Shown here piece by piece: positions 1-64,000 of a DNA stretch of 64,000 bases. The position numbers were made by a program, and so were the translations under genes. Within the stretch, counting starts at the first letter, position 1, and the number at the start of each line of letters is the position of its first letter. Where the stretch lies: assembly GCF_015354445.1 (NCBI RefSeq), contig NZ_JADKYT010000003.1, forward strand, positions 124,001-188,000. Reading direction: 5' to 3'. The stretch comes from Methylophilus sp. QUAN (GTDB lineage Bacteria; Pseudomonadota; Gammaproteobacteria; Burkholderiales; Methylophilaceae). The notes under the pieces are model-generated. The model had not been told where the DNA came from and searched no databases. It saw only the letters and a list, made by a program, of their open reading frames with translations.

Positions 1-609
1 GATGGCCTCTTCGTCGCCTGCTACCCAGCGGTCAAACGGGGCAATATTGGACACCAGCGTACGCTGGAAACTGGCCAGGGCCTGCGTGATCCGCTGCTGG
101 CTAATACTGTCATCGCCAAAGGCCTGGGTAAACAAGGGGCGATAGCCCTGAATTTGCTGTAAACGACTCACCAGACTGGCGAGGTCAAAATTCATTTCGT
201 GTGCGGTGGTGATTGGCAACACGGCCTGTGCTTCAAGGGTGCTGGCGCGGCCATCCCACATGAGTGCACTCAACCATGCACTGTTTAATACTGTCGGCGT
301 GCGACGGGCATTGCTGACGCCTTCTGCCTGCAATGGCAACGTGCGGCCATCACTCCAGCGCTGGTCTGGGGAGTGACAAGTGGCACAAGCCATCCCGCCT
401 GACCTTGAAAGGCGCTGGTCGAAAAACAGGGTTTTTCCCAGCGTGGCTTTTTCCACGGTCAGGGGGTTAGACAGGGGTGATGGAATACTGTCTGGCCGCT
501 TGAATTTTTCCCTCGGAGGAAGATTTGCGGACCAGGCAGTATTCGCCACCATCAGCGTGCTTACGATTAGAACCCAATTTCTAAACAAGATTAAGCTTCT
601 AAACCACAT
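1..609 (-). CDS. mauG: MauG-type di-heme cytochrome c peroxidase homologue, N-terminal 203 residues (3' end cut by window)
   Basis: MauG is the periplasmic di-heme enzyme that completes the tryptophan tryptophylquinone cofactor of methylamine dehydrogenase on the light chain precursor. Reading back from the ATG at 607-609 the frame stays open to base 1. The protein starts with a hydrophobic signal segment (about residues 5-28, ending near TAWSA). It then shows the peroxidase-family features [10 protein letters not shown] and a heme c site CATCH at residues 75-79, followed by the RTPTVLNSA stretch typical of the cytochrome c peroxidase/MauG family. The second heme site lies beyond the window. 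It begins 25 bases after mauA, matching the mauFBEDAG order. The identification rests on family motifs plus position; a generic cytochrome c peroxidase is less likely here. Confidence 0.9.
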
Positions 610-634
610 ACTGATTTTTCTTTGACAACAAGCG

Positions 635-1198
635 CTAGCTTGCTTTACCCACAATCGGTGAAATGGTGCAGTGATACGTCATGGCATCATTGTCAGCACC
701 AAAGCACCAGACGATATCGTTGTTGAACTCAGGGCGGTACACCGGCAATTCACCTTGTGTATTCACGCAGTTACAACGGCCGCAAGTTTGCTTACCACAG
801 CAGTCACGGTAGGCAATCAGGTAAGTCTGCTGATCACCCGGGTTGTAACAACTGGCCACCCATGAGCTTGGTGACAGACTGCTGCCTGGTGGGCAAGACG
901 TCAAAGTACCGCCGCAGCAGTCACACAGGTTGCCGTCGATCGTACAATGGCGCCAGTAGTCACAAGCCTTGGGGTCTTTGTCCTGCGGCTTGAAGCCACT
1001 TCTGGTCAGGTTACCCGTGGTAGCTGCCTGCACTTCACCACCCAGGCGTGAGCGGCGGTCTACCGGCAACAATGGTAACAAGGCAGAACCGACCAGGAAG
1101 CCACCCAGGCGGCCGATAAAGCCACGGCGGCCGGTTTTGCTGGCGGTGGTCCGTGCCAGCTTCTCAATTTTTGAGTCAAACCCAGTTTCTTTTTTCAT
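635..1198 (-). CDS. mauA: Methylamine dehydrogenase light (beta) chain precursor
   Basis: Catalytic small subunit of the periplasmic methylamine dehydrogenase, which oxidises methylamine to formaldehyde and ammonia using tryptophan tryptophylquinone (TTQ). The 187-aa precursor has a twin-arginine signal (RRGFIG at residues 24-29, hydrophobic stretch to about 45). The mature part carries CDYWRHC and the family's C-terminal [12 protein letters not shown]. The TTQ tryptophans are W113 (SSWVASC) and W164 (DIVWCFGAD), 51 residues apart as in the Paracoccus enzyme (Trp57/Trp108). I chose the ATG at 1198 because GGAGAGAG lies about 8 bases upstream; an in-frame ATG at 1222 lacks such a site. The mature chain has 14 cysteines, two more (C95, C139) than the 12 I recall for Paracoccus. 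Tat export fits the tatCBA operon at 7219-8468. Confidence 0.97.
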
Positions 1199-1237
1199 TT
1201 CGTTTACTCTCTCCGTAATCAAGACGTGAACCAGCGC

Positions 1238-1873
1238 TTAATGCACTTTGTTCGCGGTCACTTGTTTAAATTTAGGGGCAGTGTTTTCATCCTTGAGGTA
1301 GTTCTGCAAGGTTGAGTGGCCATGACGGATAGTCTCAAACAGGCTTTCTACATGCTCACGGGTATTGCACAGGCCTTTAGCCAGGATTTTGCCGTCCTGA
1401 TCCAGCAACACGCCGTAAGGTACTTTTGATACTTGGTAGCGCATGCCAATCTCGGCAGAAACCACATACAACTCACCATCCAACGGGTGATCCTTGAGGA
1501 ACTGGCGATGCTCAGCCTGGGTACCGTCACTGATCAGAATCACGTCAGTCTCTTCAATCGCTGCCACTGAGCGAATGATAGGCAACAGTTTCTGGCAGAT
1601 CGGGCAGGATGGGCCGGTAAACATCAGCAAGCTTGGGCGGCCCGGGGTGATGGAGCGGCCGACCAGCACTGGCTCGCCGTCGAAGGTGTTCACGTTGAAA
1701 ATCGGTGAACGTTCGCCGACATCCGGACCGTGGTCTATCATCATGGCGCCCAGCGGTGCTGAACGTTCATGTAACAAGCCAATTTGACGGATCACGCCCA
1801 GCATTAATGCTGCCAATGCCAAAAATGCTCCCCACAACAGCACATTTGATGCAATCAAGATTCCACTAGTCAT
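1238..1873 (-). CDS. mauD: MauD, thioredoxin-fold protein for methylamine dehydrogenase maturation
   Basis: MauD is required for stable light chain, probably by helping form its many disulfides. The 211-aa protein has one N-terminal membrane anchor (about residues 5-28) and a thioredoxin-like domain on the outer face. The redox motif C90-P-I-C93 follows the strand SLLMFTGPS, and a cis-Pro region occurs at VPYGVLL. Its start overlaps the end of mauE by 8 bases and mauA follows after 39 bases, so it is translated within the mau operon. Length and motif match known MauD proteins. The disulfide isomerase role is established for the family only by inference and mutant phenotype. Confidence 0.95.
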
Positions 1874-2438
1874 TTGAATTTCCTTTATAGATTTCTAATT
1901 TATGTTTGGTCGCTGGAAAGCCAACCATCAGGTCTGCCGCCATGTAAATCAGTGACAGCATGACGGCCGAAGCCAATGCAGTCAGGGCTGATTCGATGCT
2001 AATGCCAGATATCTCCAACGGCACTGCAGCGACATACAAGCTCATTCCAGCCAGGGCCAAGGCTCTCAGCACGTGAAACATACCGATACGGCTCATGCTG
2101 GTCGGGCGGCGCACACAACCACAATCAATGTGGGTGCGGCCACGGCCGACATTCACCGCAATGGCGAAAGAGAACAGCATGAACAGCCCGGCAGCCACAC
2201 AGGCGGCCGTGGTGCGTAGTGAAGGCACCAGCAAGGCGATTGCGCATCCCAGTTCCACCCATGGCAATAACTTGGCAAAAGGTGCAACCAGAAAATTAGG
2301 CAAAAGCTTGTAGTTGGCCACTACGCCCAGGAACTCATCCTGACTGCGGAGCTTGGGAATTGCTGCTGCTGCGAGAATCAGCGCCACAAACAATGACGCG
2401 AATATCGCAACGGTAGGATCATTCACCATCGAGTCCAT
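1866..2438 (-). CDS. mauE: MauE, integral membrane protein for methylamine dehydrogenase maturation
   Basis: A membrane protein of about 190 aa with four to five hydrophobic segments, two of them near [18 protein letters not shown] and [13 protein letters not shown]. It belongs to the MauE/DoxX-like group, and MauE acts with MauD in light-chain folding. A cysteine pair CGC near residue 108 (HIDCGCVRR) sits next to a predicted membrane segment and may exchange electrons with MauD; that is inference. The ATG at 2438 begins 8 bases after the mauB stop codon. The frame stays open to a TTG at 2459 that would overlap mauB by 14 bases, but the ATG is the more likely start. The gene overlaps mauD by 8 bases. 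Confidence 0.93.
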
Positions 2439-2445
2439 ATCGATC

Positions 2446-3663
2446 TCACTTATCCGCAATGAAAATCATGGAAGGTGCACGGCCCAGTTCATCAATACTG
2501 GATAAGGCCTTGCCGCTCACAGCATCAAAAGTGAACAGTGTTTTCGCTTCTTCAGACACCGCGTACAAGTACGGCTTTTCATCCTGGCTCACAGCGATAG
2601 AGTTGATTTCATGCTTCAACTCGATACGACGCAGGCGTTTGCCGGAGGTCGCGTCAACCACAAACACATAGCGGCTAGGCAATTTGTGCGTCCATTTTTC
2701 GCGTTGGTCTGCCAGCAAATACAGCTCATTACGTGCTTTGTGGTAAGTTAGGGTTTGCCAGCCACCTGGACGCCATTTGTCCGCTTTTTCCTTGTCGGTA
2801 AACACTTCAATTGGTTTGAGGAACTCGGCACCGGTCTCAGATAATTTCGCCTGAAAAATCTTGCCTTCGTACGTCGGCCAGGCCAGGTGGTTATTTGAGT
2901 TTGAGTAGTACGGGTTATTCAGCAGATACTCTTTTTCAGTATGGAATACCTTGGTTGGCTTCTGCTTGGTATTGCCCTTGTTGTCATAGGTGAACTGCAT
3001 CAAAGAACCATCACGACAGTGCATGAAGAAGTTCTGGTTTGCCGTTGGAAAAATATGGTAGCAATCCGGCACATTCATGATTTTCACGAAGGCTTTTTTC
3101 TCCAGGTCCACCAGACCGACACCAGGTGAAGGTGAGAACTGCTGGAACAGCAAGTGCTTGTCATCAACACTCAAACCAGCCGTACGCTCGAACACACCGG
3201 TCAGGAAGCGGCCTTCTGGAATATCGATATCGGCAATCGGCTCATGCGTTCTGGTATCAATTAACTCCAGATAATCATCACGCTTGCCACGGGCCACGCG
3301 GGAATACATGGTATTGGCGATGGCTAAAAACTTGCCATCTGACGCCACCATAACGTTAGGCAATTTACCGGCATCGGTCATGCCGAGCAGCTTGCTGGAT
3401 TTGCCATCTATTGAATAAACAGTAGATGTCATATGGAAGTTACCTGGATCCATCACGTAAACACGTTTGGAATCGCTAGGTGGTGCCACTGCGATAGATG
3501 TTTCATCCTGCAACTTGGCAGTGATCTCTGAACCGAGCTGGTTTGGCGTTGCATCCGCCATGGCCAGGCTGCTGGATAGCATGAGTGCTGCCAAAACCAG
3601 CCCCCCCGCCAAGCCTGTCGGCTTAGCTTGACGAATCATCGATGGATGATCGAATGTTGTCAT
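2446..3663 (-). CDS. mauB: Methylamine dehydrogenase heavy (alpha) chain
   Basis: Large periplasmic subunit (405 aa) of methylamine dehydrogenase, which with MauA forms the alpha2-beta2 enzyme. A Sec-type signal peptide covers about the first 36 residues ([19 protein letters not shown]). The rest is the seven-bladed beta-propeller family, with family stretches such as [32 protein letters not shown] and [19 protein letters not shown]. Length and order in the cluster agree with known MauB. It starts 62 bases after mauF on the same strand. No separate promoter is evident between them. Confidence 0.97.
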
Positions 3664-3724
3664 AAATCCTCCTAATATTTTTAAATGGATAGAACTTGCT
3701 ATTGCGTCTGGTGTTGCTACCGGC

Positions 3725-4582
3725 TTACAGCATCACCAGCATTAAAGCTGCTGAAGCGATCGCCAATAACAGGAAACCATCAACTTCAACTGCACTTTCC
3801 TGCCAACGGGCCAACCAGGCTTGAACCGACTGATCCTTAACAGGTAAGAAGTTAACTGCCACTGGCAAGCAGCGACCGATATTGAATACGGCGATCACGG
3901 CAATGCCCGCCTTGACACCACCACTGAGCAAAGCCACGCCAGTCACGATGTACAGCATCGGCGTTTGCACATAAGTCAGGTAGTTCATGCCCAGCGAGAA
4001 GCCATACAGCAGGCCAATCACAGAGGAACGGAAGCGGAAGCGTGCATCATGTGGTACTTGCGCACGGCGTTGCGGATAAGGCATCTTCAAAAAGCCAAAC
4101 TGGTGCAAACCGTAACCAATCGCCAGCACTGCCAGGCCGATCACCGAGTACTGCAATGGCACTTCGGCAAACAGCAGCCAGCTGACACCACCCAGCGCGC
4201 CACCGAGCACCACAGCACCGATGGCATAGCCCACGGCATGCGTGAAAAAGGTAGGCGCCCAACGGGCAACCGAGCCGAATGAGTAGCGGCCTGCCGGTCT
4301 CAATAAACTTAAACTTGAATAACCGCAAGGAGACCAGGTAGACAGCAAGCCGCCGACAAAAGCCAGCAACACAAACAAGCCAGTGAGTGCCATCTCCACC
4401 GACATCGCGCTATGCATGACGCGACCGGCAAACACACCGGCGGCAATCGCGGTGAGCATCATGATGAAGCGCGTACCGGTCGATTGTGATTTTGAAAAAT
4501 GATACGCATCAGGGACACAGGTCTCAGCTGCGTAAGTTTGGGACGCATGACTGATGGCAGCAGTCCCTATGTTCATACTCAT
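3725..4582 (-). CDS. mauF: MauF, membrane protein, first gene of the mau operon
   Basis: MauF is an integral membrane protein essential for methylamine dehydrogenase formation. The 285-aa product has about seven hydrophobic segments and a membrane-embedded SPCGYSSLSLL motif of the kind seen in CcdA/DsbD-type thiol transporters, which suggests (not shown) a role in passing electrons to MauD/MauE. I start it at the ATG at 4582 because AAAGGAGG (4587-4594) lies 4 bases upstream; the longer frame from 4630 has no ribosome binding site. It is the first gene of mauFBEDAG. The operon promoter should lie in 4583-4730, where I see no convincing activator site. Confidence 0.93.
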   Translation of the reverse strand: MSMNIGTAAISHASQTYAAETCVPDAYHFSKSQSTGTRFIMMLTAIAAGVFAGRVMHSAMSVEMALTGLFVLLAFVGGLLSTWSPCGYSSLSLLRPAGRYSFGSVARWAPTFFTHAVGYAIGAVVLGGALGGVSWLLFAEVPLQYSVIGLAVLAIGYGLHQFGFLKMPYPQRRAQVPHDARFRFRSSVIGLLYGFSLGMNYLTYVQTPMLYIVTGVALLSGGVKAGIAVIAVFNIGRCLPVAVNFLPVKDQSVQAWLARWQESAVEVDGFLLLAIASAALMLVML

Positions 4583-4729
4583 ATTTCCTCCTTTGGCCTG
4601 CTGGCCTAAGCTTTGTTTTGAATGAAGCATGAATATAGCGGCCTTGATTCACGGGCTTTAGCAAAAATCGGCATATCCCTTTTGGGAGCGTTTTATGAAG
4701 GCCAAGTCATGCCAGTTTTTACTATTGAG

Positions 4730-4780
4730 AAAAAAGCCCCTTCTTTGTGAAGGACATGTTGGAGATATCTGGAAGGGGCT
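4730..4780 (-). terminator. Rho-independent terminator after the outer-membrane barrel gene
   Basis: On the minus strand AGCCCCTTC (4780-4772) pairs with GAAGGGGCT (4743-4735) around a 28-base loop and is followed by a run of T (4735-4730). It closes the gene at 4835-5677 and separates it from mauF. Confidence 0.8.
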
Positions 4781-4834
4781 ATAAACCGGGAACAGCTGGC
4801 CCGGCGAGCCAGCTAGCAGGCGAAAAATCCGCGA

Positions 4835-5677
4835 CTACATATTCAGGCGGATATAGCCAAAGAACTTGTTTTGAGCGGTTTTATAGCCATCTGCAGCTGT
4901 GTACCAGTCATCGTTGGCATCAATCGCCACATAACTGACCCCTGCGTTCCAGCCTTTCACACTACCAATGGAGAAGTCTTTATTGAGGCCAACCGAGTAA
5001 TCGGTGTAATTGCCGATGTAATAGTTTTTAACCACCTGGTGGCCAACATGAAACACACAGTTGATGCCGGTATTGGCTAATGGTGTGGTGTAACTCGCCT
5101 CGACATAGTGACTGCCTTTGGAGCCGCCCTCGCCCATCTCGTGATTGCCTATCATGGCGTGCCCCATAGACACCGTATTGACACCAAACCAGTCTGTCAG
5201 TGAATGTGAGTATTTAAGATTGAACTGATGGTAATCGACAGCGATATTGGCTTCTGCCACATGCGGATGCTGGCCAACATAGTGCCGGTTTTGCGGGTAG
5301 TAATACTCAATAAAGCCGGCCGTCACTGTGGCATCATTAGCAAACGTTTTTTTAAAGCCGCCATACAGATCGATCTCGTAGGTGTTGCCATAAATCGCAT
5401 CTTTATTGACATTGGTATAACCCAGCCCCAGGAACCAGCCACTATCATGTGAATAATCCACGGCCGCCTGAAACGCGCCACGGCCACGGCCATACGAAAT
5501 GCCTCTGAACAAATAATCGCTATAAATGCCCACATTGCCATTGAGATGATGCGGGGATGCAGCTGACTCAGCCGGCCTCCCTTTATCCAGGCTGATCCCC
5601 TCTTCTGCGTGCGCCGGACTGGCCAGCAGGGTAAATAACAACCATGCGCCAAGCTGGCGCTTTCTTTCCTTGTGCAT
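4835..5677 (-). CDS. TorF/Gcw_chp-family outer membrane beta-barrel protein
   Basis: 280-aa protein with a clear signal peptide (about residues 1-24, ending SPAHA). The rest is rich in alternating aromatic/polar strands: NGNVGIYSDYLFRGISYG, SGWFLGLGYTNV and a C-terminal FFGYIRLNM. That pattern matches the family annotated as TorF putative porin or Gcw_chp. The SDYLFRGIS motif is its usual signature. The substrate is unknown. A good ribosome binding site (GAGAGGAAA) precedes the ATG. It is transcribed divergently from the AraC-type regulator at 6181, which could control it, and it lies upstream of the mau operon behind its own terminator. A role in methylamine uptake is possible but unsupported by sequence. 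Confidence 0.85.
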   Translation of the reverse strand: MHKERKRQLGAWLLFTLLASPAHAEEGISLDKGRPAESAASPHHLNGNVGIYSDYLFRGISYGRGRGAFQAAVDYSHDSGWFLGLGYTNVNKDAIYGNTYEIDLYGGFKKTFANDATVTAGFIEYYYPQNRHYVGQHPHVAEANIAVDYHQFNLKYSHSLTDWFGVNTVSMGHAMIGNHEMGEGGSKGSHYVEASYTTPLANTGINCVFHVGHQVVKNYYIGNYTDYSVGLNKDFSIGSVKGWNAGVSYVAIDANDDWYTAADGYKTAQNKFFGYIRLNM

Positions 5678-6180
5678 AGATTTCCTCTCTCATCGCTCTT
5701 TAATTTTTTAGTGTTGATGCATCAACCGGGCTAGAAAGAAAGGCAGGGAAATTCAGACATAAAACCGCATGTCATGACTGGTGTTTTGCAACATTGTTTG
5801 TCATGATGCAAACACCGTGGTCACCCATGGTTACCCCCTGCCTAGCACTAGCGGCTAGTTGATTCGTTTCAATTTGAAGCGATGTGACAATAGCGACGAT
5901 GCAGAAAGCGATGTAGCAAGAATTGGCAAAGCTGCGAAAAAATGCAGAAAAAGCCTGCGTGTTTTGCCGTTTATTGCTATCCATCTGGACATTTCCGCTC
6001 TAAAGTGGCACTTACAGGCAGTTTTTCTGTCATAAAAAATAATAAAACCGGGTGTTTAAGGCCTAAAAAGCAATAAAAATAATAAAAAACAATGAATTTA
6101 GTCCGAATATTTATATAAATGGACTTTCATGGATATCCCCACCGCACTCTCTAAAGCGGTGAATATCAGGAGCGATTAAA
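5678..6180. promoter_or_regulatory. Divergent intergenic region between the barrel protein and AraC-type regulator
   Basis: About 500 bases without a credible gene. It is AT-rich at 6035-6125. A short inverted repeat CACCGC (6140-6145) / GCGGTG (6156-6161) sits just ahead of AGGAGC, the ribosome binding site of the regulator, so it would lie in the leader of that mRNA. No confident -35/-10 pair or sigma-54 site was found; a GG-GC pair near 6005 has the wrong spacing. Confidence 0.4.
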
Positions 6181-7191
6181 ATGGGGTTTAGAGAAACAAT
6201 ACTGGGGCTGGACCAGCTGGTCAGCCCTGACTTTCACTTGGTGAAACGCAACACCGGCGATGTGCTGGAACAGGCAGATGCTTTGCCGTTTTGGTCACAG
6301 GACTATACGCAGTTGAGTAAAGGTGTTTTTTCAGGGGCCGTAAACAGTGTGAGCTGTAACGGCATCCAAATCTTCACTGAAACCATGAACCGGGCCGTGG
6401 ACCAGATTGCCAGTGCACCGCAAGACTCTTATGTCATCGGGCTCACCACGGTGGTTGAAGGCGAAGCCAGTTGGGGATTGTTGCCGGTGCGGGTCAACTC
6501 GCTGATTACCCTGGATAAAAATGCCGAGCTGTATTTCAGGACATCGACCATTTCAGAAATTACCGTGGCGGTCATCCCGGCCAAACGACTCGAAGCCTAT
6601 GCAGAGAAGATAGACTGGATGAACTTCAGCCAGGTGATGGGGACGATCAAACCGGTAGAGTTACTGCCAGCGAATGTCGCCAGGCTATTACTCAGCGCAC
6701 TGCAATATGGCTTGCAATTTGGCGCCGAGCAGGAGCAACAGCTGGATAACCGGCAAAAATGGGAAAGCTTTGAAGAAGACCTGATGTCGGCCTGTTTGCA
6801 TGCACTGTTCCACGCCAGTGAAAATACGCATCCGCACTTTGATCACCGCATTCCGCGTTATATTGTGAATCGCGTCAGGAGCTCAACCTTAACCAACCCG
6901 AGCTTTCCGCTCACCATTGAAGAGCTGTGCAAGGCTTTAAAAGTCAGCCGTAGAACCCTGAACCATGCGTTTATCCGGGTGCTGGGAATCACCCCCGTCA
7001 CCTATATGCGCAATGTGCGACTGCAACGCATCCGCATCGAATTGCTCAATGCTTCAAAAGATGTTTCCAGCATCGCCCACGTCGCCAGCAAGTGGGGCTT
7101 CTGGCATATGAGCCTGTTTTCGCGCTATTACCGTGAACTGTTTGGGGAATGCCCGATAGACACCCTGCAAAGAGCAAGAGGCCTGAAGTAG
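6181..7191 (+). CDS. AraC-family transcriptional regulator
   Basis: 336-aa regulator. The C-terminal third (about residues 230-335) is an AraC-type double helix-turn-helix: LTIEELCKALKVSRRTLNHAF for the first helix pair, then the family patterns GITPVTYMRNVRLQRIR and VASKWGFWHMSLFSRYYRELFG. The N-terminal 220 residues look like a beta-rich sensor (cupin-like) domain with no recognisable ligand motif. The ATG at 6181 follows AGGAGCGATTAAA. It is divergent from the outer-membrane gene and ends in its own terminator. Neighbouring targets could be that gene or mau; there is no direct evidence for either. Confidence 0.88.
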   Translation: MGFRETILGLDQLVSPDFHLVKRNTGDVLEQADALPFWSQDYTQLSKGVFSGAVNSVSCNGIQIFTETMNRAVDQIASAPQDSYVIGLTTVVEGEASWGLLPVRVNSLITLDKNAELYFRTSTISEITVAVIPAKRLEAYAEKIDWMNFSQVMGTIKPVELLPANVARLLLSALQYGLQFGAEQEQQLDNRQKWESFEEDLMSACLHALFHASENTHPHFDHRIPRYIVNRVRSSTLTNPSFPLTIEELCKALKVSRRTLNHAFIRVLGITPVTYMRNVRLQRIRIELLNASKDVSSIAHVASKWGFWHMSLFSRYYRELFGECPIDTLQRARGLK

Positions 7192-7203
7192 GCCTCTTTT
7201 TTA
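7177..7203 (+). terminator. Terminator of the AraC-type regulator
   Basis: AGAGGCCT (7177-7184) pairs with AGGCCTCT (7190-7197) and is followed by six T. The stem includes the stop codon of the regulator gene. Confidence 0.85.
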
Positions 7204-7218
7204 CACTGCCCATCACTC

Positions 7219-7965
7219 TTAATGGTTCGGCAGCATCGCCATTTCTGCACGATTGCGACGGTAAATCAATACACGCGCCACCAGCAAACCCAGCTCATAT
7301 AACAACCACAGCGGAATTGCCAGCATGCATTGCGAAATGATATCGGGCGGGGTAAAAATAGCCCCCACGACAAATGCGCCGACAATCACATAACCGCGGC
7401 TTTCTTTCAAAGTCTGTAATTCGACCAGTCCCATGTAGGCAATCGCCACGACGATAATCGGTGTTTGAAAAGACACCCCAAATGCCAGCGTGATGGAGAT
7501 GAGAAAATCCAGGTAATTCCCAATTTCCGTCATCACCGCCACCCCTGCTGGCGCGCTGCCGATAATAAATTTGAACACTACCGGGATCACCACATAAAAG
7601 GCAAAACAGGCGCCCAACATAAATAGCGACAAACTGGCCAATACGCCCAGCACGCTCATGAACTTTTCTTTTGGATACAGCCCTGGCTGCACAAATTTCC
7701 ACAGTTGGTACAAAGTGTGCGGCAGGCTCAATACAAACGCCACATACAAGGCAATCTTCAGCGGAATCATGAACGGAGACGTGACAGAAGTGGCAATCAT
7801 CCTGCCCCCTGCTGGCAACTGGCTCAGCAAAGGCGCCACAAAAAACTGATGCAACTCATTGGCGAATGGCACGGTCATGCATGCGGCCAGCAACAGGCCA
7901 AGCAAGATGCGGATAAAACGCGTGCGTAACTCGTAAAAATGGCTGAGGGTATCGGTGTGTCCCAT
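7219..7965 (-). CDS. tatC: Sec-independent protein translocase TatC
   Basis: 248-aa polytopic membrane protein, six predicted membrane segments, core receptor of the twin-arginine export pathway. It carries family features: HFYELRTRFIRI at the N-terminus, SPFMIPLKIALYVAFVLSLP, LWKFVQPGLYPKEK, and the ESRGYVIVGAFVVGAIFTPPD loop. It follows tatB by 7 bases and is the last gene of tatABC. Its substrates in this window probably include MauA (twin-arginine signal). Confidence 0.97.
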   Translation of the reverse strand: MGHTDTLSHFYELRTRFIRILLGLLLAACMTVPFANELHQFFVAPLLSQLPAGGRMIATSVTSPFMIPLKIALYVAFVLSLPHTLYQLWKFVQPGLYPKEKFMSVLGVLASLSLFMLGACFAFYVVIPVVFKFIIGSAPAGVAVMTEIGNYLDFLISITLAFGVSFQTPIIVVAIAYMGLVELQTLKESRGYVIVGAFVVGAIFTPPDIISQCMLAIPLWLLYELGLLVARVLIYRRNRAEMAMLPNH

Positions 7966-7972
7966 CTTGGTT

Positions 7973-8302
7973 TTACTTTAAAGCGACTGGCTCGGCAACT
8001 GGCACCGGTGGTGCCGGTTTGGTGGCAGCTGGCGGCAGCACCATATCCTCAATTTCTGTATGCACATCAATCAAGGTAGATTGCATAGACAGCAACTTCT
8101 GCTGCGCATCAGCCGTGGCTTTCTTCATGGTATCCAGCGCCACCTGACGGTCAATATCCTGCTTCACGCCAGAGATATAGCGTTGCACACGGCCATACAG
8201 CAAGCCATAAGTCCTGGCCAGCTTCGGCAGTTTGTCGGGGCCGATCACAATCAACGCCACCACGACGATGACGATAATTTCAGAAAACCCGACCTCAAAC
8301 AT
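7973..8302 (-). CDS. tatB: Sec-independent protein translocase TatB
   Basis: 109-aa protein with the TatB N-terminal membrane helix and amphipathic hinge ([19 protein letters not shown], then [13 protein letters not shown]), a charged helix to about residue 80 and a proline/alanine-rich tail. The conserved Glu near position 8 and the GPDKLP motif distinguish it from TatA. Its ATG overlaps the tatA stop codon (ATGTTTGA). Confidence 0.96.
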
Positions 8303-8468
8303 GCTTGGATTGATCCTCGATGGCAGCGGGTTGCTCGTTCATGGCTTCTTTAAAGCTTTTCACCGCGCCACCCACATCGCCCCCCAGGTTACGCAACCGC
8401 TTGGTGCCAAACACCATGGTCACGACGGCCAACACAATGACCCAATGCCAAATACTAAAACTGCCCAT
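8295..8468 (-). CDS. tatA: Sec-independent protein translocase TatA
   Basis: A 57-aa gene read directly from the minus strand, ATG at 8466-8468, TGA overlapping the tatB start. It begins [20 protein letters not shown] (membrane helix), then the TatA hinge [20 protein letters not shown] and a short charged tail. This is the usual TatA layout: SIWHW near the N-terminus and FGTKRL..GxDxGxAxKxF. It is short for TatA but complete, and the gene order tatA-tatB-tatC is canonical. Confidence 0.95.
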
Positions 8469-8601
8469 GTCAAATCCCCTGTTATGTGTTCATAGATGGT
8501 TGCTGCAATCATCCGCCATAACAAGCGCTTGAGTTAGTAAAAATTGGCATAACCTTCACCCGCGCTTCTGTCTGGCGCATAAATCCACGCCTCAAAAGAA
8601 C

Positions 8602-8633
8602 AAAGCCCTCATGACAAACATCATGAGGGCTTT
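8602..8633 (-). terminator. Terminator at the end of the monooxygenase operon
   Basis: AAAGCCCTCATGA (8602-8614) and TCATGAGGGCTTT (8621-8633) form a 13-bp stem. It closes the minus-strand operon ending at 8653 and isolates it from tatA. On the minus strand the trailing T run is short. Confidence 0.75.
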
Positions 8634-8652
8634 AAACAACCTATTGCCGGTG

Positions 8653-9813
8653 CTAGGCGACTGCGCGCAAATTGCTTGCGCCGGATTTTCCACGTACCAG
8701 CGGCAACACTTCTTCGCCGACGCGGTATGCTTCTTCCAGATGTGGCGTGCTGGCCAGGATAAAGGCATCCGTACCCAGTTGCACCAACTCATCCAACCTG
8801 GCCGCAACGTTTTCATAGCTACCGACAATACCCAGGGTCTGACCACCGCGCAACAAGCTGAAACCGGTCCAGATATTAGGCGATAGGATAAAGTCCTTAT
8901 AGCTGTTAATGGTTTGCGGTCGCAGGCCGCGCTGACGGTTGGCACCGACAGAATCGCCAGCGTTTTGTGCTATATAGCGGTCCAGTATCTCTTTCGGAAT
9001 ATTTTCAAAGCCGCGGCTGACTTCACGCCATGCTTCTTCCTCGGTTGGACGCGCGACGATATCGACACGAATGGAGCACTTGATCTTGCGGCCCAGATGA
9101 TCAGTTCGCTCTTTGACACGGGCAAATTTTTCTTTGATTAAATCCAACGGTTCCAGCCATGACAAATAGTAATCCGCATGTTTAGAGGCCGACGCCAGCG
9201 CTGCATCAGAAGAGCCGGAGAAGTAAATCTCTGGGTACTCTTCTTTAGATAACGGGTCAGGCAGGCCTGCATCTTCAACCTGGTAAAACTGTCCATTGTA
9301 AGAGAATGGACCACCTGCCCAGATACCTTTAAGTACATCCAAAAACTCAGTGGTGCGGCCATAACGGTCATCATGTTTCACCGGGTCACCCCACCACAAT
9401 TGGGACGGGCCACCGCCACCGGTAATGACGTTATACAGCGCACGGCCGCCGGTGGCACGTTGCAAACTGGCCGTCATGCGCGCGGCTACCACCGGGTTGA
9501 GGAAGCCTGGCTGGAACGGGATCATGAAACGGAAGTTTTTAGTTTCACGCGCCAGGAAAGCAGAAATCACCCAAGGCTCATCTGTGTTAGGGAAAGAAGG
9601 AATCAAACCACCCTGAAAGCCGGAAATTTCAGCGGCACGCGCGATCTCGGCCAGATAGTCGATATAGGTAAAACCATCGTCCCCGCCGCCTCCCAACCCA
9701 CTCAGGGTTTTATTGTCGTTGCCAGGAAACCAGTCGCCACGAAACGGATCTCTTGCCCGATGTGAACCGGGTTCGCCATGCGTAGGTATTCTCCAAAAAA
9801 CATCTATGCTCAT
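8653..9813 (-). CDS. SsuD-family FMNH2-dependent (luciferase-like) sulfonate/sulfone monooxygenase
   Basis: 386-aa class C flavin monooxygenase of the bacterial luciferase fold. It aligns end to end with alkanesulfonate monooxygenase SsuD: FWRIPTHGE (H12) at the start, an R in SIRVD, LLRGGQTLGIVGS and PHLEEAYRVGEE at the C-terminus, equivalent to the SsuD elements carrying R226, R297 and Y331. The position of SsuD Cys54 (SCEDAW) is Thr77 here (NTDEPW), so it is a distinct clade and the substrate cannot be assigned. It needs FMNH2 from a partner reductase (candidates at 37765, 11611, 13432). It is the second gene of a two-gene operon with 9834-10898, and AAGGAG precedes the ATG. Confidence 0.88.
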   Translation of the reverse strand: MSIDVFWRIPTHGEPGSHRARDPFRGDWFPGNDNKTLSGLGGGGDDGFTYIDYLAEIARAAEISGFQGGLIPSFPNTDEPWVISAFLARETKNFRFMIPFQPGFLNPVVAARMTASLQRATGGRALYNVITGGGGPSQLWWGDPVKHDDRYGRTTEFLDVLKGIWAGGPFSYNGQFYQVEDAGLPDPLSKEEYPEIYFSGSSDAALASASKHADYYLSWLEPLDLIKEKFARVKERTDHLGRKIKCSIRVDIVARPTEEEAWREVSRGFENIPKEILDRYIAQNAGDSVGANRQRGLRPQTINSYKDFILSPNIWTGFSLLRGGQTLGIVGSYENVAARLDELVQLGTDAFILASTPHLEEAYRVGEEVLPLVRGKSGASNLRAVA

Positions 9814-9833
9814 TCTTTTCTCCTTATCAATAC

Positions 9834-10898
9834 TTAAGCAGCTTGCTTGTGCGCAGGATTGGTTAACTGGCGTACCAGTGGTAACACATGGGTACCGACA
9901 CGGTAAGCCTCTTCAAAATGCGGCACTGCTGCCAGCACAAATTGCGTCACGCCCACATGCGCGTAAGCGGCCAATGCAGCAGCCACTTCATCGTAACTAC
10001 CAATCAACGAAGCCTTGGCGCCTGTATGCTGCTCAGCAAACCCAGGCCATAACAATGCGGAATCATCGGCAGGAATCGTTGCGCCCGTTTGGGTTAAAAA
10101 CCGCGTGGCATCTTCTAACGCCTCTTCGCGTGTTTCACGCGCCAGCACATCAATGCGCAACGAAAACGCAACTGCGCGGCCTTGTGCCAGCTTATGATAG
10201 GCGGCGATTTGCTGCGCAATCGCTTCATGACTCGCCGCATCCAAGACATGCACATCTGCGTGCTTGGCAGACAATTCAAGCTGTTCTGCACTGTTGCCGC
10301 CTAAATAAATGCTGGGCACTTCACGGTCTGATAATGGCCCTTGAAAACCACCATCTTGCACCTCAAAAAAACGGCCCACAAAATTGAATGGGAACGTCGT
10401 CAGCACCCCTTTGGCCACTGTAATAAACTCGTCAATGCGCGCCAGAATATCGGCTTTAGGCACAAAGTCGCCCAATTGCTTACGCGTATGTTCGTCGCTG
10501 CTACCTTCGGTGATATGCCAGGCAAAACGGCCACCGGTATACCGCTGGAAACTCACGGCATTTTTGGCGGCATAGACAGCTGAGCCGCGTGAGGCATCAA
10601 ACTGGGTGAGTAATTTCAGGCGTTGCGTACTGCGTCCCACATAGCCAGCCACAATCCATGGCTCTTCACCATCAGGGTTATCGGGAATAAACACGCCCTG
10701 AAAACCGGCGAGATCCGCCGCTTTGGTCACTTGGTGGATGTAATCGAAATAGCTGAAGGCATTGCGGCGCGGGTCAGTGATCCCATTGCCGAACACAGGA
10801 TAGTGTGGATCCGAGGCTTCACCACGACGCTGTTTGGTGGCATTGCCATAGCGCGCATCCCCAGATGTGGGTAGTTGCCAATAAAATTGATTCGCCAT
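9834..10898 (-). CDS. Second SsuD-family (luciferase-like) flavin monooxygenase
   Basis: 354-aa relative of the downstream monooxygenase and of SsuD. It opens FYWQLPTSGDARYG (TSG in place of THG). The region of SsuD Cys54 reads PDGEEPW (Gly in place of Cys). It keeps LRIDVLAR, SLIGSYDEVAAAL and PHFEEAYRVG. The open frame runs to 10994, but the ATG at 10898 is the start: AAAGGAGACACTT precedes it and the family N-terminus begins there. A sigma-54 promoter lies about 70 bases upstream (10964-10982) and an inverted-repeat activator site further up. Divergence from the classical SsuD residues suggests a substrate other than simple alkanesulfonates. Confidence 0.85.
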   Translation of the reverse strand: MANQFYWQLPTSGDARYGNATKQRRGEASDPHYPVFGNGITDPRRNAFSYFDYIHQVTKAADLAGFQGVFIPDNPDGEEPWIVAGYVGRSTQRLKLLTQFDASRGSAVYAAKNAVSFQRYTGGRFAWHITEGSSDEHTRKQLGDFVPKADILARIDEFITVAKGVLTTFPFNFVGRFFEVQDGGFQGPLSDREVPSIYLGGNSAEQLELSAKHADVHVLDAASHEAIAQQIAAYHKLAQGRAVAFSLRIDVLARETREEALEDATRFLTQTGATIPADDSALLWPGFAEQHTGAKASLIGSYDEVAAALAAYAHVGVTQFVLAAVPHFEEAYRVGTHVLPLVRQLTNPAHKQAA

Positions 10899-10963
10899 AA
10901 GTGTCTCCTTTGTTTCGCAGGCTCTGCGCCTGCCTATTGCAAATAGGTCTCTACAAAGGGTTA

Positions 10964-10982
10964 TTGGCATGTTCCGTGCCAA
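10964..10982 (-). promoter_or_regulatory. Sigma-54 (-24/-12) promoter of the monooxygenase operon
   Basis: Minus strand TTGGCACGGAACATGCCAA: GG, exactly 10 bases, GC, with the full TGGCAC -24 element. It is about 66 bases above the ATG at 10898. Because the site is nearly palindromic a -24/-12 pattern can also be read on the plus strand, but no plus-strand gene follows. Confidence 0.8.
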
Positions 10983-11099
10983 CTGCCAGCGCACAGTTAA
11001 AAATGAGCAAAAACTGCTCTATCTCCTTGAATATGAATTAAATTTAGTCTTAATGAGCAGAGTCCACCAACGCTAGACCTTCGTCAAACGAAACAGCAT

Positions 11100-11115
11100 T
11101 GTTGGTAAAGCAACA
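11100..11115. promoter_or_regulatory. Activator-site inverted repeat (TGTTGG-N4-GCAACA)
   Basis: A 16-bp inverted repeat of the type recurring through the island, about 120 bases above the sigma-54 promoter at 10964-10982. A second overlapping dyad, CTTGC-atgtc-GCAAG, occupies 11118-11132. Probable binding site of the activator encoded at 36573. Confidence 0.6.
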
Positions 11116-11136
11116 CCTTGCATGTCGCAAGTGTTG

Positions 11137-11586
11137 TTATACCAACTTGGAGACGCTCCCAGCAAAAGCGACCGCAAACTCCTTACGCACTTGCGGCTCA
11201 AGCACACCAACAATCACCTCAACCCCTGCCGCCCTGAGAACGCCAACGCCCGCACCGGCATGACGCGGATCCGGATCAAGCGTGGCGATCACCACACGCT
11301 TGATGCCGCTGGACGCCAGCACTTGTGCAGACGATGGCGTTTTGCCATGCAATACACATGGTTCCTGGGTCATATAGACAGTGACCTCAGACAAATCACC
11401 TGTAAATCTGGCAAGCGCCATGACTTCCGCATGCGATTTGCCGGGTGGCTGGGTATAGCCGCTGGCGACCACCCTGCCCTCTTTCACCAGTATGCAACCA
11501 ACAGGCGAGGCGGGGCTGCAGGCAGGCCATGCCTGACGGCCTACCCGCAAGGCATGGTGCATAAAATATTCGCAGAATGAGGACAC
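11137..11586 (-). CDS. RibD N-terminal-type deaminase-fold protein, one zinc ligand missing
   Basis: 149 aa, matching only the deaminase half of riboflavin enzyme RibD (CMP/dCMP deaminase superfamily); no reductase half. It shows PVGCILVKEGRVVASGYTQ, the H52-A-E54 motif with the catalytic Glu, and TQEPC (C77) followed by GKTPS, then the RibD-like DPDPRHAGAGVGVLRAAGV. The third zinc ligand, the Cys after TPP in E. coli RibD (PC-N8-C), is Ser86 here. Deamination may therefore be lost or altered, or the protein may act on or bind a flavin/pterin precursor. It follows a nitroreductase gene by 24 bases in a cluster of flavin enzymes. Function unassigned. Confidence 0.75.
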   Translation of the reverse strand: MSSFCEYFMHHALRVGRQAWPACSPASPVGCILVKEGRVVASGYTQPPGKSHAEVMALARFTGDLSEVTVYMTQEPCVLHGKTPSSAQVLASSGIKRVVIATLDPDPRHAGAGVGVLRAAGVEVIVGVLEPQVRKEFAVAFAGSVSKLV

Positions 11587-11610
11587 AACAATGATGCTCC
11601 CGTGAAATGA

Positions 11611-12213
11611 TTATTCAGCGAAGCTAAACTTGCCTTCAGCAATAAACCTTTCGACAGGTTTTCTCGGTGTAGGTTGTTCGCGCTCATGAAAGTCTTCTGG
11701 CAACACAGATTTATCCGCTTGTTTACCCACCGCAATGAGGATTTCTACCTGGTAACCTTCTGGCACGCCTAATACTTCTGGCGCGGCGTCACGGTTAAAG
11801 CCACCAATTGCCCGTGTGCGCCAGCCCAGTTGATAGGCCTGAAAAGCCAGGCTTGCCCAGGCTGCGCCTGCATCTAAAGAATGATTTTTTAACGGGGATG
11901 GTACTGTTTCGCCCGGCCGCACATGTGTTTTTTTAGATACCAGCGCAATCAGCACAGCCGCACGATTGACCCAGCGCTGATTGTTTTCGTTGAGTAATGC
12001 AAACAAATCCCCCCAATGTGCCGAGCCATTTTTGGCATAAATAAAACGCCATGGCTGGGAATTATTGGCTGAAGGTGCCCAGCGCGCGGCTTCAAACAGG
12101 CTGAGCAAGCTGGCGTCATCAATCGCCTCACCTGTGTAGGCACGCGGTGACCAGCGGTCGATAAAGATTGAATCCACTGGATGTGGCGCATGTCGATTAG
12201 ATAGTTGTGTCAT
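11611..12213 (-). CDS. Nitroreductase-family FMN protein
   Basis: 200 aa, nitroreductase fold. RWSPRAYTGEAI followed by LFEAARWAPSANNSQPWRFIYA is the FMN-binding N-terminal signature. DAGAAWASLAFQAYQLGWRTRAIGGF and the C-terminal ILIAVGKQADKS fit the family. It probably uses NAD(P)H to reduce FMN or a bound substrate. In this context it could feed FMNH2 to the monooxygenases or reduce a pathway intermediate. No sigma-54 site was found directly upstream, so it is likely read through from the aldolase-like gene 189 bases upstream; that gap (12214-12402) holds no other gene. Confidence 0.85.
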   Translation of the reverse strand: MTQLSNRHAPHPVDSIFIDRWSPRAYTGEAIDDASLLSLFEAARWAPSANNSQPWRFIYAKNGSAHWGDLFALLNENNQRWVNRAAVLIALVSKKTHVRPGETVPSPLKNHSLDAGAAWASLAFQAYQLGWRTRAIGGFNRDAAPEVLGVPEGYQVEILIAVGKQADKSVLPEDFHEREQPTPRKPVERFIAEGKFSFAE

Positions 12214-12402
12214 ATGACTCTCCGGATGTCATCTCAAAATAGGTCAAATTGCATCACTCGCGTATCCCATGAAAATGTCGTGTAATCATCATCAAACTTA
12301 TTCATCTGAAACCAGTTCTCTGTTTTTGGGTTGACTCACGAGATGCACTTTCAATAAAAAATCGGAGCCAAGTGACCTTGCCCCGACTGACAGAGAATGA
12401 AA

Positions 12403-13107
12403 TCAAGCCGCTTTTTGCTTGAGCAGGTCAGCAATAAAACGACCTGAATACTGCTTGGCTTTTTCTACCAGGCCGGTGCGCTTCCACTGCACCTCAAGTG
12501 CGCCTGGGGTGTACTCTTTGGCACCACCAATTTGCTCGGCCAGTGACTGGAAGCGGGCAGCTTCTTCAATCAGCAGAACCAATTGCGAAGTACCGATAAT
12601 GCCTTTGCCCCAGATATTGGCGCCGCCGTTGGATTCCAGCAAAGCAGGTGGTGGTGCCAGCTCAGGATGTTGATCCAGGCGCTCGGAAATAATCGATAAC
12701 ACGCTGCGTGTACGGTCGAGATGATTAGGAATCTCACGCGCCAGCAAATAACGCTGGGCAGCCACATACAGAATGGGGAAATTGATTTGCGCCAGTGACC
12801 ACGCCGCCAGGTAAGGCGTATGTGCGTGAATCACAGTGTCGGCATCAATGCGCGACTCGTGCAGGATATGATCTTTCTTTTCAGAGAACGTATCAATACT
12901 CACGACCGGATCACGCGAACGCTCCCATGGCCATGGAAAGCGGATATTCAGCAACTTATCCTGGCCAGGAATTTTGTGCGTGATATGGTAAGTCCAGGTC
13001 GCCGACAAGGTGCCGGTTTCTTTCAGAAAGTTGAACGAATGCAAAGCGTCAGCTTTGGCCTGTTCTACATATTTAATTAAATCTGCTTCTGTGACGATGT
13101 CGCTCAT
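12403..13107 (-). CDS. Class II aldolase/adducin-fold protein (first of two), altered metal site
   Basis: 234 aa with the class II aldolase fold. The first two zinc histidines are in IHAHTPYLAAW (H94, H96). The third zinc histidine of L-fuculose-phosphate aldolase lies in an NHG motif, but here the position reads LLESNGGANIWG (N160-G161-G162), so that ligand is absent. The same replacement occurs in the paralogue at 35554, so it is a subfamily trait and not damage. The start is fixed by GGAGACTTCACC before the ATG. A sigma-54 promoter stands 60-75 bases upstream. It possibly processes the carbon product after sulfur removal or cleaves a C-S/C-C bond; inference only. Confidence 0.8.
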   Translation of the reverse strand: MSDIVTEADLIKYVEQAKADALHSFNFLKETGTLSATWTYHITHKIPGQDKLLNIRFPWPWERSRDPVVSIDTFSEKKDHILHESRIDADTVIHAHTPYLAAWSLAQINFPILYVAAQRYLLAREIPNHLDRTRSVLSIISERLDQHPELAPPPALLESNGGANIWGKGIIGTSQLVLLIEEAARFQSLAEQIGGAKEYTPGALEVQWKRTGLVEKAKQYSGRFIADLLKQKAA

Positions 13108-13167
13108 GGTGAAGTCTCCTGTTTAATGATGATTTGATCTGCTCGGCCGCAAACAACAGGACTCACC

Positions 13168-13183
13168 GCAAACAACATGCCAA
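13168..13183 (-). promoter_or_regulatory. Sigma-54 promoter of the aldolase-like gene
   Basis: Minus strand TTGGCATGTTGTTTGC: GG-N10-GC with TGGCA at -24 and TTTGC at -12, about 60 bases before the ATG at 13107. Confidence 0.75.
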
Positions 13184-13304
13184 CTGCATGCTCGTCTATC
13201 AGACGCATGGTGACATACCCATATCTGCATGATTTTTAATACCTATTGGTACCTGGAATCATTCAGCATCCGCCAGGCAAACAGCATCAACAACAACATC
13301 ACAC

Positions 13305-13351
13305 TGCTTAGAGGGCAACACAACATACCCTCTTTTGTTGCTCACGCAACA
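13305..13351. promoter_or_regulatory. Two activator-site inverted repeats in the divergent region
   Basis: A perfect TGTTGC-TCAC-GCAACA at 13336-13351 and a weaker TGCTTA-GAGG-GCAACA at 13305-13320. They stand between the minus-strand promoter at 13168 and the plus-strand promoter at 13369, so one set of sites could serve both. The whole region 13108-13431 holds no gene. Confidence 0.65.
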
Positions 13352-13368
13352 AATATCCACACCAAAGG

Positions 13369-13385
13369 CTGGCATGTCGCTTGCT
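13369..13385 (+). promoter_or_regulatory. Sigma-54 promoter of the RutE-like gene
   Basis: CTGGCATGTCGCTTGCT: GG at 13371-13372, ten bases, GC at 13383-13384, with a good TTGC -12 element. It is 47 bases before the ATG at 13432. Confidence 0.78.
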
Positions 13386-13431
13386 CAAGCAAAACATCGC
13401 CTGTTTCCATCTCTAACTAAGGACTTTTATC

Positions 13432-14019
13432 ATGTCAGCATTACCAGAAGCTTCGCTCAAGCAACTCTTTACTGCCGCTCATAGCGAACATTTCTTCAAC
13501 AATACACCGGTGACTGATGACATCATCCAGCAGTTATACGACCTGGTGAAATTGGGGCCTACCGGCTTCAACGCGCAACCGGCCAGATACCTCTTTATCC
13601 GTAGCCGTGAGCAGAAAGAAAAACTCGCACCACACCTCGCTTCTTCAAATCGTGAGAAGACGCTGGCAGCACCGCTGAACTTGGTTGTGGCGTATGACTC
13701 ACACTTTCATCATCAACTGACCGAGCAGTTCCCGGCCTATGATGCACGCAGCTTCTTTGAAAAATCGCCAGATTGGATTACGCCCACTGCCACATTAAAT
13801 GCTTCATTGCAGGCGGGCTACCTGATTATCGCCGCCAGGGCTTTGGGACTCTCTGTCGGCCCTATGTCCGGATTCAACGCCGCAAGCGTTGATCACACAT
13901 TCTTTCCAGATGGCCAGTACAAGTCCTTCTTGTTGTTGAATATAGGGTTTATTGACGCGCCTACCAACCAGAAACGTGGCCCACGATTAGCCTTTGAAAA
14001 AGCCGTTCACATTATTTAA
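13432..14019 (+). CDS. RutE/HadB-like nitroreductase-family protein
   Basis: 195 aa nitroreductase-fold protein of the RutE (malonic semialdehyde reductase-like) group. HFFNNTPVTDDIIQQLYDLVKLGPTGFNAQPAR is the family start, and it continues with LNASLQAGYLIIAARALGLSVGPMSGF and LLLNIGFID. It binds FMN and uses NAD(P)H. RutE acts in uracil breakdown in E. coli, but no other rut gene is present, so here it more likely reduces an aldehyde or supplies flavin in the organosulfur pathway. It has its own sigma-54 promoter and is divergent from the aldolase-like gene. Confidence 0.85.
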   Translation: MSALPEASLKQLFTAAHSEHFFNNTPVTDDIIQQLYDLVKLGPTGFNAQPARYLFIRSREQKEKLAPHLASSNREKTLAAPLNLVVAYDSHFHHQLTEQFPAYDARSFFEKSPDWITPTATLNASLQAGYLIIAARALGLSVGPMSGFNAASVDHTFFPDGQYKSFLLLNIGFIDAPTNQKRGPRLAFEKAVHII

Positions 14020-14022
14020 AAG

Positions 14023-14081
14023 TGTTTGCAAAGCAACATTCCACCGCACAACTGTTTGGATGGGATGTTGCTGACAAAACA
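14023..14081. promoter_or_regulatory. Two activator sites upstream of the TonB-dependent receptor
   Basis: TGTTTG-CAAA-GCAACA at 14023-14038 and TGTTGC-TGAC-AAAACA at 14066-14081, each with one perfect and one degenerate arm, 120 and 78 bases above the sigma-54 promoter at 14157. Confidence 0.55.
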
Positions 14082-14156
14082 ATTCACACCACTCCCCCCA
14101 CGCCTCAAAAAATTATTTTTTTATAAAAATCATAGTGTTAAAAACATAAAAAGTGA

Positions 14157-14173
14157 TTGGCACGATTCATGCC
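14157..14173 (+). promoter_or_regulatory. Sigma-54 promoter of the TonB-dependent receptor
   Basis: TTGGCACGATTCATGCC: GG 14159-14160, ten bases, GC 14171-14172, with a perfect TGGCAC -24 element. It is about 55 bases before the receptor ATG at 14227. Confidence 0.8.
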
Positions 14174-14226
14174 CCTGAGCTTTCAACACTTTTGTTAAGT
14201 GCACCATCTCAACTCAAGGGAACATT

Positions 14227-16692
14227 ATGAAAAGAACCAGTGACTCCATCGGCGCGCAACAGCCGAGCAATATATGGAAACAACGAACGGTCAAAGCTGC
14301 CGTATTAAGCGCTTTTGCCGGTTCATTGGCATTGAACCCCGCCTGGGCGGCCGAAGAAGCAAAAGTCGTTGAAAGCCAGGAAGCACAAACCTCAGAAACG
14401 GCCGAGAACAACGATAGCAGCAAAAAAACCGAAGAAACCCAGGCGCAAGAATCTTCACTGGGCAGTGTGACCGTGACCGCCAACAGACGTAAGGAAAACG
14501 CGCAAAAGATCGCCACACCGATTACGGTACTCAAAGGCAAAGACCTGCTTGACCAAGGCGTTGGCCGCTCAGCACAGGAAGTATTCAACTATGTCCCTAA
14601 CGCCACAGCGGTAGGCCAGCAACATGGCCGTCCACGCTGGTGGATCCGTGGCGTAGGTGCAGGCCAGCAGCAATTAGACTTGGCTAGCCCCATTGGCTTT
14701 TACCTGGACGAAGTCTATATCAGTAACGCATCTGCCACCGGTTTCCCGCTGTTTGACCTCGAACGTGTAGAGGTATTGCGCGGCCCACAAGGGACCAAAT
14801 ATGGCAAAAACACCACGGGCGGTGCCGTGAATATTATTTCGCAAAAGCCATCATTGAAAGAAGGAAAAAATGATGACTATATCAAAGCAGACTACGGCAC
14901 ATTTAACGACAAAGTGCTGCAGGGTGGTTTCAACATTCCGCTGATTGAAGACCGTCTGGGCGCACGTATTTCGGTCTATCAAGAAGACATTGATGGCCGC
15001 TTTAACAATATTTTCAACGGCACCAAGGACGGTGGCCTGCAAGACGGTGCGATTCGCGGCCAATTATTGGGCAAGATTTCTGATGATGCAGAAGCCTTGC
15101 TGAATGTGCACTACCGCAAATACAAAACGGATGGCACCATTATCAACACCAAAAGCTATGCTGCCAATGGCGTATTACGCAATGGTTACGCGCCAAGTAC
15201 GGGTTATAACGATGTCAGCACCAATGCCGATAACTGGAGCAACACCTCGCAAACCGGCGCCAGCCTGAACTTCAAATGGAATGTAGGCAGGTTAGCACTC
15301 ACTTCCATTACCGGGTTTGAAGGCTTTAAAAATGAAACGCTTACCGATAACGACAACACGCCATTAGAGCTCTCCCGTCAACACGTAGACAGCGAAACAC
15401 GCCAGGTATCCCAAGAATTCCGCATCACCTCACCACGTGAAGACCAATGGAACTGGTTGGCTGGCGTACACTTATTTAGAGAAAACATTGATAGCGCCAC
15501 ACAAACGGGCAAGTTGCCAGCCTCACAAGTCGCGAACTCCAGTGTTTCAGGCTCTAACGCCTCAGTGACCTACAATGCTTCTGACCTCAAACATGAAACA
15601 ACCAGCTTCTCTATCTTTGGTAATACCACCTATAACTGGACAGAGGATTTTGCAACCTCGGCTGGTTTAAGCTGGAGCCGGGAACGCAAAGAATATGAGT
15701 TAAGCCGCGTAGGGACAGGCAATACCGGCGTGAATGGGAGCTATGGCAACCTGGCGCAGTGGTGGAACACATTTACACCATCCACCACCCCAGGCCTGGG
15801 CTATACACCGTCGGGGACCTTGGCATCTGGCACATTCAGTACCAGCGACTCTGCCACCTGGGACCGCTGGAGTTACGACTTCACCCCGGAGCTCAAGTTA
15901 TCTCCAACAGACCGGGTATTCTTTAAGTATGCGCATGGCATCAAATCGGGTGGTTTTAACACAGCAGCAACCAACCTGGCCGCCGTTAACCAAGTCAAGC
16001 CTGAGCAACTGGACTCCTACGAGTTAGGCTATAAATCTGAATGGCTGGCAGGTCGTCTTAACTTTAATGCCACAGCGTTCTACTATGACTATCAGGACAT
16101 TCAGGTTAACGTGGTGGGCTTTAACGTACTGGCAAGCTCAACCGTCTCCTATCTGCAAAACGTAGATAAAGCCAAGAGCTACGGCCTGGAGTTGGAAGTG
16201 CAAGCCCTGCCCACTAATGACTGGTTTGTCAGCGGTAGCTTAGGTTTATTGAGCACCAAGTTTGAAGATGCCCAAATCCTGAATAATGGCGGTAATTTTG
16301 ATGGCAACCGCCTGGTACGCGCACCTAACGTCACTGCCAACTTGCTGACTAACTACACATTCCACGTCGATAACGGTGCAAAAGTTGTTGTGGGGGGGGA
16401 TGCGCGCTTCCTGTCCAAGCAATACTACTTTGTGACACCTCAGGGCGTAGACAGCAATGGCGTATACCGCTCCGGACTTGAGCAAGGTGCCTTCACCATT
16501 GTGAATGCGCGGATTTCGTATGTCACACCAGGCAATAAATATACTGTGACGGCTTACGCCAATAACCTGTTCGACAAACATTATCTGCAACATTCAACCC
16601 CATCATACAGCGCCGGACAGGGTGTGTTTGGTGACAACATCTACCAGGGTGCGGTCAGAACTGTAGGTGTGTCTTTCGCAGCCGCGTTCTAA
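14227..16692 (+). CDS. TonB-dependent outer membrane receptor
   Basis: 821-aa active-transport receptor. A long signal region (about residues 1-41, ending NPAWA) is followed by a low-complexity Glu/Gln/Ser linker to about 78 and then a plug domain: GSVTVTANRRKENAQKIATP, the RGVGAG loop, and LERVEVLRGPQGTKYGKNT. A 22-strand barrel follows, ending VGVSFAAAF with a terminal Phe. Substrate not predictable; location in the organosulfur island, a sigma-54 promoter, and dedicated tonB-exbB-exbD genes (30237-32243) suggest a sulfur compound too large or scarce for porins. AAGGGAAC precedes the ATG. Confidence 0.93.
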   Translation: MKRTSDSIGAQQPSNIWKQRTVKAAVLSAFAGSLALNPAWAAEEAKVVESQEAQTSETAENNDSSKKTEETQAQESSLGSVTVTANRRKENAQKIATPITVLKGKDLLDQGVGRSAQEVFNYVPNATAVGQQHGRPRWWIRGVGAGQQQLDLASPIGFYLDEVYISNASATGFPLFDLERVEVLRGPQGTKYGKNTTGGAVNIISQKPSLKEGKNDDYIKADYGTFNDKVLQGGFNIPLIEDRLGARISVYQEDIDGRFNNIFNGTKDGGLQDGAIRGQLLGKISDDAEALLNVHYRKYKTDGTIINTKSYAANGVLRNGYAPSTGYNDVSTNADNWSNTSQTGASLNFKWNVGRLALTSITGFEGFKNETLTDNDNTPLELSRQHVDSETRQVSQEFRITSPREDQWNWLAGVHLFRENIDSATQTGKLPASQVANSSVSGSNASVTYNASDLKHETTSFSIFGNTTYNWTEDFATSAGLSWSRERKEYELSRVGTGNTGVNGSYGNLAQWWNTFTPSTTPGLGYTPSGTLASGTFSTSDSATWDRWSYDFTPELKLSPTDRVFFKYAHGIKSGGFNTAATNLAAVNQVKPEQLDSYELGYKSEWLAGRLNFNATAFYYDYQDIQVNVVGFNVLASSTVSYLQNVDKAKSYGLELEVQALPTNDWFVSGSLGLLSTKFEDAQILNNGGNFDGNRLVRAPNVTANLLTNYTFHVDNGAKVVVGGDARFLSKQYYFVTPQGVDSNGVYRSGLEQGAFTIVNARISYVTPGNKYTVTAYANNLFDKHYLQHSTPSYSAGQGVFGDNIYQGAVRTVGVSFAAAF

Positions 16693-16714
16693 CGCTTTTA
16701 AATACCTTTGTCAG

Positions 16715-16746
16715 CGCCAGAACACCTCGTGTGTTCTGGCGTTTTT
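16715..16746 (+). terminator. Terminator between the TonB receptor and the ABC pair
   Basis: CGCCAGAACAC (16715-16725) pairs perfectly with GTGTTCTGGCG (16731-16741), followed by TTTTT. It would end most receptor transcripts; the ABC genes 27 bases on have no visible promoter of their own, so partial read-through is likely. Confidence 0.85.
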
Positions 16747-16773
16747 GATTGAGTTTCTACAAAGGAGGGCTAG

Positions 16774-18618
16774 TTGAAGTCCTACATTCATACTGAAGAA
16801 AACGGGTTGCAGCCACCATCGTCGCGCGCCCCCTCGTTTCAATTAAAACAACCCTTGCTACGCTGCCTGGCTTTGTACGCCTACATGCCGTGGCAATTCA
16901 GCTTCACCGCCATGCTGTTTATCCTGGTCAATGCGGGCATGGCATGGCAACTCTGGCTGGTCGGCCAGATTGTGCAGTCCATCCATCTCGGCGAATTCGT
17001 CACGCGCAATGCCCAGGGCCTGCTGGACTTTTCCCATGCCCGTCACTGGCTGACGTTATTGATTGGTGTGGCGGTTGGCCGCGCGGTCTTACAATATGTG
17101 GGCGGCGTGATGTCACTGATCATTGGCCAGGAGTTGCTCTACATTCTGCGTGAACGCATTTTGTACCAGGTGCAACGGTTAGACCTGGCCTATCACTGGC
17201 AACATGGCATCGGTGAAATCGTCACGCGCACCACGCGGGATGCGGACAAGGTGCGCGATGCCCTGATTAACTTCTGGCGACAGGTATTCGAAGCTAGCAT
17301 CTGGGTGCTGATCTCTGTGACTGTCCTCAGTGTTTATCACCCATTGATCGGCCTGGGCACACTATTACTGGTGGTGGCTGGCATGTGGTTGTTCGTCAAG
17401 CACACCAACACCCTTGTCATTCTCGACCGCGAAGTCGGCAATGCCTACGACCAGGTCAATCAGGAGCTCAGTGAGGGCGTCAATGGCATCCGTGTGATTA
17501 AGGCGTTCGGGCTGGAATCTCCCCGTACCCAACACTTTGCCAGCCTGGTCGATACTTTTGTCACCCATGCGCATACCGCACTGGCATTTGCCGCCAAAAG
17601 AATTCCTTTACCGCAGATTGTGATTGGCTTTAGCCAGGTGTGGATCCTGGCGTTTGGCGCATACCTGGTCAGCCAAGGGGCTTTGAATATTGGTCAATTG
17701 GTGGCTGCCTTGCTGATCGCCAATGCCCTGGTGTTCCGCGTCGAAGGCATAGGCCGCGTGATGCAGGTGTTTGCTGACGCCCGCTCATCGGCCACCCGCA
17801 TTTGGGAGCTGCTGGATGAAGAACCACATATTCTGCCTGGCCCGCACACACTGGCGACGCAGGCGCTAGGCTTCCGTTTAACCAATGTCACCACGCAGGC
17901 ACCTAACAGCGACCAGGCAATATTGCATCATTGCAGCCTGGAGGTCAGCCCGGGCGAAACCGTGGCCATTGTCGGCGCCACCGGTGCCGGTAAAAGCTCA
18001 CTGGCCGGATTATTGCCGCGACTGCTGGATGCCAAGCACGGCAGTGTAGAGGTCGGCTCGGCCTGGGCAGGTTGGCATAACGTGAAAACCTTACAACTGC
18101 AACAGCTGCGTAAATCTGTGCATGTCGTGCCGCAAGAGAGTTTCTTGTTCTCTGACACGCTGGCGGCCAACTTACGCCTGGCTAAACCGGATGCGACCGA
18201 TGAAGAGTTGTTGCAAGCGTTGCATCTGGCCGCTGCCGATGAGGTGCTGGAAAAACTCAGCGATGGCCTGCACACCAAAATCGGTGACCGTGGCATCACA
18301 CTGTCTGGCGGTCAACGCCAGCGCATCAGCCTGGCACGCGCCTTTTTATCGGCGCCATCAATACTGGTCCTGGATGACTCAACCAGCGCACTGGATGCGA
18401 TTACCGAGCGCAAAGTGCTAGACAACATCCGCAACCTGCGCCACAGCACAGGCAAAAATATCACCGTGCTGATTATTGCCAGCAAGCTATCGACTATTTT
18501 ACTGGCAGATCGTGTCGCCATGCTGGCAGAAGGACGCATTATCGCCGAAGGTACACATGAAGACCTGATACAAACACATGTCGCTTACCGCGACTTAGTT
18601 GGAGTGCAACATGGCTGA
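16774..18618 (+). CDS. Heterodimeric exporter-fold ABC transporter subunit A (degenerate Walker B)
   Basis: 614-aa fused membrane (about 45-340) and ATPase (about 370-600) half-transporter. Walker A GATGAGKSS, canonical signature LSGGQRQR, but the Walker B reads ILVLDDSTSALD, with Asp in place of the catalytic Glu. It starts at TTG 16774 with a strong AAGGAGGGC just upstream; no ATG is better placed. Its end overlaps the partner gene by 8 bases. With the partner (normal Walker B, LSHGQ signature) it forms an asymmetric heterodimer having one consensus and one degenerate ATP site. It lies directly behind a TonB receptor, as exporter-fold importers of the IrtAB/YbtPQ kind do near siderophore genes, so import is possible. 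A paralogue is at 26655. Confidence 0.88.
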   Translation: MKSYIHTEENGLQPPSSRAPSFQLKQPLLRCLALYAYMPWQFSFTAMLFILVNAGMAWQLWLVGQIVQSIHLGEFVTRNAQGLLDFSHARHWLTLLIGVAVGRAVLQYVGGVMSLIIGQELLYILRERILYQVQRLDLAYHWQHGIGEIVTRTTRDADKVRDALINFWRQVFEASIWVLISVTVLSVYHPLIGLGTLLLVVAGMWLFVKHTNTLVILDREVGNAYDQVNQELSEGVNGIRVIKAFGLESPRTQHFASLVDTFVTHAHTALAFAAKRIPLPQIVIGFSQVWILAFGAYLVSQGALNIGQLVAALLIANALVFRVEGIGRVMQVFADARSSATRIWELLDEEPHILPGPHTLATQALGFRLTNVTTQAPNSDQAILHHCSLEVSPGETVAIVGATGAGKSSLAGLLPRLLDAKHGSVEVGSAWAGWHNVKTLQLQQLRKSVHVVPQESFLFSDTLAANLRLAKPDATDEELLQALHLAAADEVLEKLSDGLHTKIGDRGITLSGGQRQRISLARAFLSAPSILVLDDSTSALDAITERKVLDNIRNLRHSTGKNITVLIIASKLSTILLADRVAMLAEGRIIAEGTHEDLIQTHVAYRDLVGVQHG

Positions 18619-20452
18619 AAAATTAAGACAAGAGCGTGCCCTCAATGACATTGAACTGGAACAGGCGCTGGCAAAAAAAAGCCTGGACCGCAATATGTTC
18701 TGGCGCCTGCTGCCATTACTGAAACAGGTTTCAGGTAAAGTCACCGCCGTGATTTTGCTCGAGGCCTTGCTGGTAGGCGTGATTTTTATCCGTCCCTGGT
18801 TTTTACGCGAGGTGATTGACCACGGTTTCATTCAATCGGCGCAAGGCATCGTCCTCAATACACCATTGCTAGTGTGGATGAGCATAGGCATGGGCCTCAG
18901 CTGGATCGTGCGTTTTGGCGTTTCCGGCTTGTCGCAATACCTGTCCGGCAGCGCGGCTGTGCATATTCTTAACAGCTTGCGTGTGCAGGTGTTCGCACAC
19001 TTGCAACAGTTGAGCATGCGCTACTTCGACCAGACCAAAGCCGGGCGCATTATCTCGCGGGCTGATCGTGATATTGACGCACTGGAACCGCTACTGATTC
19101 AAGGGCCGCCAGAGTTGTTATCAGCGTTGTTGCGCTTTATCGTCGCCAGCGTCGCCTTGTGGGTGATTTCACCTAAGTTGCTATTGGCCCTGGCCAGCAT
19201 TGTGCCCGTGCTGTTTGCCGCCACCTGGTTATTCAAGCGTATTTCGGAAAAAAACTGGGCCAAAGTGGCCGAAGCCAGGGCGCGCTTCACGGCCCATCTG
19301 GTAGAAACCGTGTCTGGCGTACGCATTATCAAGCAAACCGTGATTGAGGATGATAACGCCACCCGCTACCGCGCGTTGTTGCACGACTTCAATACCATTT
19401 TGATCAAAGGCAACCTTAAGTCCAGCTGGTTTTTACCGCTGACACAAGTGCTGAGCACCGTGGGCATGGCGTTTCTGCTGGCCACCGGCAGCCTGGGCAT
19501 TGTCGAACACGAGATGACGGTTGGCCAAATTGCACAGAGCCTGTTTTACATACAACTGTTTCTAGGCCCATTACAAGAATTGAATGACCTGTTTGAACGT
19601 TATTCTACGGGCGCATCTTCAGCGCAACGTATTTTTCTGTTGCTGGATACCGAGCCGGAAATTGTCGATCCGGCAACTCCACAACTACCTGCAGCACGTG
19701 GCCATGTTGCTTTTAACCATGTGCATTTCAAATACAACCCGCAAGCCTCTCACTACGTGATCCAGGACCTGAGCCTGGAAATCCCGGCCGGACAGGTGCT
19801 GGCCATTGTCGGCCCGACCGGCCATGGTAAGAGCACCATCGTGCAACTGCTGACGCGCTTTTATGAAGTGAATGCAGGCGAAGTGCTAGTCGATGGCGTG
19901 AATGTCAAAGACTACGAACAAACCAGCCTGCGGCGTAAAGTCGGCCTGGTATTACAGGACAATGTGCTGTTCAGCGGCACCGTGCTGGAGAATTTACGCC
20001 TGGCCGCGCCCGAGGCCAGTGATGCGGAACTGATACACGCGGTGAAAGAGCTAGGCGCTGACGAGATTCTGGAACGCCTGCCACAAAGCTATGCCACGCA
20101 AGTCGGGCCATTGGGTGCATTCCTCAGTCATGGCCAGCGGCAACTGGTGTGCATAGTCAGGGCCTACCTGGCCAACCCGGCCATCCTGGTGCTGGACGAA
20201 GCCACGTCAGCCGTCGACCTGCAAACAGAACGCAAAATCCAGACTGCTTTCAGGCGCTTATGCGAGGGCCGCACGGCCATCATCATCGCGCACCGTTTAT
20301 CAACCATCCGTGATGCCGATGCCATCGCCGTGATTCGCGATGGACAGGTGGTAGAAAAAGGTTCGCATGGCCAGCTGATTGCACTGGACGGTCATTATTC
20401 AGGACTATACAAAGCCTACCAACAAGCCTCAGAGGCCACCCTGGCCGCTTGA
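18611..20452 (+). CDS. Heterodimeric exporter-fold ABC transporter subunit B (LSHGQ signature)
   Basis: 613-aa partner of the preceding subunit. Membrane domain about residues 30-320, with the family stretch YFDQTKAGRIISRADRDIDALEP; ATPase domain about 345-590. Walker A GPTGHGKST and Walker B ILVLDEATSAVD are intact, while the signature is LSHGQRQL instead of LSGGQ. The intact Walker motifs pair with subunit A's LSGGQ to make the working site. The ATG at 18611 overlaps the upstream stop (ATGGCTGA) and follows GGAG; an in-frame TTG at 18599 is less likely. Close paralogue of 24809-26668. Confidence 0.88.
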   Translation: MAEKLRQERALNDIELEQALAKKSLDRNMFWRLLPLLKQVSGKVTAVILLEALLVGVIFIRPWFLREVIDHGFIQSAQGIVLNTPLLVWMSIGMGLSWIVRFGVSGLSQYLSGSAAVHILNSLRVQVFAHLQQLSMRYFDQTKAGRIISRADRDIDALEPLLIQGPPELLSALLRFIVASVALWVISPKLLLALASIVPVLFAATWLFKRISEKNWAKVAEARARFTAHLVETVSGVRIIKQTVIEDDNATRYRALLHDFNTILIKGNLKSSWFLPLTQVLSTVGMAFLLATGSLGIVEHEMTVGQIAQSLFYIQLFLGPLQELNDLFERYSTGASSAQRIFLLLDTEPEIVDPATPQLPAARGHVAFNHVHFKYNPQASHYVIQDLSLEIPAGQVLAIVGPTGHGKSTIVQLLTRFYEVNAGEVLVDGVNVKDYEQTSLRRKVGLVLQDNVLFSGTVLENLRLAAPEASDAELIHAVKELGADEILERLPQSYATQVGPLGAFLSHGQRQLVCIVRAYLANPAILVLDEATSAVDLQTERKIQTAFRRLCEGRTAIIIAHRLSTIRDADAIAVIRDGQVVEKGSHGQLIALDGHYSGLYKAYQQASEATLAA

Positions 20453-20475
20453 TGCTGTCAAACCAACAGTTAGCC

Positions 20476-20514
20476 GGGAGCGGATGTTGCACTGGCAACA
20501 AAATGCCCGCTCCC
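20476..20514. promoter_or_regulatory. Perfect activator site inside a hairpin between the ABC pair and a desulfinase-like gene
   Basis: GGGAGCGG (20476-20483) and CCGCTCCC (20507-20514) enclose a perfect TGTTGC-ACTG-GCAACA (20485-20500), so both stems nest. There is no T run, so termination is doubtful. The inner repeat sits 65 bases above the sigma-54 promoter at 20563. Confidence 0.7.
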
Positions 20515-20562
20515 GCGCAACACAAAAACAACTATCCCATTGATTATTAATAGAATTACCTG

Positions 20563-20580
20563 CTGGCACGCTTCCTGCAA
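20563..20580 (+). promoter_or_regulatory. Sigma-54 promoter of the first DszB-like gene
   Basis: CTGGCACGCTTCCTGCAA: GG 20565-20566, ten bases, GC 20577-20578, with a perfect TGGCACG -24 element, 46 bases before the ATG at 20627. Confidence 0.82.
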
Positions 20581-20626
20581 TTAAGTGAGTTCCCAAGTCG
20601 TATTCACTCACAATCAGGAGACAAGC

Positions 20627-21655
20627 ATGTCCGCAGATAACAAAATTGATAGCATTTGGTACACCCGCTGCCCGGTGCCCACCCCACTTGGCCTCGCCGC
20701 ACGCGAAGGCTGGATCAGCAGCGAATTTGTGCAAGATGGCATCGCCATCAATACCTTGCAGGAAACCCAGGATCCAGAGTTGCTGGAGTCACACTACGAC
20801 CACCGCTTGCCGCACTCTTTCCGCCAGGGCGGCAATGTACCAGCCATCTGGGCCAAAGCCAGAGGCACAGATACTAAAGTCATCGGCCTCAACTGGGTAG
20901 ACGAAGCACAACTGATCGTCACGTTGCCAAACTCCGGTATTAGCAAACCAGAAGACCTCAAAGGCAAACGTATCGCCTTGCCTAAAAATGACATCAGCAT
21001 CGACCACCAGCGCGCCAGCGCTTTGCGTGGCATTGTCGTGACGCTGGAAGTCGCCGGTTTGACGCCAAAAGACGTAGAGCTGGTCGATATTGCCGTGCCA
21101 AAACAAGCGCCAACAATAGGCTGGTCATCTGGCACACGCGTGGCTTACGCGCCAGAATATGAAGCCTTAAAAAGTGGCGAAGTCGATGCCATCTATGTCA
21201 AAGGCGCGCGCGGCTACGAAAGCGTAGACAAGCATGGTGTGACCATCATTTACGATGTGCGTAACCATCCGGACCCGAAAGTCAGAGCCAACAACAGCGC
21301 CCCACGCCCGATCACAGTGGATGCCGCCTTGTTGCGCGACCGTCCTGACCTGGTCGTCCGCTTTTTGAGCCGTGTAGTTGATGTGGCTGAATGGGCTGCC
21401 AAACACGAAGCCGACACCGTAGCTTATATCGCCAAAGAGTCAGGCTCTACCGATGAATGGGTACGCAAGGCTTATGGCAATGATGTACACCTGCACCAAG
21501 GTACCAACCTGGATGCTGAAGCGATTGCTGCACTGGAAGGCTATAAAAACTTCCTGCTGGAGTGGGGCTTCCTCAAGGGTGACTTCGATGTTAACGCCTG
21601 GGTCGACCCGGCACCATTGGCAGAAGTGTTCCGCCTGAAGAAAAAAGCCGCTTAA
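20627..21655 (+). CDS. DszB-like putative sulfinate desulfinase (paralogue 1), cytoplasmic
   Basis: 342-aa protein with the periplasmic-binding-protein type II fold but no signal peptide. Compared with 2-(2'-hydroxyphenyl)benzenesulfinate desulfinase DszB, whose catalytic residues are Cys27, His60 and Arg70, it has RCPVPTPLGLAAREGW with C15 aligned to Cys27 in DszB's NCPVPNALLTASESG. H56 and R66-Q-G-G are aligned to His60 and Arg70-F-G-G, with the same 10-residue His-Arg spacing. GITKPEDLKG-type and VDAIYVKGARG stretches also match. Predicted to release sulfite from an organic sulfinate; the alternative is a cytoplasmic or mis-annotated sulfonate-binding protein. The ATG at 20627 follows AGGAG; an upstream in-frame ATG at 20585 lies too near the transcription start. 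Confidence 0.72.
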   Translation: MSADNKIDSIWYTRCPVPTPLGLAAREGWISSEFVQDGIAINTLQETQDPELLESHYDHRLPHSFRQGGNVPAIWAKARGTDTKVIGLNWVDEAQLIVTLPNSGISKPEDLKGKRIALPKNDISIDHQRASALRGIVVTLEVAGLTPKDVELVDIAVPKQAPTIGWSSGTRVAYAPEYEALKSGEVDAIYVKGARGYESVDKHGVTIIYDVRNHPDPKVRANNSAPRPITVDAALLRDRPDLVVRFLSRVVDVAEWAAKHEADTVAYIAKESGSTDEWVRKAYGNDVHLHQGTNLDAEAIAALEGYKNFLLEWGFLKGDFDVNAWVDPAPLAEVFRLKKKAA

Positions 21656-21673
21656 TTCATTCGCGCATATCAG

Positions 21674-21699
21674 CAGGTATTTCCGGTAGGAAATACCTG
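21674..21699. repeat. Perfect 11-bp hairpin after the first DszB-like gene
   Basis: CAGGTATTTCC (21674-21684) and GGAAATACCTG (21689-21699) around GGTA, 18 bases past the stop codon. No T run follows on either side, so it may protect the 3' end or attenuate read-through to the peroxiredoxin gene. The remaining gap to 21844 shows no convincing promoter. Confidence 0.6.
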
Positions 21700-21844
21700 T
21701 GAACAACATAGAACACTATCTGTCCATCCTAGTACAACGAGCAGATTGGGCAGCTCACCGTGCCCACTGTCATTAGGACTGCGTGCTGCTGCTCAGGCCA
21801 GTCCCAACCACCGAACAATCATATGAAGCAAAAGGAGTTTTATC

Positions 21845-22483
21845 ATGACACTCAGACTAGGTGACATTGCCCCCGACTTTACCCAACAGTCTAGCCAAGG
21901 CCCAATTTCTTTCCACGAATGGCTAGGCGATAGCTGGGCCATCCTGTTTTCACATCCGGCAGACTACACGCCCGTGTGCACCACTGAGCTCGGTGCCACC
22001 GCCAAACTGGCCAGTGAATTTAAAAAACGTAATGTGAAAGCCATTGCGTTATCAGTAGACCCAGTTGAATCACATCATGGCTGGATCAAAGACATTAATG
22101 AAACACAATCGACAGACGTCCAGTTCCCCATCCTCGCTGATGCTGACCGTAAAGTCTCGACCTTGTATGACCTGATCCACCCCAACGCCAGCACCACGGC
22201 CACCGTACGCTCAGTATTCATTATTGACCCGCACAAAAAAATCCGCCTGACGCTGACCTACCCGGCTAGTACCGGGCGTAATTTTAATGAGTTGCTACGT
22301 GTGATTGATTCATTGCAGCTGACTGAATACCACAGCGTCGCCACCCCGGCCAACTGGGAAGACGGCCAGGATGTGGTGATTTTGCCTTCAATCACCGACC
22401 CGGTCGTGCTTGAAACCAAATTCCCCAAAGGCTACAAAACCGTCAAGCCTTATCTGCGCCTCACGCCGCAACCCAATAAGTAA
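21845..22483 (+). CDS. 1-Cys peroxiredoxin (Prx6 family)
   Basis: 212 aa thiol peroxidase. The peroxidatic cysteine is in SHPADYTPVCTTELGA. The C-terminal extension (about residues 160-212, with TPANWEDGQDVVILPSI) is typical of the 1-Cys Prx6 group; no resolving cysteine is apparent. It reduces peroxides, which could arise when reduced flavin reacts with oxygen outside the monooxygenases, giving a reason for its position. AAAGGAG precedes the ATG. It is 189 bases behind the desulfinase-like gene on the same strand and convergent with dodecin. Confidence 0.92.
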   Translation: MTLRLGDIAPDFTQQSSQGPISFHEWLGDSWAILFSHPADYTPVCTTELGATAKLASEFKKRNVKAIALSVDPVESHHGWIKDINETQSTDVQFPILADADRKVSTLYDLIHPNASTTATVRSVFIIDPHKKIRLTLTYPASTGRNFNELLRVIDSLQLTEYHSVATPANWEDGQDVVILPSITDPVVLETKFPKGYKTVKPYLRLTPQPNK

Positions 22484-22519
22484 TAAATCATTGCGCAAGG
22501 GTATAAACCCTAGCGCGAA

Positions 22520-22552
22520 TAAAAAACGGCCCGAGGATCAATCCCGGGCCGT
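22520..22552 (-). terminator. Terminator of the dodecin operon
   Basis: ACGGCCCG (22526-22533) and CGGGCCGT (22545-22552); on the minus strand the stem is followed by TTTTTT (22525-22520). The stem could also slow the convergent peroxiredoxin transcript. Confidence 0.85.
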
Positions 22553-22577
22553 GATCAAGACACTACACTGGGTATTA

Positions 22578-22787
22578 TTATTCTTCGATCCTAAAGCCAA
22601 CTTTAAGCGTGACCTGAAAATGCGCGACTTTGCCATCGGTTATGTGGCCCCGTGTTTCTACGACCTCAAACCAGTTCAGGTGGTGCAGCGTTTTTGCTGC
22701 ACGTTCGATGGCATTTTTAATGGCATCATCACTGCTGATGGGTGAAGACCCAACCAGCTCAACAACTTTATAAATATGCTCTGACAT
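22578..22787 (-). CDS. Dodecin, small flavin-binding protein
   Basis: 69 aa, full-length dodecin: [22 protein letters not shown] at the start, then [13 protein letters not shown] (with the flavin-stacking Trp and the R-G motif) and [11 protein letters not shown]. Dodecins form dodecamers that bind and buffer FMN/riboflavin in the cytoplasm. It follows the cupin gene by 48 bases and ends the operon begun by the second DszB-like gene. A flavin store next to flavin-dependent monooxygenases is reasonable but inferred. Confidence 0.93.
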
Positions 22788-22835
22788 GATTTTTATCCTT
22801 TATGTGGTTGAAGGATTTGCTTAACTGCCATTTGA

Positions 22836-23339
22836 TTATACTGCTTGCCAGACACGGCCGGGGGCACTCTGGTTGGGATTACCTTCAATGCGGATCAGCT
22901 TGGCCGGGCCATCGCGTCGTGGTGAGTGAATTTCGTTTTCGTTGTAGACGCGGACATTGCCAGGCTTGAGTTCAATAGAATCCCGCAGTTTGACGGTGCC
23001 GGGCTTGCCGCCAGGTTCGGCTGGCTCAATCACATCCCATCCATCCATGGTGGTGACCCCTGCGACCTGGCCATAAATCGCCCAGGAGACACCGTGGTCA
23101 TGCGGTTGCGTTCTTCTGGCCTCTTTAAACACGTGGCCCAAAATTGCAAAGCCTAAGTCCGTGTCTTCATACAACACACGCCGCTGTGGCTGGGTATCAT
23201 CCAGATATTCACTGGCAAACGCCTGGTCAGAGACCACGTCTTGCAGATAGACACGTACACGCTCACGTCCGGCTGGACCGTTATCTTCCAGCAAAAAAGT
23301 GCGTACCTGCTGCGCGACAGAATCAATGGTAAAAGCCAT
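22836..23339 (-). CDS. Cupin, cysteine-dioxygenase-like metal-dependent protein
   Basis: 167 aa single-domain cupin, similar to the predicted metal-dependent double-stranded beta-helix proteins related to cysteine dioxygenase. Metal-binding motif TQPHDHGVSWAIYGQVAG (H-x-H and downstream residues) and a second His in YNENEIHSPRRDG. Cysteine dioxygenases convert thiols to sulfinates, so a thiol dioxygenase feeding the neighbouring sulfinate desulfinase-like enzyme is an attractive inference. The ATG at 23339 follows CAGGAGCAAGC; the open frame continues to 23378 without a ribosome site. Second gene of the operon 24487-22578. Confidence 0.78.
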   Translation of the reverse strand: MAFTIDSVAQQVRTFLLEDNGPAGRERVRVYLQDVVSDQAFASEYLDDTQPQRRVLYEDTDLGFAILGHVFKEARRTQPHDHGVSWAIYGQVAGVTTMDGWDVIEPAEPGGKPGTVKLRDSIELKPGNVRVYNENEIHSPRRDGPAKLIRIEGNPNQSAPGRVWQAV

Positions 23340-23392
23340 GCTTGCTCCTGAAAAAGAAAGATGGCACGTGCAAGACACGCGCCATCATTGTG

Positions 23393-24487
23393 TTAAGCAG
23401 CCAGTTTGCCACCCTGTTCGTTAGCCAACAGTTGTTGTAACGCCTGCTGTGCATCGGCCAGCGGTCTGGTGTCTATCCAGGCATCAAAATCAAAGTCGCG
23501 GTCCAGAATGCCATAGGTGAGCAGGAAATTTTTCTGCTGACGGAACAGCTCGATGCGCTCTGCGGACAAATCAGGCGCCAGCGACAGATGGAAGCCATTA
23601 CGGTAAGCGGCAGCTACGCCCTCAGCGGTGCCACCAGTTTCGCTTTGCAGGATTTCATGCACACCGGCCAGGTTGGTTTTGGCCCACTCTGCCGCGCGCA
23701 AGGTTTGCGTTAAAAAGCGCACGACATAATCGTAGTGATTTTCCAACAGGTAGCGGTGGACAGTAATCGGGCGTGGCGTACCGTTATTCACGCGGAAACG
23801 CTTTTCCGGCAAGGCATCGAGATCAATGCCCACCAGCAGACCCTGGTCACGGGCACCATCCTGTGCCGCAGCACCTTTCACGTACACCGCATCTACTTTG
23901 CCTTCAAGCAAGGCATTAAAACTGGACTGCCAGCCGCCATAACGACGGCCAGACGCGGTCACTTCGTTTTGACCGACCTCGACCAGCTGGATGTCATCCA
24001 GTGTCAGGCCAACGGAATCCAGTGCGCCTTTATAACCATGCAGGCTGCTATGACGTGTGATGGTCCGGCCGCGCTTGTTCTCAATCACATCTTTGGGGTT
24101 ATACGCAGGCAACCCCAGGCGCTTGCCCTTGAGGTCTTCCGGGCGGCGGATATTGGAATCCGGGCGCACAATAATGGATTGTGATTCTTCGATCCAGGTC
24201 AAGCCGATTAAACGGGTTTCAGCGCCCTGCGCCTTGGCCGGGATGGCAAACAGGTTACCGCCTTCGCGGATCAGGGTTTGCAGGCCATGATCGTAATGGT
24301 GATGCCTGAAATCAGCGCTGTCGTCGTCCTGCAATGCACGCAGGCGAATATTGTCTGAAGAAAACTCCTCTTGCAACCAGCCCAGTTTGAATGCAATGCC
24401 AGAAGCCGTTGGCACGCCTCCTTGGCCGTTACCGGCACAACGCGTGAACCAAAGCGTATTGTCAGGAAGTTGTTGTTGGTGACTCAT
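23393..24487 (-). CDS. DszB-like putative sulfinate desulfinase (paralogue 2), cytoplasmic
   Basis: 364 aa, no signal peptide. FTRCAGNGQGG (C17, with a short Gly-rich insertion before VPTASG) corresponds to the DszB Cys27 segment. HHHYDHGLQTLIREGGN places H64 and R74 at the same 10-residue spacing as DszB His60/Arg70, followed by GG. It shares RPEDLKGKRLGLPAY, VDAVYVKGAA, VNNGTPRPITV and DFDFDAWIDTRPL with the other island paralogues and is closest to 34479-35537. It leads an operon with the cupin and dodecin, under a sigma-54 promoter about 180 bases upstream. Sulfite release from a sulfinate is the predicted reaction; substrate unknown. Confidence 0.72.
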   Translation of the reverse strand: MSHQQQLPDNTLWFTRCAGNGQGGVPTASGIAFKLGWLQEEFSSDNIRLRALQDDDSADFRHHHYDHGLQTLIREGGNLFAIPAKAQGAETRLIGLTWIEESQSIIVRPDSNIRRPEDLKGKRLGLPAYNPKDVIENKRGRTITRHSSLHGYKGALDSVGLTLDDIQLVEVGQNEVTASGRRYGGWQSSFNALLEGKVDAVYVKGAAAQDGARDQGLLVGIDLDALPEKRFRVNNGTPRPITVHRYLLENHYDYVVRFLTQTLRAAEWAKTNLAGVHEILQSETGGTAEGVAAAYRNGFHLSLAPDLSAERIELFRQQKNFLLTYGILDRDFDFDAWIDTRPLADAQQALQQLLANEQGGKLAA

Positions 24488-24808
24488 AAATACATTCCTT
24501 TAGTAAATAAAATGATTTTCATGGCGGGTCAAATGCATGACATTTGCCGCCAGCCTTTAGCACATGATGACCTCTGCCAACATACACAAGACTCGCCTGG
24601 GAACACCATTCTTGCAGTACATCTCCCATTCATCCCTGTGCTTGTTCAGCAGTTCGTGTAGTCTTCTGCACAAAATATGCCAAATGCAAAGAAAATTAAA
24701 TACCCAATAAAATTCAATGAGTTACATTCAATCACCAACACTGATAACAAGAGGGGTGTGTGCTATTGAACAGTCGTCTGATTTAATTTCAACAGTGACA
24801 TGCTCTGA
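24488..24808. promoter_or_regulatory. Leader/intergenic region upstream of DszB-like paralogue 2, with a sigma-54 promoter at 24667-24683
   Basis: No gene in this 321-base stretch. Minus strand 24683-24667 reads TTTGGCATATTTTGTGC: GG, ten bases, GC. It leaves an untranslated leader of about 170 bases, longer than elsewhere in the island. I found no TGTTGC-N4-GCAACA site here, unlike the other island promoters, and no clear terminator for the ABC genes ending at 24809. Confidence 0.6.
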
Positions 24809-26668
24809 TCAAAGCTGCTCACCCGCCTCATAGGCGTGATACAACTCGGCATATTTACCCTGCTGCTGGATCAGTTGCGCATGCGGACCGAGTTCAGCCA
24901 ATTCACCGTGATATATCACGGCAATCAGGTCAGCATCGCGGATGGTGGCCAGGCGGTGGGCAATAATAATGGCAGTACGGCCTTCGCATAAACGCCGCAA
25001 CGCGTGCTGGATACGTCGTTCGGTTTGTATGTCGACGGCCGACGTGGCTTCATCGAGAATCAGGATAGTGGGATTGGCCAGATAGGCACGTAGCAAACAC
25101 ACCAGTTGGCGCTGGCCATGACTGAGATGTGAGCCTAATGCGCCAACTTCGGTATGGTATCCGTGCGGCAGGCGGCTGATCAGGTCATCAATGCCCAACT
25201 CGGCCGCGGCTTGTTCAAAGTCAGCCAAGGTAGCTTCAGGTTTTGCCAGGTGCAGGTTATCTATAATGCTACCGCTGAACAGCACGTTATCTTGCAGCAC
25301 CACGCCTACATGCTGGCGCAGGTTGCGCTGGCTCAGCTGGCGAATATCGACCTGGTCGATGAGCACTTGCCCTTGCTGCACATCATAAAAGCGCGTCAAT
25401 AACTGGATGAGGGTGCTTTTGCCATGACCAGTGGGGCCAACAATGGCCAGCACCTGCCCAGCCGGGACCGTTAAATTGAGATGCTTGATAACAGGTTTGG
25501 ACTGGTCTGGTAAATAAGAAAAACTCACGTCTTTAAACGCTACCTCGCCCTGAATCGTCGGCAAGGCAATGGCATCTACGTGGTCTACAATTTCCGGCTT
25601 GGTATCCAGCAATAGAAACACGCGCTGTGCCGAGGCAACCCCATTGGTATAGCGCTCAACCAGGTCACCCAATTCTTGCAACGGCCCCAAAAACATATAG
25701 ACATAAAACAGGCTGGCGGCAAATTGGCCCAGAGTGAGATGGCCCAGCGTGACCTCTTCACCACCGGCAACTAACAGCAGCATCAGGCCCAGTATCGTCA
25801 GCACGCCCGTGAAGTGTGTGAACCAGCCCGAAGCAATATTGCTGCGGACCAGTGAATGAATAAAGGCATTGACCAGCGCGCGGTAGCGCTGCAAGTTGCT
25901 CTCTTCCTGCACGGTTTGTTTGATAATGCGCACGCCTGCCACGGTCTCGACCAGGTGCGCGGTAAAACGGGTACGGTTTTCAGCCACACGCGCAAAATGC
26001 TGGCTGGATAATTTCCGGAATAGCGTGCTGGAAAGGATGAGCAAGGGAATCACCAGCGCCAGGTGATAAAACAGCGTCGGCGACACCCACAACAATATGC
26101 CAGCGGCCATGACGAACCTGAGCAAGGCAGAAAATATCTCCGGCGGTCCTTGAATCAACAGTGGTTCCAGGGCATCAATATCCCGATCGACCCTGGAAAT
26201 GATGCGGCCAGACTTGGTACGGTCAAAGTAAGCCACGCTTAGTTGCTGTACGTGACTAAATAGGTCTATGCGCAACTGGTTCAAAATGCGGATAGCCGCC
26301 GTGCCGGAAAAATATTGTGACAAGCCTGCCAGCACAAAACGTGCGGCCCACATACCGGCAAGGCCAAGCATGGCGACATTAATCACCTGCCAGTTCAAGC
26401 CAACCACGGCACCACGGTCAGCCGCAGACTGTGACTCATACAGCAACCCAAAATCAATGGCCTGCTGAATAAAATAAGGGCGCAAGAACACAAAGCAAAC
26501 CAGGGCCAGCTCGAGCAGCATGGCACTCACAATATACTTGCGCACCGGCTTGAGTAGCGGCAGCAGGCGCCAGAACATATTGCGGTTCAGTTGCTGCTTG
26601 GCCAGGGTTTCTTCGAGTTCGATATCAGACAGGACCTTGATATTCGGGTTACGTTCAGCGGCCATCAT
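24809..26668 (-). CDS. Second ABC pair, subunit B (LSHGQ signature)
   Basis: 619-aa exporter-fold half-transporter, paralogue of 18611-20452, with near-identical motifs: YFDRTKSGRIISRVDRDIDALEP in the membrane domain, Walker A GPTGHGKST, Walker B ILILDEATSAVD, signature LSHGQRQL. Its start (ATG at 26668, or 26665) overlaps the end of subunit A by about 14 bases. It provides the intact Walker A/B of the asymmetric dimer. The two pairs lie in opposite orientation about 4.4 kb apart, which indicates an internal duplication within the island. Substrate unknown. Confidence 0.88.
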   Translation of the reverse strand: MMAAERNPNIKVLSDIELEETLAKQQLNRNMFWRLLPLLKPVRKYIVSAMLLELALVCFVFLRPYFIQQAIDFGLLYESQSAADRGAVVGLNWQVINVAMLGLAGMWAARFVLAGLSQYFSGTAAIRILNQLRIDLFSHVQQLSVAYFDRTKSGRIISRVDRDIDALEPLLIQGPPEIFSALLRFVMAAGILLWVSPTLFYHLALVIPLLILSSTLFRKLSSQHFARVAENRTRFTAHLVETVAGVRIIKQTVQEESNLQRYRALVNAFIHSLVRSNIASGWFTHFTGVLTILGLMLLLVAGGEEVTLGHLTLGQFAASLFYVYMFLGPLQELGDLVERYTNGVASAQRVFLLLDTKPEIVDHVDAIALPTIQGEVAFKDVSFSYLPDQSKPVIKHLNLTVPAGQVLAIVGPTGHGKSTLIQLLTRFYDVQQGQVLIDQVDIRQLSQRNLRQHVGVVLQDNVLFSGSIIDNLHLAKPEATLADFEQAAAELGIDDLISRLPHGYHTEVGALGSHLSHGQRQLVCLLRAYLANPTILILDEATSAVDIQTERRIQHALRRLCEGRTAIIIAHRLATIRDADLIAVIYHGELAELGPHAQLIQQQGKYAELYHAYEAGEQL

Positions 26669-28523
26669 CCAACCCCATCAGTGCACGATAACGTGCATTA
26701 TTTTTCACCAGCGCCTGGTGTGTATCCGCAGCGATAATGCTGCCACCTGCCAGGAATAACACTTTATCTGCCAGCAAAATGGTAGACAACTTGCTGGCAA
26801 TCACCAGTACCGTCGTTGCACGCCCTTGTGTTTTCAGGGCGCGGATATTGTTTAATACATTGCGCTCAGTCACCGCATCCAGCGCACTGGTGGCGTCATC
26901 CAGCACCAGGATACGCGGCTGCCCGAGCAAGGCGCGCGCCAGGCAGACACGTTGCCGCTGACCACCAGACAAAGTCACACCACGGTCACCAATGCGGGTT
27001 TCCAGGCCGTCACTCAAACTCAGCAGTAGCTCTGACGCACTCGCCATTTGCAGCGCCCATTCCAGGTCTTCGTCAGTAGCTGACGGCGCCGCCAGCCGCA
27101 TATTGGCCGCCAGCGTATCGGAGAACAAAAAGGCCTCCTGCGGTACGGTATGTACCTGTTTGCGCAATTCGGCCAGTTGCAGGTCTTTGACGTCCAGCCA
27201 TTGGCCATCACTTCCCGCAATTTCGACCCGGCCATGGCTGACTTCTGCCAGTCTGGGCACCAGACCGGCCAGCGTACTTTTTCCCGATCCGGTGGTGCCC
27301 ACCAGCGCCACAATTTCACCGGCTTCGATATCAAATGTGCAATCACTGAGTACCGGATTACCGCCTTCTGGCGGCAACACCGATACCTGTTTAAAGTGTA
27401 GTGATAATGGCCCGGCCGGTAAGGCCTGCGTGCCGGATGTGATATCTGGTTCAGCATCCAGCAGGTCCCAGATGCGGGCCGCCGAAGAGCGCGCATCGGC
27501 GAACACCTGCATGACCCGCCCCACACCTTCTACCCGAAACACCAGGGTATTCACCATGAGTAAAGCAGCAATCAACTGACCAAGATTGAGCGCGTGCGTA
27601 TAAACCAGGTGGCAGCCAAACCCCAGCACCCAGACTTGCCCTAGCGCGACCACAAATTGCGGCAAGGGAATACGTGAGGTATAGAACGACAGGGCGGCAA
27701 ACGCCTGTGTCATGAAGCCCTGCACCTGTTGCTCAAAACGTTTGATACGGCTGGCTTCCAGCGCAAAAGCTTTAATCACGCGTACGCCATTGACGCCTTC
27801 GGTCAGGTCCTGGTTCACGGCATCGTAGGCCTCGCCCACTGCCCGATCGAGTTTAACCAGGTGTTCGGTTTGCAACAGCAAAATACCAAACCCAATCAGG
27901 CACAACAGCAGCGGCACCAGGCCCAGCCAGAAGTCATACCAGAATAAAAAGCCCATGGCGGCGCTGACCACCAAGGCCGTATCTACCACCTGGCGCCAGA
28001 AGCTGATGAGCGCATCTCGCAACTTGTCAGAGTCGCGCGTGGTGCGCGTCACCAGTTCGCCTGCGCCATGTTGCCAGTGATAGCTTTGATCCAGTCGCTG
28101 CACCTGAATCAGGATACGCTCGCGCAAATGGCCAATCAGATTCTGCTGGATAATCAGCGATAACCAGCCAACAAAATACAAAATCGCGGCACGTGCCAGC
28201 GCAATGCCGACAATCACCAATAGCCAGTGCCAGGCCACCTCACTATTCAAAGCGCCAGTAACCGTGCGCACAATGGCTTTGCCATGCTGCACCTCATCAA
28301 TGGCCCGCGCAATCAGGCCTTGCTGTAATGCCAGCAGCACATTGGCCGCTGCAAACAGCCCGGTACAGAGCCAGAACCTGACCGGGGTTCGGCTATACAG
28401 CAGCAGACAGCGGATCAGCGGGTAATGGTGGCGATTAAAGGCAAAAAATGCAGGCCAGGGTGGCTGGCCTGACTGCGGTAATACAGGTTTGTTTTCAAGA
28501 GAGTGTTCAGTCAAAGGATTCAA
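26655..28523 (-). CDS. Second ABC pair, subunit A (degenerate Walker B)
   Basis: 622 aa, paralogue of 16774-18618. It shares the HWQHGAGELVTRTTRDSDKLRDALISFWRQV stretch, Walker A GTTGSGKST, signature LSGGQRQR and Walker B ILVLDDATSALD with Asp for the catalytic Glu. The start appears to be TTG at 28523 (the other subunit A also uses TTG), with only a weak purine-rich site in front. It stands 109 bases after the two import permeases on the same strand; a poor -24/-12 match at 28566-28581 could be its promoter. Confidence 0.85.
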   Translation of the reverse strand: MNPLTEHSLENKPVLPQSGQPPWPAFFAFNRHHYPLIRCLLLYSRTPVRFWLCTGLFAAANVLLALQQGLIARAIDEVQHGKAIVRTVTGALNSEVAWHWLLVIVGIALARAAILYFVGWLSLIIQQNLIGHLRERILIQVQRLDQSYHWQHGAGELVTRTTRDSDKLRDALISFWRQVVDTALVVSAAMGFLFWYDFWLGLVPLLLCLIGFGILLLQTEHLVKLDRAVGEAYDAVNQDLTEGVNGVRVIKAFALEASRIKRFEQQVQGFMTQAFAALSFYTSRIPLPQFVVALGQVWVLGFGCHLVYTHALNLGQLIAALLMVNTLVFRVEGVGRVMQVFADARSSAARIWDLLDAEPDITSGTQALPAGPLSLHFKQVSVLPPEGGNPVLSDCTFDIEAGEIVALVGTTGSGKSTLAGLVPRLAEVSHGRVEIAGSDGQWLDVKDLQLAELRKQVHTVPQEAFLFSDTLAANMRLAAPSATDEDLEWALQMASASELLLSLSDGLETRIGDRGVTLSGGQRQRVCLARALLGQPRILVLDDATSALDAVTERNVLNNIRALKTQGRATTVLVIASKLSTILLADKVLFLAGGSIIAADTHQALVKNNARYRALMGLDDGR

Positions 28524-28565
28524 CTTCTATCTATAAATCTTGATCTTTGCGTACAGCATCACGCT

Positions 28566-28581
28566 GCGATTTCTGCGCCAA
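28566..28581 (-). promoter_or_regulatory. Weak sigma-54-like site before the second ABC pair
   Basis: Minus strand TTGGCGCAGAAATCGC has GG-N10-GC spacing, but both elements deviate (GGCGC, TCGC). About 45 bases before the TTG start. Tentative. Confidence 0.3.
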
Positions 28582-28632
28582 GATCTATCTATTGAGTGCG
28601 GCGATGGCTTATGGTGATGGTTGCGGATGGCG

Positions 28633-29406
28633 CTAGCCGACCTGACGCCATTTGAACAGGTGATTACTCGCCAGCTTAATCAGCAGAGACATCCCATAAC
28701 CGAGTACGCCAATCACAAAAGTCACAATAATCAGGACATCCATCCGGGAAGCTTCCTGTGCGTTCATCATTAAATTGCCCAGCCCGGCACCAGCGGTAAA
28801 CAATAACTCGCTACCGATGGTGGATAACCAGGCAAACGCCAGTGCCAGTGAAAAGCCGGTGAATACCTGCGGCAAGGCAGCGGGCAAGGTGATGCGGCGA
28901 TAGATCTGCCAGCGGCTCAAGCGATACACCTGGCCGACTTCATTAAAACGGCGGTCAACTTGCAACATGCCTTCAAAAGTTGATAACACCACCGGGTAAA
29001 ACGCCGACAGGCTGACCACAATCAATTTTGAGGTATCGCCATTGCCAAACCATAATGCGAACAATGGCACCAGGCCCAGCAAAGGCACCTGGCGGATCGC
29101 ATGGTAAATCGGCGTAATCAGGATATTGGCTGTGCGCGATACAGCCACCAGTGAACCCACCAGGAACCCCGCACTTGCACCCAGCAACAGGCCAGTGAGC
29201 GCACGCTGCACGCTGGCCTGTACATTCACTAGCAACTCGCCACTGCGGCTGAGCTCGACCACGCCTGCCCAGATCTGCCCCAACGAAGCAAAGGCATACG
29301 CATGATTGGCATCCAGGCGCGACATCGCATCCCAGGCCAGAATCACCAATATCGGCAATACCCAGCCACGCCAGTCGGGGATCCATTTATAAAAAGAATT
29401 TTGCAT
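28633..29406 (-). CDS. SsuC-type ABC transporter permease (2)
   Basis: 257 aa BPD-type inner-membrane permease of the sulfonate/nitrate/taurine group, about six membrane segments. The EAA loop region VYRLSRWQIYRRITLPAALPQVFTGF is the contact with the ATPase SsuB-like protein (32261). QVPLLGLVPLFALWFGNG is the family's central motif. It is the last gene of the six-gene operon from 33136. Two different permeases suggest a heterodimeric channel, where the classical SsuC is a homodimer. Confidence 0.88.
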   Translation of the reverse strand: MQNSFYKWIPDWRGWVLPILVILAWDAMSRLDANHAYAFASLGQIWAGVVELSRSGELLVNVQASVQRALTGLLLGASAGFLVGSLVAVSRTANILITPIYHAIRQVPLLGLVPLFALWFGNGDTSKLIVVSLSAFYPVVLSTFEGMLQVDRRFNEVGQVYRLSRWQIYRRITLPAALPQVFTGFSLALAFAWLSTIGSELLFTAGAGLGNLMMNAQEASRMDVLIIVTFVIGVLGYGMSLLIKLASNHLFKWRQVG

Positions 29407-29444
29407 ACGGATATCTATCTATTCACTTGCGGTTGATTGCGGGC

Positions 29445-30212
29445 TTAGGCTTTCACGGCAGCCTGCCAGGGAATCAGGCGGATCTCGGCCCACTTAAAGA
29501 GTTTGTCTATGCTAAATCCGACCAGGCCGGTGATGACGACGCCGACCATGACCACGTCCAGGCGGAACATTTCGCGGCCCAACTGCATCATTTGGCCGAT
29601 GCCGCTATCAGCCGCCAGCAGCTCTGCCGCGACCAGGATGGTCCATGAGCGCGAAAAAGCGATCCTGAGCCCGGTGAATACCGGCGGCGTAATGGCCGGG
29701 ATAATCAGCTTGCGATACAGCGTGGTTTTAGGCAGGTGATAAATGCGCGCCACCTCGAAATAATTTTTCGAGACACCTTTGGTCGCATCATAGGCGGCCA
29801 GCGCCACGGTCAGAAAAGCGGCTTTGGTGACAATAATGACCTTGAAAATCTCATCCACACCCAGCAACAAGATCAGGATAGGAATCAAGGCAATGGTAGG
29901 CACCTGACGCAGGCCCTGAAACAAGGGCAAGGCAAACGCTTCCACACGTGGCGAGATCGCCATCCAGATACCAAACAGCACACCGGTGAGTGCACCGAGG
30001 CCAAAACCAGTGAGCAGGCGGAAAAAGCTGGCTTTGAGGTGTAAGGCCAGCTCGCCATTCGCGGTGAGCTCTTCCAACGTTGCCACAACGGCACCCGGCG
30101 AGACTAGTACGTCGTCAGAGTACCAGCCTGCCGCAGCTACCCACCACCAGACCACCAGCAGCAAGAACGGCGAAATCAGGAAAGGGAAAAATTGTTTCCA
30201 GTCACGTGTCAT
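29445..30212 (-). CDS. SsuC-type ABC transporter permease (1)
   Basis: 255 aa inner-membrane permease. It has LRQVPTIALIPILILLLGVDEIFKV (family core) and the EAA loop YHLPKTTLYRKLIIPAITPPVFTGL. It lies 24 bases after exbD and 38 before the second permease. With SsuB-like ATPase and a binding protein (33374) it would form a sulfonate/organosulfur importer. Confidence 0.88.
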   Translation of the reverse strand: MTRDWKQFFPFLISPFLLLVVWWWVAAAGWYSDDVLVSPGAVVATLEELTANGELALHLKASFFRLLTGFGLGALTGVLFGIWMAISPRVEAFALPLFQGLRQVPTIALIPILILLLGVDEIFKVIIVTKAAFLTVALAAYDATKGVSKNYFEVARIYHLPKTTLYRKLIIPAITPPVFTGLRIAFSRSWTILVAAELLAADSGIGQMMQLGREMFRLDVVMVGVVITGLVGFSIDKLFKWAEIRLIPWQAAVKA

Positions 30213-30236
30213 ACACTTACACCCCTAGCCTCTTCA

Positions 30237-30641
30237 CTACTCGCCTTGCGTCAGCACAGCCACGCGCGTAATGCCGGCGCGCTCAATCGCCGCCATCACC
30301 TTGGCCACTTTGCCGTAGTTCACGGCTTCATCTGAACTCAAGTGCAAGGTCACATCAGGGTTGCTATCGTGCAAACGTTTCAGTTCTGGCTCTATCGTTT
30401 CCAGTGGATATTCCTGGCGGTCGATAAACAGCTTGCCAGCAGCATCTACCGACACCGTCACCGGTTTTTTCTGCTCGGGTGCTTTGGTGGCAGCTGTTTT
30501 AGGCAAGTTGACCTGAATGGCATTGTTCATCAATGGCGCGGTGACAATAAACGCCACCAGCAAGACCAGCATGACATCAACCAGGGGCGTAACGTTGATC
30601 TCACTCAAGACGTCATCATCAGCATTTGTAGAAATAGCCAT
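30237..30641 (-). CDS. exbD: ExbD, TonB energising protein
   Basis: 134 aa: one N-terminal membrane helix carrying the proton-relevant Asp (INVTPLVDVMLVLLVAFIV) and a periplasmic domain ending in AIERAGITRVAVLTQGE. Overlaps exbB by one base. Part of a dedicated TonB complex for the receptor at 14227 (inference from co-location and common sigma-54 control). Confidence 0.93.
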   Translation of the reverse strand: MAISTNADDDVLSEINVTPLVDVMLVLLVAFIVTAPLMNNAIQVNLPKTAATKAPEQKKPVTVSVDAAGKLFIDRQEYPLETIEPELKRLHDSNPDVTLHLSSDEAVNYGKVAKVMAAIERAGITRVAVLTQGE

Positions 30642-31384
30642 TATGCAGTGGCTCCTTTCAGGTTACGCACCACACCAGCGGTGCCAGTGGCAACGAACTC
30701 GCCTGGTTTGGTCGCATCTGTGGCTTTTCTAAAGGTCACGCGGCGGGAGACTTTGATCAGGTCTTCGGCAAAATCGTCCAGGTTGTTGCTGCTGGTTTTT
30801 AAACGGCGCAGGAAGAAGTTATACGCCAGCACCGCAGGAACCGCGACAGCAATACCAATCGCTGTGGCCACCAGGGCCTCACCGATCGGCCCAGCCACCA
30901 CTTCCAGGCTGGCAGTGCCTAGTTTGCTGATATCCGTCAGCGCATGCATGATGCCCCATACTGTGCCCAACAGGCCGACGAACGGTGCGGTACTGCCGAT
31001 ACTGGCCAGCACCACCAGGCCTGCTTCACGCAAAACTTTTTCTTTCTGGATTTGTTGACGCAAGGCGCGCTCCAGCACCTCCTGGCGGTCACCACTATGA
31101 CGCAAATCATCTGCCGCTTCGGCATCCAGGTCTTTCAAGGTTTCAAAGCCAACTTGAGCCACACGGTATGCCGGGCCACTATGGCCTTCAAGCGTAGACG
31201 CTTCCTGCAAACTTTTCGCACCCCAGAACGCGGCCCTGAATTTAACGTTTTGCTTGCGGATCAGCCAGACCTGGAACGACTTGGCCAAAATAATGGTCCA
31301 GGTCACGCCTGAGGCCACCAGCAAAGTAATCAATACACCAAGCACCACTGGGGATGCACTTTGATAAGTTTCTAAACTAAACAT
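30641..31384 (-). CDS. exbB: ExbB (MotA/TolQ/ExbB proton channel family)
   Basis: 247 aa, three membrane segments: N-terminal near VVLGVLITLLVASGVTWTIILAK, then EAGLVVLASIGSTAPFVGLLGTVWGIMHAL and GEALVATAIGIAVAVPAVLAYNFF, which are the TolQ/ExbB signature helices. With ExbD it forms the proton channel driving TonB. It is 25 bases behind tonB. Confidence 0.94.
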   Translation of the reverse strand: MFSLETYQSASPVVLGVLITLLVASGVTWTIILAKSFQVWLIRKQNVKFRAAFWGAKSLQEASTLEGHSGPAYRVAQVGFETLKDLDAEAADDLRHSGDRQEVLERALRQQIQKEKVLREAGLVVLASIGSTAPFVGLLGTVWGIMHALTDISKLGTASLEVVAGPIGEALVATAIGIAVAVPAVLAYNFFLRRLKTSSNNLDDFAEDLIKVSRRVTFRKATDATKPGEFVATGTAGVVRNLKGATA

Positions 31385-31409
31385 ACACTTTCCTTTTCAA
31401 AATAAAAAA

Positions 31410-32243
31410 TTACTGCAGCTTGAACTCAACCGGGAATATGGCCCAACCTTCAACCGGGGTATTCCCACGTTTTGCCGGGGTAAATGCCCAGCGTTTCGCT
31501 GCAGCAACCGCAGCATCATCCAGTATGCCGTGGCCACTGGACTTCTTGACTTTGACCTCACCTGGCTTACCATTCGGCAAGACTTTTACCCGCAACACCA
31601 CCGTGCCTTCCAGGCCTTGATCAGCAGCAAAGTCCGGATACTCTGGAGAGGGATTATTTAAGTGACCAACACCGCCTTTGGCCTCAACCAATGGCTCCTC
31701 TTTAATGACGGGCGGCTGCGGTGCCGGTTCTGGCGTGGGCTCAGCCACCACCGGGCCGCTGGTTTTCGCCGCCGTGGTGTTTTCTTGCACCACAATATCG
31801 CTAGGCGCAATATGCTGATCAGCAGGGGCGGTTCTTAATGCCGCAGGCTTGGCGGCCTGTGGCGGTGGGTTCGCGCGCTGCACCTTGGGTGGCGGCGGTG
31901 GCGGTGGCTTTGGCGGCTCGATGACTGGCGGCGGAATCACCTCAGGCTTAATAAACTCGACAATCACTTCGGTTTTCTTCGGCTTGACGATACTGGGCTG
32001 ATGCAAGGCATTGATAAACCCCGTCAGCCCGATAATATGCGCCAGCACCACCACAGCAATCAGTGCCAGCAATTTGTTGCGTGGAATGATCTGATCGACA
32101 CGATTCCATTGACTGACGACACGCTCAGATAACTTGTCAAAGTCCTCACTGGTCGCAACCAACCGCCTGGCCTTGCTTTTATCTGACAGGGAATCCCAAA
32201 TCGTGGAATGCTGCGCGGGCGTTTTTAGTGCCGTTGTTGACAT
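31410..32243 (-). CDS. tonB: TonB
   Basis: 277 aa. A cytoplasmic N-terminus of about 55 residues (longer than usual), a membrane helix near residues 56-78 (LLALIAVVVLAHIIGLTGF), a proline-rich periplasmic spacer (EPPKPPPPPPPK), and the C-terminal TonB domain with GLEGTVVLRVKVLPNGKPGEV and AAVAAAKRWAFTPAKRG. Transmits energy to outer-membrane receptors. TTAGGAGTTTGT precedes the ATG. It sits inside the ABC-import operon, immediately after the ATPase gene. Confidence 0.94.
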   Translation of the reverse strand: MSTTALKTPAQHSTIWDSLSDKSKARRLVATSEDFDKLSERVVSQWNRVDQIIPRNKLLALIAVVVLAHIIGLTGFINALHQPSIVKPKKTEVIVEFIKPEVIPPPVIEPPKPPPPPPPKVQRANPPPQAAKPAALRTAPADQHIAPSDIVVQENTTAAKTSGPVVAEPTPEPAPQPPVIKEEPLVEAKGGVGHLNNPSPEYPDFAADQGLEGTVVLRVKVLPNGKPGEVKVKKSSGHGILDDAAVAAAKRWAFTPAKRGNTPVEGWAIFPVEFKLQ

Positions 32244-32260
32244 ACAAACTCCTAAATACT

Positions 32261-33136
32261 CTAACTAATCTCGATGAAGTCACTTAAGACATCATCTTTA
32301 ATATGCTGAAACTCGGCTGAAGTACGGTGCCGTGGCCTAGGCAAATCGACGTCGACGACACGCTTGATACGTCCGGGATTCGCTTCCATCACTACCACAC
32401 GATCACCCAGAAACACCGCTTCTTCCACGTCGTGCGTAACCAGGATGGACGTCGTGCCTTCGGTTTCCCACAGACGCTGCAACTCTTGCTGCATCTTCAG
32501 GCGGGTCAGGGCATCCAGTGCGCCAAACGGTTCATCCAGCAACAGCAAGCGCGGTTTAAGCACCAAGGCCCTGGCGATGGCGACACGCTGTGACATACCG
32601 CCGGAAATCTGGTGTGGGTAAGCCTGGGCAAACCCACTCAAACCAACCAGCTCAATCTGGTGTTTGACGCGTGCATCAATCTCCTGCTGCGTCAACCCGG
32701 ACGATTCCAAGGCCAGCGCTACATTCTGCTCAACGGTCAGCCATGGAAACAATCGATGCTCTTGAAACACCAGCCCTCTATCGAGCGAGGTGCCAGACAC
32801 TTGTTCACCTAGCCAGACGATGTTGCCGTCGTAGCTGCTATCCAGACCGGCAATCAGTCTGAGCAAGGTGGACTTGCCGCAACCACTGCTACCGACAATC
32901 GAAATAAACTCGCCTTTGCTGACGGCCAGCGAAAAGTCAGACAACACCGTCAGCGCTTTACCGTTGAGTTGGAAAGTTTTGGAGACGCCCTCTACCGCCA
33001 GCACAGCGGAGGCAGTTGCCAGTGACAGATGCTGCCCCCCACGCAGGCCCGATGATCTGACCGAGGTCAGGCCGTCTCCTGGATGATCAGCGTGTGCTTC
33101 GTTAATCACACTTAAAGCAGTTTTGGGGCGACTCAT
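32261..33136 (-). CDS. SsuB-like ABC importer ATPase
   Basis: 291-aa ATPase of the nitrate/sulfonate/taurine group. Walker A GSSGCGKST, signature ISGGMSQRVAIARAL, Walker B LLLLDEPFGALD, and switch His in THDVEEAV. The Q-loop region reads VFQEHRLFPWLTV, characteristic of SsuB/TauB. The N-terminus has an extra 45 residues before the ATPase core. First gene of a six-gene unit (ATPase-tonB-exbB-exbD-permease-permease) under the sigma-54 promoter at 33171. Confidence 0.9.
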   Translation of the reverse strand: MSRPKTALSVINEAHADHPGDGLTSVRSSGLRGGQHLSLATASAVLAVEGVSKTFQLNGKALTVLSDFSLAVSKGEFISIVGSSGCGKSTLLRLIAGLDSSYDGNIVWLGEQVSGTSLDRGLVFQEHRLFPWLTVEQNVALALESSGLTQQEIDARVKHQIELVGLSGFAQAYPHQISGGMSQRVAIARALVLKPRLLLLDEPFGALDALTRLKMQQELQRLWETEGTTSILVTHDVEEAVFLGDRVVVMEANPGRIKRVVDVDLPRPRHRTSAEFQHIKDDVLSDFIEIS

Positions 33137-33170
33137 GTTTTATCCTGTACAAATAACTAGGTATCTATAG

Positions 33171-33187
33171 GCAATCGCTGTGCCAAG
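33171..33187 (-). promoter_or_regulatory. Sigma-54 promoter of the ABC-TonB operon
   Basis: Minus strand TTGGCACAGCGATTGCC: GG (33184-33183), ten bases, GC (33172-33171), with perfect TGGCAC and TTGC elements. About 35 bases before the ATG at 33136. Confidence 0.82.
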
Positions 33188-33291
33188 TTGAAAATTAATA
33201 TTTATCATTTAATAATCATATGGTTATGAATAAAATGGCGAATACCCCATATTGAGCAATGTTGTATATCCATCATTTGATTGATGCCTGC

Positions 33292-33307
33292 TGCTGGCAT
33301 AGCAACA
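33292..33307. promoter_or_regulatory. Activator-site inverted repeat (TGCTGG-N4-GCAACA)
   Basis: A variant of the island repeat with a strong GCAACA arm, about 108 bases above the sigma-54 promoter at 33171. Confidence 0.5.
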
Positions 33308-33310
33308 GAC

Positions 33311-33342
33311 ATAAAAAAACAGATGGCGGGAGACCATCTGTT
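33311..33342 (-). terminator. Terminator of the binding-protein operon
   Basis: AACAGATGG and CCATCTGTT (33318-33326 / 33334-33342) form the stem; on the minus strand TTTTTTT follows. It ends the operon 36276-33374. Confidence 0.85.
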
Positions 33343-33373
33343 ATCAGGGATTGCCGGGAGGCAATGAGGGTTA

Positions 33374-34435
33374 TTATTGTGAAGCGACGCGGGCAGGTGC
33401 CCAGAACGTTTCCAGGTTGAGCTCTTTCAAGGCTTTGTCGACAAAGCTGGAATTGAGCAGCTGCTGAATATCAATATCGTTGCGAATCAGGCCGGACTCA
33501 CGTGCATAAGACGCGGCACGCTTGTAATGATCTACCAGCGCCTGGTCATATAGCGGTGACCAACGATCACGCCAGCTCACACTATCGTCCTCATAATCAC
33601 GCCTGACCACACTCTCGGGCTGCACCAGGCTGGCATACTCTTTGAGATAGGTTTCTTTGTGTGCCTCTTGCGCGGCCCAATGGTTGGCTTTAATAAACGA
33701 GGTCACGATGGCCTGGGTGAGTTCAGGATGCTCTTTGACAAAGTCATTGCGTGCCCACAAACCACCCATCAGTTTCCAGTCTGGTGGTGCATTCTTGGTT
33801 GACCAGATAATCTTACCCACGCCTTTATCCACCAGGTTATAAGCATCGCTTAACGAATAGAAGGCATCCACTGAGCCGCTTGCCAGTGCCGCAGCACCCA
33901 CTTGCGGATTTACATTGACGATTTTGAAATCGGTCAGCTTGAAGCCATTTTTTTGCACCAGGTTGGCAAATGGGATCTCCCATGGACGGCCTCTATGCAA
34001 GGCAATGCGCTTGCCTTTGAGGTCGGCAATGCTTTTCGCCGTTGAGTTGGCGGGCACCACAAGATAAGAGTTACCGCTACGCCCCCACGGTGACACCAGT
34101 TGCACGCGCGGTTTGGAGCCGTTCAAAATAATCGGCGGCAAATCGCCATAAGCAGCAAAGTCTATGCTTTTGTTGGCAAAGGCTTCATTAACAATCGGCC
34201 CAACCATGGCGGTGGCCGCTGGCACCCACTCCAGCTTGACGCCGCGTTTGGCCAAGGCCTCTTCGAGACCGGTTTCACTGGCCAGCTCGGTGCTGCCCAG
34301 GTAATGCGTTTTGCCATTGAGGTTATAGGCCACGGTGGCAATCCGAACCACTTTCGGGTCGGTTTCAGCATGCACCATGGGCGCAGCCAGCGCCGCCACG
34401 GTCAACACTGATAATACATATCGTAAAAATCTCAT
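33374..34435 (-). CDS. SsuA-like periplasmic sulfonate-binding protein
   Basis: 353-aa true periplasmic binding protein: signal peptide MRFLRYVLSVLTVAALAAP then VHA/ET. It then shows the NitT/TauT/SsuA fold: FAAYGDLPPIILNGSKP, SIADLKGKRIALHRGRPWE and a C-terminal helix-rich lobe. It delivers a sulfonate-like ligand to the permeases at 28633/29445. The ATG at 34435 follows AAGGAGTAAGTAGT. The presence of a signal peptide here contrasts with its three DszB-like cousins. Last gene of the operon with 34479 and 35554. Confidence 0.88.
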   Translation of the reverse strand: MRFLRYVLSVLTVAALAAPMVHAETDPKVVRIATVAYNLNGKTHYLGSTELASETGLEEALAKRGVKLEWVPAATAMVGPIVNEAFANKSIDFAAYGDLPPIILNGSKPRVQLVSPWGRSGNSYLVVPANSTAKSIADLKGKRIALHRGRPWEIPFANLVQKNGFKLTDFKIVNVNPQVGAAALASGSVDAFYSLSDAYNLVDKGVGKIIWSTKNAPPDWKLMGGLWARNDFVKEHPELTQAIVTSFIKANHWAAQEAHKETYLKEYASLVQPESVVRRDYEDDSVSWRDRWSPLYDQALVDHYKRAASYARESGLIRNDIDIQQLLNSSFVDKALKELNLETFWAPARVASQ

Positions 34436-34478
34436 ACTACTTACTCCTTGTTTATTCTTAAGCTTGGCGAACCAGGCT

Positions 34479-35537
34479 TTAGGCAACCGCAGCATATTGA
34501 TGCAATTGTTGCTCGGCATCCCGCAATGGCCTGAAATCAATCCAGTCATCCAGGTCAAAATCTTTGTCCAACAGGCCGTGCACCAGCATGAAGTTCTTTT
34601 GCTGGTGGAACAGCGCTACACGTTCCGGGGACAAATCAGGGGCCAGTTGCAGATGGAAGTTTCCCCCATACGCCGTCGCCACGCCATCTTCGCCAGAGCG
34701 GGTTTCGGATTCCAGAATCTCGCGCACACCTTTGAGGTTACTTTTGGCCCAGTCTGCCGCACGCAAGGTCTGGTAAAGGAAACGCACCACCAGGTCATAA
34801 TGATTGTCCAGCAATGACTGATGCACGGTAATCGGCCGTGGCGTGCCATTATTGACGCGGCTCGACAACTCGGGATAACTGTCGAGGTCTATGCCCACGA
34901 CCGCACCAACGCGCTTGGCGGCATCGACCGCAGACGCGCCTTTCACATACACTGCATCGACTTTGCCTTCGATGAGCGCATCCAGACCAGACCACAACTC
35001 GCCCAGATTATTACTGTTATCACGACCATTGCGGTTACCACGACCAGACGGCACCTCTACCAGACTGACATCATCCAGCGTCAAGCCAGCAATGTTCAGC
35101 GCGCCTTTATACCCATGCAAACTCATGCCTCGCGCGATACTGCTACCACGCACATGGCTGGCAATCGGGTGCTCGATAAACGCCGGCAACGCCAGGCGCA
35201 AGCCCTTCAACTGCTCAGGCTGGGTGATGCCGCTATCCGGCCGCACCAGAATCGCCTGCCACTCGTCAATCCAGGTCAGGCCAATGAGTTTGGTCGGCGC
35301 ACCCTGGGCTTTGGCGGCCAGTGCCAGCAAGTTACCCCCTTCGCGGATCAATGAAGGTAATTCATGATCATAATGATGCTTGGACAGCTCTTTCGGCGCC
35401 TCCTGCAAGGTGGCGATGTTGATGTTGTCCCGCGCGAACTCTTCATTGAGCCAGCCCAATTTATAGGCCAGACCAGTGGCGGTCGGCACCGGGCAACGCG
35501 TGAACCAGAGTTGGTCGATAGTGTGTGCTGTGGTCAC
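34479..35537 (-). CDS. DszB-like putative sulfinate desulfinase (paralogue 3), cytoplasmic
   Basis: 352 aa, no signal peptide. FTRCPVPTATGLAYKLGW has C15 equivalent to DszB Cys27; KHHYDHELPSLIREGGN has H55 and R65 (10 apart, as DszB His60/Arg70) followed by GG. It is most like 23393-24487 in the rest (VNNGTPRPITV, DFDLDDWIDFRPL). It has an insertion rich in Asn/Gly/Arg near residue 165. I start it at GTG 35537, with CAGGAGCG upstream, 16 bases past the aldolase-like gene; the frame is open to 35600 but that overlaps the upstream gene. Predicted to liberate sulfite from a sulfinate; otherwise a cytoplasmic ligand-binding relative of SsuA. Confidence 0.72.
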   Translation of the reverse strand: MTTAHTIDQLWFTRCPVPTATGLAYKLGWLNEEFARDNINIATLQEAPKELSKHHYDHELPSLIREGGNLLALAAKAQGAPTKLIGLTWIDEWQAILVRPDSGITQPEQLKGLRLALPAFIEHPIASHVRGSSIARGMSLHGYKGALNIAGLTLDDVSLVEVPSGRGNRNGRDNSNNLGELWSGLDALIEGKVDAVYVKGASAVDAAKRVGAVVGIDLDSYPELSSRVNNGTPRPITVHQSLLDNHYDLVVRFLYQTLRAADWAKSNLKGVREILESETRSGEDGVATAYGGNFHLQLAPDLSPERVALFHQQKNFMLVHGLLDKDFDLDDWIDFRPLRDAEQQLHQYAAVA

Positions 35538-35553
35538 TTGAACGCTCCTGTAA

Positions 35554-36276
35554 TTACAAGTCAGATGGTCGCAACAAGCCTTCTTCTTTGGCTTGCTCAT
35601 AAAGCTTGGCCATCTTCCATTGCTGCTTCAACACCCCTGGACCATACTCGCGTGAACCACCCAGCGCTTCTGCCAGGGTTTGCAACTTGGCGCCTTCTTC
35701 CAGCAACAAAATAAACTCGGCCAATTTACGCAGGCCCTCTTTACCCCACACCGTCGAGCCACCGTTGGCTTCCAAAATCGCGATGTTATGCGGATTAATC
35801 GCTATCTGATCAAGGATGAAATCCACCTCCTGCTGACGGCGGTCAATATAAATCGGGATTTCTTTAATCAGGTTAAAGCGCTGTACCGGCACATAGCGGA
35901 TAGGCAGGGTGCGATGCGTTTGTGCCCAGGCACCCAGATAGGTGGAGTGTATGTGTGAAATAGTGGTCACTTCGGGACGCACCTGGAACAACTTGGTGTA
36001 GCGGCCAGCGCCTGCGCCACTGCCCTTACCAGAATAAACGGTGCCATCAAACCCCACTACGGTGGCTTCAATGGCCTTGCCTTTGTTAAACGGGCCGGGA
36101 TCATTCACGATGATCAATTTGTCCTGGCCTGGCACGCGGTGTACAAACCCCACGGTGCCATTGGCGGTGATGGTGTCCGTCTCACGGAACACGTCAAATG
36201 CCAGTTTGGCTTCTGCCACAGTCTCGCTCACGTAACGTTCCAGATCCAGTTCGGTATTAATAGTCACGACAGTCAT
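35554..36276 (-). CDS. Class II aldolase/adducin-fold protein (second of two), altered metal site
   Basis: 240 aa paralogue of 12403-13107: shares HRVPGQDKLIIVNDPGP, the zinc pair SHIHSTYLGAW (H108, H110), YVPVQRFNLIKEIP and YGPGVLKQQWK. The third zinc His of the aldolase family is again replaced: EANGGSTVWGK (N171-G172-G173 for NHG). Start ATG 36276 with GAAAGGAC in front. First gene of the operon aldolase-like, DszB-like 3, SsuA-like. Co-transcription with a desulfinase candidate suggests it acts on the same compound or its desulfonated product. Confidence 0.8.
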   Translation of the reverse strand: MTVVTINTELDLERYVSETVAEAKLAFDVFRETDTITANGTVGFVHRVPGQDKLIIVNDPGPFNKGKAIEATVVGFDGTVYSGKGSGAGAGRYTKLFQVRPEVTTISHIHSTYLGAWAQTHRTLPIRYVPVQRFNLIKEIPIYIDRRQQEVDFILDQIAINPHNIAILEANGGSTVWGKEGLRKLAEFILLLEEGAKLQTLAEALGGSREYGPGVLKQQWKMAKLYEQAKEEGLLRPSDL

Positions 36277-36320
36277 TGTCAGTCCTTTCAAAATACATGT
36301 GAAAACAACACGGACTATTT

Positions 36321-36337
36321 TGCAAAGACTGTGCCAC
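36321..36337 (-). promoter_or_regulatory. Sigma-54 promoter of the aldolase-DszB-SsuA operon
   Basis: Minus strand GTGGCACAGTCTTTGCA: GG (36335-36334), ten bases, GC (36323-36322), with perfect TGGCAC and TTTGC elements, about 46 bases before the ATG at 36276. Confidence 0.82.
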
Positions 36338-36401
36338 CTGCAACATTGAAAATTTACCTATAAAAATCATCATGTTAATAAAATCACAATCATCAAACGC
36401 C

Positions 36402-36435
36402 TGTTGCCCAGGCAACAAGTGTTGCGATTAACACA
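36402..36435. promoter_or_regulatory. Perfect activator site plus a half-degenerate copy, upstream of the activator gene
   Basis: TGTTGC-CCAG-GCAACA at 36402-36417 and TGTTGC-GATT-AACACA at 36420-36435. They lie 67 bases above the minus-strand sigma-54 promoter and between the divergent activator gene and the operon. A TATAAT at about 36499-36504 may be the -10 of the activator's own promoter. Confidence 0.7.
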
Positions 36436-36572
36436 GCAAAATGTTGAATTCCCATCCCTCACCAAGGCCGCCACCAATATAACCAATATGAATATTGTTA
36501 TAATTTATAGAACTTTGACTTATTAATGATCAATGTAATATAGTGACTCGCCTGTTAAATAAGGAGTCAATG

Positions 36573-37706
36573 ATGAGCGCACAACGATGGGATATCCGTG
36601 ATTCGTACACCGAACGTACCGATCATGTGATCACACACCCGAATCCGTCTGCCGTCAGCTTGTCCGTGCGGGCAAGTGCACTGGTGTTCAGCGATCCCAA
36701 GTCACAAAATTTGCTGTCCTTAATCGAAAGAATTGCGTCCAGCAATGCAACCGCGCTGATTATTGGCGAAACCGGGACCGGCAAGGAACTGATTGCCCGC
36801 CACATTCACTCACTGAGCAACCGTAGAAACGGCCCGTTTCAGGCGATTAATTGCGGCGCCTTCTCCGAAACACTGGTAGAAAGCGAGTTGTTTGGCTATG
36901 AAAAAGGCGCATTTACCGGCGCCAACACGTCCAAAGTGGGCTGGTTTGAAACCGCCAATGGTGGCACGCTGTTCCTGGATGAAATTGGTGATTTACCGCA
37001 GTCTACCCAAGTAAAATTATTGCGCGTGCTGCAAGAACGCGAAGTGGTACGTGTAGGCGCCAGAAAGCCGATTCCGATTGATGTGCGCCTGATTGCGGCG
37101 ACCAACGTTAACCTCGAAGAAGCGGTGAAAGCCGGGCGTTTCCGCGAAGATTTGTACTACCGCATTAAAGTCGTCCCGGTAGAACTGCTACCCCTGCGCG
37201 AACGCCGTGGTGACATTTTGCCGCTAGTTGAGCACTTTTTAAATGTATATCGCAACAAATTAAATACATCTAGCCACACATTAGCACCAGAAACCACTTC
37301 GTTGCTCATGGACTATCCGTGGCCAGGCAACATCCGCGAACTGGAGAATGTGATCCACCGCGCAGTCTTGGTGAGTACCTCCAACACGCTGTACCCGAAA
37401 GACCTGAACCTGCCCAAGATCAGCTTTAACCGGCCAGAATTGACGACTGAGGATGACAGCGGCATCACAGCACCGATTCCCAGCCGCATCAGTTACGAAC
37501 GCCAAAGCGCGTTGTACAAGCTGGAGAGCGTGCTGGAGGAATTGTTTGAGCAGGCACCAGAAAATCTGTACGAACTGATCAATGGCACCACGGTAAGCAA
37601 GGCTTACGAGCACAGCAAAAACAACCAGGTACACACCGCCAAACTGCTAGGCATCAGTCGCAATATCCTGCGCGCCAGGTTAAAAGAGCTTAACCTGATC
37701 GCATAA
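36573..37706 (+). CDS. Sigma-54-dependent activator without a sensor domain (SfnR-type)
   Basis: 377 aa. The AAA+ domain runs from about residue 40 to 280: Walker A GETGTGKE (65-72), GAFTGA loop (112-117) that contacts sigma-54, Walker B GGTLFLDEIGD, and the arginine-finger region FREDLYYRIKV. A Fis-type helix-turn-helix ends the protein (NNQVHTAKLLGISRNILRARLKEL). Only about 35 residues precede the AAA+ domain, so there is no receiver, GAF or PAS module; Pseudomonas SfnR, regulator of dimethyl sulfone use, has the same form. Control may therefore act on its expression. AAGGAG lies 6 bases before the ATG at 36573 (another ATG at 36570). Probable activator of all nine island promoters. Confidence 0.9.
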   Translation: MSAQRWDIRDSYTERTDHVITHPNPSAVSLSVRASALVFSDPKSQNLLSLIERIASSNATALIIGETGTGKELIARHIHSLSNRRNGPFQAINCGAFSETLVESELFGYEKGAFTGANTSKVGWFETANGGTLFLDEIGDLPQSTQVKLLRVLQEREVVRVGARKPIPIDVRLIAATNVNLEEAVKAGRFREDLYYRIKVVPVELLPLRERRGDILPLVEHFLNVYRNKLNTSSHTLAPETTSLLMDYPWPGNIRELENVIHRAVLVSTSNTLYPKDLNLPKISFNRPELTTEDDSGITAPIPSRISYERQSALYKLESVLEELFEQAPENLYELINGTTVSKAYEHSKNNQVHTAKLLGISRNILRARLKELNLIA

Positions 37707-37737
37707 AAAAAGAGGGGTTTGATACCCCTCTTTTTTT
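37705..37737 (+). terminator. Bidirectional terminator between the activator and the FMN reductase
   Basis: GAGGGGT (37712-37718) and ACCCCTC (37724-37730), flanked by seven A on the left and seven T on the right, so it works for both converging genes. Confidence 0.9.
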
Positions 37738-37764
37738 ATGCAGAACGCACTCAAACAGCCTGCA

Positions 37765-38316
37765 TTAAGCCACTAGCGTCTCTGGCAGATGCTGCTTGAT
37801 GAGCACCGCAGCCTGCGCCAATGCCTGCTCAATACGCTGTTCAATCACGGCGCTATCCAGTTGATAGTTGGTAAACTCAGCATCCCTGGCATAAATCGTG
37901 GTCGGGATGGTATAAATACCAAAAAAGCTGGCCAGACTTCTCAAGTGCGACTCCAGTACCAGCGCATGGTGATCGCTGCCACCAGTGGCAACGAGGATCG
38001 CCACTTTACCCGTGAGTTTTTTCGGGTCTATCAGGTCGAAAAAGTGTTTGAGCAGGCCAGTATAAGAAGCTTTATACACTGGCGTACCAATGACGATAAT
38101 ATCGGCCTGGTGCAATTTGTCATAGGCTTGCGTCAACGCTGGCGGAAATTGGTTGAACGACACAGTAGGCCCTAAGTCGGCGGCCAGTTTAGAGATATCG
38201 ATCACCTCACCCGGGCTATGAAACTTCTGACTGGCTTTGGCCACGGCAGCTTCTACCAGTGACAGCGTTCTGGAAGGAGCGGTGATATTCCCGGAGACTC
38301 CAACAATTCTTGGCAT
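37765..38316 (-). CDS. MsuE/SsuE-like NAD(P)H-dependent FMN reductase
   Basis: 183 aa flavodoxin-fold reductase: RIVGVSGNITAPSRTLSLVEAA (phosphate-binding loop), IIVIGTPVYKASYTGLLKHFFDLIDP (hallmark of SsuE/MsuE) and VAILVATGGSDHHALVLE. It reduces FMN for the two-component monooxygenases at 8653 and 9834, which lack their own reductase domain. Start ATG 38316 after AGGAAATCAAA. Single-gene unit with its own sigma-54 promoter and activator site at the right end of the island. Confidence 0.92.
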   Translation of the reverse strand: MPRIVGVSGNITAPSRTLSLVEAAVAKASQKFHSPGEVIDISKLAADLGPTVSFNQFPPALTQAYDKLHQADIIVIGTPVYKASYTGLLKHFFDLIDPKKLTGKVAILVATGGSDHHALVLESHLRSLASFFGIYTIPTTIYARDAEFTNYQLDSAVIEQRIEQALAQAAVLIKQHLPETLVA

Positions 38317-38351
38317 TTTGATTTCCTGATTAAACAATGTCCTTGTTTAAC

Positions 38352-38368
38352 AGCAAATTAAATGCCAG
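38352..38368 (-). promoter_or_regulatory. Sigma-54 promoter of the FMN reductase
   Basis: Minus strand CTGGCATTTAATTTGCT: GG (38366-38365), ten bases, GC (38354-38353). About 37 bases before the ATG at 38316. Confidence 0.8.
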
Positions 38369-38437
38369 ATTTAAATCATTTAAAATCAATCACATGCAAA
38401 ACAGATGCTGCCTAATCAACAATCAAATCCCCTCAAA

Positions 38438-38453
38438 TGTTGGGAATGCAACA
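38438..38453. promoter_or_regulatory. Activator-site inverted repeat (TGTTGG-GAAT-GCAACA)
   Basis: One mismatch from the island consensus, 72 bases above the reductase promoter. It marks the right boundary of the regulon. Confidence 0.65.
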
Positions 38454-38478
38454 CATCAGACCTGCGCGACCCTGGCGA

Positions 38479-38970
38479 CTAGGTTTTAATTTTGCGCGTG
38501 GGGCGCGCAGGTGTCATGTGTTCAGCGTACATATTAATCAGGCTACGCTGGCCACTACCGTCACCACACGACTGAAAATGAATCAGGTAGCGTTTGCCGA
38601 TCTTGATAAACTGGTGCGCGGCCTGAATTTCTTCCAGCGACAACACCGGGTTCTCGCCGACGTTGGTCGCAATATCGAGCTTACGCCCCAGCCAGTCAAC
38701 GCCAATTTTCTCCGGCGTCATGCCACTCTCGCTGTAAGCCACGGTTTTCACGGTCGCCACCGTGACTTGCTGTTGGCAATCAGGTAACACTTCATCCATG
38801 CTGACAAGCGCAACGACTGCCGGTTTGGCCGCTGTTTTGCTGCCGGGTAACGGTGCATGTATCACTTTAGCACTGTCACTGGCGGCCAACACCAACGCTG
38901 GCAACAGACATGGCAGCATCATGAGCAAGCAAGCCAGGCGAACACTGGCGGGGATGGTGGTCGAACGCAT
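38479..38970 (-). CDS. Small secreted protein of unknown function
   Basis: 163 aa with a signal peptide (about residues 1-29, LACLLMMLPCLLPALVLA). The mature part has two cysteines that could pair (LPDCQQQV and FQSCGDGS) and no motif I recognise. GGGAGCG precedes the ATG. It stands alone between the reductase unit and DUF1328/relA; it is not obviously part of the sulfur system. The 218 bases upstream (38971-39188) show no other gene. Confidence 0.7.
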   Translation of the reverse strand: MRSTTIPASVRLACLLMMLPCLLPALVLAASDSAKVIHAPLPGSKTAAKPAVVALVSMDEVLPDCQQQVTVATVKTVAYSESGMTPEKIGVDWLGRKLDIATNVGENPVLSLEEIQAAHQFIKIGKRYLIHFQSCGDGSGQRSLINMYAEHMTPARPTRKIKT

Positions 38971-39188
38971 GGCACGCTCCCTTCATTGAGGATGCTTTTT
39001 ATTTAAATAGGCAGATGACATCTGCCAATATAGCGCATTTGGTAAACAGGCGAAGAGGATTAACCTTTGTAAAACGCGACCCCGTAGGCAAATTCTGACC
39101 AGCAATTTAGCAAAGCACCGATAGGACTAGCCTGCCCGGCCTTTTAAGATGCCAACATCCTCCCTGTCTAAAACGAAAGGTCAGACCT

Positions 39189-39362
39189 ATGCTTTATTAT
39201 GCATTGCTGTTTCTTGTGATCTCTTTTGTGGCTGGTTTACTGGGTTTCAGGGGCATTGAGTCTGGTGCCGCCACGATCTCTAAAGTATTCTTCTTTATTT
39301 TCCTGCTGCTGGCGATTGGTATTGCCCTGGCTGCAGCGTTGGGTATCAGCCTGTTTGCATAA
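39189..39362 (+). CDS. DUF1328 small membrane protein
   Basis: 57 aa, read directly from the sequence. It begins [20 protein letters not shown], then [20 protein letters not shown] and a second hydrophobic segment to the end. Two membrane helices separated by a GFxGI..GAA..SK motif are the DUF1328 (YtjA-like) signature. AAAGGTCAGACCT precedes the ATG. Function unknown; in other bacteria it is often stress-linked. Confidence 0.88.
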
Positions 39363-39446
39363 CAGCTGATCCAAATCACGCGCCCTGACCATTGTCATGG
39401 CGCGTTTTAGCTTTACGCTCATGCGCAATCGCGGCGATAATACTTC

Positions 39447-41651
39447 ATGGTTTCAGTCAGCCGCCCCGCACACACTCCTATTGCCAACGATCCTCAGGCG
39501 CTCGCCGCATGGATTGCGTCTTTACCGTCCCGTTTTACCCCCCATGAATTAGCGCAGATTCGCCAGGCCGGTGAGCTGGCTGCCACGCTGTATCGTGAAA
39601 AATGCGCCATGAACAGCAGCCCCTTGCTGCAACATGCGTTGGAAACTGCCGCCATCCTGACTGAGATGAATATGGATGCAGATAGCCTGGTGGCTGCGAT
39701 CTTACAGGCAATGCCTGACTGCTTAAGCGATTGGTCAGTTGAGTTGTCCAGCCAGTTCGGTCCAACGGTGGTGAGCTTGGTCGAGGGCATCGCCCGTATG
39801 TCACAGATCCAGGCCTTGAGCGAGGTCGATAGCGCACAGCATGACCGTGCACAACAGCTGGAAGCCCTGCGCAAAATGCTGCTGGCCATGGTGCAGGATA
39901 TCCGCGTGGTCCTGATCAAGCTGGCAGAACGCACGCAATTACTGCGACACCTCTCTGGGGCCAGCCCCGAGGTACAGGCGCAGGTGGCTCGCGAAAACCA
40001 GAGTATTTTTGCCCCTCTGGCCAACAGGCTGGGCGTGTGGCAATTGAAATGGGAGCTGGAAGATTTATCGTTGCGCTACCTGGAGCCACAGCTCTATAAA
40101 GAAGTGGCGAAGATGCTAGACGAGCGGCGTGTTGACCGCGAACAATACATTGCAGACGTGGTCGCCCAACTGCAACACGAACTCACGCTGGCGGGCGTCA
40201 AGGCGGAAGTCAGCGGTCGGCCCAAGCATATCTCCAGCATCGTCAAAAAAATGAAGAGTAAGCATTTGCAGTTTAACCAGCTGTATGACGTGCGTGCCGT
40301 GCGCATCATGGTAGACGATATCAAGGACTGCTATACCGCACTCGGCCTGGTGCATCACCTGTGGCAGCCGATTCCGGGTGAGTTTGACGACTATATCGCG
40401 CGCCCGAAAAGCAACAATTACCGTTCATTGCATACGGCAGTGAGTGGCCCGCGCGGCCTGGCGCTGGAGGTGCAAATCCGCACCTTTGAAATGCACCAGC
40501 ATTCGGAGCTAGGCGTGGCAGCGCACTGGCGCTATAAAGAAGGCGCCAAGTCAGATGCCAGGTTTGATGAAAAAATTGCCTGGTTGCGCCAGATTCTTTC
40601 CTGGAAAGACGACGTGGCCGACCACGGCGATTTGCTGGAACAATTTAATAGCGAACTGTTCCAGGACAAGGTGTATGTGCTGACGCCACAAGGCAAGGTG
40701 ATTGATTTGCCGCACGGTGCTACGCCGATTGATTTTGCCTATGCCTTGCATACCGACCTCGGGCATAGAACCAAGGGCGCCAAAATCAATGGTCAAATCG
40801 TGCCGTTACACACGCGGCTGGAGAACGGGCAACGGGTGGAGATTCTCACCGCCAAACAGGGCGCCCCCAGCCGCGACTGGCTGAATGCATCATTGGGTTT
40901 TTTGCAAAGTCCGAGTGCGCGCGCCAAGGTCAGGCACTGGTTTAAATACCAGCACTTTGACGAAAATGTCGCCCAGGGCCGCGCCAAGCTGGATAAAGAA
41001 CTGCATAGAGCCGGGGCAGGCAGCCTGCCACTGGAACGTATCGCGCAAAAATTGCAATTCCAGAAGCTGGAAGATTGTCTGGCAGCGATTGGGCGCGGTG
41101 ACATTAGCGAGCACCAGATTGCCATTACCATCCAGGGCGAAATCGCCCCTGCCGAACCGGCACCCGCACCGCCACTGGTCAAACGCCCAACCGCTTCGCA
41201 GGTCAACCATGCAGGCGTCACCATTGAAGGCATAGGCAATGTGCAAACCACCATGGCCAGATGCTGCAAACCGGTGTCGCCAGAGCCCATCGTCGGCTAC
41301 CTGACACGCAACCACAGCGTCACCATCCACCGCCAGGCCTGCACCTTTATTAGCCGCCTGGCCGAGATACGCCAGAATCGCTTGCTGGCCGCACAATGGG
41401 GCAACAGCCAATCAGGGTTATCAGAAGTGGATATTGTGCTGGAAGCCAATGACAGGCAGGGCTTGCTACGCGATATCAGCGAACTGTTTGCGCGTGAAAA
41501 AATCAATACTACCAAGGCCAATACGCTGAGTCGCAACCATGTGGCCCTGATGCAATTTACGGTAGAACTCACCGACATTGACCAGTTGCAGCACTTGCTG
41601 CTGCGCTTACAACAGGTGCCAGGTGTGATCTCGGCACAACGAAAAACCTGA
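39447..41651 (+). CDS. relA: RelA-type (p)ppGpp synthetase with inactive hydrolase domain
   Basis: 734 aa long RelA/SpoT homologue. The N-terminal HD region (about 60-190) lacks the catalytic His-Asp: the helix reads AAILQAMPDCLSDW where bifunctional enzymes have a LLHDVVEDT-type sequence. It is therefore expected to be a synthetase only. The synthetase domain shows GRPKHISSIVKKMKSK and QLYDVRAVRIMV, then PKSNNYRSLHTAV. TGS domain at about 410-470 (DKVYVLTPQGKVIDLPHGATP); zinc-finger-like and ACT domains to the end. It makes the stringent-response alarmone on amino acid starvation. No clear ribosome site before the ATG at 39447. Confidence 0.95.
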   Translation: MVSVSRPAHTPIANDPQALAAWIASLPSRFTPHELAQIRQAGELAATLYREKCAMNSSPLLQHALETAAILTEMNMDADSLVAAILQAMPDCLSDWSVELSSQFGPTVVSLVEGIARMSQIQALSEVDSAQHDRAQQLEALRKMLLAMVQDIRVVLIKLAERTQLLRHLSGASPEVQAQVARENQSIFAPLANRLGVWQLKWELEDLSLRYLEPQLYKEVAKMLDERRVDREQYIADVVAQLQHELTLAGVKAEVSGRPKHISSIVKKMKSKHLQFNQLYDVRAVRIMVDDIKDCYTALGLVHHLWQPIPGEFDDYIARPKSNNYRSLHTAVSGPRGLALEVQIRTFEMHQHSELGVAAHWRYKEGAKSDARFDEKIAWLRQILSWKDDVADHGDLLEQFNSELFQDKVYVLTPQGKVIDLPHGATPIDFAYALHTDLGHRTKGAKINGQIVPLHTRLENGQRVEILTAKQGAPSRDWLNASLGFLQSPSARAKVRHWFKYQHFDENVAQGRAKLDKELHRAGAGSLPLERIAQKLQFQKLEDCLAAIGRGDISEHQIAITIQGEIAPAEPAPAPPLVKRPTASQVNHAGVTIEGIGNVQTTMARCCKPVSPEPIVGYLTRNHSVTIHRQACTFISRLAEIRQNRLLAAQWGNSQSGLSEVDIVLEANDRQGLLRDISELFAREKINTTKANTLSRNHVALMQFTVELTDIDQLQHLLLRLQQVPGVISAQRKT

Positions 41652-41661
41652 AAGAGGCCAT

Positions 41662-42033
41662 ATGTCTTATCTTGACGACCCACGTGTGTATTTTGCTGCC
41701 GAACGCACCTTGCTGGCCTGGCAACGCTCAGCAATTGCCTTGATGGGGCTGGGCTTTGTGATTGAGCGCTTTGGCCTGTTTATGCAACTGGTGGCACACG
41801 ATCACCCGCTGCCACATGCACAAAGCGCGTTATCGCTGTATATCGGGGTCGGTTTTATTCTCATTGGCGCCTGTACCGCCATATTGTCTGCGGGTCAGTT
41901 CCTGGTATTTTGCCAGTCGCTGAATCCACAGGAAAAACCGCGCGGCCATGTGTTGTGGTTACCGCCTGCGGTCAATCTGTTTCTGGCCGTCACTGCGGTG
42001 GCCTTAAGCGGCTGGCTGATACTCACGCGCTAA
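41662..42033 (+). CDS. DUF202 (YidH-like) membrane protein
   Basis: 123 aa with three membrane segments. DPRVYFAAERTLLAWQRSAIALMGLGFVIERFGLF is the DUF202 family start; FILIGACTAILSAGQF and a C-terminal AVNLFLAVTAVALSGWL follow. AAAGAGG precedes the ATG, 10 bases after relA, so co-transcribed. Function unknown. Confidence 0.88.
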   Translation: MSYLDDPRVYFAAERTLLAWQRSAIALMGLGFVIERFGLFMQLVAHDHPLPHAQSALSLYIGVGFILIGACTAILSAGQFLVFCQSLNPQEKPRGHVLWLPPAVNLFLAVTAVALSGWLILTR

Positions 42034-42050
42034 TAATACGCCCCGCCCCC

Positions 42051-43214
42051 TTACTTGGGTGCATCTGCGCCTGCGGCAATATTCACCAGCACACCATCCG
42101 TCACGCCATCTGGCGGATTCTCAATCACCTGGTCCTGGCTGGTCAGGCCAGACTGCACTTCCAGCGTTTTGCCGAGGTCTCGGGCAATGGTAATCGTCTT
42201 TAATACCACTTTGTGATCCTGGCCAACGGTGGCGACCTTCAGCCCGTTCTGGTCAAAAATCAGCGCACTGGCCGGAATACTTAAGCGGCCAGCGGCATTA
42301 TTCAATGCCAGGTTCACGTTCGCAAAGCCGCCTGGCAGGAAACGGCCAGCCGCATTATCCACCAGCAATTGCACCAATGTCGTTCCAGACGACGCATTGA
42401 TAGCGCCCGAGGTCGATTGTATGGTGGCCTCAAACACGGCATCCGGCGAATCTGGCACCGTAAACTGCGCTTTGCCGCCTGGCTTGATCTGGCTGACATA
42501 GTTTTGCGGCACATTGATGTATAAACGCAGTTTGCGGGTATTGGACACTTCAAACAATGGCTGTGCCGTCGTACCGCTATTGCCCGCATTAATCAAGGCC
42601 CCGGTATCGGTATTACGCGCAGTCACCGAGCCATCAAAAGGCGCCAGAATTTTAGCGAAGCTCTTGAGCGCAAGCAGGCGGTTCACATTGGCTTCAGCTG
42701 CTTTCACGATCGCCTGCTTGCTTTGGTAGTCGCCGACCTTTTCATCCACTTCCTGCCGTGCAATGGATTGCGTTTTCAGCATATCCTGCCAGCGCTTGGC
42801 CGTGGTTTCCGCCAGCGCAACATTGGCCTGGGCACTAGCCAGGTCGGCTTTGGCCTGCAATAGCTCCTGGTCCAGGTCCGGCGTTTCGATTTCGGCCAGC
42901 AGTTGTCCACTTTTGACACTACCACCAATATCAACCTTCCAGTTCTTCAGATACCCGCTGACCCGCGCATAAATAGGCGCGCGTGCATACGCTTCAAAGC
43001 GGCCAGGCAGGTTCAGGCTGCCGGCTTCTGCGCCATGGTCAGGCTGGCTGACACTCACGGTCGCCACGGCCTGCTTGTCTGTCCAGGCCTTGAGTTTTTC
43101 GTGGTTACCCGCGCGACTGGTCACACCAATCACCACAATCCCAATCGCAGCCAGGGCCAACAGCAGGCCACCCAGTTTAAGTCCACGGGAAGTCCCCGTC
43201 GTCGCATTACGCAT
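42051..43214 (-). CDS. RND efflux periplasmic adaptor (membrane fusion protein)
   Basis: 387 aa: one N-terminal membrane helix (GGLLLALAAIGIVVIGV), lipoyl/barrel-sandwich halves (RVSGYLKNWKVDIGGSVKSGQLLAEIETPDL and ILAPFDGSVTARNTDTGALI), a coiled-coil hairpin (about 120-200) and beta-barrel domain. Couples the RND pump at 43207 to an outer-membrane channel. I start at ATG 43214, six bases after GGAG; it overlaps the pump's stop by 8 bases. No outer-membrane factor is in the operon. Ends 18 bases from DUF202, convergent, without visible terminator. Confidence 0.92.
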   Translation of the reverse strand: MRNATTGTSRGLKLGGLLLALAAIGIVVIGVTSRAGNHEKLKAWTDKQAVATVSVSQPDHGAEAGSLNLPGRFEAYARAPIYARVSGYLKNWKVDIGGSVKSGQLLAEIETPDLDQELLQAKADLASAQANVALAETTAKRWQDMLKTQSIARQEVDEKVGDYQSKQAIVKAAEANVNRLLALKSFAKILAPFDGSVTARNTDTGALINAGNSGTTAQPLFEVSNTRKLRLYINVPQNYVSQIKPGGKAQFTVPDSPDAVFEATIQSTSGAINASSGTTLVQLLVDNAAGRFLPGGFANVNLALNNAAGRLSIPASALIFDQNGLKVATVGQDHKVVLKTITIARDLGKTLEVQSGLTSQDQVIENPPDGVTDGVLVNIAAGADAPK

Positions 43215-46200
43215 GTACATCTCCGCTAGAAACACTGACAGGGCGCGGGTAGTGCTTTTTGTGGATGGTGTTAAACACCACCGGCACAAACAGCAGCGTG
43301 GCCACCGTCGCAAATAATAGACCGCCAATCACGGCACGGCCCAATGGGGCGTTCTGCTCGCCGCCTTCGCCCAGGCCCAAGGCCATCGGCGTCATGCCGA
43401 TCACCATTGCGAGTGCTGTCATTAACACCGGGCGGAAGCGCACAAACCCTGCATCAATCGCTGCCGCAGTGGCATCTTGCAGCTCGGCCAGGCGTTCACG
43501 GGCAAAGCTGATCACTAGCACACTGTTGGCCGTCGCCACGCCCATACACATAATGGCGCCAGTCAGGGCGGGCACCGATAAGGGGGTGTAGGTCACAAAC
43601 AGCATCCAGACGATGCCTGCCAATGCTGCAGGCAAGGCAGAGATAATCACAAACGGGTCACTCCAGGATTGCAGGTTGACTACAATCAGCAGGTAAATCA
43701 GCACAATCGCCCCCAGCAAGCCAAAAAACAGGCCGGTGAATGCATGGTCCATGGTATAGGCCTGGCCCAGCATGACCACAGTCGCCGCCTTGGGCACCTG
43801 GTCTTTGGTCTCTTCCAGTATCTTGCGGATATCGGCCGCCACGGCACCGAGATCGCGGTCCTGCGTACTGGCATGTACTTGCACCATCGGCTGGATATCG
43901 TACTGGCTCACCACGGCATTGCCGACACTGCGTTTAAAGGTGGCAATCCCGCCCAGGGTCTGCAACGGGCCGTCACTACCGCTGATCGGCAAATTGGCCA
44001 GTGCATTCAGGCTATCCAGTTGATATTGTGGCGTTTGCAGCACGATAGGATAAGTGACGCCATTGGCCGGGTTGAGCCAGTAGGTGGGTGAAACCTGCGA
44101 GCTACCGGCCATATTAATCACCATGCTATTGGTCACATCGCGCGTACTGATGCCGATTTCCTGCGCGCGGGTCTTATCAATGGCGATATCAAATGACGGA
44201 CGGCTGCGTGACTGCTGGATACGTGCATCGACCACGCCAGGCACCTGACGCACCTTGGCCAGTAGCTGGTTGGCATAAGTAAAATCGTCAGCCAGTTTGC
44301 CACCACGAATCTGGATATCAATTGGTGCAGGCGAACCAAAGTTCAGGATCTGGCTGACAATATCGGCAGGCGGAAACGAAAAAGTGGTATCCGGAAACTG
44401 CTTGGGCAACACTTCGCGTAGGATGCGGACATAATCGGCCGTCGGCGCGTGATGTGCTTTAAGTGCAATCTGGATATCGCCATCATGTGCACCTGTTAAC
44501 CCAGTATTGTTATAGGTCATATTGATACTGCTGATCGGCATGCCGATATTGTCGACAATGGTCAGGATTTCATCTGCTGGAATGACCTTTTTAATCGCCG
44601 CCTGGATATTGGCAAAGCGGTTGGCCGTGTCTTCAATCCGCGTCCCCACCGGTACGCGTGCATGCATGAGGATTTGCCCGCTATCAACACTGGGGAAGAA
44701 GTTGCTGCCCAGCATGGGCAGCAATAAAAACGACAGCATGACCACCGCCATAAAACCAACCATAAACAAACGGCTATGGTCGACAGCCAATATCAGGATA
44801 GCTTTATAGCCATGACGGATGCGCTCAAACCGGGCTTCAAACCATTGCTGAAAACGTACCAGCGGGTTACGGCTGACGGCTCTGTGTTCTTCGTGCAGAT
44901 GCGGTTTAAGCAGGTAATTTGCCATGGTCGGCACCAGCGTACGCGACAAGATAAATGAGCTAACCATGGCAAACATCACCGCTTCAGCCATGGGCACAAA
45001 CAGGTAGCGCGACACGCCTTCGAGGAAAAACATAGGCACAAACACGATACAGATACACAACAGCGACACAAACGCGGGCGTGACGATTTGAGCTGCGCCA
45101 TCGAGGATAGACTGTTCGACCGGCTTGCCCTGCTCCAGGTGCCAGTTGATGTTTTCGATGGTGACTGTTGCCTCATCCACCAGCAGGCCTACCGCCAGTG
45201 CCAGGCCACCCAGGGTCATGATATTCAGCGTTTCGCCGATGGCGGACAAGCCAATGATCGCCCCCAGGATAGACAGCGGAATGGAGGTCGCAATAATCAG
45301 CGATGAACGCCAGCTGCCCAAAAACAGCAAGATCATGAGACTGGTTAAAATCGCCGCCAGCACACCTTCAAACACCACGCCATCAATCGCGGCACGCACA
45401 AAAATAGACTGGTCATTGATCGGTGTGGCAACCAGCGTCTCTGGCAAGCCGGGTTTGATTTCCTCCAGTTTAGCTTTGATACCGTCAACAATGGCCAGCG
45501 TCGAAATCGCGCCATTCTTAAGGATGGTCATCAGCACCGAGCGGTTACCATCCACATGCACGATGTTGGTTTGCGGCGGGTTACCGTCACGCACCTGGCC
45601 GATATCACGCATATACACGGTGGCGCCATTGACCACTTTCACTGGGATATTAGCCAGGTCTTCAATTGCCGCGGCGGCATTATTGAGGTTTAAGGTGTAT
45701 TCAATGCTGCCGATTTTTTGCGTACCAATCGGCACCACCATATTATGAGCAGCCAGCGCATTCGAAATATCCTGCGCAGACAGGCCGCGTGCCTGCAACG
45801 CAGCCGGGTTCAGGTCGATCTGGATTTGGCGACTCTTGCCACCATAAGGGAAAGGCACGCCCGCCCCCGGCACGGTCACCAGGCGGATACGCACGGCGTT
45901 CAGGCCGAGGTCAGCCAGGTTTTGCTCGGTCAGGCCTTTGCCAGACAGGGCAATCTGTAAAATCGGCACCGTAGATGCGTTGTAATTCAGGATCAGCGGT
46001 GGCGTGGTGCCGGTTGGCATTTGCCGCGTCACCGTTTGCGAAATCGCCGATACCTGCGCATTGGCCGTCGCGATATTCACCCCGGCGTGAAAAAAGATTT
46101 TAACGATGGCGAAGCCGTTGTAAGAGTTGGCCTCGATATGCTCAATATCATTGACGGTGGTCGTCAGCGTGCGCTGGTAAAGCGTCGTGATGCGGCCTGC

Positions 46201-46380
46201 CATATCATCCGGCGGCAAGCCGGTATATTGCCAGGCAACTGCCACCACCGGGATACGGATTTCGGGAAAAATATCGACCGGGCTGCGCATGGCAGACAAG
46301 GTGCCAAAAATTAAAATCAGCAAAGCCATCACCACAAAGGTATAAGGCCGTTTGAGCGCAATGCCCACCACGTTAAACAT
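43207..46380 (-). CDS. RND family efflux permease
   Basis: 1057 aa, full length for the AcrB/MdtC superfamily, twelve membrane segments: RPYTFVVMALLILIFGTLS (TM1), large periplasmic loops, TM4 with LLVDEATVTIENI, and RFRPVLMTALAMVIGMTPMALGLGEGGEQNAPLGRAVIGG near the end. TM4 has a single Asp (VDEATV), not the D-D pair of AcrB. That, and overall similarity, places it among the less characterised HAE-type pumps rather than metal (CzcA) pumps. Proton-driven export of an unknown compound. Confidence 0.93.
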   Translation of the reverse strand: MFNVVGIALKRPYTFVVMALLILIFGTLSAMRSPVDIFPEIRIPVVAVAWQYTGLPPDDMAGRITTLYQRTLTTTVNDIEHIEANSYNGFAIVKIFFHAGVNIATANAQVSAISQTVTRQMPTGTTPPLILNYNASTVPILQIALSGKGLTEQNLADLGLNAVRIRLVTVPGAGVPFPYGGKSRQIQIDLNPAALQARGLSAQDISNALAAHNMVVPIGTQKIGSIEYTLNLNNAAAAIEDLANIPVKVVNGATVYMRDIGQVRDGNPPQTNIVHVDGNRSVLMTILKNGAISTLAIVDGIKAKLEEIKPGLPETLVATPINDQSIFVRAAIDGVVFEGVLAAILTSLMILLFLGSWRSSLIIATSIPLSILGAIIGLSAIGETLNIMTLGGLALAVGLLVDEATVTIENINWHLEQGKPVEQSILDGAAQIVTPAFVSLLCICIVFVPMFFLEGVSRYLFVPMAEAVMFAMVSSFILSRTLVPTMANYLLKPHLHEEHRAVSRNPLVRFQQWFEARFERIRHGYKAILILAVDHSRLFMVGFMAVVMLSFLLLPMLGSNFFPSVDSGQILMHARVPVGTRIEDTANRFANIQAAIKKVIPADEILTIVDNIGMPISSINMTYNNTGLTGAHDGDIQIALKAHHAPTADYVRILREVLPKQFPDTTFSFPPADIVSQILNFGSPAPIDIQIRGGKLADDFTYANQLLAKVRQVPGVVDARIQQSRSRPSFDIAIDKTRAQEIGISTRDVTNSMVINMAGSSQVSPTYWLNPANGVTYPIVLQTPQYQLDSLNALANLPISGSDGPLQTLGGIATFKRSVGNAVVSQYDIQPMVQVHASTQDRDLGAVAADIRKILEETKDQVPKAATVVMLGQAYTMDHAFTGLFFGLLGAIVLIYLLIVVNLQSWSDPFVIISALPAALAGIVWMLFVTYTPLSVPALTGAIMCMGVATANSVLVISFARERLAELQDATAAAIDAGFVRFRPVLMTALAMVIGMTPMALGLGEGGEQNAPLGRAVIGGLLFATVATLLFVPVVFNTIHKKHYPRPVSVSSGDVHA

Positions 46381-47323
46381 GTAACACTTTCTCCACCTCT
46401 GTGGTGCTTACCTCAAACCCGGCATCGCGCCAGGCATCAATGCCGCCACTCAATGGACGGATATTGCGATAACCGCGGTTAATCAGTTTTTTGGCCACCT
46501 TGGCCGCCGTCACTTCATTCGGGCATGAGCAGTACAACACCACGGGCGCATCTTCGTCGATATCCAGCACCAGCTGGTCCACTTCGTCCAATGTGACAAA
46601 CTGTGCGCCTGGAATCCAGCCATCATCCACCAGGTGTTTGGCACGCGTATCCAGGATGACGGGCGCAACGCCCTGGCTCAACATGTCATTTAATTCCTGC
46701 ACGCTGATACGCGCCATGCGCAGGCTCTTGATAAACCGCTGCCTGTCCCACCACTTAGAGGCGATGAATGCAGCCAGTAACACCAGTACCAGCAAGGTGC
46801 CCCACTTACCCATTTCAACCAGAGTGAGCATCAACTCATCAATCGCCGAACTGAACAAATTACCCAGCCATAGCGCAGAACCTGCCCATAACAATGCACC
46901 CAGGCCATCCATGAGCGCAAACAGCCAGTAGCGTGTGCCCGACGAACCGGCCAGTGCACTGGAAATTGAGGCAAAGCCGGGAATGAATTTACAGACCAGC
47001 AAGGCAGGCGGGCCAAATTTCAGGTACAAGGCCTCCGTTTGCCGCACACAGGTATCCGGGGATAAAGAGATTTTGCACAACTTGCCCATCACGCGTTTGC
47101 CATATTTGCGACCGGCGCGATACCAGATGGAATCTGCCACCAGCGCAGCACCCACGGCCACCAGCAGCATGGCTGCCCACGAATACTGGCCATTACCGAT
47201 CAGCACACCTGCCAGCAACAAGGTCGGGTAGGCCGGTAAAGGCAAGCCCATTTGCTCGAGGAACACACTGGCAAACACGATCAGCAATCCATATTGCTGT
47301 ATCAACTCAAGAACGGTATTCAT
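46373..47323 (-). CDS. DedA membrane protein fused to a rhodanese domain
   Basis: 316 aa. Residues 1-200 form a DedA/SNARE-associated membrane domain: FLEQMGLPLPAYPTLLLAG, YRAGRKYGKRVMGKL, FIPGFASISSALAG. Residues about 205-316 form a rhodanese domain with the active-site Cys in VVLYCSCPNEVTA and GYRNIRPLSGGIDAWRDAGFEV. Rhodaneses transfer sulfane sulfur; DedA proteins move lipids or support membrane energy. Overlaps the RND gene by 8 bases, so it leads the efflux operon. No ribosome binding site is evident before its ATG. Confidence 0.9.
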   Translation of the reverse strand: MNTVLELIQQYGLLIVFASVFLEQMGLPLPAYPTLLLAGVLIGNGQYSWAAMLLVAVGAALVADSIWYRAGRKYGKRVMGKLCKISLSPDTCVRQTEALYLKFGPPALLVCKFIPGFASISSALAGSSGTRYWLFALMDGLGALLWAGSALWLGNLFSSAIDELMLTLVEMGKWGTLLVLVLLAAFIASKWWDRQRFIKSLRMARISVQELNDMLSQGVAPVILDTRAKHLVDDGWIPGAQFVTLDEVDQLVLDIDEDAPVVLYCSCPNEVTAAKVAKKLINRGYRNIRPLSGGIDAWRDAGFEVSTTEVEKVLHV

Positions 47324-47363
47324 AAAGGATGATTAATTCGCGACAAACATTATAAAAACAACA

Positions 47364-48452
47364 CTACATACCCAAAGCGGCCAGCATGGCAAAGGCCATA
47401 AATAATACAAAATGCGTCATGCCTTCAATGGCATTGGTTTCACCATCATGCAAATTGATGGTCGCGACAATCAGTGTCAGGAACGTCATCACCATCTGCG
47501 TCGGCGACAAACCGACAATCAGCGGCCGGTCTTCGATCAGGGCAATGGCCTCAATCACCGGCACAGTCAGGATCACGGTCGACAAGGTGGCCCCAAGTGA
47601 AATATTCACCACGGTTTGCATGCGGTCATTCACCGCCGCCTTCAACGCCGTGAGTACTTCCGGGCTGGCGGCAATGATGGCCACCACAATGGCAGCCACA
47701 ATCGGTGGCACACCGCTGCCGGTTAAACCGGCATCCATATGCATGCTCATCTCCTCAGACAGGAAACCGATGGTAATGATGCCGGCCAACATGTAAAGAA
47801 TGGAAAATCTGACATCTGCGCTCATCGCGCCAGCCGACTGCCCGGTTTGTGCCTGATGTTGGTCGCGGTAACTGAAATAGTTACGATGCCGCCCGGTTTG
47901 CATTTTCAGGAACAATGCATAAAACACACTCATGGTGACGATGGTAAACATCGAATACAAGCGCCAGTGTTCGGGCGGCAAAAAAGCAGGCAGTGCCATG
48001 GAGATGCCCAGTGCCGTCATGATCATCACGATATAGGTATTGCCGGAGTTGACGTTGTACTCCACCTCACCATATTTGATGCCACCGACAATCGCACACA
48101 AGCCGAGGATACCGTTGATATCCAGCATCACCGCCGAATAAATCGCATCCCGGGCCAGCGTAGTCGACGAGGTATGGCTGAGCATCATGACAATAATCAC
48201 CACTTCAATGATGACCGCGCTGATGGTCAGGATCATGGTGCCATAAGGCTCTTTGAGCCGTTCGGCCACATACTCCACCTGGAACGACAGCTGGAAAGCC
48301 AGGTTGATAATCAGCAGCACAAACAGGATGGAAATGGTCAGCGATTCGGGCTGGCCGATATGCATGACTTTGTCAGCTTGCGCCAATGCCAGGTAGGCGA
48401 CGATGGAAATAATCAGGGACAGCAGCCCCGCGGGCGGTTTTTCGGTAAGCAT
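47364..48452 (-). CDS. ChaA-like Ca2+/H+ (Na+/H+) antiporter
   Basis: 362 aa, about eleven membrane segments, two homologous halves of the CaCA superfamily. The first repeat EPYGTMILTISAVIIEVVIIVMML contains the ion-binding Glu. The second repeat AIIAASPEVLTALKAAVNDRMQTVVNISLGATLSTVILT contains the other. Exchanges cations for protons at the inner membrane. Separate unit from the DedA operon (gap 40 bases) and from the efflux operon upstream. Confidence 0.88.
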   Translation of the reverse strand: MLTEKPPAGLLSLIISIVAYLALAQADKVMHIGQPESLTISILFVLLIINLAFQLSFQVEYVAERLKEPYGTMILTISAVIIEVVIIVMMLSHTSSTTLARDAIYSAVMLDINGILGLCAIVGGIKYGEVEYNVNSGNTYIVMIMTALGISMALPAFLPPEHWRLYSMFTIVTMSVFYALFLKMQTGRHRNYFSYRDQHQAQTGQSAGAMSADVRFSILYMLAGIITIGFLSEEMSMHMDAGLTGSGVPPIVAAIVVAIIAASPEVLTALKAAVNDRMQTVVNISLGATLSTVILTVPVIEAIALIEDRPLIVGLSPTQMVMTFLTLIVATINLHDGETNAIEGMTHFVLFMAFAMLAALGM

Positions 48453-48522
48453 GCGCTTAGATTGTGATCAATGAATAACCATCTTAACAGAGACTGTCGG
48501 GTTCTGTTGCATGTGGCCCTGC

Positions 48523-49410
48523 TTATCCATGCCTGATTACCACCGAACATGTCATCCCGGCGACCAGTGGCATGGCTGCCGGAATCTGGTCGAGGTGGAT
48601 ACGCACCGGGATGCGCTGTGCCAGTCGCACCCAGTTAAAGGTCGGGTTCACATTGGCCAGCAAACGGATGTCGGTCGGGTTATCACGGTCGGTAATGCCG
48701 TGGGCAATGCTTTCGACATGACCTTTGAGCGTGGCGTGGCTGCCCAGCAACTGCACTTCGGCCGCGTCACCCACCTGGATCATATTTAATTTATGTTCCT
48801 CAAAATAGCCATAGACCCAGAATGAATGCTGGTCAATCACCGCCAGCTTGGCCGCACCTACCTGGGCAAAATCACCCGGGCGCACCAGCAGGTTAGACAC
48901 CCAGCCATCCACTGGCGACCGCACCACGGTGCGCTCGAGGTCGAGTTTGATTTTCTCCACCTGGGCCACGGCGGCCTCATATTCAGCTTTGGCGGCCATG
49001 GCACCCAAATCGGTATCTTCACGGTTTTCGCGTGAAATCACTTCATCATCCAGATGCGCACGGCGGGCAGATTGCTGTTTCTTCATCTCCCACAGGGACT
49101 TTCTCTGCTGGGTCAATGCAGTCGCCTCCGCCAATGCATGCTGATAATGCATGGTGTCTATGCGGAACAGCACGTCGCCTTTGTGTACATACTGGTTATC
49201 ACGCACCGGCACTGCGGTCACCAGTCCGGCCACATCCGGCGCAATATTCACCACATCAGCCCGCACGCGGCCATCTCGTGTCCATGGGTAGTCGGTATAG
49301 CGCACCCACAACTTGTATGCCAATAACCCGGCCGCCACCGCGATTGCCAGCGTAATCCCGACACGCAGGATACCTTTTGTTGCCTTAAACCAGATACGTT
49401 GCGTTTGCAT
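48523..49410 (-). CDS. HlyD/AaeA-type efflux adaptor
   Basis: 295 aa: N-terminal membrane helix (GITLAIAVAAGLLAYKLWV), YTDYPWTRDGRVRADVVNIAPDVAGLV (HlyD family start), a coiled hairpin, then ERTVVRSPVDGWVSNLLVRPGDFAQVG. AaeA-like adaptor paired with the FUSC protein at 49631 to export aromatic acids or similar. AAAGGTTG precedes the ATG; 11 bases behind DUF1656. Confidence 0.9.
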   Translation of the reverse strand: MQTQRIWFKATKGILRVGITLAIAVAAGLLAYKLWVRYTDYPWTRDGRVRADVVNIAPDVAGLVTAVPVRDNQYVHKGDVLFRIDTMHYQHALAEATALTQQRKSLWEMKKQQSARRAHLDDEVISRENREDTDLGAMAAKAEYEAAVAQVEKIKLDLERTVVRSPVDGWVSNLLVRPGDFAQVGAAKLAVIDQHSFWVYGYFEEHKLNMIQVGDAAEVQLLGSHATLKGHVESIAHGITDRDNPTDIRLLANVNPTFNWVRLAQRIPVRIHLDQIPAAMPLVAGMTCSVVIRHG

Positions 49411-49421
49411 GATTCAACCTT

Positions 49422-49634
49422 TCAATACACCATTAAACCAAACACGGAAAACAAGCCAAAAAACAAGGAAACCCTTAACAAGGCCGGATACCACACCAAG
49501 TCGTAAATCCCCCAGGCAGCCAATGCTTTATCAATCAGCCAGATCGCGGCAGCGGCAAGCAAAAACGCCACAAACAAGGTGGGCACATGGGCATCCAGAA
49601 AAGCAAACTCACGCGGAATCCATTCATGCATCAT
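49422..49634 (-). CDS. DUF1656 (AaeX-like) small membrane protein
   Basis: 70 aa with two membrane segments and the family beginning EFAFLDAHVPTLFVAFLLAAAAIW and WYPALLRVSLFFGLF. Always linked to AaeA/AaeB-type pumps. GGAG lies 7 bases before the ATG at 49634, which overlaps the stop of the FUSC gene. Confidence 0.92.
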   Translation of the reverse strand: MMHEWIPREFAFLDAHVPTLFVAFLLAAAAIWLIDKALAAWGIYDLVWYPALLRVSLFFGLFSVFGLMVY

Positions 49635-51817
49635 GTGTCAGCTCCGGTTGACGTTGAAGCAAGGTCCTGCAGCAGCTCTGCCGCGATGACCAGCCTGATA
49701 AAATGCAATTGCGTGGTGAGCTTTCGCGCTTGTGAAGATAGGAGTGCATCGGCATACTCCCCGCCTTGTAACCAGGCCAGAAAATGATCCAACCATTGCA
49801 ACACTGCCTGCTGCTGCGCCAACCCTGGCTGCTTGTAATAACTGGCGACCAACGTCAACGTGCGTTGCACTAATTGGTAAGGCTGTGCCGATAGCCCCCT
49901 GGCAACCGCACGCAACGCCAACACGGCATGTCCTACCTCTAGCGCAGCACACAAGGCCTCGACGACACGCACACTTTCAGCCTCTTGTGGACGATGCACA
50001 CTGCCGGAACGCTGGATCAAGTCGCGTGTGCGCATTTCAAAAAGGGGCGCTGTCATGCTTGTATGCAGACAGGCATCGACCACTAATTTGCGTAATTGGG
50101 TAAACACACGGGCCTTGGCCCAGGGACTCGCCGCATAATCCGTCAGGCTGAACATGATGCCGGACACCACCAGTGCCACCATGAGTGCAATAGAGTCGTT
50201 AAAATATTTGACTGGGTTATCGCCCAGCGCCTGGTTGAATCCCACCATCAAAAAGTAAGCAATGCCCAACCCTGCGCCCACCAGGGTGGTGGCTGGCCGT
50301 GCACTTAGCCAGGCGGTGAGCAAAACTGCAGGCGTAATCACGATACAGAGCATGACATAATCATGTGCCGCGGTGAGCCAGAATACATTGCTGATGTACA
50401 CCAGCACGATGCCCAGCAACACCCCTACTGAGAATTGACGGATAGTGGCCATTGGCGCCGGACTAGCCGCAAACAAGGTGCTTGTAATCACCCCCAGCGT
50501 CATGGCCAGGATACCGGAGGGCCAGTCTATGGTCATCCAGATGGCCGCCAGGATCAGCAAGGTGAGTGCGCCACGGGTCGCAGCAATCGACACCGGCAAC
50601 CAGTCAATGTGCATATGCAACTGCTCAGCGGTGAATTCACGGCTCGCCACCTTGCGTGCACGTGGCTGTGCCACTAACAAAGCATAAGTCTCCAGGTAGG
50701 CAGTCAACTCTTTTGCCAGGCGCGACAGCAATTCACCACCGGTTTCCACCTCTAGCTGATTGACCTCCGGATGCATCATCAAGTGTTGTAACTGCACCGC
50801 CAAGTGCGCATCAAAATCATGTTGAAACGCTGCGACAGCTTGCTGCACCCGGGTGATGGCTTCAGCATGACTAGCAGGCTGCCCGTCTATGAGCACCGCG
50901 GCAGATAAGGGCTGCATCAAGACCTGCAAAGCGTCTGCTTCCTTTGACGCCACACGGGTTTGTAAACGCTGGATCAGCCGCTGCAAGACGACATAGGTCG
51001 TAGAAACTGCCATAAACTGCACATTGAGCCGGTTGATGGTTGCACTGTGTACCCGCGCATCATCCGTTTCAAACTGCGCAGACGAACGAAATGCCTCCAA
51101 CTGATAAATATCTTGCATGAACTTTAAAAACGGCTGATTGAGCCCAGCAGGTGCGCCGGTGCCCAGTAATACGCTGAAATCGCGAAACTTGCTGCGCACG
51201 ACTGCCTGAATGTTCTCCCACAGGCGTTGCGGCAGCACCAGCTCACTGACCAAGGTCGCACTTAATAAACCGACGCCAATTTCAGACATGCGGGTTGAGG
51301 CGATTTGGAAGGTATGCCAAGGCGTCAGTGTCGCAGGCAAGCCGACAATACACAAAGTATAGCCAGCCAAGACAAATCCATAAGACTGGAAGTTACGATA
51401 TACCAGCGAGCCTGCCGTACACATGCCTATCCAGAGCGCTGCCGCAATAAAAAATGGAAAGCGGTCTTGCGCAAACCAGGCCACCAGCAACATGGAAAAC
51501 AAAATCCCGATCACGGTACCGATCAGACGGTAATAACTTTTGGTGATCACCATGCCGGAGCGGAAATGCATGACGATCACCACCGTCAGCAAGGCCGTTG
51601 CCGGTTGATCCATCTCCATTTTCAAGGCCACCCACAGCGCCAGGAAAGCGGCCAGCAGGTATTTGAACAAATAGCCGATCAGCGGAAAGTCCTGACGGTA
51701 CCAGTCGGCGGCAGCCTGTTGCAGGCATACGGCTGCCATTCGCACGCCTTGCTCGAGCGCGGTCAAGCCAGCTAGCAATCGTTGTATCCCGCGATTAATC
51801 TGTTGCGTGTTCAGCAT
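49631..51817 (-). CDS. FUSC/AaeB-family inner-membrane efflux protein
   Basis: 728 aa, two sets of five to six membrane segments separated by a long soluble region (about 180-390). YLFKYLLAAFLALWVALKMEMDQPATALLTVVIVM is the family N-terminus and RGALTLLILAAIWMTIDWPSGILAMTLGV its second half. AaeB relatives export hydroxybenzoates and other aromatic acids. I use ATG 51817 with GGAGGGG 7 bases upstream; it overlaps the outer-membrane factor gene by 23 bases. Confidence 0.9.
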   Translation of the reverse strand: MLNTQQINRGIQRLLAGLTALEQGVRMAAVCLQQAAADWYRQDFPLIGYLFKYLLAAFLALWVALKMEMDQPATALLTVVIVMHFRSGMVITKSYYRLIGTVIGILFSMLLVAWFAQDRFPFFIAAALWIGMCTAGSLVYRNFQSYGFVLAGYTLCIVGLPATLTPWHTFQIASTRMSEIGVGLLSATLVSELVLPQRLWENIQAVVRSKFRDFSVLLGTGAPAGLNQPFLKFMQDIYQLEAFRSSAQFETDDARVHSATINRLNVQFMAVSTTYVVLQRLIQRLQTRVASKEADALQVLMQPLSAAVLIDGQPASHAEAITRVQQAVAAFQHDFDAHLAVQLQHLMMHPEVNQLEVETGGELLSRLAKELTAYLETYALLVAQPRARKVASREFTAEQLHMHIDWLPVSIAATRGALTLLILAAIWMTIDWPSGILAMTLGVITSTLFAASPAPMATIRQFSVGVLLGIVLVYISNVFWLTAAHDYVMLCIVITPAVLLTAWLSARPATTLVGAGLGIAYFLMVGFNQALGDNPVKYFNDSIALMVALVVSGIMFSLTDYAASPWAKARVFTQLRKLVVDACLHTSMTAPLFEMRTRDLIQRSGSVHRPQEAESVRVVEALCAALEVGHAVLALRAVARGLSAQPYQLVQRTLTLVASYYKQPGLAQQQAVLQWLDHFLAWLQGGEYADALLSSQARKLTTQLHFIRLVIAAELLQDLASTSTGADT

Positions 51818-53267
51818 CAATCACCCCTCCACCCAGCGCCAGCATCAATGCCGCATAGGCTTCCAGCCGCACCGCCTCCTGTTCCACCAGAACGCTTTTT
51901 TGTTGCAATACCAATGCGTTGGTTTGCAGGCTTTCCACCAGGTTGCTTAACCCGGCGCGATGATTCTTCACCGCTAACCTGTGCGCCTGTTCGGTTTTTG
52001 CCAGTGCCTGCTGCGTATTGTCAGTTTCGGTCGCCACCGTATTCAAGATGGAAAGCTGATTTGAAATGCTTTCCAGTGCCTTGAGTATGGTGGCGTTGTA
52101 ATCCTCTACCGCCATGTCATACAGCGCCGTTTCTGCCGACAGGTTAGCCCGGCGCTTACCGCCATCAAAAATAGGCAAGGACATGGCCGGGCCTAAATTG
52201 CCGACTAAACCGGCACTGGAAAACAGGCCGGAAAATGCCAGCGCCTGAAAACCGATGTAGCCCAACAAATTGATATTTGGGTAAAACGCTGCCTTGGCAC
52301 TTTGAATATGTTTTTGCGACGCTTCAACCCGCCATCTGGCAGCGACAATATCCGGGCGGCGGCCAACCAGGTTGGCAGGCAAATGATCAGGCAAACCGAT
52401 ACTGGCGGACAAACGCAATGTTGGGCGCTGTAGACTGTCACCCGCACCCGGCCCTTCACCACTGAGTGCTGCAATCTGATTTTTTAATAATGTCAGGTGC
52501 AACTCAATTTGCACCAACTTGTTTTGTGCCGCAGGCAATTGCGCCTCCAGGCGGCTCAGGTTTAATTGCGTATTCAGCCCGGCAGCCAGCGCTTTTTTAG
52601 CAATGGCAATCTCATGGCGCACATCGTCCAGTTCCTCTTCTGCCAGGTCGCGCCATTGATATTCTGCCGCCAGCCGGATGTAGCTTTTCACCATGGCCGC
52701 CGTCAACTCAATCTTCACCTGCTGCATTTCAGCTTCACTGACATGGGTCTCATCCAGCGCCGCCAGCCAGGCTGACTTCTGTTGCTTCCATAAATCCAGG
52801 TTGTAAGACATGTCTACCGTCGCCTGGTTGTTCCAGTTAAAGCGGCCCGCCCACGGCTTGGGGATAAAACTCAACTCGGTAAAACGTTCACGTGACGAGC
52901 TCACTTTGCCGCCAACATTCGGCAAGGTCGTCGCATGTGCCTGCTCAGCCATGGCGATGGTCAAGGCGATGCGCGCTGTGGCTTTTTTCAGGTCAGGATG
53001 ATCATGCAGGCTTTTCTCCACCAGGCGATCCAACTGTGTATCCTGATACGCCTGCCACCAGTGCTCAGTCGGCCAGGCAATGGCGGAGGCATCCTCTATC
53101 GCCTTGCCCAGTGCCAGTTTATCTTGCACCAGCGGCTGCGACGCGGGGATGATACCTTTGGAACTGATGCAGCCATTTAATAGCAGAGCCAATAACCAGA
53201 CACCCCAGCGAGACACTCTCAGGGGTTGGCGCGGCAATATGGCAATGATAGTCAATGGCATAAACAT
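51795..53267 (-). CDS. NodT/OprM-family outer membrane efflux lipoprotein
   Basis: 490 aa TolC-like channel. Lipobox LLALLLNGC gives a lipidated Cys near residue 32. Two repeated halves with coiled-coil helices: HPDLKKATARIALTIAMAEQAHA and VGRRPDIVAARWRVEASQKHIQSAKAAFYPNINLLG, the latter a hallmark of the family. First gene of the four-gene efflux operon. A MarR operator-like repeat lies 16-37 bases in front of the ATG. Confidence 0.93.
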   Translation of the reverse strand: MFMPLTIIAILPRQPLRVSRWGVWLLALLLNGCISSKGIIPASQPLVQDKLALGKAIEDASAIAWPTEHWWQAYQDTQLDRLVEKSLHDHPDLKKATARIALTIAMAEQAHATTLPNVGGKVSSSRERFTELSFIPKPWAGRFNWNNQATVDMSYNLDLWKQQKSAWLAALDETHVSEAEMQQVKIELTAAMVKSYIRLAAEYQWRDLAEEELDDVRHEIAIAKKALAAGLNTQLNLSRLEAQLPAAQNKLVQIELHLTLLKNQIAALSGEGPGAGDSLQRPTLRLSASIGLPDHLPANLVGRRPDIVAARWRVEASQKHIQSAKAAFYPNINLLGYIGFQALAFSGLFSSAGLVGNLGPAMSLPIFDGGKRRANLSAETALYDMAVEDYNATILKALESISNQLSILNTVATETDNTQQALAKTEQAHRLAVKNHRAGLSNLVESLQTNALVLQQKSVLVEQEAVRLEAYAALMLALGGGVIDAEHATD

Positions 53268-53282
53268 AAAGTATGGTTATTG

Positions 53283-53304
53283 ATAGTATGGAATCAAACT
53301 AAAT
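53283..53304. promoter_or_regulatory. MarR operator candidate, copy 1 (efflux operon)
   Basis: 22-base ATAGTATGGAATCAAACTAAAT, identical to a copy at 53847-53868. The core TAGT-N10-ACTA is an imperfect palindrome. Placed just upstream of the efflux operon, where binding would block transcription. Confidence 0.75.
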
Positions 53305-53329
53305 AACTAAAAAATTTTACTGGATCAAC

Positions 53330-53833
53330 TTACTTGATTAAATCGACCCGACTGGCCAACGTGGCGAGATCGGCAATCAAGGTATTTCTTTCCGGCTTGC
53401 CCAACACATTCATAAACTGCGTGACGCATTGCACATATACTGGCATCACTTCGTCCAGTTTCTGCTGTCCGGCCACCGATAAGCGGATAAGGAATTTGCG
53501 TCTGTCATTGGTATCCATAAAACGTGACACCAGCCCTTCGCGCTCCAGGCCGTCAATAAAGCCAGTCATTGTCGCCTTGGTCACACCGGCCTTGTCAGCC
53601 AGCTCTGAAGGGGAAGAGGTCAAGTCGTCCTGGCGCATAAGCAATACCAGCACCCACCAGCGACCTTGTAACAACCCATGTTGGGCTAGCAACGCATCGA
53701 GCGCAGACGAAATATCCGACGCTGCACGCAAGATACTGACAAAGTCAGAAATGGCCGAGATGTCTGTGCCGGGATAACGCGTCACAAACTTTTCCAGGCT
53801 TTTGGAGGTAGGTAATTCTTTAAGCAGCAACAT
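53330..53833 (-). CDS. MarR-family repressor
   Basis: 167 aa winged-helix regulator. The DNA-binding part is DDLTSSPSELADKAGVTKATMTGFIDGLEREGLV with the wing RFMDTNDRRKFLIRLSVAG. Likely represses its own gene and the downstream efflux operon; a phenolic or aromatic acid ligand is usual for this class. The ATG at 53833 leaves room for a short leader; an in-frame TTG at 53845 abuts the operator and is less likely. Confidence 0.9.
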   Translation of the reverse strand: MLLLKELPTSKSLEKFVTRYPGTDISAISDFVSILRAASDISSALDALLAQHGLLQGRWWVLVLLMRQDDLTSSPSELADKAGVTKATMTGFIDGLEREGLVSRFMDTNDRRKFLIRLSVAGQQKLDEVMPVYVQCVTQFMNVLGKPERNTLIADLATLASRVDLIK

Positions 53834-53846
53834 AATACGGATCAAT

Positions 53847-53868
53847 ATAGTATGGAATCAAACTAAAT
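53847..53868. promoter_or_regulatory. MarR operator candidate, copy 2 (marR gene)
   Basis: Identical 22-base copy of the site at 53283-53304, 14 bases before the marR ATG, consistent with autorepression. Confidence 0.75.
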
Positions 53869-53978
53869 GCAAGTAAAAAATATACTTTGCCAAGAAAATG
53901 ATCAGGTCATTGATATGATTTTTCTGGTTTAATGAAGCGTATCTTCAGCTTCTTCAACGCCTGGCATCCTATTCATCT

Positions 53979-55775
53979 GTGAACCTGACAAATTCCCCCA
54001 TCCCGCAGAAAGCCGTCCGTTTTCTGTTTTTGTATATCACGCGCCGCCCCTGGTTGTTTGGCTCAGTGTTCCTGATCATCATCGGCGCCGCCAGTGCAGC
54101 AGTTGGTGTGCAATATGCCATGAAGCTGCTGGTGGATGCCATGGACAGTTCGGTACGAGCCACCGCCCATGTCTGGGCACCTTTATTCCTTTTCCTGGGA
54201 TTGATCACCGTCGAGAACCTGTTGTGGCGTTTGGGTGGCTGGCAAGGTTCCCGCGCCATCGTCGCCAGCGGAGTCGATATCCGGCTAGACCTGTTCGAGC
54301 ATCTGACAGGCCATTCGATGCGCTACTTCAACCAGCACTTTTCAGGTGCACTGGGCAACCGCATCACGTCTACCGCTGCGGCTACCGGTGAGATATTTGC
54401 CACCATGTTCTGGCGTATCTTACCGCCGATCACCGATTTTCTCGGTGCCATTCTTGTACTGACGACCATACGCTGGCAAATGAGTTTGGGCTTGCTGTTT
54501 TCAGTGTTGTTTGTCGCTGGCCTGCTCATCCTCTTCGGCATCCGCGGCCGCAGGATACATGACAATTACGCCAGGCGATCCTCCGACGCCAGCGGCAAAA
54601 TGATCGACGTAGTGGGTAATGTGTGGACAGTGAAAGCGTTTTCCGCCCGCTATCGCGAAAAACACAGGCTATCGCGCGAATTGAACAGGGAAGCCAAAGC
54701 GCACAGGCGCAGCTGGATGTATGTAGAACTGGCGCGTGTGATCCATGACATGTGCCTGGTCGTGACCGGTGCCGGCATGCTGGTCTGGGCCATATTACTC
54801 TGGCGCGCCGGCAGCATCAGTACCGGCGACGTGGTCATCGTCAGTACCCTCACCTTCAGGATATTGCATGGCTCACGGGACCTTGCTCTTGCCTTGGTCG
54901 GCACTGCCCAACAATTCGGCATCATCAATGAAACACTCAAAGTGATTGCGCAGCCACACTCGGTCAAAGACCCGGATGCATCCTCGCAACTGACAGTTGA
55001 GCGCGGCAATATCCTGTTTGACAATGTGTCTTATAGCTATCCGGATGGCCACAAGGTATTTGATCAGCTGTCATTTGAGATCAAAGCTGGTGAGAGAGTC
55101 GGCCTGGTGGGGGCTTCCGGTGCCGGGAAGTCGACCTTGATCAGCCTGATTCAGCGCCTGGATGATATTCAGGGCGGTCAGATCTTGATTGACGGCCAGC
55201 GTATCGACCAGGTCTCACAAGACAGTTTACGGGCAAACATCTCCGTCGTCCCGCAAGACATTGCCCTGTTCCACCGCTCGGTGTTCGAAAATATCCGCTA
55301 CGGCCGCCCAGAAGCCTCTAACGAAGAAGTGTATAGCGCGGCACGCGATGCCTATTGTGACGCCTTCATTCGCGGCTTGCCCAAAGGCTATCGCACGATT
55401 GTGGGTGAAAAAGGCATCCGCCTGTCTGGTGGACAAAGGCAACGTCTGGGCATCGCCAGGGCTTTTGTCAAAGACGCGCCCATCTTGATATTGGATGAAG
55501 CCACGTCTGCGCTGGACTCCAAGTCTGAAAAAGAAATCCAGTCAGCGTTAGCCTCGCTGATGCAAGGGCGGACCGTGTTGGCCATCGCGCACCGGCTTTC
55601 TACACTGGCCTCATTCGATAGAATCATCGTGCTGAAAAATGGGGTGATTATTGAAGATGGCCCGCCAGACGTGTTGCGCGCGAATGGCGGCCCATTTGCT
55701 GAGGCATGGCAACTACAGGCTAACAGTCTTGACCCGCAGGCAACCGATAAATTGGCAACCACAGATCCTAGCTGA
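53979..55775 (+). CDS. MsbA-type ABC transporter (membrane-ATPase half transporter)
   Basis: 598 aa. Six membrane segments (to about 320) and ATPase domain: Walker A GASGAGKST, signature LSGGQRQR, Walker B ILILDEATSALD, all canonical, so it can act as a homodimer. The membrane domain has the YFNQHFSGALGNRITSTA exporter motif. Starts at GTG 53979 with no strong ribosome site. Substrate unknown; not closely related to the asymmetric pairs in the sulfur island. Ends at a bidirectional terminator. Confidence 0.88.
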   Translation: MNLTNSPIPQKAVRFLFLYITRRPWLFGSVFLIIIGAASAAVGVQYAMKLLVDAMDSSVRATAHVWAPLFLFLGLITVENLLWRLGGWQGSRAIVASGVDIRLDLFEHLTGHSMRYFNQHFSGALGNRITSTAAATGEIFATMFWRILPPITDFLGAILVLTTIRWQMSLGLLFSVLFVAGLLILFGIRGRRIHDNYARRSSDASGKMIDVVGNVWTVKAFSARYREKHRLSRELNREAKAHRRSWMYVELARVIHDMCLVVTGAGMLVWAILLWRAGSISTGDVVIVSTLTFRILHGSRDLALALVGTAQQFGIINETLKVIAQPHSVKDPDASSQLTVERGNILFDNVSYSYPDGHKVFDQLSFEIKAGERVGLVGASGAGKSTLISLIQRLDDIQGGQILIDGQRIDQVSQDSLRANISVVPQDIALFHRSVFENIRYGRPEASNEEVYSAARDAYCDAFIRGLPKGYRTIVGEKGIRLSGGQRQRLGIARAFVKDAPILILDEATSALDSKSEKEIQSALASLMQGRTVLAIAHRLSTLASFDRIIVLKNGVIIEDGPPDVLRANGGPFAEAWQLQANSLDPQATDKLATTDPS

Positions 55776-55797
55776 AAATAAGCTGTGGCCTCCATAA

Positions 55798-55827
55798 AAA
55801 AGCCCTGCTCAACCGAACAGGGCTTTT
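55798..55827. terminator. Bidirectional terminator between the ABC transporter and alcohol dehydrogenase
   Basis: AAAAGCCCTG (55798-55807) and CAGGGCTTTT (55818-55827), with A and T runs in place for both directions. Confidence 0.9.
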
Positions 55828-55840
55828 GCTAAGCGTTTGC

Positions 55841-56884
55841 TTAAGCTTTCATTGAGTTGATATCAATCACAAAGCGGTATTTCACATCACTCTTGAGCAT
55901 GCGCTCGTAAGCATCATTAATGTAGTTAGCATCGATCATTTCTACATCGCTGACGATATTATGCTTGCCACAGAAATCGAGCATTTCCTGGGTTTCGGCG
56001 ATGCCACCGATCAGTGAACCGGCGACATGGCGGCGCTTGGTAATCAGGTTGGCGCCATGCACTTCGACCGGATCCAGCGGGCCGACCAGCACGATGGTTT
56101 TATCGCGCTTGAGCAGGCCGATGTAAGGATTGAGGTCATGTGCGACTGGCACGGTATCAATAATCAGGTCAAAACTGGCAGCATGCTTGGCCATGTCATC
56201 GGCGTCTTTTGAAATCAGCACCTCATGCGCACCCAAGCGGGTCGCGTCCGCGGCTTTACTGGCAGAGGTGGTAATCATCACCACATGCGCACCCATGGCG
56301 GCAGCCAGTTTAACACCCATATGGCCCAAGCCACCGAGACCGATAATACCGACTTTTTGGCCGGGTTGTACATTCCAGTGCTTGAGCGGCGAGTACAAGG
56401 TAATGCCCGCACACAATAATGGCGCCACGGCTTTGGTATCCAGGTTTTCCGGCACGCTGACAACAAAGTTTTCATCGACGGTAATACGCTCGGCATAGCC
56501 ACCAAAGGTCAGGCCACCATGCTTGGTGTCTTTGGCATTGTAGGTAAATACCGAGCTATCACAATATTGCTCTTCACCGGCATGACATTCTTCGCAGTGG
56601 CGGCAGGAGTCGACCATACAGCCGACCCCAACCAGTTGCCCCAGCTTGAATTTGGTGACATGACTGCCGATACTTTTCACACGGCCGACAATTTCGTGGC
56701 CAGGCACCATGGGATACAGGGAACCACCACCCCATTCGTTACGCGCCTGGTGAATATCCGAGTGGCAAATACCACAGTACTCGATATCAATCAGGACGTC
56801 GTGTGGCCCCGCTTCGCGGCGATCAATACTCATGGGTGCGACCGGTGAGGTCGCATTTTGTACACCATAGGCGGCAGTTTTCAT
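55841..56884 (-). CDS. Zinc-dependent NAD(P) alcohol dehydrogenase (YahK/cinnamyl-alcohol type)
   Basis: 347 aa medium-chain dehydrogenase. Catalytic zinc site CGICHSDIHQ and GHEIVGRV; structural zinc cysteines in SCRHCEECHAGEEQYC; nucleotide-binding GLGGLGHMGVKLAAAMG. It belongs to the YahK/AdhC broad-range aldehyde reductase group. It is 183 bases downstream of an AraC regulator on the same strand, which likely controls it in the manner of YqhC for aldehyde reductases. Confidence 0.92.
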   Translation of the reverse strand: MKTAAYGVQNATSPVAPMSIDRREAGPHDVLIDIEYCGICHSDIHQARNEWGGGSLYPMVPGHEIVGRVKSIGSHVTKFKLGQLVGVGCMVDSCRHCEECHAGEEQYCDSSVFTYNAKDTKHGGLTFGGYAERITVDENFVVSVPENLDTKAVAPLLCAGITLYSPLKHWNVQPGQKVGIIGLGGLGHMGVKLAAAMGAHVVMITTSASKAADATRLGAHEVLISKDADDMAKHAASFDLIIDTVPVAHDLNPYIGLLKRDKTIVLVGPLDPVEVHGANLITKRRHVAGSLIGGIAETQEMLDFCGKHNIVSDVEMIDANYINDAYERMLKSDVKYRFVIDINSMKA

Positions 56885-57067
56885 AGCATCTCCATCATCT
56901 ATTGTTACGTGTTAAGCAATGGCAAAACAACGCCACCGTATTGCCAAACAGTCTAAACATGATCACCCAAAAGTGCTTGCCTGCTTTTATCAAATGCTTG
57001 CCTAATCCTCTGCGATGTCGGCATATTTAACGCAAGAAAAAGTGATTTCATTGTCACAATGACCGTT

Positions 57068-58066
57068 TTACTGTTGAACAGTCACATACTGGTCAACCAC
57101 CTGATTGGCGACAAATTCGCCAGGTGACGTGATCAACGCACTGCGCACGGCACTCACCTCCTCCATCGGGCTTTTACCAAACATGCGCTTGAACTCACGG
57201 CTGAACTGCGAGGCACTCTCGTAGCCGACTTTGGTTGCAGCCAAGGTTGCATTAATACCGTCTTGCACCATCAGCAAGCGGGCCTTATGCAAGCGTGTCT
57301 TTTTCAAATATTGAATCGGCGAGGTAGCCGTCACATCCCTGAATGCAGCATGAAAAGACGGCACGCTCATGGCAGACACTGCCGCCAGCGTATCGACATT
57401 GAGTTCATTGGCATATTCGGCGTGAATCAAGCGTAGCGCTTTGCTGATTTTGCCCATATTGTTGTGCGTGCTATGTGCAGCCAGGATCGCCGACGCCTGC
57501 GAAGACTGCAGGATGCGGTAATGAATCTCGCGGATAATCGACTGCCCAAGCACAGAAGCCTCAACTTTGGATTGCAAACACTCCAGCAATCGCACCACGG
57601 CATTCGACAGTTGCTTATCCAATGGCGTGGAGCTGATGCCGCTTTTACCGTTGATATTCATGGGCGCATCATGTGCCACACTTAATAACAGTTCAGAAAC
57701 CATGGACAGGTTGATGCGGATGGAAATCGCCAGCAAGGGCTCTTCTGCCGAGGCGATAGTTTCACTTTCAAATGGCAATGGCACCGACAGGATCAAGAAC
57801 TGCTGCGGGTTATATTGATAAACCTCGCCACCCAGGTAGCCCACTTTGCGGCCCTGGCATACAAAGACAATGCTGGGCTCATAAAACACCGGGCTACGTG
57901 GAATGGCCCGGTTCCAGCGCATGAGTTTGACGCCATCCAGCGCGGTGAGGGTAAACCCCTCCGTCGGCGTCAGTGCTGAAAGCAGCGCAATCGTGCGGTC
58001 TTTGTCGTGCGCATGCCAGCATTCGTTATTATTCATAATATGAGTGCGAATAAAATAATTAGGCAT
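57068..58066 (-). CDS. AraC-family regulator (YqhC-like)
   Basis: 332 aa. N-terminal AraC_N sensor (residues about 30-190: PSIVFVCQGRKVGYLGGEVYQYNPQQFLILSVPLPFE) and C-terminal helix-turn-helix (LNVDTLAAVSAMSVPSFHAAFRDVTATSPIQYLKKTRL, then VGYESASQFSREFKRMFGKSP). The closest functional parallel is YqhC, an aldehyde-responsive activator of an alcohol dehydrogenase. TAGGAGT precedes the ATG. Divergent from the PQQ-type dehydrogenase gene. Confidence 0.92.
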   Translation of the reverse strand: MPNYFIRTHIMNNNECWHAHDKDRTIALLSALTPTEGFTLTALDGVKLMRWNRAIPRSPVFYEPSIVFVCQGRKVGYLGGEVYQYNPQQFLILSVPLPFESETIASAEEPLLAISIRINLSMVSELLLSVAHDAPMNINGKSGISSTPLDKQLSNAVVRLLECLQSKVEASVLGQSIIREIHYRILQSSQASAILAAHSTHNNMGKISKALRLIHAEYANELNVDTLAAVSAMSVPSFHAAFRDVTATSPIQYLKKTRLHKARLLMVQDGINATLAATKVGYESASQFSREFKRMFGKSPMEEVSAVRSALITSPGEFVANQVVDQYVTVQQ

Positions 58067-58218
58067 TTATATTACTCCTAATTAGCAATAACCATCACTA
58101 CCGTCATAGAATTAGGCAATCATTTCATATTTTTTAACTTTTCACGACGGACGCAACTGCTTACACTGGGCTTATTGCAATTGGATTGATTGCAATACTT
58201 TTGGAGAAAGGGATACCA

Positions 58219-60177
58219 ATGAAAAAGAATCCACTGATCACAGGCCTGGTCAGCGCCATGTTCGCCACACTGGCCACCTCTGCCTGGGCAGATATTAACG
58301 ATGTACGCGCAAACCTGAGCAAGCTGCATGTGCCAGAAGGCTTTCATGTTGAAGTGTATGCAGAAGTACCCGGTGCCCGCCAAATGGCGTTAGGTACCAA
58401 CGGCAATGTGTACGTCGGCACGCGCGGCAGCAAAGTATACGCCGTGGTTGATAAAAACAAAGACCATAAAGCCGACCAGGTCGTCACCATTCTGGATGAC
58501 CTGAACGTAGGCAATGGCGTGGCCATGGTGGATGGCCATTTATATGTCGCTGAGCAACATCGCATCACGCGGTATGCCGCCCCCGATTTCGATTTAACTC
58601 TGCCGTTCAAGGCCATGCGTGAAATCATTTACGACAAGCTGCCAGACAAGGCACACCACGGCTGGCGCTACCTGGCAGCAGGCCCGGACAACAAGTTATA
58701 TGTCACCTTGGGAGCACCATGCAATATTTGTGACCCGGTCGGCATTGAAGCCTCGATTATTCGCATGAATGCCGATGGCAGCCAGGTAGAAACCTTTGCC
58801 AAAGGTGTGCGTAACTCGGTAGGCATGGACTTTCAGCCAGGCACTAACACCCTGTTTTTCACTGACAATGGTGTCGACCTGTTAGGCGCCGATGTGCCAC
58901 ATGACGAACTGAATGCAGCGCCTAAAGCCGGTTTGCATTTTGGCTTTCCTTACTACGCCGGTGGCGATGCGCGTGACCCGAACTGGAAAAACAAAACACC
59001 ACCAGCTGACGTGACCAAACCAGTCGCCGAATTCCAGGCACACAGCGCCAACCTGGGCTTTAAGTTTTATACTGGCAAACAGTTTCCGGCCGAATATCAG
59101 GGCAATGCCGTGATTGCGCAACATGGTTCCTGGAACCGTAAAGTACCGGTCGGCTACCAGTTGGTACGCGTGACGTTTGACGCGCAGCACCAGGTCAAGG
59201 AAACCAAGCCATTTATCGACGGCTGGCTGAGCGCTGAAGGTGAAGTCTGGGGCCGCCCGAATGATGTGCTGCAATTACCGGATGGCTCTTTACTAGTATC
59301 GGATGACTACAATGGTGTGATTTATCGTGTCAGCTATGATGGCAAAACACACAGCGTAGCAACAACTGGCGCAGCAGCATCCACTGCCAGCGAAGCCAAT
59401 ACCTTGAGTGGTTTCGTCATGCCGGAATCTGTCTTTGCCACTCCGCAAGGCGTGACTTACATTTCTGAAATTGGCGAATTTGGCAAACTGGGCGATGGCA
59501 AAATCACACGCATTGCCGCTGACGGTACACGTACCACCTTGGCCGATGGCCTGAATGACCCCAAGGGCCTTGATCTGTTTGATGGCCAGTTGTATGTCGC
59601 CGATATGGACCGCGTGGTACGCATTGATGCCAATAGTGGTGCACAAACCGTGATTGCTGGCGCCAGCGCTTTCCCGCAAAAACCAGTGTTTTTAAATGAC
59701 ATTGAAATCGACGGCCTGGGCAATGTGTATGTCTCTGACAGTGGCGATGATCATGGCAATGGCGCAGGCATTTTCAAGATTGCGCCAGATGGCAAACTGA
59801 CGCAGGTGCTTAAAGCCAAAGCAGGCATCAAGCGCCCGAATGGTTTACTGATGGATGGCCCGGATCGTTTACTGGTGGCTGATTTTGGCACCGGCAAATT
59901 GTTCAGCGTGCAAATCGGCGGCAAGAAATCCAATGTTACATTGCTGAACCAGGGTTTTGGCGGCGCAGACGGCCTGGTGCGGGATGCCAATGGCTTGCTG
60001 TATGTCAGTGATTGGGCAGGTGGTAACGTCTGGCAACTGACTGAACCTAAAGCGACACCGCAACGCATTATCCAGGGCTACCAGTCTGCCGCAGATATCA
60101 GCCTGTCGGCAGATGGCAAATCACTGTTGATTCCTGACATGAAAGCGGGCACTTTACATATCGTGCCTATACATTAA
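58219..60177 (+). CDS. PQQ-type (sorbosone/glucose-like) sugar dehydrogenase with second beta-propeller
   Basis: 652 aa with a signal peptide (MKKNPLITGLVSAMFATLA, cut near SAWA). Residues about 30-370 match soluble PQQ-dependent glucose/sorbosone dehydrogenases: LHVPEGFHVEVYAEVPGARQM, RNSVGMDFQPGTNTLFFTDNG and DDYNGVIYRVSY. Residues 395-652 add NHL/SMP-30-like propeller repeats (VFATPQGVTYISEIGEFG, DGPDRLLVADFGTG). The full-length form is about twice the size of a lone GDH domain. ATG 58219 has GGAGAAAGGG upstream; a frame extension to 58186 lacks one. Periplasmic; substrate unknown. Confidence 0.8.
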   Translation: MKKNPLITGLVSAMFATLATSAWADINDVRANLSKLHVPEGFHVEVYAEVPGARQMALGTNGNVYVGTRGSKVYAVVDKNKDHKADQVVTILDDLNVGNGVAMVDGHLYVAEQHRITRYAAPDFDLTLPFKAMREIIYDKLPDKAHHGWRYLAAGPDNKLYVTLGAPCNICDPVGIEASIIRMNADGSQVETFAKGVRNSVGMDFQPGTNTLFFTDNGVDLLGADVPHDELNAAPKAGLHFGFPYYAGGDARDPNWKNKTPPADVTKPVAEFQAHSANLGFKFYTGKQFPAEYQGNAVIAQHGSWNRKVPVGYQLVRVTFDAQHQVKETKPFIDGWLSAEGEVWGRPNDVLQLPDGSLLVSDDYNGVIYRVSYDGKTHSVATTGAAASTASEANTLSGFVMPESVFATPQGVTYISEIGEFGKLGDGKITRIAADGTRTTLADGLNDPKGLDLFDGQLYVADMDRVVRIDANSGAQTVIAGASAFPQKPVFLNDIEIDGLGNVYVSDSGDDHGNGAGIFKIAPDGKLTQVLKAKAGIKRPNGLLMDGPDRLLVADFGTGKLFSVQIGGKKSNVTLLNQGFGGADGLVRDANGLLYVSDWAGGNVWQLTEPKATPQRIIQGYQSAADISLSADGKSLLIPDMKAGTLHIVPIH

Positions 60178-60202
60178 TAACGTCATATTCATCGCAACAA
60201 TC

Positions 60203-60227
60203 GCCCGGTACTTCACCGGGCTTTTTT
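60203..60227 (+). terminator. Terminator of the PQQ-type dehydrogenase
   Basis: GCCCGGT / ACCGGGC (60203-60209 / 60215-60221) followed by six T. Confidence 0.9.
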
Positions 60228-60327
60228 ATTTCCAAAACCATTTTGCTCTGTGTCACAATGACAGCACAGGTTCGCCTGCGGGCGGCCTCAAACTCGAATA
60301 ATGCTTACTTTTTGTTTGGAGACTTTC

Positions 60328-60615
60328 ATGAATAAACTGCTGATTACATTGTTGCTGTCCTGTATCTGTATCTCTGCCAATGCGGGCCCGCAGCAGGAAA
60401 AAATGAAAACCTGTAATGCCGATGCGAAAACCAAAGCGCTGGCAGGCGAGGAGCGCAAAGCCTTTATGAAAGAATGTTTATCTGCAGATGGCGCCAGCGC
60501 TGGCTTGACTGCACAGCAAAACAAAATGAAAACCTGTAATGCCGATGCAAAAACCAAAGCGCTCGCAGGTGATGAACGTAAAGCGTTTATGAAATCCTGC
60601 TTGTCAGCCAAATAA
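60328..60615 (+). CDS. PsiF-repeat secreted protein
   Basis: 95 aa: signal peptide MNKLLITLLLSCICISANA, then two PsiF repeats, each QxKMKTCNADAKTKALAG followed by ERKAFMK-x-CLSA. The two repeats are near identical in DNA too (around 60396-60486 and 60522-60606), so a recent internal duplication. PsiF is phosphate-starvation-inducible in E. coli; its function is unknown. TTTGGAG precedes the ATG. Confidence 0.9.
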   Translation: MNKLLITLLLSCICISANAGPQQEKMKTCNADAKTKALAGEERKAFMKECLSADGASAGLTAQQNKMKTCNADAKTKALAGDERKAFMKSCLSAK

Positions 60616-60636
60616 TTTCAGCAACACACCTCAGCC

Positions 60637-60669
60637 ATCGCCTGTTGTCCTGCAACAGGCGATTTTTTA
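60637..60669 (+). terminator. Terminator of the PsiF-repeat gene
   Basis: ATCGCCTGTTG (60637-60647) and CAACAGGCGAT (60653-60663) followed by TTTTT. It resembles the island's TGTTG..CAACA repeat by chance; it is a terminator stem. Confidence 0.88.
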
Positions 60670-60799
60670 TTATTTTTTTAAATCCACTCTAAAGTTTCTT
60701 TATATTCGTCCGTTAATTGAGATAGCCCTTGTTGTAGCCGCTAAAACTGGCGTACAAATACAAGGCCTCAATTGTGCTCCAATACTGGGACAGAATGGT

Positions 60800-62377
60800 A
60801 TGAATACCACTATTAAAAGACTGGCTGGCAAACTGATCCCCGCCGTTTCGGCGCTAATGCACCAGACTGCGGTAGCCGTGCCAGTCCATGCGGCATCCAC
60901 GCACAACAGCTCGTTTAACCACATGATGGTAACCACCAGCATCACGGCATTCTCTATCGTGTGCGTATTACTGCTGTATCAATTCTGGCGTTTCTACCAA
61001 CGCGCGCAGCGCAGGGAAGCCGATATTCGCCAGCAACTCTGGCGGCAGGCCAATTATGATTACCTGACGCAACTGCCTAACCGCTACCTGCTGCAAAAAT
61101 GCCTGGAAGAAGCGATTATTGATTGCCAGCAATCGCAGCAACAATTGGGCTTATTACTGATAGACCTGGATGGGTTTAAGGATGTGAATGATATTGCCGG
61201 TCATGCGGTGGGGGATCGCTTATTGCAAAATGCGGCGTTGCGCATACAGTCATGCGCACGCAGTGGCAACACCACAGCCAAGCTGGGCGGGGACGAGTTT
61301 GTGGTGGTCATCCCCAAGCTACGGGATATTCAGGTGCTGCACGAGATTGGTGCCAAGATTGTAGACACCATACGCTCCCCATTCTACATTGAAGACAACC
61401 AATACTTTGTCACTGCTAGCATTGGCATTGCCGTGTTCCCCGACCACAGCAGGTCCGGCGAAGAGTTAATGATGTTCGCCGATCAGGCGCTCTATGCCGC
61501 CAAACGTGCCGGCAAAAATCAATATCAGTTTTTCACGCAAACCATGCAGCGGGAAATACGCGACCGCATTTCGCTCACGCATGACTTGCGCTCAGCGGTC
61601 GCCAATGGTGAGCTACATTTGGTTTACCAACCCATTTACCGCCTGAGCGACTTGTGCCTGATTAAAGCGGAAGCGTTAATCCGCTGGCAACACCCGACAC
61701 GCGGTGCCATCCCGCCCGATGTGTTTATTCCGCTGGCAGAAGAATCCGGTGTGATTATCGAAATTGGCAAATGGATTTTTGATGAGGTGCTTCATGACTT
61801 ATCCGCAATTGACCTGTTACGTCTGCAAGGTACACAAATTAGCCTCAATATTTCACCAGTCCAATTTGCGCATCCGCAGCACCTGATGGCTTTTATCAAG
61901 CGCCTGCAACGCTCCAACATCCCGTGTGAACGCTTCTGCTTCGAGATCACAGAGGGCCTATTGCTCGAGCCCTCCAAAGTCACGCAAGATACTCTAAAAA
62001 ATGTGAAGCAGGCAGGCATCAAACTCTCGATAGACGACTTTGGCACAGGCTACTCTGCGCTCGGTTACCTCAAAAAATACCAGATCGACTACGTCAAAAT
62101 TGATAAGTCATTTATTAAAAATCTGGAGGTCGATAATTATGACTTTATTCTTTGCCGGTCCATCATTCAGATGGCACATGAATTGAATATCAAACTGATT
62201 GCAGAGGGTGTGGAGAATGCCCGTCAGGAGAGCATCCTCAGGGTAATCAACTGCGACTTCATCCAGGGCTTTTTACACGGCAAACCTGCGCTGTTCAGCT
62301 CACTGCTAGAGCAGGTGTATCAGCAGACTGCCCACCAACGCGTACATAGCCTGATAAGCAGTGAAACCAAACACTAG
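60800..62377 (+). CDS. GGDEF-EAL cyclic-di-GMP turnover protein
   Basis: 525 aa. Membrane anchor at about residues 43-62, GGDEF domain 85-245 with intact GGDEF at 163-167, and EAL domain 265-505 with EAL at 291-293 plus NISPVQF, EITEGLLL, DDFGTGYSAL and EGVE. Both active-site signatures look intact, so it could make or break cyclic-di-GMP. The RxxD product-inhibition site normally before GGDEF is absent. There is almost no sensory region; an extracytoplasmic loop of at most 40 residues precedes the helix. Confidence 0.93.
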   Translation: MNTTIKRLAGKLIPAVSALMHQTAVAVPVHAASTHNSSFNHMMVTTSITAFSIVCVLLLYQFWRFYQRAQRREADIRQQLWRQANYDYLTQLPNRYLLQKCLEEAIIDCQQSQQQLGLLLIDLDGFKDVNDIAGHAVGDRLLQNAALRIQSCARSGNTTAKLGGDEFVVVIPKLRDIQVLHEIGAKIVDTIRSPFYIEDNQYFVTASIGIAVFPDHSRSGEELMMFADQALYAAKRAGKNQYQFFTQTMQREIRDRISLTHDLRSAVANGELHLVYQPIYRLSDLCLIKAEALIRWQHPTRGAIPPDVFIPLAEESGVIIEIGKWIFDEVLHDLSAIDLLRLQGTQISLNISPVQFAHPQHLMAFIKRLQRSNIPCERFCFEITEGLLLEPSKVTQDTLKNVKQAGIKLSIDDFGTGYSALGYLKKYQIDYVKIDKSFIKNLEVDNYDFILCRSIIQMAHELNIKLIAEGVENARQESILRVINCDFIQGFLHGKPALFSSLLEQVYQQTAHQRVHSLISSETKH

Positions 62378-62380
62378 GGT

Positions 62381-62409
62381 AGAAAAAAGGTAGCGCATTT
62401 GCGCTACCT
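62381..62409 (-). terminator. Terminator of the heme synthase operon
   Basis: AGGTAGCGC / GCGCTACCT (62388-62396 / 62401-62409); on the minus strand followed by TTTTTT (62387-62382). Confidence 0.85.
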
Positions 62410-62440
62410 GGCTCCCACTATTCAGCAGCCCACGACTCAA

Positions 62441-63337
62441 CTACACCAGGTAATGATCCAGCAGCAAGGCGGCGAAGATCAGGCTCAAGTAAAGAATAGA
62501 ATATTTAAAGGTGGTTTTGGCCAGCGCATCTGAGTAGTGTCGATACAAACTGACCACATAATACATAAACACAAGATTCAGCACAGCTGCTGATGCCAGG
62601 TATAGCCAGCCACTCATGCCCAGTCCATAAGGCATCATGGAGACAACCACCAGAATCACGGTATACAGCACAATATGCAGCAAGGTGAACTGTTCGCCAT
62701 GTGTGACCGGCAACATCGGCATGCCGACTTTGGCGTATTCTTCGCGGCGGTATAAGGCCAGCGCCCAGAAGTGGGGCGGCGTCCAGGCGAAAATAATCAG
62801 GAACATTACCAGGGATTCTGGCGACACGGTATTGTTCACAGCAGCCCAGCCCAGGATAGGCGGCATGGCACCGGAGGCCCCGCCAATGACGATATTCATC
62901 GGCGTGGCAGGTTTGAGAAACACGGTATAAATCACGGCATAGCCGACAAAAGTGCCCAAAGTGAGCCACATCGTCAGCGGGTTAACCCAGTAATAGAGAA
63001 TGCTTAAGCCTATGCCGCCGAGTACGCTGGCAAACAGCAGTGTTTCCATCTGCGACAGTTGACCAGTTGGCAAGGGGCGCGCGCGGGTACGCGCCATCAT
63101 GGCATCAATCTTATGCTCGATGAGGCAGTTAAACGCCGCCGCCGCCCCCGATGCAAAGGCAATCCCCACCGTCGCGGCCAGCAATACCGAGAGCGGCACC
63201 ATGCCTGGCGTCGCCATCAACATACCGATAATGGCAGTAAACACGATCAATGCCGTCACGCGCGGCTTGCATAGCGCATAAAAACTGCGCATCCCCATGC
63301 TGGCTGAGGCCAACTGTGTCATCCATGCTGCTTGCAT
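62441..63337 (-). CDS. ctaB: Protoheme IX farnesyltransferase (heme O synthase)
   Basis: 298 aa UbiA-family membrane prenyltransferase that attaches farnesyl to heme b for terminal oxidase. Signature [24 protein letters not shown] (polyprenyl-diphosphate/Mg site), second site near [10 protein letters not shown] preceded by [16 protein letters not shown]. Nine membrane segments. AGGGGAACAGT precedes the ATG. Second gene with the heme A synthase (28-base gap), as in many proteobacteria. It is also called cyoE. Confidence 0.96.
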
Positions 63338-63365
63338 ACTGTTCCCCTATTTTTTATATGACATT

Positions 63366-64000
63366 TCATGATGTATTCAACAATCTGGCATTGATGGCTA
63401 CCAGCCATACGCCCAATAATGCGGCTCCTGCGTTATGCAGCACCGCCAGCACCAACGGCAGTTGCAACAGCAGGTTACCAACCCCAATCGCCACCTGACA
63501 CAGTACAATCGCCAGCAGCCCCCAAGCCAGGCGACGTGAAACAGGTCGTTGCAGCAAAAATCTCACGCTCACCAGCATCCAGCCCAGCACCACGAACGCA
63601 CCCAAACGATGTATCCATTGAATGGCTGTCAGCGCATTCAGGTGCAACTGTCCGCCATCGCGGCTTTCCCCCAAAGCACGCGTGAGGTGAAATGCCTCAC
63701 CGACATCCATGTCCGGCCACCACAAGCCATGACAGGTCGGAAAATCCGTACAGGCCAGGGCCGCATAGTTACTACTGGTCCAGCCACCCAATAACACCTG
63801 TGCAATCCAGACTAACAGCGCAACACGTAGCCACCATTGCTGGCTGCCTGGTAACGCAACGTCCTGCTTGCTGCCATGACGAAAGGCAATCCAGCTAAGC
63901 AAGGCTAAAGTCGTCATGCCACCCAGCAAATGCAAAGTCACGATCACTGGCTTTAATAACAAGGTCACCGTCCACATCCCCAGCAAGGCTTGCAGAACGA
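63366..64000 (-). CDS. ctaA: Heme A synthase CtaA/Cox15, C-terminal 211 residues (5' end outside window)
   Basis: The frame is open to base 64000. It shows the COX15 motifs QALLGMWTVTLLLKPVIVTLHLLGG, QVLLGGWTSSNYAALACTDFPTCHGLWWP and WIHRLGAFVVLGWML, with the heme-ligand histidines of the C-terminal half. Converts heme O to heme A after CtaB. The start lies outside the window. Confidence 0.95.
   Translation of the reverse strand, partial: VLQALLGMWTVTLLLKPVIVTLHLLGGMTTLALLSWIAFRHGSKQDVALPGSQQWWLRVALLVWIAQVLLGGWTSSNYAALACTDFPTCHGLWWPDMDVGEAFHLTRALGESRDGGQLHLNALTAIQWIHRLGAFVVLGWMLVSVRFLLQRPVSRRLAWGLLAIVLCQVAIGVGNLLLQLPLVLAVLHNAGAALLGVWLVAINARLLNTS

Follow-up and report, generated by a model that had tools for sequence, protein, structure and literature searches.

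3-Sulfinopropionyl-CoA desulfinase frees sulfite from a sulfinate. By name (sulfite from sulfinate), this family (NF042439) resembles the function proposed for the proteins described here, but it belongs to the acyl-CoA dehydrogenase superfamily; SfnB-like neighbors of relatives of our proteins match NF042439 below the cut-off.

DszB, which removes sulfite from an oil-derived compound, catalyzes the step of oil biodesulfurization that limits its rate and is understood least; in the mechanism proposed for it the Cys proton attacks an aromatic carbon, which favors aryl or otherwise activated sulfinates (PMC6100217). According to a second study, a benzothiophene operon of Gordonia includes a desulfinase gene that is not part of the dibenzothiophene pathway (PMC3868597), so that a location outside this pathway is not in itself new. 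This operon, bdsABC of Gordonia terrae, serves a substrate that is not dibenzothiophene and comprises genes for a desulfinase and for DszC-like and DszA-like proteins; its likeness to the loci described below is one of gene content, and it differs in being actinobacterial. In the literature searched, which covered few subscription papers, nothing was recognized as describing a proteobacterial DszB-like branch.

Three DszB-like proteins

The window, a 64,000-nucleotide stretch of Methylophilus sp. QUAN DNA, contains three genes for DszB-like proteins, designated DESA, DESB and DESC, and a gene for a periplasmic binding protein:

20627..21655, plus strand: DESA, 342 aa, C15/H56/R66
23393..24487, minus strand: DESB, 364 aa, C17/H64/R74 (phmmer, multiple alignments)
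34479..35537, minus strand: DESC, 352 aa, GTG start, C15/H55/R65
33374..34435, minus strand: periplasmic binding protein with signal peptide

The coordinates of the three DES genes agree with those of an earlier sequence-only reading, which had omitted the minus strand of DESB and DESC. As that reading had claimed, the residues listed align with C27, H60 and R70 of DszB in the multiple alignment, the His-Arg spacing is exactly 10 in all three proteins, and DszB Gly72-Gly73 is matched in each. Pairwise alignment with DszB gave the same Cys, His and Arg for DESA and DESC. For DESB, the pairwise alignment stopped short of the Cys, placed the His off by two residues and matched the Arg and Gly-Gly alone; the DESB Cys and His are therefore assigned by multiple alignment alone, in which a 6-residue insertion directly follows the Cys. 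The best PDB match of DESB was DszB (6.6e-7, phmmer).

The DES proteins are only 22-26% identical to DszB, with its fold predicted over the full length, and share the PVP behind the Cys (interrupted in DESB). The structures predicted for DESA and DESC resembled DszB more than they did binding proteins. In a tree made by a quick method and containing some long branches, the DES proteins and DszB were split from 16 binding-protein rows with SH-aLRT 99. The placement of DESA, DESB and DESC with DszB is thus supported by sequence profile, by catalytic residues, by the tree and, for DESA and DESC, by predicted fold. The alignments imply that Cys, His and Arg would meet in one pocket. Relative to DszB, Ser25 is replaced by Thr, Tyr63 by His, Trp225 by Lys, Gly99 by Glu and Ser253 by Arg. 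DESC R14, H58, E92, K199 and R234 are charged, conserved in the branch and absent from DszB, hinting at a substrate that may be more polar than 2′-hydroxybiphenyl-2-sulfinate. DESA forms a branch apart from DESB and DESC, which are 61% identical to each other, and the proposal of three paralogues for different sulfinates is not established.

Comparison with ABC binding proteins

The relatives, where annotated, are mostly called ABC binding proteins, as had been suspected, and DESA, DESB and DESC themselves match the NMT1 Pfam family. To compare the catalytic columns, a desulfinase-like set of 54 rows (52 family rows and two DszB) was set against 66 rows of binding proteins, 63 of them distinct. 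Apart from six others, this second set is made up mainly of homologues of the binding protein at 33374-34435. Cys, His and Arg were found in 46, 49 and 54 of the 54 desulfinase-like rows, respectively, and in none of the 66 binding-protein rows, of which three are gapped at the Cys column and one at the His and Arg columns; this rules out chance occurrence of the three residues. Gly73 does not discriminate, being present in 54/54 desulfinase-like rows and also in 64/66 binding-protein rows.

No signal peptide was seen by eye in DESA, DESB or DESC, in which the Cys is residue 15-17 behind a polar stretch, nor when DESA and DESC are read from earlier candidate start codons, and the obvious signal peptide of the binding protein at 33374-34435 was confirmed. 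A hydrophobic N-terminus was found in 54 of the 63 binding-protein rows scored, which, as start codons were chosen by script, is support rather than proof. Against the SsuA family profile, DESA, DESB and DESC scored 97, 51 and 56 bits, below the cut-off of 163.5, which the true binding protein also misses (111 bits). SsuA, TauA and related sulfonate-binding proteins are like the DES proteins in their type II binding-protein fold and sulfur-starvation context, and unlike them in lacking Cys/His/Arg, in mostly having a hydrophobic N-terminus and in giving a lower Z in the fold comparison. That the three are ordinary periplasmic binding proteins of ABC transporters, as their relatives are annotated, agrees with the NMT1 and sub-cut-off SsuA matches; it is very improbable given the missing signal peptide, the SsuA scores, the closeness to DszB and the separate binding protein already present beside DESC, and was rejected.

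The DES genes had also been placed in one operon with this binding protein. This holds for DESC; DESA lies on the other strand, and DESB is 10 kb downstream of DESC past a 321-bp gap, so that strand and spacing rule out a single operon for all three.

Relatives and the catalytic Cys

A phylum survey, in which at most five first-look candidates were scored per genome, found the family at E 1e-40 in 8 of 397 genomes (the window's own included) and 5 of 232 genera. The branch spreads over Pseudomonas, methylotrophs, Oxalobacteraceae and rhizobia, and 78 related DES loci were counted by script, 60 of them exceeding 20 kb.

At the position of DszB Cys27, 191 relatives have Cys (157), Ser (29) or Gly (5), natural variants that set the family apart from DszB. 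The Ser and Gly relatives, not foreseen by the sequence-only reading, fall in the same clusters as those with Cys.

With Ser or Gly at this position in 34 of the 191, part of the DszB-like family may be non-catalytic. Every one of the 34 loci holding a Cys-less copy has a Cys copy as well, so that the Cys-less copies seem to have a kept role. Their persistence, together with the binding-protein fold, would fit cytoplasmic binding or sensor proteins that channel or sense sulfinates or sulfonates beside the monooxygenases without catalysis; we regard this as unlikely, since the Cys is present in all three window proteins and in 157 relatives, and the Cys, His and Arg are missing from every binding-protein row.

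Gene neighborhood

The genes surrounding DESA, DESB and DESC are as follows:

8653..10994, minus strand: two SsuD-type FMNH2 monooxygenases, under the family cut-offs
12403..13107, minus strand: second class II aldolase-like protein (PF00596)
14227..16692, plus strand: TonB-dependent outer-membrane receptor (TonB-siderophor 175 bits, missing the cut-off of 223.5)
16774..20452, plus strand: two half-transporters of the ABC exporter fold, lying upstream of DESA
21845..22483, plus strand: peroxiredoxin downstream of DESA (AhpC-TSA and 1-cysPrx_C)
22836..23345, minus strand: thiol-dioxygenase-like cupin adjoining DESB (PHDHG and HSPRR motifs)
24809..28523, minus strand: two further half-transporters of the ABC exporter fold, separating the permeases from DESB
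28633..29406, minus strand: ABC importer permease (BPD_transp_1)
29445..30212, minus strand: second ABC importer permease, assigned from sequence and position
30237..32243, minus strand: ExbD, ExbB and TonB genes, within the DESC operon
32261..33136, minus strand: ABC importer ATPase
35554..36279, minus strand: class II aldolase-like protein (PF00596), whose gene opens the DESC operon
36570..37706, plus strand: sigma54-dependent activator, SfnR-type by context (Sigma54_activat 240 bits)
37765..38316, minus strand: MsuE-type FMN reductase (TIGR03566 192 bits, cut-off 212.5)

A class II aldolase-like gene is found in 64 of the 78 related loci. This very common partner, the charged branch residues and a fold common to 4,5-dihydroxyphthalate decarboxylase, MqnD and Thi5 would suit another enzyme of protonation-driven cleavage, e.g., decarboxylation or loss of a different leaving group, a reading that we consider improbable.

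Searches of the window by tblastn detected no SfnB/DszC-type gene (one relative as query), and a DszA/NtaA-type query matched the SsuD-type pair alone, ~10 kb from DESA; the source of sulfinate in the window is therefore a putative one. Among the loci listed, relatives of the SsuD-type pair lie inside DES loci of Janthinobacterium, Massilia and others, and a monooxygenase is absent from the DES locus in 4 of 12 genomes. The 4S (dszABC) layout with adjacent DszA- and DszC-type genes was not found in the window by these searches; a 4S-like A-B-C order, as in the DszB system, occurs in two DES relatives (L096 and L103).

The best PDB match of the cupin was mercaptosuccinate dioxygenase (weak, 7e-4; all others 0.02 and worse), and Pfam and NCBIfam at 1e-3 gave no match. 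HDH and one later His, candidates for the three iron-site His of a thiol dioxygenase, are kept in all relatives seen, the match to known enzymes being weak. The cupin is present in 2 of the 78 DES loci and in 4 of 15 genomes searched (absent in 11), always with a DES gene nearby (within ~10 kb in one case), and is a possible maker of a sulfinate.

Sigma54-like sites

Matches to a sigma54 -24/-12 consensus were assigned to genes of our own annotation lying within 250 bp:

36321..36336, minus strand: perfect, 42 bp before 35554-36279 (DESC operon)
20564..20579, plus strand: one mismatch, 48 bp before DESA
24667..24682, minus strand: one mismatch, 180 bp before DESB
38352..38367, minus strand: perfect, 36 bp before msuE
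13370..13385, plus strand: perfect, 47 bp before 13432

Sites with at most one mismatch occur at chance level (13 versus 11.7 expected), and perfect sites numbered 3 versus 0.5 expected (3 of 100 shuffles reach 3). Only the perfect matches and the placement are informative.

Proposed function

Taken together, the analysis indicates that DESA, DESB and DESC are probably cytoplasmic sulfinate desulfinases on the type II binding-protein fold, making up a branch of the DszB family in proteobacteria with a sigma54 and TonB context that the DszB system does not have. The earlier proposal of a desulfinase branch outside the dibenzothiophene pathway is partly supported, by the grouping with DszB and a sulfur-scavenging context without a dibenzothiophene operon; its novelty is lessened by the Gordonia operon (PMC3868597). 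Methane- and ethanesulfinate, also proposed, are not established as substrates; the mechanism proposed for DszB favors aryl or otherwise activated sulfinates (PMC6100217).

Upon sulfate starvation, the SfnR-type sigma54 activator would turn the region on at the promoter-like sites, and an organosulfur compound would be taken up via the TonB receptor and ABC importer. The FMNH2 monooxygenases, supplied by the MsuE-type reductase, would make the sulfinate, perhaps together with the thiol-dioxygenase-like cupin. By analogy with DszB, the sulfinate would be held by the His and Arg of the desulfinase, the Cys proton would pass to the sulfinated carbon, the charge would be steadied by a Thr-His pair (Ser25-His60 in DszB), and the sulfite set free would enter cysteine synthesis.

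More broadly, and tentatively, proteobacteria could have a sigma54-controlled sulfur-scavenging regulon that obtains sulfite via sulfinates. Monooxygenases of the SsuD, SfnG or DszA type, joined in some lineages by a thiol dioxygenase, would supply natural sulfinates, polar or aryl, to desulfinases of the DszB type dedicated to them. A conserved tandem twin in Pseudomonas, which has by nature the same Cys-to-Ser change as the DszB crystallized with its substrate, would be a carrier for the active copy or its regulator.

If the assignment is true, a common ABC binding-protein annotation would be corrected, and many new desulfinases from Pseudomonas, methylotrophs, Oxalobacteraceae and rhizobia would become available for study. 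The reason for keeping a Cys-less twin next to a Cys copy becomes testable. With relatives usually labeled transport proteins, a route freeing sulfur from organic matter may be overlooked, in which bacteria would free sulfur from natural sulfinates by DszB chemistry and not through sulfonates alone.

DszB-like proteins and their catalytic residues

The three DszB-like proteins lie where the sequence-only reading had placed them:

20627-21655, plus strand: DESA, DszB-like
23393-24487, minus strand: DESB, DszB-like
34479-35537, minus strand: DESC, DszB-like

Searching the host's own genome with DESC (E 0.01) returned these three proteins only. DESC is 61% identical to DESB and 40% to DESA, with counterparts in Methylophilus sp. 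42 (97% identity) and M. rhizosphaerae (85%). As that reading had also held, none of the three has a signal peptide, and the binding protein adjoining DESC has one.

The DszB active-site residues are Cys27, His60, Arg70 and Gly73 (PMC12168087, available text), and in one proposed mechanism the sulfinated carbon is attacked by the Cys27 proton, with a His60-Ser25 pair helping (PMC6100217, available text). In a multiple alignment, rows of DszB and DES (the three proteins and relatives in other genomes) carried Cys in 46/54, His in 49/54, Arg in 54/54 and Gly73 in 54/54; for the binding-protein rows the counts were 0/66, 0/66, 0/66 and 64/66, respectively. Gly73 is therefore non-discriminating, and the Cys, His and Arg columns tell DES and DszB apart from binding proteins. 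The DszB columns are occupied by C15/H56/R66/G69 in DESA, C17/H64/R74/G77 in DESB and C15/H55/R65/G68 in DESC, the triads claimed earlier, although the pairwise DESB-DszB alignment starts past the Cys and places His two positions off, which counts against the DESB assignment. In DESB, a 6-residue insertion immediately follows the Cys. The DszB Ser25 column holds Thr in 48/52 DES rows. By homology, DESA, DESB and DESC are likely, putative desulfinases.

Residues conserved in DES and different in DszB include R14, H58, W89, E92, K199, P233 and R234 (DESC numbering). Such columns carry charges or His in DES and Asn, Tyr, Gly, Trp or Ser in DszB, and we therefore infer a more polar substrate than that of DszB.

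Phylogeny, distribution and annotation

In a quick IQ-TREE tree of 68 rows, 16 of them binding-protein rows (two duplicates), DES and DszB grouped together apart from these 16 (SH-aLRT 99), in agreement with the family proposed; details near the base are uncertain because several outer rows have long branches. Relatives were encoded in 313 stretches of GTDB contigs, the best 80 of which were kept as 78 loci, and in 8/397 genomes across the phylum, the window's own counted. DESC matched 93 plasmid records. Among the 60 rows listed, 18 were labelled 'ABC transporter substrate-binding protein', the annotation predicted, 1 'monooxygenase' and none 'desulfinase', with 39 unlabelled; 2 weak matches, labelled 'aliphatic sulfonate ABC transporter substrate-binding protein', are probably true binding proteins. 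A genuine dszB does carry a desulfinase label.

Relatives with an exchanged cysteine

Among 191 unique relatives from the fetched loci (>200 bits, at least 250 residues, window copies included), 155 kept all of C/H/R/G/G; the Cys position held Cys in 157, Ser in 29 and Gly in 5, and this label changed at least 7 times on a tree of representatives. A Cys copy was present as well in each of the 34 loci that had a Cys-less one. Pseudomonas loci held 24 of the 29 Ser copies, 20 of these directly downstream of a Cys copy. This tandem pair, in which the Cys copy precedes a Ser copy that keeps His and Arg, is conserved in 20 loci:

Tandem-pair loci, Pseudomonas: L040, L042-L044, L046, L047, L049-L053, L056, L062-L066, L068, L075, L076

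In two Methyloversatilis copies (L018, 12546-13661; L023, 12521-13666), Cys is replaced by Gly and His by Phe. The substrate-bound DszB crystal 2DE3 carries a Ser exchange, according to its entry title. Ser and Gly copies speak against uniform catalysis among DES relatives: they may lack activity, have a regulatory role or catalyse a different reaction.

Gene neighbourhood and candidate sulfinate sources

Neighbours were counted within about 10 kb in the 78 loci (best 80 of 313 stretches).

Neighbours of DES genes, loci of 78 (best 80 of 313)
Luciferase-type monooxygenase (any): 66
Class II aldolase-like gene: 64
Two or more DES genes: 59
ABC exporter-fold half-transporter, at least 50% identity: 49
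TonB receptor: 42
SfnB/DszC-type gene: 36
Binding protein: 36
Sigma54 activator: 30
DszA/NtaA-type gene: 12
MsuE: 8
Cupin: 2

Class II aldolase-like genes, the most constant partner after monooxygenases, are represented in the window by divergent genes at 35554-36279 and 12403-13107. Half-transporter pairs (16774-20452 and 24809-28523) each adjoin a desulfinase-like gene and may carry a sulfur compound into or out of the cell. At 30237-32243, a TonB-ExbB-ExbD set lies within an operon that has ABC importer genes.

By hand count, DES loci of 12 genomes from this set held 17 monooxygenases versus 0.54 expected from genome-wide density, with none in 4 of the 12. In Rhizobium sp. T1473 and Sinorhizobium sp. 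B11, the DES gene follows a luciferase-type monooxygenase gene and precedes an acyl-CoA-dehydrogenase-type gene, the arrangement also seen in the control dsz genes. Such neighbours fell near SfnG, SsuD and SfnB in NCBIfam, below cut-off, with 2/10 above cut-off in NtaA/DmoA; one of the NtaA/DmoA type matched DszA strongly in the PDB (5.5e-81), with YtnJ/MoxC ranked higher. DszA-like genes without DszB are reported in the available text on a sulfolane-degrading Rhodoferax (PMC6395730) and on Gordonia alkanivorans 135 (PMC11852219), and putative desulfinases are mentioned in that of a Gordonia transcriptome study (PMC7661421).

Within the window, tblastn with one SfnB/DszC-type relative found no such gene, and a DszA/NtaA-type query matched the SsuD-type pair only. 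Candidate sulfinate sources are:

8653-10994: SsuD-type pair
22836-23345: cupin, thiol-dioxygenase-like

The cupin had no Pfam or NCBIfam match at 1e-3; its best PDB match, a weak one, was mercaptosuccinate dioxygenase (7e-4), followed by cysteine- and 3-mercaptopropionate-dioxygenase entries, all enzymes that produce sulfinates. Its relatives occurred in 4/15 genomes, each time in a desulfinase neighbourhood. A methylamine dehydrogenase large subunit (2446-3663, 685 bits) makes methylamine use by the host probable.

Regulation

Using a -24/-12 consensus, 3 perfect sigma54-like sites were found in the window versus 0.5 expected, all 36-47 bp before genes of the DES region. Allowing up to 1 mismatch, 8/13 sites were correctly oriented and at most 250 bp ahead of a gene start (p 7e-6, our own gene list), all 8 in the DES region, and 5/13 were not so placed. 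Site distances were 48 bp for DESA, 180 bp for DESB and 42 bp for the DESC operon. According to titles of published work, SfnR controls dimethyl-sulfone use in Pseudomonas. The sigma54-like sites, the sigma54 activator and the MsuE-type reductase fit with the DES region being an SfnR-type regulon for sulfur starvation.
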